IMG/VR virus record: IMGVR_UViG_3300025301_000016
Span: 1 to 52,817 of that record
DNA: 52,817 bases
Strand: one strand, 5' to 3'
Source: a virus
The first letter of the stretch is position 1, and every line of letters starts with the position of its first letter. The notes beneath the pieces were generated by a model that worked only from the letters and a program-made list of their open reading frames with translations, had not been told where the DNA came from and did no database searches. Made by a program: the position numbers and the translations under genes. Below are positions 1 through 52,817 of this stretch, piece after piece.

Positions 1-44
1 CTCCACCCCTCCCCCTCCCCTCCCATTGAACAACTGTGATCAAT

Positions 45-107
45 AACAACTGAACGGTTACCTTAAACAACTGAACAGTTACTTTAAACAACTGAACAGC
101 CAGCCTA
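45..107. repeat. Three tandem 21-bp repeats at the left end
   Basis: Three consecutive 21-bp units (45-65, 66-86, 87-107) share the core AACAACTGAACRGTTAC; the third diverges after GAACAG. A partial copy (AACAACTG) lies just before, near 30. The repeats sit in the 494-bp non-coding left end, upstream of the rightward late operon. They could be binding sites for a packaging, replication or regulatory protein. No function can be assigned from the sequence. Confidence 0.75.
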
Positions 108-114
108 AAGAGGA

Positions 115-262
115 TCAGCTGTTATAAGGCCAAGACATCGATATAAGATCAGAACGGTGACAATACGCGTTAAGCTGGGCTATAACAACGTACCTCGGCT
201 TCAGCTGTTAATATCCCCCGGCTCAGCTGTTATTGGGCTCCCTTAGCATAGGATCAGCTGTT
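115..262. repeat. Four dispersed TCAGCTGTT motifs
   Basis: TCAGCTGTT occurs at 115-123, 201-209, 223-231 and 254-262, usually followed by an A/T-rich triplet or quartet. CAGCTG is itself palindromic. With the tandem repeats just upstream, this makes the left end look like a cluster of protein-binding sites. Role unknown. Confidence 0.6.
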
Positions 263-350
263 TATAGGCTGCTACAAGCTCAATTGGTTCCTAAGGAACT
301 GTAAAACTTAGGCTTCGGTTGATCAACGCGTATAGAGCCCAGCCTTTATA

Positions 351-370
351 GGGGGGTGCTCGGTCCCCCC
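351..370 (+). other. GC-rich hairpin in the left non-coding region
   Basis: Six G (351-356) and six C (365-370) flank an 8-nt loop, giving a perfect 6-bp G-C stem. No immediate T-run follows (a TTTT lies about 11 nt downstream), so it is at best a weak terminator. A 12-nt perfect palindrome CTTATTAATAAG (449-460) lies between it and the first gene. Confidence 0.4.
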
Positions 371-494
371 GGATGCGCGGTTTTAACTTTAATTGATAGT
401 ACCCCTATCGAGTAGAGCATTTTTTGGTCTGGAAACTGGAAATAGTTGCTTATTAATAAGTTATTCGTCACTTTTGTAGTATTAGGAGGCTATT

Positions 495-767
495 ATGGAA
501 CGTCAGCTGCAGGTTAAGTGCATTCGTTGCAATATCTTTATGTTTATAGGGGTATCGGAGTCTGAGGTTAAGACTTGGGTGGGTGATGGAGAGCAGAGGC
601 CACAGTATCCTGAGTTTGCTGAATGGCATGAGTGTCCTGACGGTGGATATGGGATCAATACGGTATTAGGCTTTACACCACCGAGTATGTATGTAGCTGA
701 GCCGGTTGAGGTGGAGCAAAGGTTTGATATAACGGGGAATAGAATAAGTGACAGCGAGGAAGGGTAA
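495..767 (+). CDS. Small hypothetical protein upstream of terminase
   Basis: A 90-aa protein with no family I recognise. The ATG has a strong ribosome binding site (AGGAGG, 7 nt upstream). Near the N-terminus it has two cysteines spaced CIRC, and a later single Cys in HECPDGG, which could bind a metal but do not form a clear zinc ribbon. It overlaps the next gene by 20 nt, so the two are probably translationally coupled. It opens the rightward late operon, directly before the small terminase candidate. Confidence 0.7.
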   Translation: MERQLQVKCIRCNIFMFIGVSESEVKTWVGDGEQRPQYPEFAEWHECPDGGYGINTVLGFTPPSMYVAEPVEVEQRFDITGNRISDSEEG

Positions 768-1347
768 ATTACAGCGTGTAGCGGACCAGCAGGGTATTGT
801 CCGTCTATACCTGAAGCAGAAGTCCCATAAAGAGATTGCTCAGACGATGAATGTGTCTGTGCATTATGTGGGACGTCAATTAAAGCAGATTAAAGATGCG
901 TGGCTGGAATCTACGCTGGTGGATTTCAATCGCCGCCAGAATCAGGAGTTAGCTCGCATAGATGCATTGGAGGCAGAGTATTGGACGGCGTGGGAGGGTT
1001 CTAAGTCAGATGAGTCAAGGGAAGCGTTAGAGTATGTAGATGAGGACTCAATAATGCGGTTATCGCGGAAACGGCTGGAAACGATCAAGCGTAATGGCAC
1101 CAGTTCGTTTTTGCAGGGTATCCAGTGGTGTATAGAGCAGCGGTGCAAGATTCTGGGTCTTCACGCTCCTAAAGAGATTAAGATTGACCAGCACCAGCGT
1201 AAGACCAAGGAATTGCCGGAATTGACTCGTGAGGAGCTGCGACAGATCATTGCCGGGCAATCTAAGGCTCTGGCAGTGGATGCGGAGATTGTGGAGGAAG
1301 CACGGGTTAAGGAGTTAACCATGGGGGCTGAGCCAGTTCCTGCTTAG
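748..1347 (+). CDS. Putative terminase small subunit
   Basis: A 199-aa protein starting at GTG inside the end of the previous gene. Residues about 15-50 (KSHKEIAQTMNVSVHYVGRQ) look like a helix-turn-helix of the kind small terminases use to bind the packaging site. The rest is mostly helical and charged, consistent with an oligomerisation region. It lies immediately upstream of an unmistakable large terminase, which is the usual order. The assignment rests on the HTH, the size and the position; no small-terminase signature is diagnostic by eye. Confidence 0.65.
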   Translation: MTARKGKLQRVADQQGIVRLYLKQKSHKEIAQTMNVSVHYVGRQLKQIKDAWLESTLVDFNRRQNQELARIDALEAEYWTAWEGSKSDESREALEYVDEDSIMRLSRKRLETIKRNGTSSFLQGIQWCIEQRCKILGLHAPKEIKIDQHQRKTKELPELTREELRQIIAGQSKALAVDAEIVEEARVKELTMGAEPVPA

Positions 1348-1356
1348 AGCTATCTA

Positions 1357-2922
1357 GTGCAAAGCTTAGGTACTGATCAACAGAAGGCGGCGGAGGAGCT
1401 TCTGAAGAGGGAGGAGGCTTCGGAGTCTCTTCTTGCTTTTTCTAAGTATACGTTTGATGAGTTTAAGGCTGGTCCGCATCATCAGGCTATATGTGAGAAG
1501 CTGGAGGCAGTTGAGCGGGGTGACTGTCGCAGATTGATTATCTGTTTACCGCCACGGTATTCTAAGAGCGAGTTGGTATCACGTCGTTTTCCTGCGTGGT
1601 ACTTTGGTCGCAATCCTAATAAGTTCATCATCTTCGGAACATACGGTCAGGATCTTTCTAATGACTTTGGACGCGATGTACGTCAGATATTTTCTTCTCC
1701 CGAATATAGTCGTGTATTTGAGGGGATACGATTGGACCCGACAGCTGCAGCTGTTGACCATTGGCGCATTGAGAATCAGCGAGGGCGTTACATAGCGGCT
1801 GGTGTGGGTACGGCGGTTACAGGCCGTGGTGCTCATCTCTTTATTATCGACGATCCGTTTAAGGGTCCAGAGGACGCCTATTCCATCCAGATGCGGGAAC
1901 GGGCTTATACGTGGTATAAAGACGTAGTATTCACTCGCTTACAGCCACAGGCGTCTATTGTGGTTTGTGCTACTCGCTGGCATGACGATGATCTGATTGG
2001 ACGTATTATAGACGCCTCTAAAGAGGATACTCGAATTAGAGATTGGGATATACTGAGATTGCCGGTGCGGGCGGAATTGGATGATCCGCTGGGCAGAGAA
2101 CCGGGAGCGGTGTTATGGCCTGAGTGGTATTCCGAAGAAGACGTATTAGAGCAGGAAGCCGTTTTGGGAGAGCGTTCTTTTATGGCGCTGTACCAGCAGT
2201 CGCCTATTAAGGAGGAGGGCGACTATTTTCATGCTGATTGGTTCCAATCGTATACCACCTTGCCAGATCCCAAGATGATGCGATTTTATGGAGCATCTGA
2301 TTATGCTACAGACGATTCTTCACGGGATTGGACGGTACATGGCGTATTTGGGCTGGACGCCCATGCCAATATCTATGTCGTTGACTGGTACAGAGCCAGA
2401 GCTAAATCGTTTGACTGGATTGAAGCGCAGCTGGATTTGATTGAAAAGTGGGATATAGCCAAGTGGTTTGAGGAGAAAGGAGCCATTTTAAACATGGCCG
2501 ACCCTCTTATCCGCAAGAGGATGCGCGAGAGAGATGTATTTTGCCCTCGCGAATCCTTTAATATGTCACGGCGCAAAGAAGAGCGAGCTTTGTCTATTCA
2601 GGGCCGAGCCCAGCAGGGTATGGTGCATTTGCCGTCAGATAAGTCGTGGACCAAGGATTTGCTCTATGAATTGACTCGATTTCCCGCTGGCGCTCATGAC
2701 GATCAAGTAGATGTTTTTACGCTACTTGGCCGTGGTTTAGGACAGCTTAGGCCCGGACGTAGGCGTCCCAAGGGACCAAAACCCGTAATAAAAGCTGGAT
2801 ATAGCTTTAAAGACTTAATGGCACGACACAAAAGGCGGGTTAAGGGATTTCATCCTGCTAAGGGGGCTCCTATAATGGGAGAGCATAACCCTTTTGATGA
2901 AGCACAAACAGATGAATTATGA
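1357..2922 (+). CDS. terL: Terminase large subunit (packaging ATPase-nuclease)
   Basis: This 521-aa motor protein pumps DNA into the procapsid and cuts the concatemer. The N-terminal ATPase has a Walker A-like LPPRYSKSE at about residues 64-72, a Walker B stretch LFIIDDPF at 161-168 and a coupling motif CATRWH at 204-209. The C-terminal RNase H-like nuclease shows its acidic residues in GASDYATDD (about 312-320) and AHDDQVD (about 447-453). Length is normal for the family. The frame opens only after a stop at 1345, so the GTG at 1357 is the earliest start; it has no clear Shine-Dalgarno sequence and may depend on coupling to the gene ending 10 nt upstream. Confidence 0.96.
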   Translation: MQSLGTDQQKAAEELLKREEASESLLAFSKYTFDEFKAGPHHQAICEKLEAVERGDCRRLIICLPPRYSKSELVSRRFPAWYFGRNPNKFIIFGTYGQDLSNDFGRDVRQIFSSPEYSRVFEGIRLDPTAAAVDHWRIENQRGRYIAAGVGTAVTGRGAHLFIIDDPFKGPEDAYSIQMRERAYTWYKDVVFTRLQPQASIVVCATRWHDDDLIGRIIDASKEDTRIRDWDILRLPVRAELDDPLGREPGAVLWPEWYSEEDVLEQEAVLGERSFMALYQQSPIKEEGDYFHADWFQSYTTLPDPKMMRFYGASDYATDDSSRDWTVHGVFGLDAHANIYVVDWYRARAKSFDWIEAQLDLIEKWDIAKWFEEKGAILNMADPLIRKRMRERDVFCPRESFNMSRRKEERALSIQGRAQQGMVHLPSDKSWTKDLLYELTRFPAGAHDDQVDVFTLLGRGLGQLRPGRRRPKGPKPVIKAGYSFKDLMARHKRRVKGFHPAKGAPIMGEHNPFDEAQTDEL

Positions 2923-2937
2923 TATTTTGGAGTTAGG

Positions 2938-2956
2938 ACTGTGTCAACCGCACAGT
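2938..2956 (+). terminator. Weak hairpin after the terminase gene
   Basis: ACTGTG and CACAGT form a 6-bp stem with a 7-nt loop, followed after TGC by TTTT. The 107-bp gap it occupies (2923-3029) also holds TGGGT/ACCCA around 2986-2998, which competes with a longer CGGTGGG/CCTACCG pairing. It may be a weak terminator or processing site; no open reading frame fits the gap. Confidence 0.3.
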
Positions 2957-3029
2957 TGCTTTTCCTCCTTTCCGGTTACGGGCGGTGGGTTCTACCCATC
3001 CTGAGCCTACCGTCCAGTAAGGATAAGTA

Positions 3030-3227
3030 ATGCCGTTTAAGTCAAAGGCCCAGCAGCGATTGTTTTATGCTGCGCTTAAAGATCCCAAGCTCCGCAGGAA
3101 GCATGATATTACGGAGGAAACGGCAAAGCAGTTAACCGAAAAGGATATGGGTAATCAATTGCCGGAACGCGTAAGACGTAAAGCAGCCAAGGCATCTAAA
3201 AAAACGAAGGCTACTACAGGGGGTTAA
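3030..3227 (+). CDS. Small basic phage protein (MPFKSKAQQR type)
   Basis: A 65-aa, very lysine-rich protein. It begins MPFKSKAQQRLFYAA, a pattern found in many small proteins that phages carry near terminase and portal genes; their function is not established. The basic, probably disordered tail (KKTKATTGG) suggests contact with nucleic acid or an acidic partner. An AAGGA lies upstream of the ATG. It sits between terminase and portal together with a second tiny basic gene. Confidence 0.8.
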   Translation: MPFKSKAQQRLFYAALKDPKLRRKHDITEETAKQLTEKDMGNQLPERVRRKAAKASKKTKATTGG

Positions 3228-3230
3228 AAA

Positions 3231-3395
3231 ATGGCATTTCGAGGAGAACGGCCCGAATACGCGCATAGAGGAAGTACTAGGAAGGGTCATGCAGATCGTA
3301 AGTCTGCGATGCGGCAGCTTAAAAGGCAAAAAGGTGCCCATGATCGAGGTACGGGAGGAAGATCTACGCGATTTACAAGGGCAAGCCTTAGATGA
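3231..3395 (+). CDS. Tiny basic protein overlapping the portal start
   Basis: A 54-aa reading frame with an AGGGGG Shine-Dalgarno-like stretch upstream and ATG at 3231. The product begins MAFRGERPEYAHRGSTRKG and is strongly basic (Arg/Lys/Gly rich), probably disordered. Its stop overlaps the portal start in an ATGA arrangement (3392-3395), typical of coupled phage genes. No family recognised. It is supported by the start signals, the tight fit between neighbours and the coupling. Confidence 0.65.
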   Translation: MAFRGERPEYAHRGSTRKGHADRKSAMRQLKRQKGAHDRGTGGRSTRFTRASLR

Positions 3396-5461
3396 GCCTG
3401 TCTTATCCGGGAAGGAATCGCGTTGAGGATCGAATAGGATACTGGAATCGACAGATAGAGTATGCTATTCGGTACTATAAGCCGTATTTCGATGCTGCTA
3501 ATATTCTAATAAAGCAGTACAATATGGATGCGGCTTCTTTGCGTGAATCAATGAAAGAAGCTGAAGTTGGTCGGGGCATTGATCCGGGCCACAGGGTTAA
3601 GGCCAATATTGTCTACGGCTGGGTTTCTCAGTCTGTGGCCAATATAGCTGCTCATGATCCTAAATTCAGAGTACTACCCTTTAATAAAGAGGGAGTTGGA
3701 GCAGAAACGTCTGTAGCACGTATTTCTGACTATTGGTATCGAGAAACAAATCAACTGGAACAAGATAGGCGTGTTTTGCTTGACGCCTTTTTATCTCCGT
3801 TTGGCGCAGCCAAAGTTGGCTGGATGACGGATATAGACGGGTTAGTGGAGCGAATGGTTAACTTTGATCCGCAAAATGTTATAGATGATGCTATTACAGA
3901 AAATGACTTTTTACGGATGGGTCAGCCCACAAGAGTCATGCCTGACCAGTTGCACGATCAGCATATAGAAGCACATACTAATTTACTACAGACTCCTGAA
4001 CTGCATCGCACTATACAAGTTTTACTTGAAGATCACATTGAAGAGCATAATCGTCAATCGAATCGTGGCGATCCTGATCGTGATACTTCAATTAAGTGGG
4101 AAGCTCCATTTGGACAGCGATGGGAGCCGGGATCGGTTCTTATTGATCCATTGGCACAAAATGGAATAACCGATGCTCGTTGGGTGGCTTTTCGATATAA
4201 GAAGCCTATTGACGAGATGCTGATGGATCAAACCCTGAATAGTGAGGGATTGGAGCCAACAGAGCGCATTGATGGTGCGCCTGAGTCCAAGAACGTAGAC
4301 CTTAAGGACGATTTTGGACTGGTAGTGGGGTGGGAGATATGGGCTAGGAATTTCCCTGTAGATATAGGCCAAAGGCGCAATTTATTGCTGAATGTAGTGC
4401 CCAGCAATAAAAAGTTCTTACGAGATGACGAAGAATGGCCATATGAAACGATTGAAGATTATCCCGTAGAGATCCTCAATTTTGAGCGTGGTATTCAAAC
4501 GTGGTTTAATCATGCCCCATTAACTATGGCTGGAGCAGATTCTATTCAGTCATTAGCACATGAAATGCTGGATGCTTTTGCTAATACAGCTCGTAAACAG
4601 AAGAATCTCTTTCTATACGATCCTGATTTAATTGAGGAGGATGAAATTGAAAGCGTTCTACATGCTCCTGATCTTACTGCTTTTCCTGTAGAGGGGTTGG
4701 CTGATTCAGGAGGCCGTGCTGTTATGCCCATACAATTTGGGCAGGGACAAGCGGAAAAGAACAATCTATTAGATATGGTTATTGGCCTGTTGGACAGAAC
4801 GGCTGGTACGCCACAGCCGGGTCGTATGCCCGATCCTGATTCTGCAACAGAAGCTAATATTATTGATCGTAGAGTCTCAGCCAGAGAAGATGAACGAGCA
4901 GATCTATTTAACAAGTTCCAAGTTCGTAAGGCCCAGAAGTTTTGGAATCTAACTACAGAATTTCGTCCAGAGCGTGTATTTCTTATTGATCCACGAGCGG
5001 AAACATTTATACAAGTTGATGAGGATATATCACGAGGTCAGTATGCTTTCGAGATAGATATTACTTCTTCTTCTACGGCTATGATGCTGGAGCGCAAACA
5101 GTGGCTGGATCTATTGAATCTCTTATCTGGTCAAGTGCAGGTATTCCAGATGATCTATAAGCAAGTGCCTAATTTGGCTCGAATTACAGAACTCCTATTA
5201 ACAAGAGGATATGCAATTCAAGATCCTGAAACAATCCTGCCAATGTTAGAGCAAGCTATGCAGCAAGATGCTATCTTACCAGAAGAGGCCATTGCTCAAT
5301 TGTCTGGTCAGCAAATGACACCAGAAACTATGGCAGCAGCTCAAGCTGCTAATCAGGGCCGAGAACAGGGCCCAGCAATGTCAGAGCAATTTAATGCATC
5401 ACCTCCTACTCCAGTCGGGCAAAATGGCAGTGCTGCCCGAACTATAAGAGAGGGGCAGTAA
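3392..5461 (+). CDS. Portal protein
   Basis: A 689-aa protein forming the dodecameric ring through which DNA enters and leaves the head. The N-terminal part (about 15-110) has the helical, Tyr/Asn-rich start and VKANIVYGWVSQSVANIAAHDP segment typical of portal proteins. It continues with alpha/beta wing and stem segments, and the C-terminus is Gln/Ala-rich helical (MLEQAMQQDAILPEEAIAQL) like a barrel or crown. Length fits portals of short-tailed phages. It follows the terminase and precedes scaffold and capsid genes, the canonical order. The ATG overlaps the stop of the preceding small gene. Confidence 0.9.
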   Translation: MSLSYPGRNRVEDRIGYWNRQIEYAIRYYKPYFDAANILIKQYNMDAASLRESMKEAEVGRGIDPGHRVKANIVYGWVSQSVANIAAHDPKFRVLPFNKEGVGAETSVARISDYWYRETNQLEQDRRVLLDAFLSPFGAAKVGWMTDIDGLVERMVNFDPQNVIDDAITENDFLRMGQPTRVMPDQLHDQHIEAHTNLLQTPELHRTIQVLLEDHIEEHNRQSNRGDPDRDTSIKWEAPFGQRWEPGSVLIDPLAQNGITDARWVAFRYKKPIDEMLMDQTLNSEGLEPTERIDGAPESKNVDLKDDFGLVVGWEIWARNFPVDIGQRRNLLLNVVPSNKKFLRDDEEWPYETIEDYPVEILNFERGIQTWFNHAPLTMAGADSIQSLAHEMLDAFANTARKQKNLFLYDPDLIEEDEIESVLHAPDLTAFPVEGLADSGGRAVMPIQFGQGQAEKNNLLDMVIGLLDRTAGTPQPGRMPDPDSATEANIIDRRVSAREDERADLFNKFQVRKAQKFWNLTTEFRPERVFLIDPRAETFIQVDEDISRGQYAFEIDITSSSTAMMLERKQWLDLLNLLSGQVQVFQMIYKQVPNLARITELLLTRGYAIQDPETILPMLEQAMQQDAILPEEAIAQLSGQQMTPETMAAAQAANQGREQGPAMSEQFNASPPTPVGQNGSAARTIREGQ

Positions 5462-5462
5462 T

Positions 5463-5687
5463 ATGACTGGGATTGTAGTTAGTGGAGCCACGATGGGCTC
5501 TATGTACGACGACGATGATGCTTCCGTAAGATTGGAGATTGTTGAGCGTAAGCTGTCTCGAATGGAGCCAGATGATCCAGAAATGCCAGCCTTGCTTAAA
5601 GAAGCTCGTACTTTGAGGAAGGATCAAAGGAGGCGGCATTTAGAAAAAGAATTGAGTGATATGACAAGTGCTCAGGAGGAATTCTAA
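5463..5687 (+). CDS. Small hypothetical protein after portal
   Basis: A 74-aa protein, Met-rich at the start (GATMGSMYDDDD) and then a charged helical region (about 20-70) with heptad-like spacing, probably a short coiled coil. It starts 1 nt after the portal stop and its own stop overlaps the next start as TAATG. Unknown function; it is placed where small head-assembly or connector proteins are usual. Confidence 0.7.
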   Translation: MTGIVVSGATMGSMYDDDDASVRLEIVERKLSRMEPDDPEMPALLKEARTLRKDQRRRHLEKELSDMTSAQEEF

Positions 5688-6658
5688 TGGGACGAAGAGC
5701 GAAGCGTAAGTCCGTTGCGGCAATTGAAAAAAAGATTCAACAGGGTGGATACAAAGAAGAAGATGATGCCTTAGGCGATCTTATGACTGCTGGCATTACT
5801 GCTTATGGTGCCAAGCTTCTTTATGATGGACTTAAAGATGCGCCCGTAGAAGATATAGAGATTCCAAAAGGCACTGAGTGGGTAGAAGAAGGTAGCACGA
5901 CGGCAGGTACGAAGTGGGAGGGAGAGTCGTTTAAGCCTCCTCCCAGTACGAGGGAGAGGATAGCAGAAAAGGACGCAATGGTCGCGGAGGGCGGTGCTAA
6001 AAGCCTAGAATTGGCTCAGAGTCAAAAAGGGGACGCTGAGCGCGAAGAGGCTTTTTGGAAAAATCAAGAAAAACTGGCAGAGGGACGAAAAAAGAAACAT
6101 GCACAATACAAGGAGAAAGCTAGGCTTACGAAAGAAAATATAGCTGCTACGTCGGCAGCAGCAAAAAAGGGTAGCGCTGAAAGCTTAGAATTCGCTATGG
6201 ATCAAGATGCGCCAGTTCGCGAAGCCGCTCGAGAGTCTCAGATTAAGCAGGCAGCGTTTGCCGAGAAGAGAGAAGGCGAAAAGAAGCTGCAAGATAGAGG
6301 GCAGTATTGGAAAGATCGAGAAGCAGAATTTCGTAAACAAAGGCAGACTTCAGATGTAAATAAATTGAGAGAGAAGACGCGTCGATCAATTGGGCCTTCG
6401 GAAACTAGAAGTCAAATAGCTGCACATAAGATGAAAAAAAGGACAAATCTAAGTCATAAAAAGAGGCGAGAAGTTCATAAGAAGTATAATGCTCCTACAG
6501 AGGGGTTTGAGTATAAACCTCGAGAGCCATATCAGTCCCCTTATCCAACATTAAGGGGAAGAGCGGCAAACAGAGATCGCTTAGCAGAAGTGCAAGGACC
6601 ACAGCAAGGACCAGATCAAGGATTAATACAACGCTTAAGAAGCCGATTGGGATTTTAG
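5687..6658 (+). CDS. Charged, probably disordered structural-region protein
   Basis: A 323-aa protein dominated by Lys, Glu, Arg and Ala. Residues about 25-50 (DALGDLMTAGITAYGAKLLYDGL) form a more hydrophobic helix; the rest is low-complexity charged helix, and the C-terminus is Pro/Tyr/Arg rich. There is a repeated AKSLELAQ / AESLEFAMDQ pattern near 105 and 165, which suggests internal duplication. No family recognised. It could be a minor head or internal protein. It is translationally coupled to its upstream neighbour (TAATG). Confidence 0.7.
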   Translation: MGRRAKRKSVAAIEKKIQQGGYKEEDDALGDLMTAGITAYGAKLLYDGLKDAPVEDIEIPKGTEWVEEGSTTAGTKWEGESFKPPPSTRERIAEKDAMVAEGGAKSLELAQSQKGDAEREEAFWKNQEKLAEGRKKKHAQYKEKARLTKENIAATSAAAKKGSAESLEFAMDQDAPVREAARESQIKQAAFAEKREGEKKLQDRGQYWKDREAEFRKQRQTSDVNKLREKTRRSIGPSETRSQIAAHKMKKRTNLSHKKRREVHKKYNAPTEGFEYKPREPYQSPYPTLRGRAANRDRLAEVQGPQQGPDQGLIQRLRSRLGF

Positions 6659-6668
6659 GAGAATAATA

Positions 6669-7499
6669 ATGCCAACAGTAAATGGACAGAAGTTTCCATA
6701 CACGCCAGAAGGCGAAGCTCAGGCTTCAAAGGTCAGGGCACAGAAGAGGATGAATAATCCTGCAGGAGGCAATGGGAATAGGCAACCAGCCCCACCCGTT
6801 AGGCAACCGGCAGGCCCTGCTCCATCGGCAGCTCCTACTGGGGGTTCTCCTGCGGGAAATGGTACCGTTCCACTTCGTACTAGAAATGGCACAGGAGGTC
6901 AGGGCGCAGCTGCAACTTCTATACCCTCTGCTCCAATGCAAGGAGCTGGCAGATCGGGCGACAATAGAGTTGCAGAACTTGCTTCTTTGAGAAAGAAACG
7001 AGTTTCATTGCAGCGGCAGTTAAACCAAATGCATGGCTCTGGTGAACGCGGAGCGGCTGCTAGGTCTATTATGGGCCAAGTCCAAAAAACGACAAATCAA
7101 TACAATAAGGCTGCAGGAGGAGGGGCGGCACAGGGGCAAAGAGGGACGCAACGGCAAAAAGCGCCACAGCTATCTTCTCCTAGGGCGTCAGGCGCTGCAC
7201 CTGCTCCGGGGCGAGTACAGCCCACTTCTGCACCACAAGGTGGACCACAGGGTGGACCACAGGGTGGTGATCAAATGTTGCCATCGGCTCCAATGTCAGC
7301 CGCAGCATCTACAACGCCAGTGGCGGCACCGCCACAACCTTCGAGCGCTCCCCAGTCGCCACCTGCTCCGGGCGGACCTCCGCAGCAGTTGCCGGGACAA
7401 ATGCAGCCTAACACGACAACTAAAAATCCCAAGCGTAAACCAAAGAATACGGCGCAGGTTTCAGGTGCTACGCAACGCGCTATGGGTGGGGGCTATTAA
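6669..7499 (+). CDS. Pro/Gln/Gly/Ala-rich disordered protein
   Basis: A 276-aa low-complexity protein. It opens MPTVNGQKFPYTPEGEAQA, a start common in small phage structural-region proteins, and then becomes almost entirely Pro, Ala, Gln, Gly and Ser. A short helical island around residues 98-150 includes ELASLRKKRVSLQRQLNQMH. A GGPQGGPQGG repeat occurs near 190. GGAG lies 7 nt before the ATG. Its stop overlaps the next start (TAATG). Function unknown; the sequence does not suggest an enzyme. Confidence 0.75.
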   Translation: MPTVNGQKFPYTPEGEAQASKVRAQKRMNNPAGGNGNRQPAPPVRQPAGPAPSAAPTGGSPAGNGTVPLRTRNGTGGQGAAATSIPSAPMQGAGRSGDNRVAELASLRKKRVSLQRQLNQMHGSGERGAAARSIMGQVQKTTNQYNKAAGGGAAQGQRGTQRQKAPQLSSPRASGAAPAPGRVQPTSAPQGGPQGGPQGGDQMLPSAPMSAAASTTPVAAPPQPSSAPQSPPAPGGPPQQLPGQMQPNTTTKNPKRKPKNTAQVSGATQRAMGGGY

Positions 7500-8023
7500 T
7501 GCCGGCGTTGTACGACTTTGAATGTCCAGATTGTGGACGTATGGAAGAAGATGTATTTGTGGAATCTGATAAGCGTAATACGACTTATATCTATTGTGGC
7601 GAAGGACATGAGGGAGTGAGGATGCAGCGTCTATTCCCCACAAGTCAGGCGATTCATTCATTTGAAGCCTATTATGACCCTTCTTTGGATTGTGATATTC
7701 ATGGTCGCCGTGAAAAGAAAGAGATAATGAATGCATTGAACGTCCAAGAAGCTGGCGATGCTGTCCACGGAGGAAGAAATGCTGAATTGTCTCCGAACGC
7801 TACAGTAATTGACGTTCAAAAAGAAACAGGACGAAAGCTGTCTGATATACAACGGGAGCAAGATTATAATCATAAAGTTGCCAATAAATGGAATGTTTCA
7901 TTTGAGGGATCAAATGAACAGGTAAGCTCGCTCGACACATTGTCGAATCCGAGTAAAGCCGCTCGGAAAGGGGAAACTAAGACTCGAACTAAGCGTATTA
8001 AGGCGCTGCCAGAGTCTGAATAA
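7499..8023 (+). CDS. FmdB-like zinc-ribbon protein
   Basis: A 174-aa protein. The first 45 residues (MPALYDFECPDCGRMEEDVF, then YIYCGEGHEGVRMQRLFP) match the FmdB-type zinc ribbon pattern: CxxC followed by a second metal site, here Cys and His rather than two Cys. Phages often carry such proteins beside scaffold and capsid genes. The remaining about 125 residues are charged and disordered. The role in phages is unknown; it might act as an assembly co-factor or regulator. Start and upstream stop overlap by one base. Confidence 0.75.
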   Translation: MPALYDFECPDCGRMEEDVFVESDKRNTTYIYCGEGHEGVRMQRLFPTSQAIHSFEAYYDPSLDCDIHGRREKKEIMNALNVQEAGDAVHGGRNAELSPNATVIDVQKETGRKLSDIQREQDYNHKVANKWNVSFEGSNEQVSSLDTLSNPSKAARKGETKTRTKRIKALPESE

Positions 8024-8037
8024 AAAGGAGATATAGA

Positions 8038-8964
8038 ATGAATACCGCTACTGACCAAGAGCAAGTCCAAAGAATGGATTCGTCTGATGCTGAAGAATCG
8101 GCTTACGATCAACTTCGACAAATGGACGCCCAAGCTTCTTTGAGTGCTATGCAATCTATGGCTGGAGCGTCGGGTGCTGAGTCCATCCGCGACGCCGACC
8201 CAAACCGCCACAATGCCGCTTCTTCTGGAAATCCGGCTGGCAGATCTGGGGAGAAACCGGCAGGTCGAGATCAAGTACTCCGCTTTTTGGAAGAAAATGC
8301 CGACAGTCTTCCGGGAGGTGCGGCTACATTTCGTGATCTACAAAGGAGCGTAACTGATTTGGGGCAAAGAAATTCAGATACGCAAGCGCGACTCGAGGCC
8401 ATTGAAACTCATTTAGGCGGTTCGGAAGGGACGCCAGAAGAGCCCAACCAAGATGAGACTGAGATGACTCGTAAGCAAGCCTTGGTAGACAGATTGAGGC
8501 CGGAGCAGAAGGCAATGTTGGAAGCTTTTGTTGACGTCAATGGATTCATCCGGCAGGATGATGTAGACGCAGCTGAGTCTGATAAGCTTTCTGATGAGTT
8601 TACCTCAAAGTCAATAGAAGAAGGCATTGACTTATATGGGGATGATTTCGGCACCATGGAAGATGGTCGATTTATATGGAATCCAGACGTAAAAGAGGAG
8701 GCTCGTGCCGTATTGGAGCGAATCACCTCTGATGATACAGGTATTACACCAACGGATTTGTATGCGATTCTGAGAAGCCGTACTGGCGGACCAGTTTCAA
8801 GGGCAAATTTCAACCGACAGCGTATAGCTCGGGGCGTTAGTGGCAATACTGTTTCAAGGTCTGCTCCTAATTCTACTCGATCAAATCTTAATTATAACCG
8901 AGAGCGTGGGGACACATTGGAAGATGTGACAGATCGAGCCTTGCTTGATGCGCTCTCTTCTTGA
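8038..8964 (+). CDS. Putative capsid scaffolding protein
   Basis: A 308-aa, acidic, hydrophilic protein directly upstream of the capsid gene. Scaffold proteins assemble the procapsid shell and then leave. Residues about 80-140 include a helical, coiled-coil-prone segment (FRDLQRSVTDLGQRNSDTQA). Residues 145-270 form a helical region, and the C-terminus is Arg/Asn-rich, as expected for a tail that binds coat protein. AAGGAG lies 8 nt before the ATG. The call rests on position, composition and length, since scaffold sequences are poorly conserved. Confidence 0.7.
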   Translation: MNTATDQEQVQRMDSSDAEESAYDQLRQMDAQASLSAMQSMAGASGAESIRDADPNRHNAASSGNPAGRSGEKPAGRDQVLRFLEENADSLPGGAATFRDLQRSVTDLGQRNSDTQARLEAIETHLGGSEGTPEEPNQDETEMTRKQALVDRLRPEQKAMLEAFVDVNGFIRQDDVDAAESDKLSDEFTSKSIEEGIDLYGDDFGTMEDGRFIWNPDVKEEARAVLERITSDDTGITPTDLYAILRSRTGGPVSRANFNRQRIARGVSGNTVSRSAPNSTRSNLNYNRERGDTLEDVTDRALLDALSS

Positions 8965-8977
8965 TAAGGACTGAGCA

Positions 8978-9982
8978 ATGGTACAATCAACCGTAGGGGC
9001 TAGTACCCTATCTCGTACCTACGGCCCTTTATTGTCTACAACTCTGGATAAGATTTTGAGTTCAGGGGCGATTCAAGACAATGTATACGACGCTACTCCA
9101 ACCCTTGATTGGTTTAGGGGTGGAGGTCGTATTAAGGTCGTAGATGGTGGCGAGAGAATTCGTATCCCTATTATGACGGGAAAGAATAATACATTTAAGT
9201 GGTATTCTGATTACGAAATTCTTGACGTTACGCCACAGGCTGGACTGACAACTGCTTTCTTTAATTGGAAGCAGGGTGCGGTTTCAGTGTCAATTTCTGG
9301 TAATGAATTACGCCAGAATAGCGGTACAGCAAAGATTGCTGATCTCATGAAAGAAAAGATTCGCAATGCTAATAATTCATTAGCTGACAATGTTGCAACG
9401 GGCATCTTCTCTGATGGTACTGGTTCTTCCAGCAAGCAGTTGACGGGCCTTTCGGCTGTCACTGATACCACTCCAGCGACGACATCTTTTGCCAGCATTA
9501 ATCCAGCTACTAATACTTCATGGCGTAATAAAGCCGTTACTTCTGTTGGCGCAGCTGCCGTGAACCTGATTCCGAACTTGCGCTCAATCATGAATCAGTG
9601 TTCGCAGGGTCGGGAAGGTGCCGCTGGTAAGCCTGACTTTGTTGTAACAACTCGGACTGTCCATGAGTCTGCTGAAGCATTGGTTACGCCGCGTATTCGC
9701 TATCAACCTAATCCTTCTGGTGGTGCAGATCTTGGAGTTGACACCGTGATGTTCAAGGGTGCCAAGTTAATTTGGGATGATTATTGCACTTCTGGCAGGG
9801 CTTATGTGTTGAGTTCTCCTCATATCATGCTGTTCATCCATTCTGCTGCTAACTTTGCGATGAGCGAAGAAGGCTTTCAGAAGCCGATTGATCAGGATGC
9901 TTTGACGACTCAGGTATTAGTGCAGCTAAACATGGCCACTAATAATCGCCGTAAGCATGGCGTTCTTGACGGTATTACTTGA
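8978..9982 (+). CDS. Major capsid protein (HK97 fold)
   Basis: A 334-aa protein with the composition and spacing of a phage coat protein. The N-arm (STLSRTYGPLLSTTLDKILS) is followed by GGRIKVVDGGERIRIPIM, the E-loop region around 75-110, a long spine helix (IADLMKEKIRNANNSLADNVA) with the FSDGTG motif after it, and a C-terminal region with DYCTSGRAYVLSSPHIML. The pattern resembles coat proteins of tailed phages that lack a fused delta domain and use a separate scaffold, as here. A GGACTGAGC lies upstream of ATG. Confidence 0.9.
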   Translation: MVQSTVGASTLSRTYGPLLSTTLDKILSSGAIQDNVYDATPTLDWFRGGGRIKVVDGGERIRIPIMTGKNNTFKWYSDYEILDVTPQAGLTTAFFNWKQGAVSVSISGNELRQNSGTAKIADLMKEKIRNANNSLADNVATGIFSDGTGSSSKQLTGLSAVTDTTPATTSFASINPATNTSWRNKAVTSVGAAAVNLIPNLRSIMNQCSQGREGAAGKPDFVVTTRTVHESAEALVTPRIRYQPNPSGGADLGVDTVMFKGAKLIWDDYCTSGRAYVLSSPHIMLFIHSAANFAMSEEGFQKPIDQDALTTQVLVQLNMATNNRRKHGVLDGIT

Positions 9983-10000
9983 TACCAAAGGAGGCTTAAT

Positions 10001-10306
10001 ATGGCAGCAGGAGATGTTACAATTAGTGGAACTCATTCCAGTGGTGATTACACTGTGGTAAGAGGTACCGTAGAGGTTGATGGAGATGATAGAGATTTTG
10101 CTATTGGGCCAACGACTTCATATCTATTGTATTTCAATACTATGGTGGCCGACAATTCAGCGGGGGATGATTTAGAAGACGCTGCATTGCCAGCTATACA
10201 GTTAAATTACAGTGTAGCTGACGCGGAAACTAATGGAAGTGTTTCAATCGAAGCAACGGCTGCTCATACTTGGACTTTTGAAGCCGGTATGATTGGCGTT
10301 CTTTAA
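10001..10306 (+). CDS. Small beta-rich protein after capsid (possible decoration protein)
   Basis: A 101-aa protein with perfect AGGAGG before the ATG. It has a beta-strand-rich, Thr/Ser/Asp pattern without Lys and without cysteine, ending in a hydrophobic strand (WTFEAGMIGVL). Position right behind the coat gene, small size and predicted all-beta nature fit a head decoration or stabilising protein. No family recognised, so the role is an inference. Confidence 0.75.
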   Translation: MAAGDVTISGTHSSGDYTVVRGTVEVDGDDRDFAIGPTTSYLLYFNTMVADNSAGDDLEDAALPAIQLNYSVADAETNGSVSIEATAAHTWTFEAGMIGVL

Positions 10307-10338
10307 TTGCATATAGACTGAAGAAAGAGAGAAGATAA

Positions 10339-10797
10339 ATGCAATTCGCAAACGTATCTCGGGGACAAGCCGAGAAAGTCTTTGTCGTCGTGCAAGAGGG
10401 CGGCGATCAAGAGTTACTTCCGGGCAATATTGCCGAATTTGACGTTACTACGACCGATGCTGATCAGGGTTATGTGGTGTCGGGATCTAGTGTAACGGCT
10501 AATTTGACATTAGCGCCATCCAAGCCACTTGCTGGAATTTGTGATTCCACTCTTTCTACAAGTGACGTTGGAAGATTACAGATATATGGACCAGCCAATG
10601 TTAGAGTGGTGACTACTATTACAGCTGGATTGCCAGCAGCAGCTACTACTCATGATAGTGCTTCAATTGGAACCCATGTAGCTACTACTGCTTTAATGAC
10701 AACGGATGCTCATTATGGCGGTGGATTAGGAGTGATTGGGACTGTTCTTGAGGCAGTAAATGCCACAAATCATACAGTTCAATTACGAATGATGTAG
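10339..10797 (+). CDS. Small beta-rich structural protein (possible head decoration)
   Basis: A 152-aa protein, Thr/Val/Ala/Gly rich, probably beta-sandwich or beta-barrel. It contains alternating hydrophobic strands (KVFVVVQEGGDQELLPG, VRVVTTITAGLPAAA) and ends VQLRMM. Such proteins behind the coat gene often decorate or cement the capsid. It is the last gene before a strong terminator, so it is probably made at high level with the coat protein. No family recognised. Confidence 0.75.
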   Translation: MQFANVSRGQAEKVFVVVQEGGDQELLPGNIAEFDVTTTDADQGYVVSGSSVTANLTLAPSKPLAGICDSTLSTSDVGRLQIYGPANVRVVTTITAGLPAAATTHDSASIGTHVATTALMTTDAHYGGGLGVIGTVLEAVNATNHTVQLRMM

Positions 10798-10802
10798 ATT
10801 TG

Positions 10803-10840
10803 AAGCAGGGTAGAATTAGCGCAATGATTCTACCCTGCTT
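10803..10840 (+). terminator. Strong rho-independent terminator after the capsid genes
   Basis: A perfect 14-bp inverted repeat (AAGCAGGGTAGAAT at 10803-10816, its complement at 10827-10840) with a 10-nt loop, followed by TTATAAATTTTG. It separates the capsid group from the tail genes, which are on the same strand. It could lower tail expression relative to coat protein by partial read-through. Confidence 0.92.
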
Positions 10841-10878
10841 TTATAAATTTTGTAATCGGAAAGGGAAAGAGGAGAGAA

Positions 10879-11739
10879 ATGGAAGATTTTGAAAAATATG
10901 ATGGATTTGGCGAGGCAAAAGTATTAGTAGCAACGCCTAACTACACTAATGCATTTGAAGCTCCAGTTCATACAAATCACATTGAATGTGTGTCGAAGTG
11001 GACAGAGTGGGAAATTAATTTCAATTGGACAATAATTGGACGCACGTTTGTGCAGTTCGCAAGAACGCAATTATGCCAAGTGGCAGCAGATGGAGGGTTT
11101 ACGCATCTCTTTTTTGTTGATGACGATGCTGTCGTTCCTCCAGAAATTTTACCTAGGTTTTTAAAGCATGATAAGGACATTGTGATAGCCCCTTATCCAA
11201 TGCGTAGATACCCACATGCGATTGGGGTTTTAAAAGCTGAAAATTGGCGCGATCATGGCACATATAGAAATTTAACATTTGACGATTTAAACAAAGGACT
11301 TGTTGAAGTAGATGGAGGTGGGACGCACTGTATGTTGATTAATGTAGATGTGTTTCACAAAAAAGGCATGACAGCTTCTTTTGATATAGGCTCTACTAAA
11401 AAGAATGAAGAACGTAGTCTTTTTGAAGAAGACGAAGAGGCCGCACATACTGGACCCGGAGGAACGGGAACTCCCTTTTTCGTTATGCCTAAGTCCGGAA
11501 CGGAAGATATGTACTTTTGCTATAGGGCCAAGCTAAAGGGCAGTGAGGTTTGGTGTGATACAGATGTATTTGCCGACCATGTAGGGTTTGCGCCAGTTAT
11601 AACAGAAGCTTGGGCGCGATATGGGGAAAAGAGTAAAGAAGACATTAATCCCAATGGGAAGCATATGGTATATGTGGCCGGATCGGATCAAAGAAGTGAA
11701 AATATCATACGATTAAGCAAGCCATCTAATTTAGTATGA
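10879..11739 (+). CDS. GT-A type glycosyltransferase
   Basis: A 286-aa enzyme-like protein. It begins with a Rossmann-like strand (AKVLVATPNYTN), has an ART motif (ARTQLCQVAAD, about 61-71), and then the metal-binding acidic cluster FFVDDDAVVPP (DDD at 81-83), as in GT-A glycosyltransferases. Later TEDMYFCYRAK and DTDVFADHVG match the acceptor-side acidic motif and metal-binding His of the same family. It would move a sugar from a nucleotide-sugar to an acceptor, perhaps a virion protein or DNA. Being within the virion genes favours a structural-protein target, which is inference. Confidence 0.82.
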   Translation: MEDFEKYDGFGEAKVLVATPNYTNAFEAPVHTNHIECVSKWTEWEINFNWTIIGRTFVQFARTQLCQVAADGGFTHLFFVDDDAVVPPEILPRFLKHDKDIVIAPYPMRRYPHAIGVLKAENWRDHGTYRNLTFDDLNKGLVEVDGGGTHCMLINVDVFHKKGMTASFDIGSTKKNEERSLFEEDEEAAHTGPGGTGTPFFVMPKSGTEDMYFCYRAKLKGSEVWCDTDVFADHVGFAPVITEAWARYGEKSKEDINPNGKHMVYVAGSDQRSENIIRLSKPSNLV

Positions 11740-11930
11740 TAGATATACGAATCTTTCAATGTAATACGTGCCTTAAGGGATTCGATCTTTCTTTATCAAA
11801 AGGGATAATTTGCTCCAAGTGTGGTAGCAATACATGGCGACAATGGAACGCGCGGCCACCGAAACAGCCACCCTTTTTTTGGCGACTTTTAATGTTGTGG
11901 CGTCACAAGGTGTGGATTAGAAATGTTTAA
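11736..11930 (+). CDS. Small zinc-ribbon protein
   Basis: A 64-aa protein with two CxxC pairs (CNTC near residue 9 and CSKC near residue 26), enough for one zinc site. The C-terminus is basic and Trp-rich (PPFFWRLLMLWRHKVW), possibly amphipathic. The ATG overlaps the glycosyltransferase stop (ATGA), so it is translationally coupled to it and may work with it. No named family recognised. Confidence 0.72.
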   Translation: MIDIRIFQCNTCLKGFDLSLSKGIICSKCGSNTWRQWNARPPKQPPFFWRLLMLWRHKVWIRNV

Positions 11931-11959
11931 ATCATTAATTATACAAATGAGGTAACAAA

Positions 11960-12295
11960 ATGTATGTACAATTATTAGAAGGTATGTCTCCATGGTCAGA
12001 AACGACGGCTGGAACAGATTCGGGTGCAACGGCAACTCATGCCGCTGCTACGAATGTTCAACATTTTGTTACTGGCGTTTCAGGTCATGGCGATCAAGAT
12101 GCTACATTGCAAATTAAGGATGGAAGTACAGTGATGGCAGAATTTAAAATTGATGTTTCAGTTGAAGGAATTTCCTTTAAGCCATGGACGGGCTTGATAC
12201 CTATCACGCCGGGGGCTGCTTGTAGTGCTGTTATTTCAGCATCTGGATCTGATTGTCAGGTCAATGTTAATGGATTTAGCATCATCAAACCGTAA
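11960..12295 (+). CDS. Small beta-rich hypothetical structural protein
   Basis: A 111-aa protein. After a short lead it forms a regular beta pattern (ATLQIKDGSTVMAEFKIDV, ISFKPWTGLIPITPG) and ends SDCQVNVNGFSIIKP. This resembles small all-beta proteins that phages carry between capsid and connector genes. It has GAGGTAAC upstream of the ATG. Could be a second decoration or tail accessory protein; not recognised further. Confidence 0.7.
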   Translation: MYVQLLEGMSPWSETTAGTDSGATATHAAATNVQHFVTGVSGHGDQDATLQIKDGSTVMAEFKIDVSVEGISFKPWTGLIPITPGAACSAVISASGSDCQVNVNGFSIIKP

Positions 12296-12306
12296 GGGAG
12301 GAAGTC

Positions 12307-13080
12307 ATGGCCAAGGCCAAGTTAATAATTGATCCTACAATACCATCTGCTATACAAAAAAAGTTAGATAGTGGCAAAGAGCACTTGTCAACGGGCGTTG
12401 AATTGCCGTTGAGTAAATCTGATAAATCCAAGGTGATTTTTAGTAAAATGGAGTCGCAGAATCCATTGGTTACTGATACAATACACCATGGCGAGTGGCA
12501 TATTCAGACGGTAGCTCATGAAAAATTGTCATTACTTGGGCGAATTAATGACGAAGAAGAGGTTGGCATTACAGAAGACGATGGTATAATTCTGGATTTT
12601 AAGGGAACCCCAGCTGCTGAAATAGCTATTGATATGCGTAGTAATCGTATCATGACGGACACTGAAGCTGAGTCAGAAGAAGAGACTTTAGGCGTTGAAT
12701 ATCCACGATTTACGCGCTTTGATTTTCGCTTGGAAAAGGTGACAATTACTGATGGTCCATCGCGTAGGCAGAAGTTAGTGCAGTCTGCCGATCAAGAGCG
12801 GATGGAAGGCGAAACCAATATGTTCGCTACGATGGAAAAATTCTTTGGTCGTATGATGGGAATGCAAACTAGCATGGCTGCAGCGCAGGCTGGTAAGGAC
12901 TTTGATCCATCTAAGTTTTTCTCTGAAGCAGTGGCCGATATGACCCCTGAGCAAATTGAAGCTCAGGCTCAAATGAAAGAAATAGAAGAAGAAGATGCTG
13001 AGCTTGATAAAGCCATTGAGTCTGGTAAGGTGGTGGAGTTTGAGCCCGGCGGTGCTGGCAAAGAAGAAAGTAAAAAATGA
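12307..13080 (+). CDS. Hypothetical structural-region protein
   Basis: A 257-aa protein. The first 155 residues are mixed alpha/beta, including a Glu/Asp-rich stretch. From about 160 it is helical with Met-rich segments (FATMEKFFGRMMGMQTSMAA) and a very acidic tail (MKEIEEEDAELDKAIES). GGGAGGAAG precedes the ATG, and the stop overlaps the next start (ATGA). Position right before the adaptor suggests a head-completion or assembly role, but no family is recognised. Confidence 0.7.
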   Translation: MAKAKLIIDPTIPSAIQKKLDSGKEHLSTGVELPLSKSDKSKVIFSKMESQNPLVTDTIHHGEWHIQTVAHEKLSLLGRINDEEEVGITEDDGIILDFKGTPAAEIAIDMRSNRIMTDTEAESEEETLGVEYPRFTRFDFRLEKVTITDGPSRRQKLVQSADQERMEGETNMFATMEKFFGRMMGMQTSMAAAQAGKDFDPSKFFSEAVADMTPEQIEAQAQMKEIEEEDAELDKAIESGKVVEFEPGGAGKEESKK

Positions 13081-14291
13081 CCTATAAAGAGCTGAGAGAG
13101 CATATCCTTGATATGGCTTCGGAAGAAGCTGGCGATGATTTTGAGGATATGGTAAAAGTGGCTATCAACCTTGTCTACTTTGAATTATTAGAAGAAACAG
13201 AGAACGACATAGAGCGTAGAGAGTTTACGCTTACTACAGCGGCCAATCGTTCACAGTATGGATTGCCCATGTACGTAGAGCGCGTTCTAAATTTCGATGA
13301 TGCTACTGCTAAGTGGCAGATTGAAATGATTTCATCTAATCAATTTGATCGTGAAGAACCCGGAAATATAGACACGGGAACAGCATTCTCGGCTTATCCA
13401 TTGGGCGATTTTGGAGTAGAACGCCAGCCAGTCGTTTCTTCCGCGTTAAAGTTAACTTCTTCATCAACTGCTGATGATGGGGCTAACTTTAATTGTGTGG
13501 CTCGTGGAATGTCCAGTGGCGTATTGACTCGTGATGCGATGGAAATGGATGGGACATCAAGCGTTACATCGTCAACTACTTTTGATGCTAACGGCATGGA
13601 AAGGTTTGTTTTGAGCACCTCTCAAAATAAAACTTTTGCAGGGACTGTAACTGTTAAGGATGCGACTGTGACATGTGCAGTAGATACGGGAACTACTGCC
13701 TCAACAACTACTACGTTGGTGACCGATACAAGTGGGCTATCAACGACAGATGATACATATAATGGTAAGACGATAACCTTTACATCTGGCGCTTTAAGTG
13801 GAACGACCACAACCATAACAGATTATGATGCATCAGATTTAACATTCACCTTTGAGGCCGTAGCTTCTGCCCCTGCTGATGACGTTGCGTTTACTATTGA
13901 CGGCTGGAAGTTGATGGAGTTGCCACCTTTTTATGGAGATTCTCCAACATATCAATGGTGGGAGTTTCATCCAATTCCTGATGATAAGCGTGATCTTACT
14001 GTTCGAGCTATCATGCGTAAGCCACCATTAGTTAATGATGATGACTGGCCTGAAATACCAGAGAACTATCATGACTTGATTATTGAAGGTGCTGCAGCTT
14101 CTATCTTACCGGTAGTAGGAAAAACCAGTGCAGCAGATCGTTCTCAGCGTCGCTTTGATAGGCGCTTGAGAAAGTTTGCAGGAAAGACACAAAAGAGGGC
14201 AGGGCGTATTCGCTCTTTTGAGAATGTTACAAATGTTTTTGTTAATGTTACTCCGGGATCTCCAACATATCCACGTAATATTCCAACGTAG
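13077..14291 (+). CDS. Head-to-tail adaptor with an inserted beta domain
   Basis: A 404-aa protein. The N-terminus (about 1-90) and C-terminus (about 270-404) resemble the helical adaptor of short-tailed phages that docks under the portal: MTYKELREHILDMA, VERVLNFDD, then WWEFHPIPDD, LTVRAIMRKPP, and DWPEIPENYHDLIIEGAAA. Between them lies a Thr/Ser-rich segment of about 150 residues without aromatic core signatures of the adaptor, likely an inserted Ig-like beta domain. The Arg-rich C-terminal helix matches the portal-binding tail of such adaptors. It is followed by the nozzle candidate, the usual order. Confidence 0.72.
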   Translation: MTYKELREHILDMASEEAGDDFEDMVKVAINLVYFELLEETENDIERREFTLTTAANRSQYGLPMYVERVLNFDDATAKWQIEMISSNQFDREEPGNIDTGTAFSAYPLGDFGVERQPVVSSALKLTSSSTADDGANFNCVARGMSSGVLTRDAMEMDGTSSVTSSTTFDANGMERFVLSTSQNKTFAGTVTVKDATVTCAVDTGTTASTTTTLVTDTSGLSTTDDTYNGKTITFTSGALSGTTTTITDYDASDLTFTFEAVASAPADDVAFTIDGWKLMELPPFYGDSPTYQWWEFHPIPDDKRDLTVRAIMRKPPLVNDDDWPEIPENYHDLIIEGAAASILPVVGKTSAADRSQRRFDRRLRKFAGKTQKRAGRIRSFENVTNVFVNVTPGSPTYPRNIPT

Positions 14292-14297
14292 GCATAA

Positions 14298-15866
14298 ATG
14301 GCAGTTGAACCCCAAATAACCCAAGACCTAGCAACGTCGCCTATATTTAGGTTTAGAGGTCAGCGATCTCGTTGGAGGTATCCACATCCACGCTTAGAGC
14401 CCGAGGTCTGTGTAAAAGTTTCAAACATTAACTTTTCAGAGTTTGGAACTACCGATAGACGCAGGGGATACGAAAAGTATAGCACATCACAGTTGACTAG
14501 CTCGGAGCCAGTTGTGGGACTTCACCAGCAAAAGTTCTTAACTCCTGACGCTACGTACGAAATCATTAATACTCCTGATAAAATCTACGCCGATGCCGCT
14601 GGTGCTTCTCGCAAAAACATAACAGGTAGTATTAGCCTTACTGGTGGAGGTAACGATTACGTTCGTAGCGTCTTTATTTTAGATACGGTTGTACAAACAA
14701 ACGGTATTGATGCTCCGTGGAAATGGCTGGGAGACTATGCTACTCCGACAAATGCAGCGGCACTTACGGCGGCATCTACCTTAGAGCGTTGCAAGGATTT
14801 TGTTGTTAATGAGAACTTATTAGTGGCGCTCTATACTCGTGAATCTTCTACATGGTATCCCACTAGAGTTCGTTGGTCTGATATAGACACAAATACATTC
14901 CAACCGGATATCAGTAATTGGCCTACTGATAATCGCTATGAGATAGATGAAGGCACGGAAGAAATTGTAGGCGGCATTGATAACTTTGGTCGTGTTCTGA
15001 TCTTCAAAAGGAATGGAGTGTATCCCGGTTATTTCCAATTTACACAAGGATATATAACCTTCCATCAGGAAGAGCCCAAGTTGGGATTTCGACCAGTGGC
15101 AAGAAATTCTATTGTTAAGCGTCCTGATTTTGTATGGTGCGTTGCAGATGATGGTTGTTACATAGTAGATGCAGACCTAAAGGTTCAAAAGGTAACGGAT
15201 GACATACAGAATGAGTGGGAAGGTTTAAATAAAAGCAGATTGAAGTATGCGGTGTCAACTGTAAGAGTTAAGGACCATCAGGTCAGAACGCTATTGTCTT
15301 CTGCTGACAATTCTGCAGGGCATGATTTAATTTTGATTTGGGATTGGGAAACGGGCGACATTGGATTTGATAGGCCGTCTGATGTGATGAATTATATGGT
15401 TAATAGATATGATACAAATAACAATGAATTAGATTGGATGGGCGGTGCCCTTTCAGGATATTTGTATGATGGTAATGGTTCAAGTGTAACAACAGACGAT
15501 GCTACTAATTATTCTTGGGAAATAATAACTGCAGCCAATGACTTGCAGGCTCCAAATAGAGTTAAGATTATAAAAAATGTTACTGTTTGGTATAAAGCAA
15601 CAGGGGGGAGTCCAACGGCTACTCTTGAAGTTGTTAGAGATCAAGGGGTGCGTAGTACTCGGACTAAGACATTAACATTGGGTGGAGGAACTGTTTATAA
15701 CGCAGGGAATTTATACAACTCGGGACTTACATGGCCCGGAGGATCAAACCGGAAAGCGAGATTTTTTGTCAACCGTTCAGCTGAGAATGTATCTGTGCGC
15801 CTGTATGGAGATGGCGATGCTAACTTGCATGGATATTCTGTAGAATATCTACCAGCTGAGGGGTAG
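14298..15866 (+). CDS. Putative tail nozzle / stabilisation protein (beta-propeller)
   Basis: A 522-aa protein with repeating beta blades: GLHQQKFLTPDATYEIINTP, VRSVFILDTVVQTNG, CKDFVVNENLLVAL, GGIDNFGRVLIFKRNGVY, FVWCVADDGCYIVDADLK. The pattern of VxxNxxLL and GRxLIFK-like blades resembles propeller-type nozzle or tail stabilisation proteins of podoviruses (P22 gp10 or T7 gp12-like), which extend the tail tube below the adaptor. A C-terminal beta domain (about 400-522) follows. Gene order supports it; exact family membership is uncertain. Confidence 0.65.
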   Translation: MAVEPQITQDLATSPIFRFRGQRSRWRYPHPRLEPEVCVKVSNINFSEFGTTDRRRGYEKYSTSQLTSSEPVVGLHQQKFLTPDATYEIINTPDKIYADAAGASRKNITGSISLTGGGNDYVRSVFILDTVVQTNGIDAPWKWLGDYATPTNAAALTAASTLERCKDFVVNENLLVALYTRESSTWYPTRVRWSDIDTNTFQPDISNWPTDNRYEIDEGTEEIVGGIDNFGRVLIFKRNGVYPGYFQFTQGYITFHQEEPKLGFRPVARNSIVKRPDFVWCVADDGCYIVDADLKVQKVTDDIQNEWEGLNKSRLKYAVSTVRVKDHQVRTLLSSADNSAGHDLILIWDWETGDIGFDRPSDVMNYMVNRYDTNNNELDWMGGALSGYLYDGNGSSVTTDDATNYSWEIITAANDLQAPNRVKIIKNVTVWYKATGGSPTATLEVVRDQGVRSTRTKTLTLGGGTVYNAGNLYNSGLTWPGGSNRKARFFVNRSAENVSVRLYGDGDANLHGYSVEYLPAEG

Positions 15867-15908
15867 GCTCTGACATGGGGAACTAAACCAGCTTGAAGGA
15901 GCGATCAA

Positions 15909-18900
15909 ATGGCTACACCAACTTATACCGATCCTAGTACGCTACCCTCTTCGGGTGGCGATATAGATGCTGAACCATTAGCAAACAGGTTTCAGGGTCT
16001 TCACAACTTTTTAAATGAAGCTTCAAATATAGATGAAGATAATGTAGACCTTACTAGTACTAATGGTCTCATGGGTTTGTCTACAGCCCAAGCCGTAACG
16101 GGCTTAAAGAGCTTTTCTAATACATCCGCAGCTGCTGGTGGTGTCAGAACTGCTGGTGTATTTCAGCATAATCCTGCCAGTGGTGATGCAGCAGATGCTG
16201 ATGGCGTAGAGATCATTTTCAGGGGCGATGATGACGGTGGGAATACAGCTGATTATGGCGAAATAGAATGCGTCTTTACTGATACTGCTGTCACTGGAGA
16301 AGATTCAGACTTTTTTATAAAAGTACTAGTGGCTGCTACTGCACGTAATGTCTTGAGTATAGGTAGTGCAGGTACAGTATTTAATGAAGACTCACAGGAT
16401 CTTGACTTTAGAATTGAAACTGACAATATCGCCAACGGATTCTCGGTAGACGCAGGGCTTGACACCTTCTCTTTTGGCGCTGCGGCAGTTGATGACCAGT
16501 TCGTTAAGATTGCCACTCCTACGGCAACGCATACTGCCACAACAAATACCTATGCTCTAAATGTTCAGCCCGGAGGAGCGCAAACTATTCCGAGTGGGAC
16601 GACGGCTTACGCAGGATCGGTAAATATCGAAGAACCGAATCTGACAGCAACTGGAACAGTTACAAATGCATTTACCCTGAGGGTTGGTGGAGCGCCTACA
16701 GAAGGTGGCACCACTAATTATGCATTATGGGTAGATTCTGGGGCATCTCAGTTAGATGGAACCTTAGGAGTTGGCGGTGCGCTTAATTTGTCTACTGTTG
16801 CAGCGGCAGGGTCAGATACAGATAAGTTCTTAGTTCTTGATAGCTCTGGAAATGTTGACTATCGCACAGGTGCTCAAGTTTTAAGTGATATTGGAGGGGC
16901 GTCATCAGCTTCAGGTTCTGGTGATTTTAGTGGCCCCGGAAGCTCCACGGATAATGCCATTGTTCGATTTGATGGTACTGGCGGTAAGACGGGACAAACG
17001 TCCAGCGTTCTCATTGATGACAGTAATAATATATCTGGCGTTGGGACTTTGGGATCAGGCGCAATTACAAGTACGGGCGTAGTTACAGGATCGGGATTTA
17101 CAATTGGCTCTGCTGTTATTGGAGAAGCTGAATTAGAAATACTTGACGGGGCTACTGTTACTACTACCGAGCTGAATCTAATAGATGGAGGCACTGCCAG
17201 AGGAACTGATGCGGTGGCCTCTGGTGATGGCATCCTCATTAATGATGCCGGTACGATGAAGATGACCAACGTAGATACGGTCAGTACTTATTTCGCCAGT
17301 CATAGTGTAGGCGGTACTAACATTGCCACAGTAGGTACAATTAGCACTGGTGCATGGCAGGGAGACGTTATTGCTTCAGCTTACCTCGACTCAGATACAG
17401 CGCATCTTGGTGTAGTCCAGACCTTTACTGCAAATAAGACTTTTACGGGCACTGTTACCGTAGGCGTTGATGATGATGGTAAGGATGTAAAGTTTTTTGG
17501 AGAATCTGCTGGTGCGTACATGGAGTGGGATGAGAGTGCCGATCAATTAAGATTGGTTGGCCCGTCAGCTGATGCAGCTGGAAGTTCAGGGAAATTATTA
17601 CTTGCTACAGCCCAGACGGATGTTCGCGCCAATGATGTCCTTGGACAGATTGAATTTCAAGCACCACTAGAGGCTCAAGATACTGACGCAAGAGCAATTG
17701 CCGCCTCTATTAAGGCTATAGCGCAAGACACTTTTACAGCCAGTGTTAATGCCACTGATTTGATTTTTTATACAGGGCATTCTGAAGCGGCCACTGAAAA
17801 GTTCAGGATCACCTCTCAAGGGGAGCTGGGCATAGGTGGTGCAAACTATGGATCTGATGGTCAGGTGCTGACTTCGACGGGGGCTGGTACAGCACCGGCA
17901 TGGGAGGCATTGCCATCATCTGGCGCAACTTTATCTGGATCAACGGACAATGGCTTAGTTACGGCAACTGGTGCTAACGCTATGGCAGCGGAGTCCACTG
18001 CAACCTATGACAATAGTCAACTGATACTTCCAGATGGCTCGGTATCCGCGCCTTGTGTAACGAATACGGGCGACCTTAATGCAGGGTTGTATTTCCCCGG
18101 CACCGACATAATAGGAATGACAACTGCTGGCACTGAACGAATGCGCTTCGGGGCAGACGGCACTTGTTACATAGGGTCGAACATACCGTCCAACAACGAG
18201 ATGGGCCACGGTCTGATTATAAAAACGTCGGGCGACGACCAGAACGCTCTGGCTCTATATGACACTGATATAGCTCATGCGTTCACCGCCCAAAACTCTG
18301 AAACAGACATGTATGCCCAATTCCGAAAGACAAGTGATGATTATGGTGGTCTGCGAATACGCTCGTTTATGGAGGATGTTGATGCACGACATTCAATGAT
18401 TTTTCAGGCGTTTGGAGGGCAAGGCGTCGCTGCGAAAAGCACCGGTGGTGAGGGCCTGATTGAATTTCAGGCATATGAGACTGATGGGAGTGGAAATTAT
18501 GCAGACGTTACATCTGATAGTAACATTTGGGTTTTGAGAGCGATGGTAGGCAGCGGTAACCGTACTCTATTCATCATTGATGAAGACGGTGACATTTTCT
18601 ATGACGGGTCAGCAGCGTCTATGGATAATTTCGATGATGCCCAGTTGATCCGCTGCATGTCACTGGAGACAACAAAAGATCCTAAAACCTTAGTGCGCAG
18701 CCGATGGGATCATCTGGTCAAATACAAGAAAGACGATCTCGTATCCGCTGGTTTGTTGGGAGCCGTAACGCCCGAAGAAGAGGCCAAGGGTCATACGGGG
18801 CTGGTGAACGCGTGTCAGATGCAGCGCCTGTTTATGGGAGCGCATTGGCAATCATATGAAGATCGTGCTGAAATGCGTGAAACAATTGAGTCCCTCCAAG

Positions 18901-18944
18901 GACGACTTACCGAAGCAGAAACCACAATTAAGAGGTTGACATAA
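15909..18944 (+). CDS. Tail fibre protein
   Basis: A 1011-aa protein. The N-terminus (about 1-90) would attach to the tail. A long Gly/Ser/Thr/Ala-rich shaft follows, with recurring pieces such as SSTDNAIVRFDGTGGKTGQ, FTANKTFTGTVTVG and SDGQVLTSTGAGTAPAW, all familiar from trimeric phage fibres. The C-terminal 110 residues switch to a different, charged sequence (NFDDAQLIRCMSLETTKDP) ending in a coiled coil (ETIESLQGRLTEAETTIKRL). That end is not a clear S74 chaperone, but may trimerise or chaperone the fibre. GGAG lies 9 nt before the ATG. Confidence 0.82.
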   Translation: MATPTYTDPSTLPSSGGDIDAEPLANRFQGLHNFLNEASNIDEDNVDLTSTNGLMGLSTAQAVTGLKSFSNTSAAAGGVRTAGVFQHNPASGDAADADGVEIIFRGDDDGGNTADYGEIECVFTDTAVTGEDSDFFIKVLVAATARNVLSIGSAGTVFNEDSQDLDFRIETDNIANGFSVDAGLDTFSFGAAAVDDQFVKIATPTATHTATTNTYALNVQPGGAQTIPSGTTAYAGSVNIEEPNLTATGTVTNAFTLRVGGAPTEGGTTNYALWVDSGASQLDGTLGVGGALNLSTVAAAGSDTDKFLVLDSSGNVDYRTGAQVLSDIGGASSASGSGDFSGPGSSTDNAIVRFDGTGGKTGQTSSVLIDDSNNISGVGTLGSGAITSTGVVTGSGFTIGSAVIGEAELEILDGATVTTTELNLIDGGTARGTDAVASGDGILINDAGTMKMTNVDTVSTYFASHSVGGTNIATVGTISTGAWQGDVIASAYLDSDTAHLGVVQTFTANKTFTGTVTVGVDDDGKDVKFFGESAGAYMEWDESADQLRLVGPSADAAGSSGKLLLATAQTDVRANDVLGQIEFQAPLEAQDTDARAIAASIKAIAQDTFTASVNATDLIFYTGHSEAATEKFRITSQGELGIGGANYGSDGQVLTSTGAGTAPAWEALPSSGATLSGSTDNGLVTATGANAMAAESTATYDNSQLILPDGSVSAPCVTNTGDLNAGLYFPGTDIIGMTTAGTERMRFGADGTCYIGSNIPSNNEMGHGLIIKTSGDDQNALALYDTDIAHAFTAQNSETDMYAQFRKTSDDYGGLRIRSFMEDVDARHSMIFQAFGGQGVAAKSTGGEGLIEFQAYETDGSGNYADVTSDSNIWVLRAMVGSGNRTLFIIDEDGDIFYDGSAASMDNFDDAQLIRCMSLETTKDPKTLVRSRWDHLVKYKKDDLVSAGLLGAVTPEEEAKGHTGLVNACQMQRLFMGAHWQSYEDRAEMRETIESLQGRLTEAETTIKRLT

Positions 18945-19264
18945 TGGCTATCACGGCAAACGTAGCAGTATCGAATCAAGGCTTTTCTATGAATGGTGCC
19001 TATCTGAAAATTCCGGGTGTGAAGGTGCGGAAATTGGGAGATGGATCTTATAGGATCATTTACGAAGTCCGCATTTTTACAAATCAATCGGCCCGTAACG
19101 CGGCGGGGTCAGATGGACGCCAACCGGAGCCATCGGTCAGAGTCAAAGGTATGGATCAGTTTTCTGCTACCTATGATCCAACAAGTAATGCTAATCCATG
19201 GGCACAGGCGTATGCGAATTTAAAAACGAAGACGAATCTTCTGGCATCCATATCAGATGCTTAA
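18944..19264 (+). CDS. Hypothetical protein behind the tail fibre
   Basis: A 106-aa protein, beta-rich in the middle (AYLKIPGVKVRKLGDGSYRI). It overlaps the fibre stop by one base (TAATG), so it is coupled to the fibre. It could be a fibre accessory or assembly protein. No family recognised. Its 3' end overlaps the tiny membrane gene at 19257. Confidence 0.7.
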   Translation: MAITANVAVSNQGFSMNGAYLKIPGVKVRKLGDGSYRIIYEVRIFTNQSARNAAGSDGRQPEPSVRVKGMDQFSATYDPTSNANPWAQAYANLKTKTNLLASISDA

Positions 19265-19343
19265 AAGAGTACTAATAATTACAGGAGGCGTGATATCTAT
19301 ATTGGCCTTAGCGACGATATGGCAACTCCTGATCTCGATGTAA
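19257..19343 (+). CDS. 28-aa single-span membrane peptide
   Basis: A short reading frame encoding MLKRVLIITGGVISILAL followed by ATIWQLLISM. It is one hydrophobic helix with two basic residues at the N-terminus, a normal N-in or signal-anchor layout. Its ATG overlaps the end of the upstream gene (ATGCTTAA), and the next gene starts 2 nt after its stop, so the fit is exact. Upstream Shine-Dalgarno is poor, so translation would be by coupling. In this lysis-type cassette it could act as a mini-holin or antiholin; that role is inferred. Confidence 0.5.
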   Translation: MLKRVLIITGGVISILALATIWQLLISM

Positions 19344-19344
19344 G

Positions 19345-19770
19345 ATGGCACGGTTCAAGCGGCCAGATGCGTGTAATTCTTTTGGAGAGATTAAAGAGGA
19401 GTACATCAGATGCCTGAAGGCATTAAAGGAGTGCCAACAGGAGCGCAAATTAGCGTTCAGCGTTGGCAGTTCGGATCGAAAAGAGTTACAGGAAACAAGG
19501 GAAGAAGTTAAGGAAACCACTCGTCAGGTTAAGATACTTACCACTCGGGAAGAAGAAGCTAAAAAACAGTCGAGACAAACAACGATAGCTTCCACTACGG
19601 CCGGTACGCTAATGGTAGTACTCTATCAGATCTGGGAAATAAGTCATGGGTGGCCCGGAGGCAGTCAGTGGCAAAGTTTTTGGCAACACGAAGCAGTTAG
19701 CGGATCTGTAATGTGGGGCATAACAATGGCGATTGTTATACTACGTAGGATTTATGAAGGCGGAAGATGA
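19345..19770 (+). CDS. Putative holin-like protein: coiled coil plus two membrane spans
   Basis: A 141-aa protein. Residues about 15-78 form a charged coiled coil (KEEYIRCLKALKECQQERK, then ELQETREEVKETTRQV). Residues about 82-100 (STTAGTLMVVLYQIWEIS) and 118-135 (VSGSVMWGITMAIVILRRIY) are likely membrane spans, with a short Gly/Trp-rich link. The topology fits a holin or a spanin-like inner-membrane protein. Position among lysis-type genes supports this, without a family match. Confidence 0.6.
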   Translation: MARFKRPDACNSFGEIKEEYIRCLKALKECQQERKLAFSVGSSDRKELQETREEVKETTRQVKILTTREEEAKKQSRQTTIASTTAGTLMVVLYQIWEISHGWPGGSQWQSFWQHEAVSGSVMWGITMAIVILRRIYEGGR

Positions 19771-19949
19771 TATACACTGAAACACTAAACGAGGCGTTAA
19801 AGCTATGCACAACAACAGAGGCTGTACCAACTGTCGTTAAGGACGCGCTGCTTGAATTGGTGCAGAAAGTTCAGGCGTCGTCGCAAGATCGACCGCAAGG
19901 TATGGGAACGGATACAGCGGCGAGATGCCAATGCGGGAAGGCAACCTAA
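19767..19949 (+). CDS. Small hypothetical protein in the lysis-type cassette
   Basis: A 60-aa protein overlapping the upstream stop by 4 nt (ATGA). The first 40 residues are an amphipathic helix region (ALLELVQKVQASS). The C-terminus has two cysteines (RCQCGKAT). No signal sequence is visible, so it is not an obvious o-spanin. Unknown. Confidence 0.6.
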   Translation: MIYTETLNEALKLCTTTEAVPTVVKDALLELVQKVQASSQDRPQGMGTDTAARCQCGKAT

Positions 19950-19961
19950 AAGGAGAAGAGC

Positions 19962-20141
19962 ATGGAACAGGTTGAAGTAGACCAGAACATAGAGCAGTTA
20001 CAGCAACAGTTACAGCAACGTGCAAATCAACTAGTGTCTGAAGACCCAATATCTCAGCGTATAATGGGTAAAATAGAGGCATACAAATCTATGACTCCAT
20101 CGGTTAGTGCGAATGGAGAACTTATAGAGGAGACAGAATAA
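19962..20141 (+). CDS. Small Gln-rich coiled-coil protein
   Basis: A 59-aa reading frame with AAAGGAG 8 nt before the ATG. Residues about 3-25 are a Gln/Glu/Leu heptad helix (IEQLQQQLQQRANQLV); the rest is short and polar. The stop overlaps the next ATG (TAATG). Function unknown; both start signals and coupling support it as a gene. Confidence 0.65.
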   Translation: MEQVEVDQNIEQLQQQLQQRANQLVSEDPISQRIMGKIEAYKSMTPSVSANGELIEETE

Positions 20142-20344
20142 TGGGATCATTTTTAACGGAACGGCTACAAAGTCTTGTCAGTAAGAAATTAGGTGCTGCT
20201 GTACTAGGCGAAGGCGTAGTTGCCGCTAGTGCACCTGACTTAGCAGGTCAGCCTACTCTTGTATTTATCGTAATGCAAGCGTTGGTAGATGCTGTGAAGT
20301 ATTACACAGATAAAAAGTTTGGAAGTTCCAACGGCGAAGGCTAG
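20141..20344 (+). CDS. Small hydrophobic protein, possible holin
   Basis: A 67-aa protein. It has an amphipathic N-terminus (FLTERLQSLVSKKLGAAVLG), a hydrophobic stretch (PTLVFIVMQALVDAVKYY, about 38-55) and a basic end. It is directly upstream of the DUF5675-like protein, where phages often place holins. Only one marginal membrane segment is visible. The lysis role is inference from context. Confidence 0.6.
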   Translation: MGSFLTERLQSLVSKKLGAAVLGEGVVAASAPDLAGQPTLVFIVMQALVDAVKYYTDKKFGSSNGEG

Positions 20345-20350
20345 TTCTGA

Positions 20351-20782
20351 ATGAAAAAGGTATTAATACAGCGGTATTTGTCATCAAGAAATGGAGTTCA
20401 ATCCAATGTTTTATGTGGAGATGACCAATGGCATGGCTTAGAAAGACCGTGGATAGACAATCTGCCATTCGAAAGCTGTATTCCTACTGGTACCTATACC
20501 CTTTTGCCGTGGGATTCGCCGCACTTTGGAGCGGCTTACATTTTCATAGGAGGCACCGTAGGTGTAACGGCGCAGGATGGAGAACGATACGCTTGTTTAA
20601 TCCATCCTGCGAATTACACCAATCAGCTTCAGGGATGTCTCGCCTTGGGGATGAAGAAGTCGGACTATCATAAGCCACAAGATTGTGCAGCTGTGTGGTC
20701 AAGTAGAAATGCCTTAAATGACTTTAAAAATAAAGTGGGGTATGAAGACCCCGTGCAAGTAAAAATAGATTGGGTGTATTGA
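20351..20782 (+). CDS. DUF5675-like protein (possible peptidoglycan-active enzyme)
   Basis: A 143-aa protein whose pattern LERPWIDNLPFESCIPTGTY followed by CLIHPANYTNQLQGCLALG matches the DUF5675 family found near phage lysis genes. The H...GC arrangement (His about 87, Cys about 97) resembles the HxxxxxxxxxGC core of L,D-transpeptidase-like folds, which suggests action on peptidoglycan; this link is inference. It ends the cassette of small lysis-type genes. No other endolysin candidate is visible in the window. Confidence 0.65.
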   Translation: MKKVLIQRYLSSRNGVQSNVLCGDDQWHGLERPWIDNLPFESCIPTGTYTLLPWDSPHFGAAYIFIGGTVGVTAQDGERYACLIHPANYTNQLQGCLALGMKKSDYHKPQDCAAVWSSRNALNDFKNKVGYEDPVQVKIDWVY

Positions 20783-20783
20783 T

Positions 20784-23700
20784 ATGGCTAACGGTAATAA
20801 CACAGCTCGCGTAAGCAATGCTACTAACGGTACCTTTTATGATGAATCTGATTATGCAAGGGTAACTTCTGGCCAAGATACGACTGAGATAGAAAGATCT
20901 AGGGAACAGACTCGGCGATTGGACGAAGAGCGAGAAGAAAGGGAGGCAGAAGAAGCAAGACAGGAGGCAGAGCGAAAGAGAAAAACTGAAGAAAGAACAA
21001 AAAGAAAAAGGAAAGCACAGGATTGGTATAACTCCAATAGCGCACTGCAAAATCCATTGTTGACAGATGGAGATCGACAAAACGCACTTTATATTGCTGA
21101 AAATACTGGCATACCTGAGGCTAGTACATGGCTGAATAATGCAATTAACGCTCGCCAAAGCGAAGCAGATGAAGGTACGGCCAGAGACGAGGCAGACATT
21201 AGGCCAATCGATGTCGAAGAAGAACAAGCCATACAGCCAATAAATGAAGATTATGTGGAGGGCTTGCGTGATGCTGGGTATTCGGAGGAGCAAGTACAAC
21301 AGGTTATTAATCTTTGGAATGATACCGGGAAGATTGATAAGGTAACGCAATTAGTTGAAGGCTTCGTTACTCCAGCGCAAGAAGAGGAAAATAAACAATC
21401 TGCCTACACGGAAGAGGGCGACGAGTTTGATAGGATCAGATCTGGTTTGTGGGATAGATACATAAAGGCTGGCGGAACTGATGATCAGGCAAGCGCGGAT
21501 GAATTCAATCGGATTGCTACAACTCATACTGGCCAGAGGTATGGACTAGAGCCGCTACATGAGAAGTATGTAAATGCTGAAAAACTAGAGGAATGGGTGG
21601 GGGCACAAGAGGATCGTTATAGGATTGCTCAGGACAATGAACAGAAGACTGGCAATTTAAGAGCGCAAAAATATAAAACAGAATTTTTGCCCAAGTGGGA
21701 AGAATTTTCAGCGAGCCCTCGGAACTACTTAACTCCATCGTTGACTAATGAGCAATCAGCTGAATTAATGGAGGTGTATTTAGCGGCTTATAATGACCTT
21801 GATTTATTGGGAGACCCTTCAGATTGGTCACAAGATGCCGAGGGGAATCTTATTCTTCCAGATCAAATCCAAGCTGAAGCCATAAAGAGAGCTAATGAGG
21901 CGTGGGATACATGGCTGGCGCAAAATGCCCCATTAATAACAGAAGAAGCTGACCCTAATGATCCTGATAATCAGTATGGCGGCACTCACACCCTCGATGA
22001 TATTGTAAGGGATCAGCAGGGAAATCCCGTATTAGACGCATCGGGAAATCAGATGAAGATTTATCGCACGGTAGAGGGGGGTCAAGGTTATTATCGCCCA
22101 AGTGAAGGACAAATACAGTGGGTTGATCTTGAAAAGGCGGGACAGGAGGGGCCAGAAGCTGCCATAGAGACCGAGGAGCAAAAGCGAGCTAGGTATGACA
22201 CTAAGGTAACCGAGTATGCAACTGCCTATGGATTAACGGAAGATCAAGTTGCTGAAATGGTGGCCGCTAGTGAAAATGAACTCAATCCATTTGGCAAACT
22301 TGATCTTTGGATACAACAAAGTGGCTTGTTGCCCGTGGCAGATCGTCCAGTGGTTGTTGGGGAGGAGGAGGTTGTTATTGGCGAAGGTGAGCCGGATGAT
22401 GAGCCGGATGAGATTGTCGACCTAGATGATCCTTCTACTTGGGAGCTTGATAAGGACGCGCCTTCGGGCCCCGACATACATGAAAAGAAGGTTGGGAAAA
22501 AGAAAAGGACTAATCAGCCTAAAGATGACGAGGAGGTTATAACTGAGGACGGCGAGCCGGGAGAGTACGATCCAAACGATCCATATGGCACTGTAACCCC
22601 CAAGACTACTATAACAGATGAAGAAGATTCAGATCCTGATGCCGATGTTGTAGATCCAGCAACTGCAATGGCTCAGACGTCAGCTGAAAACAAGGGGCAG
22701 GGATGGGATGCAATAGGTTCGGAGTATATAAAAGAATACAAGAGGATGGGATTAAACGATGATCAGATAAAAACAGTTAATGATTATATGACGGAGAATG
22801 AAGTCGGGCCTGATGACGCTGGCTTAAACGCATATATCGATGGACTCGTTGTTGACAATGCAGTGACAATAGATGACGCAACGGTCAAAACGCGAAATGG
22901 CGAAGATATTGATCCGACAACTGGATTGACTGCAAGTGAAGATGAAATGCTAGAGGAAGCATATGCAGCTGGTGGGCTGGTTAATTTTCTATCGCAAATT
23001 GATGAGTTGCAAGATTCGATTGATTTTTTCTTTGAAGACCCAGAAACTTTATTTGAAGATATATTAAATATGGAGTTTGATTCAGAGGAACTTAATCAAG
23101 CTATTAGAGATGGTGTTAATGTTGCCTTTGAACAAAGGGATGCTCCTTTCTCTGAAACAATAAGCCAAATAGATACTGTTATGCAGGAAATGATAGATTC
23201 TATGGGATATGATCCCGGAGAAATGAGAGAATTGCGACGGGCTAATATTGATCAAGATGTAGACGATGCATATGAACGTATGGCTCGAATGGGGTTATTG
23301 GCCCCCGGCGCTACGGGTGAGTACGACAGGGCTGTAATTGAAATGGAAAAAGAACGAATGCGCCATTACAGAGATGTCGATATCGAAATAAATCAAAAGG
23401 CGTTAGAGGTTGAGGGTCAAAACTTCCAATTATTTACTGATGCGATTACAAAGTTGGGAGATTTGAATCTGTCAGAATACATGTTTACTGGCGACATAAC
23501 AGAACGCGCTTCTCAGTTTGATCGAGATTTCGAATTGCGAAGAACAGAATTGGAGGTTGCAAACCAACAATTCGAAGCAGGGTTGATATCCAGCCATGAA
23601 TTACAGGCAGCAGAATTGGCCTTTAGGCGACAAGAATTAATTCAAGAAAACTATAAATGGGCCACTGATTTCCAGAATCGCCAAGTTGAATTTCAAGCAC

Positions 23701-26700
23701 AATTAGAGCTTTCGCGAGAAGAATTAGAACAAGCACAGAATCAATTTACGTCTGATTTGGCTTTGCGTGATCGTCAGTTTGAAGAAGCGCAAGATCAGTT
23801 TGATGAGCAAATGGAGATCAACCAAAGAGACTTTGACGAGGGCGTGAGAGAAGCCAATAGGCAATTTGAAGAAGCGAAAGCTGTCAGTCAAAGGGACTTT
23901 GATCAATCAAAAAGTGTCAACCAAAGAGACTTTGATCAAAGCGTAAGTGAGGCCGGTAGGCAATTTGAAGAAGCGCAAAGGCAATTCGATCAAGGGATTC
24001 TTACTGAAGAACAGTTAGCCGCGGCTCAAAGATTGCATGAAACAGCTATGCAAACAGCTCAAACGACTCATGACCAAGCTATGCAAGACGCTCAAAGGGT
24101 GCACGAACAAAATCTAAATTCGCTTAACAGGACAAATGAAACAGACTTGCAAGCAAATCAATTGACATTTGATCGAGAAAATTTAAAGGCTGAAACAGAG
24201 ATGGCAAATGCTGACATAAAATATAAAAATAGCACTGTAACTGCAGATAAGGACATGCATTACGCAGAGATGGTCCTAAAGCGCGAAGAATTTCATGAAC
24301 AGAAAATGATTTATTTAAAAGAGAATCAGAAGTATTATGCGGAATTTGCCCAAAGAAAAGAGGAGTGGGATGATTCATTTGGCCTTGACGAAGATAAGTT
24401 TTTTGAAACTGCACGACAGTTTAATGAGCAATTGAAGGAAAGGGTAAAAGAATGGGGTGATCAATTCGGCTTAGACCAAGCACAGCAACAGGCTTTGATC
24501 CGTCAAATTGATAATCAAATTGTGAATTCCACTCGTGAGCTTTCATTGGCTATAGGAACTTCATGGGCTGGCATTACGGGACGAACGGGAACGGGGAAGG
24601 GTACAATTAGCTTTGATGACTTGGGACTTAAGATACCGAGGGCTGAAGTGTTGCAAGCTGCTGAACATGATCCAACTGTTTTATTAGATACAGACGAAGC
24701 TGAGGCATTTCGCGGTGGCTTTCTAGCTATGATGGGCAGAGAGGCAACAGATGAGGAGCTTATAACTTTATTAAATGGCAATTTGCTGGAGATTGAAGAG
24801 GGGATGCCCACATTAGAAGCGCGAGGTATGGCTTCTAATATAATGTCTCAGAATATGGAGCGGTTTGCTAAGTATGGTGCGATAGCCGAAGAGAATGGTT
24901 TAAATAGGGATCAGTTTCAAGCCGCTGTTAGAGAGTCGGATAGGCAGTGGAATCGCTTGACGTTGAATGTGGCTGATGAATTTGGATTGGACAATAACAC
25001 TTTCCGTATGGCTATACACAATCGAAATAATATGCGTCTTAGGGGCAAGGAAGAAAGTCAAATTGACGATTGGTTGCGACTGAAATTTGGCGATGACTTC
25101 GGTGCTTTTTTAAGGGCAGAAGATGCTTTTGACCAAGCTTTTGGATATCAACAATCAGAAATAGCTCGAGCAAACAATTTTGAAGATGAGCAATGGGAAC
25201 AAGCCAAGCATCAGGCTGATTTGCATGAGCAAAAAGTAGAGTCTACTTGGACGGGGATAACCGAAGGTAAGGCTCAGGAAACTGGACAAATTGGAATTAT
25301 GTCTGAGGCCCTGCCTCAAGCGCAGCGATCTTTTGTGGGCCTGTTTCAACAGATTGCCATAGATCCGGCGATGAGCGGAGCAGAGGTTGCCTATGAATTA
25401 AAAGACTTGCCTGAAGTAATGGAAACTCGGGAAATGATAGAAAATGCTTATGGCAAGTTAAATGATACAGATTGGAACAAATTGGTTGTGGATATGTATG
25501 AGTCATTCCGAGGGTCATATTCTTACAGTGATCCAGCAACGGTCGAATTCGAGTTTCCTGAGGATCTGGGCTTAGGTCGTCCCGTTTGGGGAACTAAAGG
25601 TGATAGGGGTACTGTACGCGGCGCCATCCCATGGTCTAAAAAGAATCCCGGTCAGAAATTCAGAGATAAGGCAATGCGTGACTGGAATGCGGGCCTTGAT
25701 TATACCGACGAACAGATCCAGTTGTTCGGATTTTTGCCGGGCATGGATATAGGGGGGTTTATAGAAGCATCAGCAGATGGCAATAAAGAGAGAGCGCGGG
25801 AATTTTTAAAAGTTTCGGCAGGCCCCGGTTGGGCCACTCAAAAGGCTGTTGATGCGGTTTTTGACTTTGCCTTTGGCAAGGATAAAACTCAACTTGAGGA
25901 GTTGATCGAGGACTTAGGCAAGGAATGGAGCGCTCATAAAGACATAATGAATGGTATGTTCGAGCGTTATTATAGTGGAATAGAAGACGGCACTTTGGAT
26001 ATGCGAGATCCAGCAACTGGAGAAAAGTGGGAGTTGCCTAGAAGGTCTAAATTTGTAAAACCACGCCTTTATCGAGATTGGTTTCAGGCTGCGGCAGGTG
26101 AGGAATACGCAGGATATCCTACTATCGAAATCCCCGGCCAGCAAAGATATGTAGGAATGCTTGCGATGTCTCAGGATCTTATGAAGGGGATGGAGGTGGA
26201 CGTTGAGGTGACTTACATAGATGAATTTGGGGATCAACACAAGAAATTGTTAACGATACCGCCAAGGCAAGAAGGTGAACGGGTGCCGTGGGAAGAAAGG
26301 GCAGATTACCTTAAGCGGAGCGTAGAAGGTGAACTGACAAATATAGTGGGCACAGTGGATGAGTTGGGACAAGAAGAGTTTGACGCTCGACACCACGCTT
26401 TTTTTGGAGAGGAGGCGGGCCCCGGAACGTTTGTTGACGCAAACGGCAAGCTTGTGAAAGCGCTTTATGGAGTATCCTCTGACGCAGCACGGGCTCTGGC
26501 TTCTACAGGGGTTTATGAATGGGAGAGCCAAGGAAGACGATGGTCGGTGAGCATAGAAGAACTTCCCTTCTTAGCTGAGCGGGAAGAGTTCAAGCGAATG
26601 CAAGGAGGGTGGAACTTAAAGGGGGATGTTGACACTACGGGAGATGGCTTGACTTTTGAGCACGTAAATGCCGACTGGCTTACGGAATTAATAACGACAA

Positions 26701-27110
26701 ACCCAGATATTGTGCAATCATTGTTTGCTTTAATAAACGGTGGCAATTTCTCGCCAGAAAGACAGGGAGCAGCAATAGCTGCTGGCGGTGATGGGAGTGG
26801 GAGTGGTGCCCAAGATTTTGGACAAATGATTGGACAGAACTTACCGGCGATATTATCGCTTGCACCGCAGATACTACCATTGCTAGGTGGATCTGATCCC
26901 GGAATGAAAGAGAATATTAAACTCCTCAGGCAATCTCCTGCCGGATTGAATATATATGAGTTTACATATAAACCGGGACTTGGTCCTGTAGGAGTTTATG
27001 AGGGCGTGATGTCTACTGAGATACCATCTGAGGCAGTATTAAAAGTCCCCGGTGAATTTGATAGAGTGTTCTATAACAAGATTGATGTTGACTTTAAAAG
27101 AGTAGGATAA
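20784..27110 (+). CDS. Giant coiled-coil virion protein with S74-type chaperone end
   Basis: A 2108-aa protein. Residues about 1-840 are acidic and charged, with KR/E-rich helix near 35-80 and Asp/Glu/Pro linkers near 510-640. A very long coiled coil covers about 853-1240, with degenerate repeats of RQFEEAQ and QRDFDQS near 1012-1075. A mixed globular part follows to about 2030. The C-terminus GSDPGMKENIKLLRQSPAG (from residue 2036), then GLNIYEFTYKPG and VYEGVMSTEIP, has the Ser-Asp...Lys-Glu-Asn-Ile pattern of the peptidase S74 intramolecular chaperone, which trims itself off fibres and spikes. It probably forms a trimeric fibre or appendage. Confidence 0.72.
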   Translation: MANGNNTARVSNATNGTFYDESDYARVTSGQDTTEIERSREQTRRLDEEREEREAEEARQEAERKRKTEERTKRKRKAQDWYNSNSALQNPLLTDGDRQNALYIAENTGIPEASTWLNNAINARQSEADEGTARDEADIRPIDVEEEQAIQPINEDYVEGLRDAGYSEEQVQQVINLWNDTGKIDKVTQLVEGFVTPAQEEENKQSAYTEEGDEFDRIRSGLWDRYIKAGGTDDQASADEFNRIATTHTGQRYGLEPLHEKYVNAEKLEEWVGAQEDRYRIAQDNEQKTGNLRAQKYKTEFLPKWEEFSASPRNYLTPSLTNEQSAELMEVYLAAYNDLDLLGDPSDWSQDAEGNLILPDQIQAEAIKRANEAWDTWLAQNAPLITEEADPNDPDNQYGGTHTLDDIVRDQQGNPVLDASGNQMKIYRTVEGGQGYYRPSEGQIQWVDLEKAGQEGPEAAIETEEQKRARYDTKVTEYATAYGLTEDQVAEMVAASENELNPFGKLDLWIQQSGLLPVADRPVVVGEEEVVIGEGEPDDEPDEIVDLDDPSTWELDKDAPSGPDIHEKKVGKKKRTNQPKDDEEVITEDGEPGEYDPNDPYGTVTPKTTITDEEDSDPDADVVDPATAMAQTSAENKGQGWDAIGSEYIKEYKRMGLNDDQIKTVNDYMTENEVGPDDAGLNAYIDGLVVDNAVTIDDATVKTRNGEDIDPTTGLTASEDEMLEEAYAAGGLVNFLSQIDELQDSIDFFFEDPETLFEDILNMEFDSEELNQAIRDGVNVAFEQRDAPFSETISQIDTVMQEMIDSMGYDPGEMRELRRANIDQDVDDAYERMARMGLLAPGATGEYDRAVIEMEKERMRHYRDVDIEINQKALEVEGQNFQLFTDAITKLGDLNLSEYMFTGDITERASQFDRDFELRRTELEVANQQFEAGLISSHELQAAELAFRRQELIQENYKWATDFQNRQVEFQAQLELSREELEQAQNQFTSDLALRDRQFEEAQDQFDEQMEINQRDFDEGVREANRQFEEAKAVSQRDFDQSKSVNQRDFDQSVSEAGRQFEEAQRQFDQGILTEEQLAAAQRLHETAMQTAQTTHDQAMQDAQRVHEQNLNSLNRTNETDLQANQLTFDRENLKAETEMANADIKYKNSTVTADKDMHYAEMVLKREEFHEQKMIYLKENQKYYAEFAQRKEEWDDSFGLDEDKFFETARQFNEQLKERVKEWGDQFGLDQAQQQALIRQIDNQIVNSTRELSLAIGTSWAGITGRTGTGKGTISFDDLGLKIPRAEVLQAAEHDPTVLLDTDEAEAFRGGFLAMMGREATDEELITLLNGNLLEIEEGMPTLEARGMASNIMSQNMERFAKYGAIAEENGLNRDQFQAAVRESDRQWNRLTLNVADEFGLDNNTFRMAIHNRNNMRLRGKEESQIDDWLRLKFGDDFGAFLRAEDAFDQAFGYQQSEIARANNFEDEQWEQAKHQADLHEQKVESTWTGITEGKAQETGQIGIMSEALPQAQRSFVGLFQQIAIDPAMSGAEVAYELKDLPEVMETREMIENAYGKLNDTDWNKLVVDMYESFRGSYSYSDPATVEFEFPEDLGLGRPVWGTKGDRGTVRGAIPWSKKNPGQKFRDKAMRDWNAGLDYTDEQIQLFGFLPGMDIGGFIEASADGNKERAREFLKVSAGPGWATQKAVDAVFDFAFGKDKTQLEELIEDLGKEWSAHKDIMNGMFERYYSGIEDGTLDMRDPATGEKWELPRRSKFVKPRLYRDWFQAAAGEEYAGYPTIEIPGQQRYVGMLAMSQDLMKGMEVDVEVTYIDEFGDQHKKLLTIPPRQEGERVPWEERADYLKRSVEGELTNIVGTVDELGQEEFDARHHAFFGEEAGPGTFVDANGKLVKALYGVSSDAARALASTGVYEWESQGRRWSVSIEELPFLAEREEFKRMQGGWNLKGDVDTTGDGLTFEHVNADWLTELITTNPDIVQSLFALINGGNFSPERQGAAIAAGGDGSGSGAQDFGQMIGQNLPAILSLAPQILPLLGGSDPGMKENIKLLRQSPAGLNIYEFTYKPGLGPVGVYEGVMSTEIPSEAVLKVPGEFDRVFYNKIDVDFKRVG

Positions 27111-27115
27111 TTTAA

Positions 27116-29590
27116 ATGGCTTTCTTTGATAAATTAGGGGATTTCGCTACTGGCTTCGTGCAAGGCGCAGCCCAGAGTATGCCAGCTCATTGGGAAACGC
27201 AGCGCAGGGAAGCGAGGAGGGATGAAGAGTTAGCAGAAAATAGAAGAAGGCAAGATAGAAATGATCTTTTTAATACAACTATACAAAGTAACAGTCCAGA
27301 AGCTTTGCAAATGTTGTATGATGCAGATCCAGATTATGGTGAACAGGCTGCCGCCATGATGGCAGAGAGGGAACGAGTGAAGATTCGTGAGTATGCAGAA
27401 ACTCAAGACCAGATTACAAATAGGTTCAATTCTTATATGCTTTCTAATCCCTCTTATCAAGAATGGGACGAGGCCAATGTCATTGCTGGTGATCTAGATA
27501 AGTTGAATCTATATCGTGGCCGCCAAGACACCTCTTGGCGGAATTTAAATCGATACTCAGAAATAGTTGGCCAAGATTACATAGGAGATATGACTCAACC
27601 CTTGTACTCCGAAGCTGATGTCGATGAATTTAATGAACTCATTTCTGGAAGAAAACGAGCAATCTTAGATTCCAATTTAACAGAAGGCCAAGCCGCAGAG
27701 CTTATAAGACGTGGTCAGGAGATGAAGGATACGGCTCTGATAGACAGAGGATATGATATGCTGAGGTTGACTCAGCAGGGCTCAAAATTTCAGGGCAAAT
27801 GGGTTCCACTTGGACATTATTCTGACGCATACATTAAACAAGGAATGGATTCTGAGCGAATACATATAAAAAACCAACAGCTTTTGGATATAGCGGCCAT
27901 AGATCCATATAGAGCAGAGGAAATGCTGGAGCGGTCTGCAAGTGATGGGGTTCCATACAATAGACATGTGATTGATAGGGTAGGCGCGCTTGTAGGTATT
28001 AAGGATAGCGGTAAAGATGATCAATGGATAGAGAAATTACTTTCTGATAACCAATTTGAAGCGGCAATGGATTATGTGACACAGGAGGAGTTGAGCCCTA
28101 GCATGGCGCGCCAGCAAGGCAGGTGGGTAACGAGAATTTTAGACCTTGAGGATAATTGGAATGACACAAGAATGGATGCAGGGTTTCGAGCGTTTAGACA
28201 GGAAGTCTCGTCTGAATATGATAAGCTTGCAGGACGCGAATGGAATAACTTGACTCAAGATTTCATACACGCAGGAGGCGAGGCTCGACATGCAACGGAA
28301 AAGCCGGCGACTTATCGTCAGGCTAAGATGAATGTTATACAGCGATTTCATAACAGCTTATCAAGAACAGAAAGAGATATAGCTGCGCGTGTCGCATTGC
28401 AAGGAATGGCACAAGGGTATCATGGCAGTCCATCGCAGGCCATTGCTAATAAAATTATTATTGATGTTAGGTCTATGATGGAGGAAAAGGGCCTTGATCC
28501 AGATGAAGAGGGGATCGCCGCTGTGTCGGAGCCAGTTGATGGTTTCCAGCCATCCAGCATGGAGCTTACCCCTGAGCAGGAAGTGAAAAATGAAATTGAG
28601 AGTTGGCAGGATAAGGTCCGGTCTATTAGAGGCATGTCCATGCAAGAAAGGCAGGAAGTTTTAAATATATTAGAAGCCACGTATGGAGAAAGGTTTGGCA
28701 TAGAGGCGGGATATTCCTTTATGCGGAAAGAAGATCCTACAACTCTCCAGCAAGTAGAAATAGAAACTATGTTGGGTCCGAAGTTTTTAGGTAACTATTT
28801 AAGAGGAGACCTTCCATATCAAAGTAGTAGAATACAGCAAGTAAACCTTGCTAATTGGATGGAAGAGAAAAGCACGAGCCTTATTAGTAGAGATACAAGA
28901 GGCATGGATGATTCCGAAAAGAATGACGCAAAAAGAGAGATACTGGAGGGCTTAATGTCTTCCGTTAGATATGGAGTAATGCCTTATAATACTGACATAA
29001 AAAAAGTTAGTGATGATATTTGGGAGGCGGTGATGGGCGCCGAGCAAGTTCCATTAAAGGCAAAGGCTGCAAAATTTGAAGAGGTAGCCGATCCGGGAAT
29101 GGAAGTAGATATTTTTGCAGGCGTTGACGATGCAGCAGGGGATGCTATGGAGGCTGATCCTACTGCCAAGCAATTGGGAGCGGGTGGATATACTTGGCGT
29201 AAGGAAGAAAGAGATAGTATGCTGAATGAAGGCTTGCCAGCACAGGAGCGCTTTTTAAAGCAAGAAGAAGACAAGTATAAGAGGGAGTATATTGATAAGG
29301 GTGAATACAACGAGAAAACAGAAGAGTATCTTGAAGGCTTGCGAGGTAACATAGAACGGACGAAGGAAAGAATCCTGCAATTGGAAGACGAATTGAACCT
29401 TCCTGCTGGTCAGCGTTCAAATTTCGAAGGCATTATAGCTGATCAACCAAGGCTTCCGGGTAACATAGCTAAAGTTTTAGGAAATGTACAGACAAGAGGT
29501 GCACGAGGAGGAGGCGCGACAGAAGTCTCGGATGCCACTCAAGGCGGCAATAGGTATCCAGTGCGCTATCAGCCAGAGTTGGGTCGATAA
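27116..29590 (+). CDS. Large hypothetical virion protein (possible ejected core protein)
   Basis: An 824-aa protein, mostly helical and hydrophilic without membrane spans. The start MAFFDKLGDFATGFVQGAAQ is a short amphipathic helix with an FxxGxxxG pattern, common at the N-terminus of phage internal proteins. It then has repeated short helices that resemble alpha-solenoid units (EALQMLYDADPDYGEQAAAM). It lies between two giant genes at the end of the late operon, where podoviruses keep ejection proteins. No family recognised; the ejection role is inferred from position and composition. Confidence 0.65.
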   Translation: MAFFDKLGDFATGFVQGAAQSMPAHWETQRREARRDEELAENRRRQDRNDLFNTTIQSNSPEALQMLYDADPDYGEQAAAMMAERERVKIREYAETQDQITNRFNSYMLSNPSYQEWDEANVIAGDLDKLNLYRGRQDTSWRNLNRYSEIVGQDYIGDMTQPLYSEADVDEFNELISGRKRAILDSNLTEGQAAELIRRGQEMKDTALIDRGYDMLRLTQQGSKFQGKWVPLGHYSDAYIKQGMDSERIHIKNQQLLDIAAIDPYRAEEMLERSASDGVPYNRHVIDRVGALVGIKDSGKDDQWIEKLLSDNQFEAAMDYVTQEELSPSMARQQGRWVTRILDLEDNWNDTRMDAGFRAFRQEVSSEYDKLAGREWNNLTQDFIHAGGEARHATEKPATYRQAKMNVIQRFHNSLSRTERDIAARVALQGMAQGYHGSPSQAIANKIIIDVRSMMEEKGLDPDEEGIAAVSEPVDGFQPSSMELTPEQEVKNEIESWQDKVRSIRGMSMQERQEVLNILEATYGERFGIEAGYSFMRKEDPTTLQQVEIETMLGPKFLGNYLRGDLPYQSSRIQQVNLANWMEEKSTSLISRDTRGMDDSEKNDAKREILEGLMSSVRYGVMPYNTDIKKVSDDIWEAVMGAEQVPLKAKAAKFEEVADPGMEVDIFAGVDDAAGDAMEADPTAKQLGAGGYTWRKEERDSMLNEGLPAQERFLKQEEDKYKREYIDKGEYNEKTEEYLEGLRGNIERTKERILQLEDELNLPAGQRSNFEGIIADQPRLPGNIAKVLGNVQTRGARGGGATEVSDATQGGNRYPVRYQPELGR

Positions 29591-29608
29591 TAAAATAGAA
29601 AGAATCAC

Positions 29609-32600
29609 ATGAGCATTTTAGAACAGGTCGCACAGTTACCAAAGTTTGGCGTTGACACTCCATTTTATACTGCCGACGACTTGGATCCTGATGATGGTGT
29701 ATATAGTTCAAGGGATTACAATGCCTATGAAGGCGACTTAGTCAATATAGATGCAGGCTTCATGGACTTGATGGAGACCCGACCTCGAAGGGACTCTAGA
29801 GTCTATCCTAATACTGGCTTAAGTACACGAGCAAGGACGCCGGGTGAAGATCGAGCTGAAAGATCGGCTGTTACTGAGTTTAGAAATAATGCCGAGTGGA
29901 TTCGACAAATGGGCTTGGAGGACACCTATAATCGCGACATGGCCGTAGCTAACAATGAAGTGTTCCCCGGAAGCATGGCCACTTTTACCGATGGACTCTT
30001 TGATTTTCTCCAAGCTGGTAATTTTGCAACGGCCACAGGAGTGGATGAATTTTTCGATCATTACAATCGCACTGGTGGAGACTTTTTTGATAGTGCGTAC
30101 GAGGGCTTCAAGCAAGCAGCAATTGAATTTTCCGATGCATTTACGCCAGACTTTTATACAGATGGCAGGGCTAGGAAGATGGTTTTTGGGGATGTTCTCA
30201 GGGATCATTTTGGATTTGAAGATAGTGAAAACCAGATGTTTTATGAGTCTGGCACGGCCGTAGCTGGATTATTCTTAGACATCTTCTTAGATCCATTGAC
30301 CTACACTGGGTATGGATTGGGCAAATCCTTAAGGATGTTTCGTGGCATTTCTCCGGTACAACATGCGGAACGGTACATAAAGCATACTGCTCCCGGACGA
30401 GCTTTCCGCGCTAAGTTTGTTCCCAAGTCCTTGCTAAAGGGTTTGCAAGAAGGGGAAAATGCAGAAGACATTGCTGCCTTTATGAATGGCAGATTAAAAG
30501 AGGGCGGCACCCCAATAACTGCTGACGAGGTAAAAGAATCAGCTGCAGAAGTTCTTGCTTCTTTGGGCACCAGAGAGCAAACAATACAAATGGAAGAGCA
30601 GTTATTGCAGCAAGAATTGGTAAATCTTTTTTCGGGGTTTAACAATGCTGAATTGCGGCTGATGGGAACATACATGTTAGATCAGCCTAATTTTGGCAAG
30701 GTGATTAGGGAGCAGCTGAATATTAGCGATAAGCAAAAGCAGAGAATGGAAGATGCTGTTGGAACTTTTCGTAAGACATTAGATAAATGGTTTAACAATG
30801 AAGTTAGTGTAGGTCTTTTATCTGAGAATCAAATGCGCTCTAACTACGCCATGGCGCTTGCAACGCAAACTGGTGAGTCAAAGGCCCTGTTTGAGCTTAT
30901 GGCACGAATACGATTTGGTAGCTTGTCTGGCAAGTTTATGGACGATATAGCTCCGGGGTATAGTGTAGGGACAAAAAATGGGATAGCGTTTTTTGAAAAA
31001 GAAAAGGGATATCCAACATTAATATCTCGTATGCTTGATGGCATTAATACGGAATCAAACATTGCCTTGTCTGGCTCAAAGCGTGGCATAGAAAGTATCC
31101 GACGTATTAATACTAAAAAGTTATTCGATACCGTTCTATCGGATGATCGCATTGCCATGAAGATAGACGATGGCATTGCCAGAGATAGATTTCATCCACT
31201 ACATGATGATTTAAAGAAGTATGGAATGAAAATGTGGTCCGGTCCCGTAGGGGACTTGGGAGATACGGTTACGTATGCACTACCTGAAGCGCTGGTGGAT
31301 CATCTAGATGAAGCTAATAAAGTATTCTCTGACCCTTCAGAGTTGAATGGATTCTGGAAAGGCTTTAAGGATGTGCAAAACATCTGGAAGTCATATGCCT
31401 TAATGTCTCCCGGTTATCATATGCGAAATATGTATTCCAATGTTTTTAATAATGCAATAGCTGGTGTTAAAAATCCCAAACAATATGCAGCCGGGATGGT
31501 AATGCAAGTAGAGGATACGTCCAAATTGCCATGGTCTGTTCGATCAATGGTTGAATTTATATTGGGCGGTCATAAAACATTGGATACCATAAAGTTCCCC
31601 GGAAAAGATCCAGATACTGGCGAGCAAGTAATGCTAACGGGTCGCGAGCTTAAAGACGCAGGGATGGCGCAAGGGATAGGGGCTGGCGGCCTGTATGCCC
31701 ATGAAGGACCGGCGACTGTGGAGTCCGAATTATTACGACAGTTTGGTGGAGTCCTGCGAACTCCAGATGGTTTTGACATTAAAACTATGGAGGATACGTG
31801 GGGGAAGACAGCTGACCGTCGTCGTGAAATGGCTAACATGATTCGCAAGGCTGCTCCTCAAGTTACAGATAAGCAGGCATTAGACACTGCGTCTATTTAT
31901 GATACAATCGCAGCGCGATGGGCCTTGCAGCGTGGCCTAACTCCAAAGGATTTCTATAGAGAAAATCTTTCAGAAATTCTTCCGGGCTTGCCCCCCGGCC
32001 TTGAACTCGATGAGCCTTCAAGAAATTTACTATTTGACAAGCTCGAGATGGGTGAATTTTACAATCGAGTGCAAAGACATATTGACACGCAGTTTGAACG
32101 ACATGCTTCTCAGTCTAAAAAGCCTATGAATGCACAGACTCTTTTAGACTCTTTGCAAACGACGAAGATGAAAGGGGAAAAAGAAGTTTCTATTTCAAGG
32201 CCCTTTAAGCAAAGGGACGTCGATTGGACGGGGGTACAAAAGTTTCTGGAAAGGCGTATTGATGACTGGACGGAACACAAGGAAGCTTGGAACAATCTTA
32301 GTGACGCTGAAAGGGCAAATTCAAAGGCTCCTACTAAGGTTCCTCATGTAGACAGGGCGGCCGTTAATGCTTGGCTGAGTTCTAAGGAAGGATTTAAAAA
32401 AGGCAGGATAACAACGCGGTTAAAGAATGGAAGGGGACAAGAGGGATGGGAGTCGGCAACCATAGATGCTGCCCTTAAAGCTGTCACGCGTAAATATGGA
32501 TCTAAAGGCAAGCCAAGAATAACTACGCCAACCGTAGGAAAGGTGCTTGAAGACAAAACGGCCATATCCACTAGAGAACAACTTCAGCACCGAGTAGATG

Positions 32601-35600
32601 AGATAGACGGGGAAATCTCATCTATTAGAAATGAAGCCGGGCCTACTTATGATGGATCCGCACAAGAAGGCGCCTATGATGAAGGGGGCGTTTTTGTTCC
32701 CGATGATCCTGACAGCTTTGACGCTTATCAGCAAACGATGAAAGACGATGACGCGCATGAGGCGATTGAAAGGGCTTTTGTGTGGGGCGATGATATTTAT
32801 GCAGAGGGAATAGAGAACGGGAGGGGCCTTGACGAGCTGGCGCTTACCGGCTTGAATGACGGATTTGAAGAAACTGTTATTGGCGGTCTTTCTAAGGAGC
32901 TTCAAAATGACCCTCAATTTGTAAGCGATTTGTATGCGATCAATGACTTAAGAAAAGAAAGGTTTTTATTATTAGAGGATGTAAGATTGGGGCCGGGGTG
33001 GAGGAAGAATAATATAGAAACTAGTTCGCCTGAAGCCCTTCGAAAGTGGGAGTTGAAAAGGGAAAAGGATCGAGCAGATGGAACAGCGGCATATTTTGAA
33101 TTAAAGGGTTGGGAGCATACGGGGAAAGGCAATCTAAGTATTGAGCGAACCTCGCAAGTAGATCCGGATGAATTTATGGGATACTCCAAGCCAGAAGAGG
33201 AGCAAGTTAAAGGACTTGATGAGTGGTTTGAGGTTTATTTCGACAGTACACTTGACGCACATGCGCCGCATCAAAGGCTTATTATAAGGTCCGAAGAGGA
33301 GTTAGAAAGTTGGCTTAATGCCAATAGGCCAAAGCCCATAGTAAATCATCCAGATGCTATAGATGATTTCCCCGGTGGAGAAAACTACGATGAGTGGCTG
33401 ATAATGTGGGAGCCGGGTGAGAGAACTATAAAGAACGGGAATGCCGTAGAAACAATTGCCGAGCAAAGCTACTCTAAGGCTGGTGGTGGAGGTGAAGATA
33501 TAAGCTTACACGAGGCGCATTTTAGCAAATTAAAAGGGGACGACCGTCCGTCTAATGTAATTGCCCATGCTCGAACTAAAGATTATATCGACGAAAATGG
33601 AGATCGAACTCTAGTAATATTAGAGCTTCAAAGTGATTGGTCACAAAAACTTGGCAGGCCCATAAGTGATGAGTTAGAAACGGCTGGTGAATTTCTGCCG
33701 CTATATGGATTAAACCATAAGTATTTCAGAGACAGCCATGGTGCCGAACAAGCCTTTTTAAAAAACAACGTTGACCCAGATTCGGCTAATAATAAAAAAG
33801 CAACAACGGCTCCATATACATGGGACACCCTTCCTAAAGAAGAAAGAGTTTTCAAAGGAGAGATGTGGGTTAATAAAGAGAAAAAAGTTATTGAGGACTT
33901 TTACAGGCTAGAGGCACCTCATGAAATAAAGCATCTCCATTCCACTAAGCAAAACCCTCTTTATGACATTGAGTGGCGTCTTTTTAAAAATAAAGATCTG
34001 GACGGGAATCTAATACCTAGAAACGAACAAGAGATGACTTCGGTGTGGAGCCTAAATGGAAAGGGAATGCGTGATGCTTCAACGCCACAGCAAGCTCGAG
34101 AGTATGCAATGGATATGATTAACAAAAAAAGGTATGAATTTTCTGTTCCTGATAGTCCCTTCCATGATGATAAGGCTTGGGTTGAAGTGGCTGCGAAGCA
34201 CATAGCAAGAGAAGCAACAAGTAGGAAGTATGACAGAATTGCATGGCTTCGCAGCGAAGATCAAATTCGTCGTATGGAGCAGTGGGGAAGGGACGCACAT
34301 CAAGATCAGGTTTCAACCGTCTTAAGGAATGCTTTAAGTAATTCCCAGTCTTTAGTGAAAATGTTTAATGGCCTCTCGAGGGATATGGAGTGGGGGAATA
34401 CCGTTGAGCTAACTCGTATACCTGTAGAAAGAACGCCCTTTACGCCCACCCGAAGGGGCACAGACTTAGACCCAGAGACTGGCTTTGCCAAAGTAGACCA
34501 CCAGCCACTTTCTGTTAGAATGGCTCGACGGTCAAAGGGTGTTACTGATGCCGAGCAAGCGGCCATTATTCGTCAAACGAAAAGCTATGGCAATCGCTTT
34601 AAGCGAGACATTCCAATCAAGGTTTTAAATGATGCAATAGATGCAACATGGGATATGCGATCTCGTTATAAACGAGGGACGAAAATTCATAAGCAATCGG
34701 GCGAGGTTGACGCAGATGCACATAAAACAGATTCCATGGACAAAATAAAAGACAAGGCATTGTATCAAGAGATCCAAGAGGCTGCAGACGAAGAAGTGCA
34801 AATAGCATTACGGAAACAAACAGAGTCTCTTGAGGAATTAGAATCAAGGTATGGGAAAAGAGGAGAATCAAAGTGGGAGGTTTCAAGCTCAAGGGAGGGG
34901 GGAGCAGAGGATCAGTATCTTAAGATTCTGCGAGAAACAGATGATGAATTAGAGCGAGTTGCAGATGGCCTTGATGAGATCTTGCTAGCCGAATTTGATT
35001 TTATTCCCGAAGAGATGATGTACGGAAGTATGCTTACTGAGAATCAGAAGAATCAAATTAAAGCCGCCGCAGAAAGAGTTTTTCAAGATCAGCATGTAGA
35101 ATTTAGCTTTGACAATATGGCTCGCAATGCTGCTACAGGAACGCGTGGGCTTACTATTAATTTGCAACAGCTAATGGATGAGTTGGGGAGCAATACAAAA
35201 CTAAAGTCACGCCTTGAAGATAACTTATGGACTATTCCAAGGGATCTTCATTATGGAATAGATGATGACTATGGGCTAATCAGTGGGATGGTTAACTCCA
35301 TTAGCTTGAAGCCTTGGAGGGCGCAGCCGCATAAGGGGATTCCGTTAATGCAGCGCGAGAAGCCGTCCATACGTATGCGTACGGAATCGGATATCCTGTA
35401 TCAAAAAGGCAGGCATCCTTCTGCATATGCTATCGATGGTTACGGTAGTGGCATGAAGGCGTTGTCTGCTGATCAAAGAAGGGCTTACGACAAGCTGTCT
35501 CCTAGTCAACAGGAGCAAGTTCGAAAGGCTCAAAAGAAGGCGCGAGAACTGCGACACAAGCAGGGTTATGGCGTTGACACAGAATACATTCCGGGAGGCG

Positions 35601-38254
35601 ATTCCTTATATAATTATCGCAAATCGTTAATTTCTAAGCCTGATAATACTATGCTCCAGCCTGCAAGGGTTAGAATAGCAGTTGCAGAAATCATTGAAGA
35701 AATGCCTGATACCTATAAAGGCATAAATGTTACGCGACCGGGATATGCAACGGACGTGCAAGATCGAATTGGACTTTTTTATTCAAGGTTGGATGATCAC
35801 ATTGATTCCGGGCAGCTTGTAAGATCAAAAAGTGTTACAGATTTTCTATCTATTAATTTCAATAAGATCTTAGAAGATCAAGGGTACACATTTAAAGAAT
35901 TAAAAGACTTAGGGACGCATACTTCAAAATCAGACGATGTTGAAAAGGCCGTGGGCGATCACATAAAATATTATGACGGAGAGGAATGGAATCCTGTAGT
36001 AGTAAACAGAGCGTTCATTGAAAAAATTATTTCTGACGATGAGTTGTTGAAGTCTAAGTCAACGTTTACTCCAGAAAATAGAAGGGCCATTAGCCATGCC
36101 CTGCGAGGGTATGCAGAAGTTAATAAGCTAGCAAGATTTGACACTTGGACAACCAAGCAATTCGATACTTTTATTAGGCTCTTACTAAAGACAAGACAAA
36201 GAGACGCTGGAAAGCAAAGTCAGGTGCGGGAGTTCTTCAAGCAAAACTTCAAGCACACAACAGAAGAGCCCCCACTGACTGTTTCCTCAGATGTTGAGAT
36301 TGCCGATGAAGCTTGGCGTCAACAGATGGCTGCGCTGTCGAGGATTCCTGAGAGTTCTGAATACACACAACAGTTGCAAGACTTGCGAGCCCTTGAAAAC
36401 TCAGACTTAGATCTTAAATCTGATGTGATCGAAAAAATTCAGCAGCGCATAGAAGACTTGCAGGTTGGGCAAATCACTAAGCACAATGAGATCTTTCCAA
36501 GTACTACAGTTAGGGACGCTCAATTGCTTCCAACGTACCAAGGCAAGAAGACATTTGATATTCCAAGCTCTTTTAATCTAACGGCATTGAAAAGATTTAA
36601 GAAGAACAAGACTTGGTGGGAAGCTTTAGTGCCTTCTGAGCAAAAGAGGATAAATAATTCTATCAAGGAACTGGAAGACCTTAAAAGCAAAGGCCACTAC
36701 GAAGAAGTTAAAAAGAAAATACGAGGGAAGCAGCATACGATTGGAAAGTTGACAAGTAAAGGGTATTTAGTTCAGCGCCAGAAGGGTGATGACATCTTAG
36801 GCGCGGTTGAATTTACCGATGACGAGATTGTACCGTTCAGGGCACAAGGAACAGCTGTTATGTATGCAGCTGAAGGAGCTAACCCTTCGACTTTCATACA
36901 TGAAATGGGACATATCATTCGTCGATTTCTGATTGATGAGGGAGACGAGCTTGCAATTAATCGGTGGGTCTTTGGGGAAAAGGAAGCTCTTATTGCACGA
37001 AAGACGGGAGTTCCATTAGAGTGGGGCGTAGACGAAGAGGAGAAGTTTGCTGAAGCTTTAGAGAATCTTGTGATCAAAGGGATCAAACCTCATGGTGCGC
37101 TGAAGGTATTAGAGGGGCCATTTGAAAGATTGCAAGTCAATCTCCAAGAAGTTTATAAAGATATTAAAAAGTCCGGAGCACAGTTCGATGGTAATGTAGA
37201 AGAGGTGATGCGAAGGGTATTAGGTCGTGGCACTGAACCAAATCCAGAGGAGCTTCTTACGGCTAAGGCTCTTATCCAAAGTTCACAAAAGAAATACCAG
37301 AAAAAGTATGGCCTAGAGGTTCCAATTAAAGAAAGGATTAAGGCCGCTACTGGCGGTCCGGTTATAAAGGGAAGAAACCTAGTCCAATGGAACCAAGCTA
37401 TTGGTCATGCTTTTGAAAACAACGCACGGTGGGCTCACTTTATTCAAAAATGGCAAGACGGAAATAGCTTTGAGGAGGCAGGCCAGAGCGTTAAGAGATT
37501 CTTGTTTGATTACAATGAATTAACGCCCTTTGAGCGAGATGTTATGAAGACAATTATTCCGTTCTATACTTGGATGCGGAAAAATATTCCTCTTCAAATA
37601 GAAATGTTAATAGAGCGGCCTGAATTCTACGCTAAGATTCCTAAGTTTATGGAAGAAGTGGAAGGCATGTCCAATGCCTTGGCTGATGACAATGGAAAGA
37701 TTCCGACTCCAGATTACTTTGATGAAGTGAACGCAATGAGATTGCCGTGGCAAAATGACGGCCAGCCTGTTTATCTATCGCAAGATCTTCCCTTCCAAGA
37801 TTTAAATCGTCTGAATTATAAGGACATGCTTTCTCAGATGAGTCCCTTCTTAAAAATCTGGGGAGCATTGGCGATAGACAAAGGGTATGATTTCTTTTTG
37901 GAGTCTCCCATTGAACAGTTCGCAGGAGAGCCGGCGGTCATCGACCTCTTTGGAGAACCATCCGAGTTGCCCATCAGTAAGAAGATGGAGTATGCTATTA
38001 AGACCATGGTGCCACCTGCCGGTAAGGCACTGAGATTTCTTGATAAGGCAGCACAAGGACGCGCAGAAGATCAGCTCTTTAGAGAGGCGCTTGGCCTGTC
38101 TGTTACATCGGTCGATGTCGATGCTATTGTTAGGTCTCAGAGGTATAAGAGAAAAGAAGTTAGCAGTCTGTTGCGAAGAAAAGTTCGGAGGAGAATACAA
38201 CGATTTGGATTAGAAGAGGGGCTTAAGAAGTCCGGTAGTAGGCTGGTGAACTAG
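29609..38254 (+). CDS. Giant multidomain virion (probably ejected) protein with metallopeptidase motif
   Basis: A 2881-aa protein taking 8.6 kb. Recognisable blocks, in order: a segment SPGYHMRNMYSNVFNNAIAG (about 601-620), an LELQSDWSQ motif (Q at 1341) followed by VPDSPFHDD (from 1513) and KYDRIAWLRSEDQ, an HEMGH zinc-peptidase motif (2431-2435) with a downstream Glu-rich helix, and the C-terminal ELTPFERDVMKTIIPFYTWM block (about 2637-2656). These blocks recur in giant phage proteins that are packaged in the head and delivered with DNA. Metalloprotease activity and ejection are inferences. No Shine-Dalgarno is clear (GAAAGAATCAC before ATG). It ends convergently, overlapping the - strand gene by 4 nt. 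Confidence 0.78.
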   Translation: MSILEQVAQLPKFGVDTPFYTADDLDPDDGVYSSRDYNAYEGDLVNIDAGFMDLMETRPRRDSRVYPNTGLSTRARTPGEDRAERSAVTEFRNNAEWIRQMGLEDTYNRDMAVANNEVFPGSMATFTDGLFDFLQAGNFATATGVDEFFDHYNRTGGDFFDSAYEGFKQAAIEFSDAFTPDFYTDGRARKMVFGDVLRDHFGFEDSENQMFYESGTAVAGLFLDIFLDPLTYTGYGLGKSLRMFRGISPVQHAERYIKHTAPGRAFRAKFVPKSLLKGLQEGENAEDIAAFMNGRLKEGGTPITADEVKESAAEVLASLGTREQTIQMEEQLLQQELVNLFSGFNNAELRLMGTYMLDQPNFGKVIREQLNISDKQKQRMEDAVGTFRKTLDKWFNNEVSVGLLSENQMRSNYAMALATQTGESKALFELMARIRFGSLSGKFMDDIAPGYSVGTKNGIAFFEKEKGYPTLISRMLDGINTESNIALSGSKRGIESIRRINTKKLFDTVLSDDRIAMKIDDGIARDRFHPLHDDLKKYGMKMWSGPVGDLGDTVTYALPEALVDHLDEANKVFSDPSELNGFWKGFKDVQNIWKSYALMSPGYHMRNMYSNVFNNAIAGVKNPKQYAAGMVMQVEDTSKLPWSVRSMVEFILGGHKTLDTIKFPGKDPDTGEQVMLTGRELKDAGMAQGIGAGGLYAHEGPATVESELLRQFGGVLRTPDGFDIKTMEDTWGKTADRRREMANMIRKAAPQVTDKQALDTASIYDTIAARWALQRGLTPKDFYRENLSEILPGLPPGLELDEPSRNLLFDKLEMGEFYNRVQRHIDTQFERHASQSKKPMNAQTLLDSLQTTKMKGEKEVSISRPFKQRDVDWTGVQKFLERRIDDWTEHKEAWNNLSDAERANSKAPTKVPHVDRAAVNAWLSSKEGFKKGRITTRLKNGRGQEGWESATIDAALKAVTRKYGSKGKPRITTPTVGKVLEDKTAISTREQLQHRVDEIDGEISSIRNEAGPTYDGSAQEGAYDEGGVFVPDDPDSFDAYQQTMKDDDAHEAIERAFVWGDDIYAEGIENGRGLDELALTGLNDGFEETVIGGLSKELQNDPQFVSDLYAINDLRKERFLLLEDVRLGPGWRKNNIETSSPEALRKWELKREKDRADGTAAYFELKGWEHTGKGNLSIERTSQVDPDEFMGYSKPEEEQVKGLDEWFEVYFDSTLDAHAPHQRLIIRSEEELESWLNANRPKPIVNHPDAIDDFPGGENYDEWLIMWEPGERTIKNGNAVETIAEQSYSKAGGGGEDISLHEAHFSKLKGDDRPSNVIAHARTKDYIDENGDRTLVILELQSDWSQKLGRPISDELETAGEFLPLYGLNHKYFRDSHGAEQAFLKNNVDPDSANNKKATTAPYTWDTLPKEERVFKGEMWVNKEKKVIEDFYRLEAPHEIKHLHSTKQNPLYDIEWRLFKNKDLDGNLIPRNEQEMTSVWSLNGKGMRDASTPQQAREYAMDMINKKRYEFSVPDSPFHDDKAWVEVAAKHIAREATSRKYDRIAWLRSEDQIRRMEQWGRDAHQDQVSTVLRNALSNSQSLVKMFNGLSRDMEWGNTVELTRIPVERTPFTPTRRGTDLDPETGFAKVDHQPLSVRMARRSKGVTDAEQAAIIRQTKSYGNRFKRDIPIKVLNDAIDATWDMRSRYKRGTKIHKQSGEVDADAHKTDSMDKIKDKALYQEIQEAADEEVQIALRKQTESLEELESRYGKRGESKWEVSSSREGGAEDQYLKILRETDDELERVADGLDEILLAEFDFIPEEMMYGSMLTENQKNQIKAAAERVFQDQHVEFSFDNMARNAATGTRGLTINLQQLMDELGSNTKLKSRLEDNLWTIPRDLHYGIDDDYGLISGMVNSISLKPWRAQPHKGIPLMQREKPSIRMRTESDILYQKGRHPSAYAIDGYGSGMKALSADQRRAYDKLSPSQQEQVRKAQKKARELRHKQGYGVDTEYIPGGDSLYNYRKSLISKPDNTMLQPARVRIAVAEIIEEMPDTYKGINVTRPGYATDVQDRIGLFYSRLDDHIDSGQLVRSKSVTDFLSINFNKILEDQGYTFKELKDLGTHTSKSDDVEKAVGDHIKYYDGEEWNPVVVNRAFIEKIISDDELLKSKSTFTPENRRAISHALRGYAEVNKLARFDTWTTKQFDTFIRLLLKTRQRDAGKQSQVREFFKQNFKHTTEEPPLTVSSDVEIADEAWRQQMAALSRIPESSEYTQQLQDLRALENSDLDLKSDVIEKIQQRIEDLQVGQITKHNEIFPSTTVRDAQLLPTYQGKKTFDIPSSFNLTALKRFKKNKTWWEALVPSEQKRINNSIKELEDLKSKGHYEEVKKKIRGKQHTIGKLTSKGYLVQRQKGDDILGAVEFTDDEIVPFRAQGTAVMYAAEGANPSTFIHEMGHIIRRFLIDEGDELAINRWVFGEKEALIARKTGVPLEWGVDEEEKFAEALENLVIKGIKPHGALKVLEGPFERLQVNLQEVYKDIKKSGAQFDGNVEEVMRRVLGRGTEPNPEELLTAKALIQSSQKKYQKKYGLEVPIKERIKAATGGPVIKGRNLVQWNQAIGHAFENNARWAHFIQKWQDGNSFEEAGQSVKRFLFDYNELTPFERDVMKTIIPFYTWMRKNIPLQIEMLIERPEFYAKIPKFMEEVEGMSNALADDNGKIPTPDYFDEVNAMRLPWQNDGQPVYLSQDLPFQDLNRLNYKDMLSQMSPFLKIWGALAIDKGYDFFLESPIEQFAGEPAVIDLFGEPSELPISKKMEYAIKTMVPPAGKALRFLDKAAQGRAEDQLFREALGLSVTSVDVDAIVRSQRYKRKEVSSLLRRKVRRRIQRFGLEEGLKKSGSRLVN

Positions 38255-38562
38255 CGCTTCTTAGCTCGCCTTACTTTATCAGCGTGGTGTTGACACATTT
38301 TGTGCGAGTGTAGTTTGCGCCCACACTTCTTGCCATCTTCAGTGATCTGGCAATACTTCCATGATGGTTTCTTCTTTAACTCTGAATAGCACGGTAAGCA
38401 GAGGCCATCATGCCGTGCAGGTTTAGCGCACTCCTTAACAGAACATCTGGGGTTGTTGTTACGTGCGCTCCCCTTGAAAGAACCATATGGTTCCCAGTCA
38501 GTTTTTAATGTGACGGGCTCTTGGGTTGATAGTATCTGATAGTTCCTATCTTTTCCCTCCAT
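38251..38562 (-). CDS. Small Cys-rich zinc-binding protein
   Basis: A 103-aa protein. The Cys pattern CSVKEC, CLPC, YCQITEDGKKCGRK and MCQHHADK gives two likely zinc sites, and the C-terminus is basic (KVRRAKKR), which suits nucleic-acid binding. It is the last gene of the leftward operon; its stop shares bases with the stop of the giant + strand gene. It overlaps the nuclease upstream by 17 nt. No named family. Confidence 0.7.
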   Translation of the reverse strand: MEGKDRNYQILSTQEPVTLKTDWEPYGSFKGSARNNNPRCSVKECAKPARHDGLCLPCYSELKKKPSWKYCQITEDGKKCGRKLHSHKMCQHHADKVRRAKKR

Positions 38563-38983
38563 GATATTCTACCGCGTGTCCTTCGACAACTAGTAATTGA
38601 TTTAAGCTTACGGCTGCGCCGTCCTCAAATTCATGTTCTGTAGAATTCTTCATTTGTTCTATCATGTTCTGGCCTACCTCTGCCAGCAAGGGCTGTATGT
38701 AAGTCAGCGGCACCCATAGTATGCCTAAGCACCGACCATACTTACCATACTCTTTGCTGGTCACGGCACATTGATTACTGGCTGCTGCCAGTAGCTCAGT
38801 TAATCTTGCCGTAGCTGCCTTCCCTTTTTTCTTTTCTTCAAGATCTCGGGTTCTACTTTCCGGGGTGTTAATACCCCAAAGTCGAATGCGCTGTCGAGTC
38901 TGTACTTTAAAACCTAAATCCAATACAGCATCTACAGTATCTCCATCTACGATGTGATAAATCTGTGCAGGATATTCAAACAT
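38546..38983 (-). CDS. Thermonuclease-like (SNase) nuclease
   Basis: A 145-aa protein of the staphylococcal nuclease fold. IVDGDTVDAVLDLGF (11-25) and RIRLWGINTPES (32-43) are the core, and KYGRCLG (81-87) carries the second Arg. D15, R34, E42 and R84 match the catalytic Asp, Arg, Glu, Arg. The usual calcium-ligand Asp of GIDTPE is Asn here (N39), a substitution to note. The chosen ATG at 38983 overlaps the RusA stop by one base (TGATG); a TTG sits one codon earlier. It would cut DNA or RNA, for instance host DNA or replication intermediates. Confidence 0.85.
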   Translation of the reverse strand: MFEYPAQIYHIVDGDTVDAVLDLGFKVQTRQRIRLWGINTPESRTRDLEEKKKGKAATARLTELLAAASNQCAVTSKEYGKYGRCLGILWVPLTYIQPLLAEVGQNMIEQMKNSTEHEFEDGAAVSLNQLLVVEGHAVEYHGGKR

Positions 38984-39423
38984 CAAGCCACTCCTTTCAT
39001 ATACACAGGAAGTTCGGGTAAGTAATCCCTTTCTTTTTCATCTTCTTTCCATGGCGTAATAGTAATATCTGTCAATGGATCATCAATACCTGTTCGTTTA
39101 AAGCACAGGAGATCTACTATCTGCTTATCATCCCCCCATGCCAATCCATTTAATGGATCTAAGATGCCTTTAGCAAGGTTGTCAACGTCATAAACCTTCC
39201 ATGAGTTCGGTTTCTTAATCCAAAACCATATGACTACACGCAATAGGCCATCCATCTTCTTAACCTTTTGAGTTAGCGCCCACTTCTCCACTCGTTCGGC
39301 AAACTTTTTAGTTCGCTCTGGAGTATACGTTATACGCTTACCGCTTTTAGTAACGGCCATACGTGGCCGTCCTTTAGGCGTGGGTTCTCCGGGTATAATA
39401 ATGCGTTGTGTTTTATCGTTCAT
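38983..39423 (-). CDS. rusA: RusA-family Holliday junction resolvase
   Basis: A 146-aa protein. It opens with IIIPGEPTPKGRPRMA (8-23) and carries DVDNLAKGILDPLNGLAWGDD (79-99), the RusA signature with the acidic residues D79, D81 and D98/D99 and a conserved Lys. RusA cuts four-way DNA junctions from recombination or replication, so that concatemers can be packaged. The ATG has no Shine-Dalgarno sequence and begins 8 nt after a structured RNA element (39431-39609), which might control its translation. It is coupled to the nuclease gene downstream. Confidence 0.9.
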   Translation of the reverse strand: MNDKTQRIIIPGEPTPKGRPRMAVTKSGKRITYTPERTKKFAERVEKWALTQKVKKMDGLLRVVIWFWIKKPNSWKVYDVDNLAKGILDPLNGLAWGDDKQIVDLLCFKRTGIDDPLTDITITPWKEDEKERDYLPELPVYMKGVA

Positions 39424-39430
39424 AATTAGT

Positions 39431-39609
39431 GCGGCTTGGAGCGTGCCGTAGTATCTCCCGTATGTCTACTGCTAACACGAATAGATGCTCCCCAGAATCT
39501 ATTCATGCGGCATTTGCAGAGCCCCCCTTGAGGCCCTGCTACTCCCTTCGTAGACACCTCGTCCTCTACGGCAACCGATGGGAACCTGTAATCCCCTGCT
39601 CCAAGCCGC
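39431..39609 (-). ncRNA. Multibranched structured RNA upstream of rusA
   Basis: The gap between two - strand genes holds a nested set of inverted repeats. The outer stem is 12 bp perfect (39431-39442 with 39598-39609). Inside are GCCGTAG/CTACGGC (39445-39451 with 39566-39572) and TGTCTAC/GTAGACA (39463-39469 with 39550-39556). This encloses a 12-bp hairpin (39475-39486 with 39497-39508, 10-nt loop) and an 8-bp hairpin (39516-39523 with 39532-39539). A 4-bp GGGA/TCCC hairpin sits at 39580-39595. Three of the positions that are A-C mismatches on the + strand become G-U pairs on the - strand, which favours - strand transcription. Class unknown; it may be a riboregulator, an independent RNA or a leader. 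Confidence 0.7.
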
Positions 39610-39621
39610 TTCCTTTTTAAG

Positions 39622-39663
39622 TATCCGTCAGATTTGACTGACTATCCGTCAGATTTGACGGAT
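39622..39663. repeat. Direct repeat of ATCCGTCAGATTTGAC
   Basis: ATCCGTCAGATTTGAC occurs twice, starting at 39623 and 39644, 21 bp apart. The second copy continues to GGAT, making an 8-bp inverted repeat (ATCCGTCA / TGACGGAT, 4-nt loop). It lies across the 3' end and stop of the leftward gene that begins at 40346. It could be an operator or a weak processing hairpin; no T-run follows on the - strand. Confidence 0.55.
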
Positions 39664-40346
39664 ATTGCCTCCCTTATCTTTCGGTTATGTGCGTAGCGTT
39701 CTACTTGCTGAATGTGCCATGGCCTTTTGGGCTTGCCCTTGAAGGCTGCCCATAGCTCTTCGCCCTTATCGCAGCCGCATACACATTGTAATGCAGTTAG
39801 CTTGAGCATCTTTACAGCAGCTTCTGACATGTCAAGATACTCTTGCTTAGTGTATACATCTACTTGATCACTCATGTCAGAAGACACTCCATCCCTGTAA
39901 AAGTTTACCCTTCCTGTGTCATGACAGATAGAACAAGTGACAAATTTCTCAGCACTTTTATTTGTGTAAACTTCTACGTGGTCGTGCTTAAAATATCTCT
40001 TCATGTGACCGGGGACATGAAGAGATATAACATTACTTTGTGGGATGGCAACAGGTTGGAAAGCCTTTTCTTTCTTTAGTCGTGACTCTTCTTTCCTCAT
40101 GTTCCTTAAGTGCCACACAAGATCTGCTGTGCTGGGGGGCCATTTACCTACGATAGAATTGTCTCTTTCTCTGGCGTCCATTACATGAGACTTGATAGCT
40201 GCGATGACTTCCGCCTCTTCATATTCATATTGAAGTGGGTAAATGATGTCAGCTATATCCGCATACTCAAGCTTCATTCTTTTATAGCTACTATCCATTA
40301 AAGCATGCGCTTCTTTAGTCCACTTCTTCTTTTTCTTTTCACTCAT
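39642..40346 (-). CDS. Hypothetical protein with Cys-rich (DnaJ-type) zinc motif
   Basis: A 234-aa protein. The N-terminal half is helical (AHALMDSSYKRMKLEYADIA) with KWPPSTADLVWHLRN, a phrase reminiscent of phage replication-initiation or helicase-loading proteins. Residues about 138-195 hold CSICHDTG and CVCGCDKG, a paired zinc-binding arrangement like a DnaJ finger. The C-terminus is basic. A role in replication is an inference from this and from the RusA and SSB-like neighbours. Its start overlaps the HNH gene's end by 8 nt. Confidence 0.65.
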   Translation of the reverse strand: MSEKKKKKWTKEAHALMDSSYKRMKLEYADIADIIYPLQYEYEEAEVIAAIKSHVMDARERDNSIVGKWPPSTADLVWHLRNMRKEESRLKKEKAFQPVAIPQSNVISLHVPGHMKRYFKHDHVEVYTNKSAEKFVTCSICHDTGRVNFYRDGVSSDMSDQVDVYTKQEYLDMSEAAVKMLKLTALQCVCGCDKGEELWAAFKGKPKRPWHIQQVERYAHNRKIREAISVKSDG

Positions 40347-40869
40347 TTCTTTCCTCTTGTTCGGGAAAATTTAATTGAGCTAGATCTTCAAAGGCTACCC
40401 TAGCTGCCACATCATATGCCAGTGCAGCATCTGCCTCGGAAGAGTATGATCCTAAGTGTATTTGTATGCCATTCAATTTGATATAGGATACCCAGTTTTT
40501 GTTGACGTTATTCCAACTGACTCCTCTATAAATACTACTTGTATTTGTACTTAAACTACTACGAGCCGTAGCCGCTTCGCCCATAGTAATTACCCGTAGG
40601 TTGTGTCTCGAACAATCTAATAGATTCTTATTAATATGAGACACAACTTCATTAGGCCATGATACAAGCGGCCTCTCTAACATCCTACTGGCTATGATTC
40701 GATGGGCAAAGATTACTCTACTTCTATTCTTTTCTTTGTCTTGCTCATACCGAATGACGTACCCATCCCTATGCAGTCGCCAGTTTAATAAAATTCTTAT
40801 CTCTGCATCCTCTTGAGATACAATGAAAGGTTGATCATGATTGCGTAGTGGAATTTCGTGAAGCTTCAT
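40339..40869 (-). CDS. HNH endonuclease with AP2 DNA-binding domain
   Basis: A 176-aa protein. The N-terminal nuclease part has AHRII (His 56) and VVSHINKNLLDCSRHNLRVI (75-94), matching HNH homing endonucleases of the VDHxNGNxxDNRxxNLR type, but with Ser in place of the usual Asp before His78. Residues about 112-168 (SIYRGVSWNNVNKNWVSYI onward to LNFPEQ) are an AP2 DNA-binding domain. This pair is common in free-standing phage homing endonucleases. It may be an inserted selfish gene or may nick DNA for packaging. Confidence 0.85.
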   Translation of the reverse strand: MKLHEIPLRNHDQPFIVSQEDAEIRILLNWRLHRDGYVIRYEQDKEKNRSRVIFAHRIIASRMLERPLVSWPNEVVSHINKNLLDCSRHNLRVITMGEAATARSSLSTNTSSIYRGVSWNNVNKNWVSYIKLNGIQIHLGSYSSEADAALAYDVAARVAFEDLAQLNFPEQEERNE

Positions 40870-40899
40870 TTCAGCGCCCGGTTAGATTTTGTTATCCCC

Positions 40900-40929
40900 T
40901 AATAACAAGAGTATGCTTGATAATGTCAA
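40900..40929 (-). promoter_or_regulatory. Candidate - strand promoter upstream of the HNH operon
   Basis: Reading leftward, a consensus TTGACA (complement of 40924-40929) is followed after 18 nt by TTATTA (complement of 40900-40905). It would drive 40869 and the genes down to 38251. The -10 is imperfect. A second TTGACA on the other strand begins at 40962, so two divergent promoters may share this spot, around the near-palindrome GGAAATATTTTCC (40949-40961). Confidence 0.5.
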
Positions 40930-40961
40930 CACCTTGGGAGGGGTGTAGGAAATATTTTCCC

Positions 40962-40989
40962 TTGACAGATTTTTCAGGTCGAGTAGATT
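40962..40989 (+). promoter_or_regulatory. Candidate + strand promoter for the 41009-41127 RNA
   Basis: TTGACA (40962-40967), 16-nt spacer, TAGATT (40984-40989). Transcription from here would run into the structured element that ends in a T-run at 41121-41126. A second weaker set, TTGCAG and TATAGA, lies at about 40999 and 41022. Neither precedes a + strand gene for 2 kb. Confidence 0.5.
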
Positions 40990-41008
40990 CCCTTCCGCTT
41001 GCAGGATT

Positions 41009-41127
41009 TTACCATAGATTATATAGAATATAAAGGCCCCGAAACCGGCTGAGCTTTAGCCCATCGGGGGGTTTCCGTTTCCATTCAATCTATGGTAACC
41101 TACAGGCGACCCCGATGGGCTTTTTTA
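41009..41127 (+). ncRNA. Candidate + strand small RNA or attenuator with alternative hairpins
   Basis: A perfect 12-bp stem pairs TTACCATAGATT (41009-41020) with 41087-41098. Inside are GAAACC/GGTTTC (41041-41046 with 41070-41075) and GGCTGA/TTAGCC (41047-41052 with 41056-41061). A rival perfect 12-bp stem, AGCCCATCGGGG (41058-41069) with 41110-41121, is followed by TTTTTTATTT, a clear intrinsic terminator. The two folds cross, so they are alternatives, as in an attenuator or riboswitch. No + strand gene lies directly downstream, so a short independent RNA of about 130 nt is also possible. Confidence 0.65.
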
Positions 41128-41129
41128 TT

Positions 41130-41454
41130 TAGCCCCAAAAACCAGTCACTGTAGGGACTTGACCACTGTAGTCGGGCAGTATCCATCCGATGGGCTAACC
41201 GTATGTATCTGCCCTGTGAGCCAGAAGTAGACAGGCTGCTGTCACTTAAACGGTACATAGTATTACTTGTTTCATTGGGGACCAAGCTGAGGAGCTGGTC
41301 GGAGCTAAGGGTCGGGTGTGACCCTGAGTGGAGAGGGGGGGGATGAAGGTGTGTCCGCAGTACAGGGAATAAGTTGTGATCCAACCCGATAGCTGCCCTC
41401 TAGGATCTTTGGTAGCGTTGGCACGTACGCTAAAACACACCCCCATATGTACCC
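41130..41454. other. Non-coding stretch with a chain of hairpins
   Basis: No gene is supported here. The sequence holds several short perfect stems: GGGCAG/CTGCCC (about 41174 and 41209), GACC(A)AGCT with AGCTGGTC (about 41279-41300), GGGTC/GACCC (about 41309-41324), and TAGCGT/ACGCTA (about 41412-41431). It also carries a third copy of CCGATGGGCTA (41187-41197), the terminator stem sequence of the element just upstream. It may be a longer structured RNA or its leader; the strand is not clear. Confidence 0.45.
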
Positions 41455-42192
41455 TCAGCGATAGAAGGCGTTAATAATAATAACAGAGCAAGCACCGACA
41501 GCATAACATGCTACTCCAAATAGTACGTACACAAGTGGGGTCTCCATAAAGGTTCTGACCTTGCTGTAATCACTTGTTAATTCATTTCTTGCGTGATACT
41601 CTTGCGACCTTTCTTTGGACTCTTCTTTTATAGCTTTAGATCTTTGAGGATGGTACGTTGTTGTAGGTAGTACTGACCAGTTCCCATCTTTTGTAAAGTC
41701 TTTAATAGACTTTTCACTAATATGACTTTTAGATTTAATTCTTTCAGCTTCTTGTTTCTTGCGAAGCTTATGAAAGCCCGGTCCATATGTGGCATTTCTT
41801 GATGGCTTTTGGGACATATCAATCTTAGGTCTAACCCCTGTCTCTGCATACTCCTTGCCCACTGCTTCAATCCTTTTACGTAAGGAAGGACTAAGTTTTA
41901 TGTCGCGATCCTTTTCATAGTGCCCCATAAAATCAGGGGCAAAGTTTATCACATGAGCCATGGCAGTAAGGGGGAGGCCCATACATAACCTTAATTCCTT
42001 AAGGTATTCAGGAGAGCATGTATGATCCTGTCTGACAAACATAATTGGTTCTAAGAAAGGGGGGTAAATACTTCTAAGCTTCTGCCTTCTTTCCAGTTCC
42101 TTCGTAGTAAACACAAGAAAATCCTCTCGGGATAAAGAGTTTGTTGTGCTACTTTGTGATAACATCTGATACGTTTTTGATACTGTATCCAT
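41455..42192 (-). CDS. HTH-like protein with a C-terminal membrane anchor
   Basis: A 245-aa protein. Residues about 58-112 (PEYLKELRLCMGLPLTAMAH, then MGHYEKDRD) resemble an XRE-type helix-turn-helix. The middle is basic and disordered. The last about 30 residues (LVYVLFGVACYAVGACSVII) are a clear membrane span. A regulator tethered to the membrane is unusual. I chose the ATG at 42192, which has GAGAG 5 nt upstream and does not overlap the preceding gene. An upstream ATG at 42231 would overlap it by 26 nt and has no binding site. Confidence 0.7.
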   Translation of the reverse strand: MDTVSKTYQMLSQSSTTNSLSREDFLVFTTKELERRQKLRSIYPPFLEPIMFVRQDHTCSPEYLKELRLCMGLPLTAMAHVINFAPDFMGHYEKDRDIKLSPSLRKRIEAVGKEYAETGVRPKIDMSQKPSRNATYGPGFHKLRKKQEAERIKSKSHISEKSIKDFTKDGNWSVLPTTTYHPQRSKAIKEESKERSQEYHARNELTSDYSKVRTFMETPLVYVLFGVACYAVGACSVIIINAFYR

Positions 42193-42205
42193 AATTTCTC
42201 TCTTT

Positions 42206-42994
42206 TTAAAATGGTAAATCATCATTTTCAAACGAAAAATCTGTACCGGGAGGCGCCAACCCTTTAACTTGCGTGATATATTCTTTAAGTTGGGCGACCG
42301 TTGCAGACTCTAAGTCTTCTGTTTCGATGAACTTCATACGACACTTAGGAATATGCGCTTCTTCTAATTCAATTACCTTTTCTGCATGTATAGCTTGTTT
42401 GATTAGGTCAGCCTTGGTAGGAGTAGAGCTTTTCTTTTTTGGCTCCTCCTTTGCAAGCTCCTCCTCTGTCACTTCTTCAGTGGGTCCGAACAGTTTATCT
42501 AACTGTTCTTTAGCAGCAGATGACTTCTCTGGCTTCAAAGGGATGTCGTCATATCTATTCTGCTTTGATTCTGGCTTCTCCCCTTGATCTTCGAGCCTCC
42601 AAAAAGTCTCAATGAAAGATGTTATATCTCCAGAGCCATCAGCCTTAGGTCTATGGGCTACGACATAGCCAATTCGAACAGCAACGAACTCTTCTACGGG
42701 GTCAAATTCGGTTGCCTTTGACTCATCTGCAGTAAGCTCTCTTCCAAGAACCTTCTCACGATGTTGTCGAAGATTTGAATTGGGAGCAGAACTTACTGTG
42801 TCCCATATTGTTATGATGTAAGGCTGACCATCATCACGAAACGATGTGCTGCTTTCAATTTTAAGTGGGAGTTTTACCTTCGGTCCCCATTGAGTTTCGA
42901 ATTCTCTTGGCTCTTCAACTGCAAAGAAGAACCCTTCATGTTGACCTGCCGGGTGATGATCCCACTCTTGTCTTGGTATAGCCACTGTTGCCAT
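42206..42994 (-). CDS. Putative single-stranded DNA-binding protein
   Basis: A 262-aa protein. Residues about 1-140 look beta-rich and could form an OB fold (GFFFAVEEPREFETQWGPKV, then VAVRIGYVVAHR). A charged linker (about 145-195) follows, then a helical region. The last residues FENDDLPF match the acidic hydrophobic tip (DDIPF) by which SSB proteins recruit partners. GGAG lies 6 nt before the ATG. It is the only candidate replication protein in the window besides RusA. The fold is inferred; the acidic tip is directly visible. Confidence 0.68.
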   Translation of the reverse strand: MATVAIPRQEWDHHPAGQHEGFFFAVEEPREFETQWGPKVKLPLKIESSTSFRDDGQPYIITIWDTVSSAPNSNLRQHREKVLGRELTADESKATEFDPVEEFVAVRIGYVVAHRPKADGSGDITSFIETFWRLEDQGEKPESKQNRYDDIPLKPEKSSAAKEQLDKLFGPTEEVTEEELAKEEPKKKSSTPTKADLIKQAIHAEKVIELEEAHIPKCRMKFIETEDLESATVAQLKEYITQVKGLAPPGTDFSFENDDLPF

Positions 42995-43101
42995 GTTATC
43001 TCCACATTCTTAGCAGATGATGAATGGTTAACAAGCAAATCCCTCCTGCTAATAAGAGAAAAAGCTTGACTTGAATAGATGAATATCCTTTTTTTATTCG
43101 C

Positions 43102-43887
43102 ATGAATACGTCCCTTAAACGCCCCGCAGCAGAACAACTCTTACCAGAAGAAGTTCCCTTAGAACCCAAGCATTATCAACCAGATACAACAATGCAGTCT
43201 CTGGTTGACCAGAAGCCATTGACGCATGGACTTCATGGTCATCTTGACGAGCGAGGGTATTATCCCCCTGTCGATATGAGTTGGGATCAATTCAACGAAG
43301 ATGTTTCGCTGCTGTTCCACATGGAACGATGGATTAATTGGGCTATTGGAGATCTATTGAATTATGCCAAGGGCAGATGGCCGAATAGGTATGAACATTT
43401 CTGCGATCAGACTGGCAAATCATTACAACATTTATACAATCTCTCTTGGGTATCAAGGGTTTTCCCTCCTGAGACACGCCACTTTAATGATGAGGGTATT
43501 AGTTGGTCCCATCACCTTGAAGTAGCTGGGTTGCCAACCCCACAGCAACGAGAAGAATGGCTTCAGGCTGCTATAGCAGGGTCGTGGACAAGATTAGAAC
43601 TTCGTAATAGACGTAATGGAAGAGAGCCTGTTGATCCATTCAGAACCAAGGATACCATGGTTGAGGTGCCCGAAGGGATGACTTCTCACATGCGTCAAAC
43701 GATCTCTAAATTCCTATCTGTATTTTCTGGGTGGAGTCCAAAGGTTAAGGAAACTATAGTATGCCCTACTCCATGGGGCAAAATTACTATTTCTTTGGAT
43801 TTAGATTCCGTTCCGGTAGAAGAATCTACTGGAACAGGTAAGCCAGTAAGAATACTTACCGACAAACCCGACTTCCCCCATCCATAG
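43102..43887 (+). CDS. Hypothetical protein, sole + strand gene of the right half
   Basis: A 261-aa protein. Residues about 65-165 (WINWAIGDLLNYAKGRWPNR, then LQHLYNLSWVSRVFPPETR, SWSHHLEVAGLPTPQQREEW) form helices in a layout seen in phage or plasmid proteins that probably bind DNA through a helical domain. I do not recognise a named family with certainty. The ATG has no Shine-Dalgarno sequence and may be leaderless; a TTGACT lies about 30 nt upstream. It is divergent from the SSB-like gene, so it could be a regulator, and ends 1 nt from the next - strand stop. Confidence 0.7.
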   Translation: MNTSLKRPAAEQLLPEEVPLEPKHYQPDTTMQSLVDQKPLTHGLHGHLDERGYYPPVDMSWDQFNEDVSLLFHMERWINWAIGDLLNYAKGRWPNRYEHFCDQTGKSLQHLYNLSWVSRVFPPETRHFNDEGISWSHHLEVAGLPTPQQREEWLQAAIAGSWTRLELRNRRNGREPVDPFRTKDTMVEVPEGMTSHMRQTISKFLSVFSGWSPKVKETIVCPTPWGKITISLDLDSVPVEESTGTGKPVRILTDKPDFPHP

Positions 43888-43888
43888 T

Positions 43889-44518
43889 TCATTCTCTTTC
43901 TAACTCATTAAGTAAATCTTCTATTGTCCAAGGTGCATGTTGCTCTTCCCATTCTTCTATGGTCGGTTGAGTGGAAAGCAATTCAAATGAATCTTCAAGA
44001 GCGACTACTTTAAATTTACTAGTATTATCAGATGCACTAAACTTGCGACAGATTTTATCGGCAAATGTTTTGTTGGGTATTATTTGAAACTCATCTTGCG
44101 AAGACCAGATCCCCCATAAATCAGTGCCGTCTTCTTCAAGAGGGCCGTATCGAGCGATACACCATTGTCCAGCTTGAATCCCTGCTGAATCAAGATCGGC
44201 GGGGGTATTTATAATGCCATCTGCTTCTATTAATTCTGGTTCAAACTCAGGGAATAATTTATTAAGTTCTTCTTTAACTGAATCAGCTATTGTCTTTGCT
44301 AATTGTGAGCCAATTATTAGAATCAATGACGGGTCTTCTTGTTTGGCTTGCTCTAAAGATATAATTTCATGAGCCTTATTGTCGGTTCCCATTTTTTTAA
44401 ATGCTTCAGCATGATCACGGCTTTCAAACAAAACTACTACTCCGTCTACGCCTACTACATAGGTATAGTTTCCATCTTTATTCTTGGGCTTACGGACAAC
44501 CCATTCTTTAATAGACAT
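43889..44518 (-). CDS. Hypothetical protein preceded by a structured leader
   Basis: A 209-aa protein, mixed alpha/beta and acidic. It starts WVVRKPKNKDGNYTYVVGVD, a small beta motif, with a middle helix (LAKTIADSVKEELNKLF) and an acidic C-terminus ending in ELERE. No family recognised. It has its own promoter (44656-44684) and a leader of about 130 nt with a long hairpin, so it is expressed separately from the conjugation operon upstream. Confidence 0.7.
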   Translation of the reverse strand: MSIKEWVVRKPKNKDGNYTYVVGVDGVVVLFESRDHAEAFKKMGTDNKAHEIISLEQAKQEDPSLILIIGSQLAKTIADSVKEELNKLFPEFEPELIEADGIINTPADLDSAGIQAGQWCIARYGPLEEDGTDLWGIWSSQDEFQIIPNKTFADKICRKFSASDNTSKFKVVALEDSFELLSTQPTIEEWEEQHAPWTIEDLLNELERE

Positions 44519-44538
44519 TTTAAGTTCCGGTTAAAACT

Positions 44539-44624
44539 ACTGCGTGTCTAAGTTGATGAGGGGTTAGGGATAATATAGGTGACATGAAGAGTTGGACCTA
44601 TATAATCAACTTAAGACACGCAGT
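44539..44624 (-). promoter_or_regulatory. Long leader hairpin upstream of 44518
   Basis: ACTGCGTGTCTAAGTTGAT (44539-44557) pairs with 44605-44624 over 19 bp with a single bulged base. Inside, ATATAGGT (44573-44580) pairs with ACCTATAT (44596-44603). The element lies in the 5' leader of the - strand gene starting at 44518, downstream of a good promoter. No T-run follows, so it is not a terminator. It may control translation or stability or be a protein-binding site. Confidence 0.65.
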
Positions 44625-44655
44625 TTCAACAAAAAATTCTTCCCCTCTAAATCAA

Positions 44656-44684
44656 AATATACTTATAAAGTTAATGCTTGACAA
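44656..44684 (-). promoter_or_regulatory. Promoter of the 43889-44518 gene
   Basis: Reading leftward, TTGTCA (complement of 44679-44684), 17-nt spacer, TATATT (complement of 44656-44661). Both hexamers are close to the sigma-70 consensus and the spacing is ideal. It lies in the gap after the conjugation operon, so transcription of 44518 does not depend on that operon. Confidence 0.7.
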
Positions 44685-44691
44685 GTAAAAA

Positions 44692-44889
44692 TCACCGATC
44701 TAATTCTTCTTCCAATACATGCGTAACGACCAACGTTGTCTCCATCTTCTGCCCTTCTGAACCAAAGTGGCGGTAGATGAGATATATCTCGCCATCTTCT
44801 TTCCCTAGGTCTACAGACCAAGGCAATTCATCTTTCGTGAGACTAACAATTGAAAGCCATTTATCTACTGTGGATTGTCTTTCAGACAT
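44692..44889 (-). CDS. Small hypothetical protein at the end of the conjugation operon
   Basis: A 65-aa protein, mostly alpha/beta (DGEIYLIYRHFGSEGQKMET). Its ATG overlaps the E1-like gene's end by 8 nt (ATGTCTGA), so it is made together with the E1-like protein. No family recognised. It could be an accessory or a target of the system; that is only from context. Confidence 0.65.
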   Translation of the reverse strand: MSERQSTVDKWLSIVSLTKDELPWSVDLGKEDGEIYLIYRHFGSEGQKMETTLVVTHVLEEELDR

Positions 44890-45643
44890 CTTGATTCTCC
44901 TCTAAAATAGTTGGCGTTAATTCTCCAGATCCTATAGAAAAGGTCAAGTCAGCGTCTATTGGAGCATCTCGTAGCCACTTGGCAAACTGAGACACCATTA
45001 AACCTGCTGCTAATGAAGCACTATACACAGTGCTTTGTGTAGTGCAGGCTCCCTGAAATGCTTCGCTCCCTGAAAACAGAGTAGCTGGATAATTCATAAA
45101 AGATTCATGGTTTTCATTCCATGCAGTGATTATTCGCAACACTTCGCCAGCCATCCGACCGTCACACCAGAAATCAAAGTTTCTTCTATTGTTAATCCAT
45201 ATATGCTTACGGGTATCAATGGAATCTACGCAACAGAATACAGCTGTGGGGCCGCTATGTTCTCTAAGCATGGACGACTTCCATCGAGACGTATTAGTCT
45301 TGACATCTGTGGCTGAGTTGATCATCTGTAGATTTTCAGCTACTGCTAGCACCTTATACTGCCCAAGAAATTCCGTAGACCATGCTTGCGGTCCCAAATT
45401 AACCACCTCAATGGAGTCATGGTCGGTCAAGCTAATAGATGGAACTCCCATAGCTGACAGCATACAAGCTACTTGCCTACCTATAGCACCACATCCAATA
45501 ACATGAGCTTCAATTTCCTTCAGCCTATCAGGTGGTATTAATTCTTTTTGTCTAACATCTCGTGTTAACTCTTGCGTCTTAACAGCTTCAACAGAGGATA
45601 CATCAGACAGCGTAGCCCCTATGATCCCATCCGTCGTCTCCAT
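44882..45643 (-). CDS. E1/ThiF-like activating enzyme
   Basis: A 253-aa protein with the E1/MoeB/ThiF fold. GCGAIG (50-55) is the nucleotide-binding loop, DHDSIEVVNLGPQ (74-86) is the Asp/Asn-Leu/Gln motif, K97 follows in GQYK, and CVDSIDTRK (138-146) carries the conserved Asp and Arg. C200 in QGACTTQST is a possible thioester cysteine. Such enzymes adenylate the C-terminus of a ubiquitin-like protein using ATP and pass it on as a thioester. I start at ATG 45643; a TTG at 45652 is an alternative. It overlaps the JAB gene by 41 nt and lies in one operon with the E2-like and Ubl genes. Confidence 0.85.
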   Translation of the reverse strand: METTDGIIGATLSDVSSVEAVKTQELTRDVRQKELIPPDRLKEIEAHVIGCGAIGRQVACMLSAMGVPSISLTDHDSIEVVNLGPQAWSTEFLGQYKVLAVAENLQMINSATDVKTNTSRWKSSMLREHSGPTAVFCCVDSIDTRKHIWINNRRNFDFWCDGRMAGEVLRIITAWNENHESFMNYPATLFSGSEAFQGACTTQSTVYSASLAAGLMVSQFAKWLRDAPIDADLTFSIGSGELTPTILEENQDV

Positions 45644-46304
45644 CTGATCCAAAGTAGTCTTCCTCCTCAGCTTTTGAGTTAGTTATGCTATTGCCTGTCT
45701 TAAAATTCTCCCCATGATAACCCTTGTATTGGCCAAAATCATATGAGCTAAAGTTATTTTTATTAGAAGAGGTAATAGTTGTGAATGATCTGGTGACAGT
45801 GCTTACTTTCTCTTCTAATTCTTTTGCCCAATCATTAGGATTAGCTTGTGTAATTGGCAAACTCCATTCAATTTCTATTGAAGGGAGCGTAATGAAGCCA
45901 CAATCTGGATGTGTTATCCACAAATGCCCCTCACTTGTATCACCATCTGATCCCATGATAGCCATTAATGACCAGTCACAGTCAGTAAACTTCTCTTTAA
46001 ACATTTCCCAGTCTGTACTAGAGGGAGTCGTGCATTTACTGGGGTGGGTATGTATCCAAATACGAAGGCATTCACTTGGATGGCGTCCTGATGCAACTTG
46101 ATCTTCAACATATTCAGCCAATGCCTCATCATCTAACTCGACTGTTGCTGCGGTGCACTCTTGTTTAATCAGGTGAAACTCTGTTACCAGTAGTGGATCT
46201 TCGGTAGAGCTTACTCCAAATCCTCCTATTTCAGTATCGGACAAAGTGCACATATACCGAAGCTTTGCCCATGCTGTTGGAGCCATGCGTAATCGAAGTG
46301 CCAT
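45603..46304 (-). CDS. JAB/JAMM-family isopeptidase
   Basis: A 233-aa protein. The JAMM zinc-peptidase motif is complete: E25 in TEIGGFG, then H85-T-H87 followed by seven residues and S95-S-T-D98. Eukaryotic relatives remove ubiquitin, and prokaryotic ones process or remove ubiquitin-like proteins. The C-terminal about 70 residues are disordered and Asp/Ser/Asn-rich. AAAGGAT lies upstream of ATG. It is between the E2-like and E1-like genes, so it probably trims or removes the Ubl encoded at 47680. Confidence 0.88.
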   Translation of the reverse strand: MALRLRMAPTAWAKLRYMCTLSDTEIGGFGVSSTEDPLLVTEFHLIKQECTAATVELDDEALAEYVEDQVASGRHPSECLRIWIHTHPSKCTTPSSTDWEMFKEKFTDCDWSLMAIMGSDGDTSEGHLWITHPDCGFITLPSIEIEWSLPITQANPNDWAKELEEKVSTVTRSFTTITSSNKNNFSSYDFGQYKGYHGENFKTGNSITNSKAEEEDYFGSDGDDGWDHRGYAV

Positions 46305-46316
46305 GCTATCCTTTCT

Positions 46317-47678
46317 TTAAAGAGGTTGATATTCTGATAATGCTGTAGCGGATTCTAATTCATTTGTGGTTTGACCTGAAGCTCCAAATATTGGACTCTC
46401 ATTTTCCTCAGCCTCAAGGTCTTGCTCATTTTGTCGTTTTTCTGCTAGTGCAAACAGGACTTCTGCATTATGTGCACTGAGGCAGCGATCACAAAATCTA
46501 CTTTCGGGAGTATAACATTCATCTACCCCATCGTGACTGCAAGTTTTTACATGATAACTGCAGAAAATTTCATCACAATTGGAGCAGGTCCATGTGCAAT
46601 CACCGCATATTGAATCTTCACATCCCGATTGCTGACAATAATGCAAATAGTCCTCATCATATATAGTCACTCCGCATTCGGTACAACTCTTACCGGTCCC
46701 ATGCCAACGCGATAATGACCTATAAGGACTTTCTACTTCTCCATCATAAAAGAGGACGCTGTTTATTAGCAGGGCTGCATCGGTAAATCTTTGTTCAGAT
46801 AAGGCATTACCCAAGGCCGTTGCTGCATTCCCCATGCATATTACATGGTCACTCACATTAGGATGTGTGACATCGTCAGAATCAATTGGATAATTGGGAG
46901 TTATAGCACGAACTAGTGGAGGATCTGTCCTTGGCGAGCGGTCAATCCCATAGAAAGAGCGGAAATGTATTTCAAATTTCCCCAAATCAATTGTTTCTTG
47001 TAAGTCATTGGGATCATCAAATACAACAGGCTCTTTGGTGATCACACTAAATGTTCCCTGCATTAGCTCATAGGCGCTTGGCTCACTTGCCGAAGGTGCC
47101 TCTGTTGTTACGTAGACCTCACCAAATTCTTTCTCAAGAGCTACTAACTCGTCATAAAAGAACTGTCGAGAGGTCGTATGATCCTCTGTCCAAAATGGAC
47201 TGGTGCCGGGTAGAACTACAGGGGCCTCTCCATGATAAAAGCTCTTAAGGTTGGCTTTCCATTCAGGATACGGCTTAACTTTTAAGTCCTCTATAGAGGC
47301 GAGGAATGCGCTTTCATAATTCTGTAGGATAGTTACAAGGTCATCATGTATATATTTCAATCTTGAAACATCAACGTCAATTAAGCTATGCCTATGTGCG
47401 GGAGCTGCCGCAAGAAAAAATGGCAGCTCATTTTCATTATCTACAAGCTTTTTAAAACTATCACGAGAATTATCCCGCAATCGATTAAGAGATTGATGCA
47501 TGAGAATCCAACGTGTACTAGGATAAGCTTCTGGTGCGTCATGTGGCTCGTGATTGAATTGTTTTGCGGCAAGAGCTTCTTGTTCTAAGCGGACAAATCT
47601 ACGAGTGTCTGGTTTCATCCAGCACTCGTAGATCCAGCCAGCCAGCTCTTGCGTAATTGGAAGAGCGGCCTTTGCCAT
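46317..47678 (-). CDS. E2-like conjugating domain fused to a Cys-rich RING/treble-clef domain
   Basis: A 453-aa protein. Residues about 1-185 are helical and unrecognised. Residues about 205-315 fit an E2 (UBC) fold: FEIHFRSFYG, DPPLVRAITPNYP, then THPNVSDHVICMGNA, where HPN (272-274) precedes C281 like the catalytic Cys of E2 enzymes, followed by FTDAALLINSVLFY. Residues 332-399 are Cys-rich (CTEC, CGDC, CSNC, CSYH, CDRC and further Cys), enough for two or more zinc sites as in RING or treble-clef E3 domains. It would transfer the Ubl to targets. The start is 1 nt after the Ubl stop. Confidence 0.75.
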   Translation of the reverse strand: MAKAALPITQELAGWIYECWMKPDTRRFVRLEQEALAAKQFNHEPHDAPEAYPSTRWILMHQSLNRLRDNSRDSFKKLVDNENELPFFLAAAPAHRHSLIDVDVSRLKYIHDDLVTILQNYESAFLASIEDLKVKPYPEWKANLKSFYHGEAPVVLPGTSPFWTEDHTTSRQFFYDELVALEKEFGEVYVTTEAPSASEPSAYELMQGTFSVITKEPVVFDDPNDLQETIDLGKFEIHFRSFYGIDRSPRTDPPLVRAITPNYPIDSDDVTHPNVSDHVICMGNAATALGNALSEQRFTDAALLINSVLFYDGEVESPYRSLSRWHGTGKSCTECGVTIYDEDYLHYCQQSGCEDSICGDCTWTCSNCDEIFCSYHVKTCSHDGVDECYTPESRFCDRCLSAHNAEVLFALAEKRQNEQDLEAEENESPIFGASGQTTNELESATALSEYQPL

Positions 47679-47679
47679 T

Positions 47680-47907
47680 CTAATTCAAAGCCCCTTCCAC
47701 CTTAGTGGGAGTAATGGATATACGATCATCTTCCTTCAACTCATAGGAAGCTTGGACCTGATCCCGATTAACGCGGATCATATATCCATCTGGACGCTGC
47801 CCTTGCATCTGGGAAGCAAAGAATTGATCGATGGTTGTCCCATCGCCGGTCTCAACGTAGTCAGCGAAACCGCCGCCATCGTTGTTAATCAAGAATACTC
47901 GTGGCAT
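47680..47907 (-). CDS. Ubiquitin-like (beta-grasp, ThiS/MoaD-type) protein
   Basis: A 75-aa protein. The end RVNRDQVQASYELKEDDRIS then ITPTKVEGALN matches the ThiS/MoaD/ubiquitin-like pattern of a strand, an L-x-D-x-DR turn and a TPTKxEG tail. The middle has TTIDQFFASQ as the grasp helix. The C-terminus is EGALN, not GG, so removing A-L-N could expose Gly72; the neighbouring JAB could do that. GGAGAAAGAG precedes the ATG. It lies directly before the E2-like gene and is the likely substrate of the E1 and E2. Confidence 0.78.
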   Translation of the reverse strand: MPRVFLINNDGGGFADYVETGDGTTIDQFFASQMQGQRPDGYMIRVNRDQVQASYELKEDDRISITPTKVEGALN

Positions 47908-47937
47908 TCTCTTTCTCCATGTTAAGGGTTAACTACG

Positions 47938-48288
47938 CTAAACATCATTTACGTCAACTGTAAAGCGAGCTACTTCAGGAGTGGTTGTAAACTCCGTGGA
48001 CTTCCTGTACTTCTTGTTCCCATCACGCTTGTCAACTCCACCTTGCTCAATCAATTGAGTGCGGAGCTTGTCAATGGCGTGGTCAAACTCAGCCGTACTT
48101 ATATCACTCGCCTTTTTGTCTTCGGACAAATCCACTAGCTTGCCCATCAACAAAGACGCTTGATCGAATTCCAGCTCAGGTTTAAGCTCACGGACATCTA
48201 CTTGAGTGAACTTAAACAAGCCGAAAGTTTGTCCTCTTGTGGCCAACCTAATCTCAGTTGGCTCAACTTCATCCTGCTTGTCACTCAT
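47938..48288 (-). CDS. Paralogue A of the 51981-52526 protein, first gene of the conjugation operon
   Basis: A 116-aa protein. The core FGLFKFTQVDVRELKPELEF, with ASLLMGKLVDL, ISTAEFDHAIDKLRTQLIEQ and GGVDKR, aligns along its length with the protein at 51981-52526. It lies 5' of the Ubl gene with a strong AAGGAGAAGC binding site. It has no recognised domain. Being in the same operon it could be a partner, adaptor or target of the system. Its leader carries the first of three GC-rich hairpins. Confidence 0.72.
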   Translation of the reverse strand: MSDKQDEVEPTEIRLATRGQTFGLFKFTQVDVRELKPELEFDQASLLMGKLVDLSEDKKASDISTAEFDHAIDKLRTQLIEQGGVDKRDGNKKYRKSTEFTTTPEVARFTVDVNDV

Positions 48289-48332
48289 GCTTCTCCTTTC
48301 CTTTTTAATGGCGGTCGGCGGCGAGCATTCAT

Positions 48333-48375
48333 CTCCTCCCCACCACCCTCACTCCGTGAGGGTGGTGGGGAGGAG
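48333..48375 (-). repeat. GC-rich hairpin 1 (leader of 48288 gene)
   Basis: A perfect 20-bp inverted repeat: 48333-48352 with 48356-48375, 3-nt loop, arms made of CCACCACCC/GGGTGGTGG. It is followed on the + strand by GTACATCTT and then GATGCTGCTGCTGCTTACTG (48386-48405), identical to 51846-51865. It belongs to a family of three hairpins in - strand leaders. The stem is too long and lacks a T-run, so it is not a simple terminator. Confidence 0.8.
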
Positions 48376-48385
48376 GGTACATCTT

Positions 48386-48405
48386 GATGCTGCTGCTGCT
48401 TACTG
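48386..48405. repeat. 20-bp direct repeat, copy 1 (second copy at 51846)
   Basis: GATGCTGCTGCTGCTTACTG is identical at 48386-48405 and 51846-51865, in each case 10 or fewer nt from a GC-rich hairpin. Together with the hairpins and the paralogous genes this suggests that a leader unit was duplicated. Function unknown. Confidence 0.7.
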
Positions 48406-48449
48406 CATAGCCACACTATGCTGCAACTTGCTGTAGCCTGCTGTGCAAG

Positions 48450-49138
48450 GGACTGTGCTATACTGGGAATTGCTGCAATTTACTGGAGAGTGCTGTGCAA
48501 GGGACTGTACTATGCTACGCCATACCACGCAGAACCCAACTATGCTCCTCTACGCCCTGCTTTGGACTGTGCTGTGCCATACCAGACTTAGTCCTGCTCT
48601 GGACTGTACTGTGCTGTGCTGTGCTGGGCCTAACCTAGCCGTGCGCCGGACTGTACTGTGCTGGGCCGGGCCGCTCTCTGAATTGCTTGACGGCGCATTG
48701 CCATGGACTGTGCTACGCTACACAATGCACAACTATACCGAACTACGCACCACTTTGCCGGGCACCGCCTTACCACGGACTGTGCTGTGCTATACAATGC
48801 ACCACTTTGACAGGCACTGCTTCGGACTGTGCTGTGCTATCATGGCAGGCCATGCTGTAGGCGATGCTGAACAAAGGAGAGCCCCACCTTACCCTGCTCC
48901 GGACTGTGCTATGCTGTGCCGTACCGGACTGGGATAGGGCTTGCCCTGCCGTGGACTATGCTGTGCCGTACTGTGCTATGCTGTGCCGTACTGTGCTATG
49001 CTGTGCCGTACCGGACTGGGATAGGGCTTGCCCTGCCGTGGACTATGCTGTGCCGTACCGGGCTCAACTCGGCCAGACCATGCGGTGGACTGTGCTATAC
49101 TGTGTCGCGCCCAACTCGACGGCGCAGTGGACTGTGCT
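48450..49138. repeat. Iteron-like array: 13 copies of GGACTRTRCT
   Basis: GGACTGTGCT or a one- or two-base A/G variant occurs 13 times, starting at 48450, 48502, 48564, 48601, 48648, 48705, 48777, 48824, 48901, 48953, 49040, 49087 and 49129. All are in the same direction with spacing of 37-87 bp. The surrounding sequence is a degenerate mix of TGCTGTGC, CCGTAC and GCC words. No gene is supported: the + strand frames here read as improbable Cys/Leu/Thr-rich strings. It fills the 890-bp gap between - strand genes. It might be a replication origin with iterons, a partition or packaging site, or a repetitive RNA. Confidence 0.7.
48903..49058. repeat. Tandem duplication within the iteron-like array
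   Basis: Sixty-nine bases at 48903-48971 recur exactly at 48990-49058 (offset 87). Between them a 20-bp unit, CTGTGCTATGCTGTGCCGTA, is present twice in tandem (48971-48990 and 48991-49010). Exact copies mean a recent slippage or duplication event. Confidence 0.8.
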
Positions 49139-49178
49139 ATACTCCACGCAGCAATACATTGCCAAGCAATGCTTAGCC

Positions 49179-49490
49179 TTAGGTTGGCAATCCATAGAAA
49201 TTTCTTATATTTTTTCTTGCTTCTTCTAACTCTTTAATAGCGCATATTATATCTTCTGGAACTTCCCCTTCCACGGTCGGGTTGGCCCAAGTTACAAGCT
49301 CTTCTAAATCTTTAAATTGTTCAATAATTTTTCTCAGATCCCTGTCGATCTCGTCTATACCTTTGGTCGTAGCGGATTCACGCCACCATACTCTATCAAT
49401 CTTTCTCCATACGTCCAAGATTCGGCTTCTTCGTTCAAGCTCTCCTTGTGTGGAGCTGGCATTAAGAAACTTAATTTTAAAAGTTGGCAT
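49179..49490 (-). CDS. Hypothetical small acidic/helical protein
   Basis: A 103-aa protein. The N-terminus MPTFKIKFLNASSTQGELER is followed by helical segments (VWRKIDRVWWRESATT, then DRDLRKIIEQFKDLEELVTW) and a charged helix at the end. It is the last gene before the iteron-like array when read leftward. Its ATG follows the next upstream stop by 1 nt. No family recognised. Confidence 0.65.
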   Translation of the reverse strand: MPTFKIKFLNASSTQGELERRSRILDVWRKIDRVWWRESATTKGIDEIDRDLRKIIEQFKDLEELVTWANPTVEGEVPEDIICAIKELEEARKNIRNFYGLPT

Positions 49491-49491
49491 G

Positions 49492-50151
49492 TTATGGTAT
49501 AACTTTTACATCTTCAACTTCAAACTGTCCATGCAATCCTTTGTTGATAACCCTCCAAGCACCAACGCCTACAGAATTACCAGCATGTTGTAGCAGGTTA
49601 CAGATCTGGTGGATTGTTAGAAAGTCAGCATTAAACTTAAAGCGCAATATACATTTCCAATCATGAAACTCAGCACGAACGGTTACTGTCTGTGGATTCT
49701 TTGGTGTAGTGCCACCTACTTTATCAAGCCGTATCTTACGAGTGGAGAACTCCAAGGGAACATGCTCATCAAGAGGGATGAAGGCATGGTTCGCTTCGGT
49801 CATAGCGATACCATCAATGAGTCTGGCGGCATCTCTACATGCCAATCGAAAGCCACTGGCTGGAAATCCGAAGGTTCCCGTAGTCTCTTCGCCCCCTTCT
49901 TGATAGCCAAACTGATGTGACTCCAATCGATACGTTGAATCTTCATACTCTTTATTGCGATCACGAGCTTTCTTGGCACCTCTGGGTGTCTTTTCAGCGT
50001 CTCCCATGATCTTTGCAATAGCTTCTTCAGTCATTCTGTCTGTGAGTAATGGAGTCACACCTTTGATTCGCACTTCTGCGTAATGATAATTGGGATCATG
50101 AATGTTCAGTGTTGTAGCAGTCTCTTCTTTCTTTGCCTTAGCTTTTGCCAC
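49492..50151 (-). CDS. Conserved phage protein with a GVTPLL...GVGAWR pattern
   Basis: A 219-aa protein. The blocks IKGVTPLLTDR, GFPASGFRLACRDAARLI, FNADFLTIHQICNLLQHAG and VGVGAWRVINKG match a pattern I recall from unannotated phage proteins found near recombination genes. The layout (hydrophobic strand, GFP-A helix, NLL-AG helix, GVGAWR loop) is somewhat like RAMP/Cas7-type RNA-binding proteins, which is only a resemblance. Function is not established. The Lys-rich start (MAKAKAKKEE) may help nucleic-acid binding. Confidence 0.7.
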   Translation of the reverse strand: MAKAKAKKEETATTLNIHDPNYHYAEVRIKGVTPLLTDRMTEEAIAKIMGDAEKTPRGAKKARDRNKEYEDSTYRLESHQFGYQEGGEETTGTFGFPASGFRLACRDAARLIDGIAMTEANHAFIPLDEHVPLEFSTRKIRLDKVGGTTPKNPQTVTVRAEFHDWKCILRFKFNADFLTIHQICNLLQHAGNSVGVGAWRVINKGLHGQFEVEDVKVIP

Positions 50152-50470
50152 GTTTTGTGCCTTTCTTTTTGAGTTTAAACTCCTTGTTACAGCTGCGACA
50201 CTTTACTTTATCTCCTGCTTTTGGGGAGTCGATGGATACGATACCGTATCTTGTTCGGCGTTCGCCCAATCCATCAATGTCCCATTCATACCATTGTGCC
50301 AGATGTGCAGTGAACCGAGCTTCTTCTGGATCATCGGCCCCGCTATTACAGTGTGGGCATATCCATTCGAGATTGTCGGCACTGATCCATCCGTCTCCGT
50401 CAAACTGTGAAGCCTCATCAAAGCGTTTATGAGATAGCTTTGTCTTCGGCTTGAAGTCGTACTTTGCCAT
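50138..50470 (-). CDS. Zinc-ribbon protein
   Basis: A 110-aa protein. CPHC (about 38-41) and CRSC (about 91-94) form a split zinc ribbon, with a basic tail (KLKKKGTKRGKS) suited to nucleic-acid contact. The ATG is 11 nt from a copy of the repeated 13-mer (50482-50494). It overlaps the downstream gene by 14 nt and the upstream one by 44 nt. No named family. Confidence 0.7.
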   Translation of the reverse strand: MAKYDFKPKTKLSHKRFDEASQFDGDGWISADNLEWICPHCNSGADDPEEARFTAHLAQWYEWDIDGLGERRTRYGIVSIDSPKAGDKVKCRSCNKEFKLKKKGTKRGKS

Positions 50471-50684
50471 TTACTTTTCCCGTCGGTTCCGGTACGCGTG
50501 AATTTATGCATGACCAATATCTGTAATCATTCAAGAGGTCGATAATGGCGTCGATTTCCTTCCAGTGATATGTGCCTATATGGTTACAAACATCACCGAT
50601 TGTGCATGAATTGCTTGTGAGCCTACTGGATAGACGCCGAGGTTCTAAGCGTCTATCCAGTAATTTTGGATCTATATCTTTCAT
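50427..50684 (-). CDS. Small hypothetical protein, overlaps the zinc-ribbon gene
   Basis: An 85-aa protein. It contains ATG overlap with the preceding stop (ATGA at 50681-50684), supporting a coupled gene. Residues include CTIGDVCNHIGTYHWKEIDA and NDYRYWSCINSRV, a small Cys/His-containing region. The last 44 nt overlap the next gene, longer than usual here, so the true end or start may differ. Unknown. Confidence 0.5.
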   Translation of the reverse strand: MKDIDPKLLDRRLEPRRLSSRLTSNSCTIGDVCNHIGTYHWKEIDAIIDLLNDYRYWSCINSRVPEPTGKVNGKVRLQAEDKAIS

Positions 50685-50947
50685 TTCTTATTATTAAACG
50701 ACAGCCTATTTGTTAGCTTATCTAATAAGTCCATGCCTACTGATGGCATTCCACCATTCAAGTAGTTGCAGATCTCAAAGGCTTTTTGTTGGGAGTCAGC
50801 AGTTGCAACACCCATCCAAGCTACGGTTTTATCTAGTGGGGTTGCCCCTTCGTTGTGATGTATTAAATCTGCAACCCCTGCTAATTTTATACCTGATTCC
50901 CAACCTATTTCCCAGTGATCATCGGTCTCGTAGCAAACAAAGCTCAT
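50681..50947 (-). CDS. Small hypothetical protein
   Basis: An 88-aa protein, mixed: MSFVCYETDDHWEIGWESG start, then a helix (QKAFEICNYLNGG) and a basic end. No family recognised. The Shine-Dalgarno (AAGG) lies about 11 nt upstream, a little far. It is coupled to the next gene downstream. Confidence 0.6.
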   Translation of the reverse strand: MSFVCYETDDHWEIGWESGIKLAGVADLIHHNEGATPLDKTVAWMGVATADSQQKAFEICNYLNGGMPSVGMDLLDKLTNRLSFNNKK

Positions 50948-50953
50948 AGCATG

Positions 50954-51172
50954 TTACCTTTCTTCTTTAAGGGTTAGTGTTCTTATGTTAGCATCATCAT
51001 ATTCGGTTTCCCAGAGATTGGGAACCACAGAATTAAATCCACAATCTTTATACCATAGGGGCATGGATATAAAGTAATCGCTATCTTCAATATCATCACA
51101 CTCTTGCTCTGGTTCAGCAGAAACTACGCTGTAAATGAAGCTCTTGTCGGTAAGAAGTTTACGTGACATCAT
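50954..51172 (-). CDS. Small acidic hypothetical protein
   Basis: A 72-aa acidic protein (PEQECDDIEDSDYFISMPLW). Its ATG overlaps the upstream stop by 4 nt, so it is coupled to it. No family recognised. Confidence 0.6.
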   Translation of the reverse strand: MMSRKLLTDKSFIYSVVSAEPEQECDDIEDSDYFISMPLWYKDCGFNSVVPNLWETEYDDANIRTLTLKEER

Positions 51173-51393
51173 TGAACCTCCTTAACCTTAAGCCTGTAAT
51201 CGTCGGGGATTTTAGTAGACCACTTGGCAGATTGAAACTTGGCTGCCTTAATGAGTTGGGAGGCTATCTGTACTGCAGATGTTGGATACACTGCGGCTAC
51301 AACGAACGGTCCTCTGCCACCTTCATAGCTGACAATCAATACTTTACCGTTAGGTAAGACACGAACTGAGATCCCTTCTGGTTCTTTACTCAT
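51169..51393 (-). CDS. Small hypothetical protein
   Basis: A 74-aa protein with a beta-hairpin-like start (GISVRVLPNGKVLIVSYEGG) and a helical, basic end (IKAAKFQSAKWSTKIP). GGAG precedes the ATG. It starts 2 nt after the upstream stop and overlaps the downstream gene. Function unknown. Confidence 0.62.
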   Translation of the reverse strand: MSKEPEGISVRVLPNGKVLIVSYEGGRGPFVVAAVYPTSAVQIASQLIKAAKFQSAKWSTKIPDDYRLKVKEVQ

Positions 51394-51395
51394 GT

Positions 51396-51746
51396 TTACT
51401 CCTTCCGTCTAACCATCTCCATAACATCTTCAACCGCTACTTTTAATCTGTCGCTCCTATTTTTTTCTATGATCTCCCGCCTTTGCTTCAGTTCCGTTAA
51501 TGCCTTATAGACCTCCCGCCTAAATTCGGCCTTGGTCAATTCTTCTCTGTCGAGATCACTGTAGTCTATCTCTGTGTCCAACATAGAATACATCCGACGG
51601 TCTACTTCATCTGACCTAATCAAAGAGCGAACATCCCTTGAATCGTCATCAACTCTTTTTGCTTCAGAGATCTCAAGCCAGACATTATTGGGCACATCTA
51701 CTCTGTCTCCATTGATGTTAACAACCGAAATCTTTGGCATAGCCAT
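51396..51746 (-). CDS. Small hypothetical protein with a coiled-coil end
   Basis: A 116-aa protein. The N-terminus (PKISVVNINGDRVDVPNNVW) is a beta motif, then acidic helices, and a charged helix at the end (AFLR-free, RREVYKALTELKQRREIIEK). GGGAG lies 9 nt before the ATG. Its leader carries hairpin 2 and a copy of the 13-mer, as for the paralogue genes on either side. No family recognised. Confidence 0.65.
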   Translation of the reverse strand: MAMPKISVVNINGDRVDVPNNVWLEISEAKRVDDDSRDVRSLIRSDEVDRRMYSMLDTEIDYSDLDREELTKAEFRREVYKALTELKQRREIIEKNRSDRLKVAVEDVMEMVRRKE

Positions 51747-51794
51747 AAGCTATTCTCCCTTGATTAAAGTATGGTCGGCGTCGTTCGCCATTAC

Positions 51795-51838
51795 CACCAC
51801 CCCACCACCCTCACTGTGTGAGGGGTGGTGGGGTGGTG
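51795..51838 (-). repeat. GC-rich hairpin 2 (leader of 51746 gene)
   Basis: A 20-bp inverted repeat, 51795-51814 with 51818-51838, with one bulged G and loop TGT. The arms (CACCACCCCACCACCC) match hairpin 1 and hairpin 3. On the + strand it is followed by the shared 20-mer at 51846-51865 and the 13-mer at 51865-51877. Confidence 0.78.
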
Positions 51839-51864
51839 TACATCGGATGCTGCTGCTGCTTACT

Positions 51865-51877
51865 GTCGGTTCCGGTA
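51865..51877 (-). promoter_or_regulatory. Recurrent 13-mer GTCGGTTCCGGTA (copies at 50482, 51865, 52578)
   Basis: The identical 13-mer occurs at 50482-50494, 51865-51877 and 52578-52590, always upstream of a - strand gene (starts at 50470, 51746, 52526). Read leftward it is TACCGGAACCGAC. An A/T-rich -10-like stretch precedes each within about 5-7 nt. A shorter relative, GTTCCGGTTA, lies at 44524 upstream of 44518. It may be a transcription start element or operator. The first copy lies inside the end of an overlapping coding frame. Confidence 0.5.
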
Positions 51878-51900
51878 GGACATTTTTACACAGATAGCAT

Positions 51901-51958
51901 AAAAACAAAAAAAAAAAGAATAAAAAAAAATAGCCACCCCCCGAAGGGGGCAGCTATT
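51901..51958 (-). terminator. Strong rho-independent terminator after 51981-52526
   Basis: Reading leftward, a stem of AATAGC/GCTATT enclosing CCCCC/GGGGG (51929-51958) is followed by a run of T in the complement of 51901-51930. This is a textbook terminator. It separates the single-gene unit at 52526 from the leftward operon starting at 51746. Confidence 0.93.
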
Positions 51959-51980
51959 ATTAATGGTCTGTCCTAACTAC

Positions 51981-52526
51981 TTAAGAACGTTTTCGACCAT
52001 TAAAGCTTACAACTGGCTGAAGCTCTTCTTTAAGCTCAGCCTCCTTCAACAACTCATCAGCCTCAGCTTCCAACTGTTCTTCAGCTGACCCTAATGCTTC
52101 AAGCTCATCCAACTCTTTATCAGCAGCCTCTTTCTTCAACTGCTTCGCAGTTTTCTCAACTGCTTCAACCTCGACCTTAAAACGACTAACCCTTGCTGGC
52201 TCTGCTTCTTTTTGGGCTACCGTCTTAGTAGTTTGTTTGTCAGTCCCTCCAGCTGCTATAAGCTGCTCCCTAATACTGTTGACTGCTCCATTGAACTGAT
52301 CAACAGTAATGCTCCGATCATCTTTCTTAGGGAGCCCCTTTCTCTCATAGAGGCCGACTAACGAACCTAATAGGTCGGAAGCTTCTTGCATTGTTAGCTC
52401 CTCATCACAAGACCTTACGTCAACTCTGGTCATCTTAAATATAGCCGAACCTTGTCTTGCTGATATTGGAGCATTAGGGTTCTTAAGTTGGATCTTCTTG
52501 CCGTTCTTCTTCAGTTGCTGTGCCAT
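51981..52526 (-). CDS. Paralogue B of the 47938-48288 protein, Glu/Lys-rich extension
   Basis: A 181-aa protein. The N-terminal about 115 residues align with the protein at 47938-48288: SAIFKMTRVDVRSCDEELTM, ASDLLGSLVGLY, ITVDQFNGAVNSIREQLIAAG and GGTDK, then RVSRFKVEVEAV. The extra C-terminal tail is Lys/Glu/Ala-rich helix. Only this one protein and its terminator make up the rightmost transcription unit. GAGGAG lies 10 nt before ATG. Function unknown; the duplication and the promoter-like upstream motifs suggest an abundant early product. Confidence 0.75.
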   Translation of the reverse strand: MAQQLKKNGKKIQLKNPNAPISARQGSAIFKMTRVDVRSCDEELTMQEASDLLGSLVGLYERKGLPKKDDRSITVDQFNGAVNSIREQLIAAGGTDKQTTKTVAQKEAEPARVSRFKVEVEAVEKTAKQLKKEAADKELDELEALGSAEEQLEAEADELLKEAELKEELQPVVSFNGRKRS

Positions 52527-52734
52527 AAGTTATGATCTCCTCGGCTTAAAGCCGTTAAGGTGCCGGACCAACTGAATGTCGGTTCCGGTATAACTAACAA
52601 CCGAACTTCCCAACAAATACTGATGCAACTTATAACAGCTGGACTGACCAAGCCCAATACTTTAGGTCGCTGACCTCCATTTGTTATACGTCGATTTTCG
52701 CCGACCTTCTTCCCGACCCCCAACCACAGCCTTT

Positions 52735-52782
52735 CCCCACACCACCAACCCCTCACTTCGTGAGGGGGTTGGTGGTGTGGGG
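52735..52782. repeat. GC-rich hairpin 3 at the right end
   Basis: Arms 52735-52756 and 52760-52782 pair over 22 bp with one bulged G and loop TTC; the word CCCCACACCACCAACCCC is the left arm. It is the third and longest of the related hairpins and is 35 nt from the end of the window. It may be the leader hairpin of the 52526 gene or part of the genome terminus. The 291-bp right end holds no supported gene. Confidence 0.72.
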
Positions 52783-52817
52783 AGTGGTTGGTGGCGGAGG
52801 GAAGAACTTGATGGGGT

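Follow-up and report, generated by a model that had tools for sequence, protein, structure and literature searches.

A phage gene run encoding candidate components of a ubiquitin-like protein-conjugation pathway

Gene run and surroundings

The window analysed here comprises the whole of a 52,817-base IMG/VR virus record. Its + strand carries the terminase, capsid and tail genes, and its - strand carries an early, replication-side block. An initial annotation, made from the sequence alone, described four - strand genes in this block for a ubiquitin-like protein (Ubl), an E2-like protein, a JAMM isopeptidase and an E1-like enzyme. The coordinates, strand and order of all four were confirmed, and two more genes belong to the run. 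The six genes lie head to tail and are listed below in that order, followed by two features upstream of them.

47938 to 48288, - strand: 116-aa open reading frame, first in the run
47680 to 47907, - strand: candidate Ubl, ThiS/MoaD-type beta-grasp, 75 aa (Pfam ThiS, E=9e-4)
46317 to 47678, - strand: E2-like protein, 453 aa (HPNVSDHVICMG motif, ES..PY, lone Cys in residues 20-331)
46464 to 46685, - strand: zinc-ligand-rich tail (residues 332-405) of the 453-aa protein, with 13 Cys and also His
45603 to 46304, - strand: JAMM/JAB isopeptidase, 233 aa (Prok-JAB and PADLOC JAB profiles; intact motif)
44882 to 45652, - strand: E1, ThiF-type adenylating enzyme, 253-256 aa (start ATG 45643 or TTG 45652; ThiF, E=5e-23)
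44692 to 44889, - strand: 65-aa open reading frame, last in the run
48333 to 48375: inverted repeat just 5' of the first operon gene, two perfect 20-bp arms around a 3-nt loop
48380 to 49180: non-coding array of degenerate repeats, about 0.8 kb, just upstream of the operon

The four central genes are as tightly packed as had been claimed (1-12 nt apart or overlapping). The Ubl and E2-like genes are separated by 1 nt and the E2-like and JAB genes by 12 nt, while the JAB and E1 genes overlap by 41 nt or 50 nt, depending on whether E1 starts at the ATG or the TTG. The 116-aa frame ends 30 nt upstream of the Ubl gene, and the 65-aa frame shares 8 nt with the end of the E1 gene. An AG-rich stretch resembling a ribosome-binding site precedes each start in the run. 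Profile libraries gave no reliable match for the 116-aa protein and no match for the 65-aa protein.

The inverted repeat has no obvious T run. The array has the core GGACTGTGCTATGCTGTGCCGTACC and includes an 87-nt unit present in 1.8 copies at 98% identity; it is possibly an origin or other replication region, or a promoter or regulatory region.

The location had been given as "late/early". The early, replication-side part of this description holds and the late part does not. Genes for RusA, SNase and an SSB-like protein with an acidic tail lie near the operon. The last of these (42206-42994, 262 aa) ends in FSFENDDLPF, an SSB-type acidic tail, and has no Pfam match. A gene resembling LmbU-family transcription regulators lies on the opposite strand at 43102-43887 (NCBIfam E=1.6e-20, below cut-off). 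Elsewhere in the record, two giant open reading frames, 20784-27110 (2108 aa) and 29609-38254 (2881 aa), have no Pfam or PHROG match.

The four candidate components

A profile search of each of the four proteins, proposed with the initial annotation, returned matches to ThiF, ThiS and Prok-JAB, the latter two below their cut-offs, and none for the 453-aa protein.

The identification of an E1-like enzyme is well supported. In addition to its match to Pfam ThiF, the protein aligns to ThiF and MoeB of E. coli, and in this alignment the GxGxxG loop (GCGAIG) and the two Asp, Asn, Lys, Asp and Arg positions are kept, with C203 in register with the catalytic-loop Cys. The window E1 consists of a lone ThiF domain of 256 aa. 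It scores far below all curated equivalog cut-offs, including those for ThiF, MoeB and PRTRC; the best curated model is ThiF, at 66 bits where the cut-off is 159. A phage family, phrog_15670, is matched at E=1.5e-8; the same family is matched at 4.5e-12 in a jumbo phage and at 1.4e-36 in a crAss-like phage.

The signature of JAMM/JAB proteases is E...H[ST]H-x7-S-x2-D. It is intact in the 233-aa protein, as had been noticed, with E25 (in EIGG) followed by H85-T-H87-x7-S95-x2-D98. The protein matches Prok-JAB at E=1.4e-3 and the PADLOC JAB profile at E=1e-4.

The assignment of the 75-aa protein as a ThiS/MoaD-type Ubl can be kept in part: the match to Pfam ThiS is marginal and lies below the curated cut-off. 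Its C-terminus reads VEG(72)ALN, so that the last Gly is followed by three residues. Because a single Gly72 precedes ALN, trimming by the JAMM protein may be suggested.

The 453-aa protein can be divided into an N-terminal region (residues 1-165), a putative UBC-type core (about 166-325) and a Cys/His-rich tail (332-403). A hallmark of the E2/UBC superfamily is an HPN-type motif a few residues before the catalytic Cys. Such a motif is present here as HPNVSDHVICMG, which reads H272-P-N-V-SDHV-I-C281-M-G; C281 is the only Cys in residues 20-331, and ES..PY follows it by 35 residues. The combination H.H / C.G / ES..PY occurs at about equal distance in 12 of 12 E2-like proteins of crAss-like and Flavobacterium phages; among the remaining open frames of the window it is absent. 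Both motifs were defined after the sequences had been viewed; with this understood, the strict motif arose in 15 of 200,000 shuffles of the 453-aa protein, and its combination with ES..PY in 3 of 300,000. Alignment of these proteins used the core only, as a full-length MAFFT alignment misplaced the motif.

The earlier description of an E2-like protein whose tail is rich in Cys thus stands for the E2 motif and the 13-Cys tail, but not for the E2 fold. No match was found in Pfam, NCBIfam or PADLOC, the best PHROGs match had E=0.22, and no UBC/E2 profile of Pfam was matched even at E<=10. AlphaFold models reached a pLDDT of 34 for the window core, with few distant alignment rows, and 41 for a crAss-like E2-like protein; fold searches with these low-pLDDT models gave no meaningful fold match. 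Judged by motif and context, the 453-aa protein is probably an E2.

The tail holds its 13 Cys in residues 332-399, together with several His, and its spacing is C-x2-C-x12-C-x4-C-x4-C-x2-C-x3-C-x2-C-x4-C-x2-H. It is probably a zinc domain, to judge from these ligands. The initial annotation called it RING-like, a label that is not borne out: the spacing is not that of a canonical C3HC4 or C3H2C3 cross-brace, and profile matches to B-box, FYVE and RING_6 are weak (E 0.09-8), as are the B-box/RING matches among PDB chains (E 0.2-2). A non-RING treble-clef zinc domain is possible.

Relatives in phages and bacteria

The gene set had been thought unusual for a phage. Instead, the E1 belongs to a phage E1 family that recurs with Ubl-like and E2-like partners. 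Searches by tblastn with the window E1 found matches in crAss-like phages, Flavobacterium phages and Xanthomonas/Erwinia jumbo phages, and an HMM built from 12 phage E1s matches the window E1 at E=1.5e-26. In a tree of E1 domains, which has few outgroups and long branches, the phage E1s, including that of the window, lie on one side of a branch that has 94/91 support and is recovered in 90% of 200 bootstrap trees.

The crAss-like and Flavobacterium phages examined have the gene order Ubl-like, E2-like, JAMM, E1. An example can be found in crAss001, where gp79 (Ubl-like), gp78 (E2-like), gp77 (JAMM) and gp76 (E1) lie between the genes for primase and uracil-DNA glycosylase (UDG). The constant order in crAss-like phages is primase-Ubl-E2-JAB-E1-X-UDG, within the replication module. 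A crAss-like E1 query and the neighbouring E2-like query each matched 74 phage records, with identical organism counts; these records are kin, not 74 independent events. Phage genes of this set have been deposited as "thiamine biosynthesis" or as hypothetical, the crAss-like copies as thiamine biosynthesis.

The 12-member family of E2-like proteins from these phages has diverged until some pairs are only 16% identical. Its invariant positions nevertheless include P, N, R, Y-x-H-S-H, C-x-G and ES..G.PY. Active sites are kept in the JAMM and E1 proteins that accompany the family, and the Ubl-like partners have an invariant S-G followed by an extension. In the crAss-like phage cr106_1, an HNH-type open reading frame directly follows the KIKSG end of the Ubl and splits it from its C-terminal extension (3115-4390 of the examined locus). 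A fast-evolving gene of about 230 aa comes after E1 in every crAss-like cassette examined, with a mean identity of 23% (for example, 6669-7373 of one locus).

The window resembles the crAss-like (Steigviridae) cassettes in gene order, in homologous E1s, in an E2-like protein with H.H...C.G...ES..PY and in its place in a replication module. It differs in that the crAss-like E2-like proteins have no Cys-rich tail and have HSH where the window has HPN, the crAss-like Ubl has a long C-terminal extension, and the crAss-like cassette adjoins primase and UDG. Searches with HMMs built from the crAss-like E2, JAB and Ubl families gave no significant match to the window proteins, and profile-profile comparison of the E2 and Ubl was also insignificant. 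Pairwise hhalign of the window JAMM protein with crAss-like JABs gave E=0.0085 at a probability of only 5%, with the motif in register. The window Ubl, E2 and JAMM proteins are therefore linked to their crAss-like counterparts by position and motif, without significant sequence similarity.

The jumbo phages PhiXhv-12 and Ep032 encode a Ubl-like protein with a terminal GG, an 892-aa protein that combines HPHM...CLG with a Cys-rich C-terminus, and an E1. This cluster shares with the window a small Ubl-like protein, an E2-like protein rich in Cys towards its end and a homologous E1. Unlike the window, its E2-like protein is twice as long and has no significant match to that of the window, and no JAMM motif occurs within 6 kb of the E1.

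No close relatives of the window E2, JAB and E1 were found in IMG/VR, nor of the E2 in GTDB genomes, and the DNA pattern for HPN[VI]..IC.GN was absent from both collections. A terminase search found an identical terminase on three contigs, all too short to span the operon.

Bacterial operons with the same four functional parts in adjacent genes have been described as types 6a-6e, from bacteria, plasmids and integrative elements, with E1 often fused to JAB or E2 (PMC1779556). The window shares with these types the adjacency of the parts and the lack of a rhodanese, and like their class 6 it has an E1-like gene adjoining JAB. The C-terminal Gly of their Ubl and the catalytic Cys of their E2 have candidate counterparts in Gly72, which would need maturation to become terminal, and in C281. 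None of them is described there as a Cys-tailed E2 in a phage replication module (PMC1779556).

A mobile-element operon of this kind is found on the mobilizable cyanobacterial plasmid pCRI9333.03 of Crinalium, whose E1 is similar to that of the window (E=4e-12). Its cluster differs in having two Ubls and the order E1-Ubl-Ubl-E2-JAB (3950-7427 of the locus). Its E2, unlike that of the window, is a small stand-alone UBC protein with HPNV..C (UQ_con E=1.5e-5, just below cut-off).

Several better-known systems were considered and rejected. The BilABCD system also has Ubl, E2, JAB and E1 in one operon, and consists of a tandem-Ubl BilA, an E2 with CEHH, and an E1 with inactive and active adenylation domains (PMC11354881). 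Bil had been named among such operons in the initial annotation; kinship with it did not survive this comparison. The window Ubl is single, has 75 aa and does not match BilA; the CEHH residues (C, E+6, H+8, H+13) are absent, the positions after C281 being T287, L289 and S294; and the E1 has one domain and matches BilD only at E=8e-6 over part of the model. Membership in CBASS Cap2/Cap3 was rejected as well, E1 and E2 being separate genes here and no CD-NTase being present among the operon proteins. For PRTRC, TIGR03736 scored 30 bits against a cut-off of 144.75, and the record has no PF14460 match.

Proposed pathway and alternative explanations

Three things are observed: the gene set with its order, active sites that are intact in both E1 and JAMM, and the kinship of the E1 to phage E1s that accompany E2-like proteins. 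Taken together, they make it probable that the run encodes a reversible ubiquitin-like protein-conjugation pathway of the phage, acting early and located in the replication module. The JAMM protein would trim the Ubl after Gly72. The E1 would then adenylate the Gly carboxyl with ATP and, as its conserved site suggests, hold the Ubl on C203, from which the Ubl would move to C281 in the E2-like protein. The target may be chosen by this protein itself, through its N-terminal region and its zinc tail, in which case no separate E3 would be needed. The JAMM protein could later remove the tag.

An early role is indicated by the RusA, SNase and SSB-like neighbours here and by the primase, UDG and exonuclease neighbours in crAss-like phages. 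Since the cassette lies in an early replication/recombination module, the targets would most likely be host or defence proteins, or phage replication proteins, modified early in infection. The likeliest purpose is host take-over or counter-defence, which is favoured over defence of one phage against another.

That other purpose would involve the same chemistry: a Bil- or Cap2/Cap3-like system carried by the phage could tag proteins of rival phages, or a defence enzyme, and so prevent superinfection. Bacterial Ubl/E1/E2/JAB operons do act in anti-phage defence (PMC10097602; for Bil, PMC11354881), and the window E1 weakly matches the PADLOC E1-E2 and BilD models. Nevertheless, the window has no match to BilA, BilB or BilC, and its operon lacks a tandem Ubl, a CEHH motif following C281, a two-domain E1 and a CD-NTase. 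The crAss-like cassette, moreover, occupies a constant place in the replication module and not a variable accessory site; this points to a core role in infection. Superinfection defence is thus regarded as unlikely. It is quite unlikely that the 453-aa protein is a target or adaptor and that the Ubl is attached directly from the E1. The protein has neither fold evidence nor a profile match, as this explanation would allow; on the other hand, it has HPN..C with E2-like spacing and a lone Cys in its core, it shares ES..PY with the crAss-like partners, and H and C are invariant in that rapidly evolving family.

Alternately, the Ubl could be a sulfur carrier that is trimmed by JAB, thiocarboxylated by the ThiF-type E1, and used as a sulfur donor for thiamine, molybdopterin, cysteine, or tRNA/nucleotide thiolation. 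A ThiS-type Ubl, a ThiF-type E1 and JAB are parts of bacterial sulfur-transfer clusters (PMC1779556), ThiF is the best curated model for the E1, and the deposited names of the crAss-like copies point the same way. Yet no thiG/thiH, cysM, rhodanese, SirA or thiolase gene is annotated beside E1 in the phages examined, and no such sulfur gene was found by profile among the window neighbours tested. In crAss-like and Flavobacterium phages the E1 instead has an E2-like partner in which the H..C site is invariant, and the window E1 falls far short of the ThiF cut-off. A sulfur-carrier pathway is quite unlikely on this evidence.

Protein conjugation in the service of host take-over or counter-defence remains the preferred explanation. 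The four-part Ubl/E1/E2/JAB kind is already known from bacteria (PMC1779556). What is new is a phage-type E1 together with an E2-like protein that has a Cys-rich tail, and the grouping, by sequence comparison, of the window E1 with E1s of crAss-like, Flavobacterium and Xanthomonas jumbo phages. A search outside the subscription literature found no paper tying the crAss-like cassette (ThiF) to ubiquitin-like conjugation, and priority is unproven; in the main text of the genome papers on crAss001 and crAss-like phages, the cassette genes go unmentioned.

There is about an even chance that a broader statement is correct, namely that a so far unnamed, phage-specific Ubl-conjugation system serves several unrelated phage groups, cultured human-gut crAss-like phages among them, as a core early module that tags proteins of the host or the phage during take-over. 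The window would then be a variant with a zinc-binding, E3-like E2 tail.

Ubl conjugation in bacteria is known mainly as a defence against phages. If a conserved set in phage replication modules does carry out this chemistry, bacterial viruses themselves would use protein tagging. Because cultured crAss-like phages carry the cassette, filed as thiamine biosynthesis, laboratory phage-host pairs in which this can be tested already exist.
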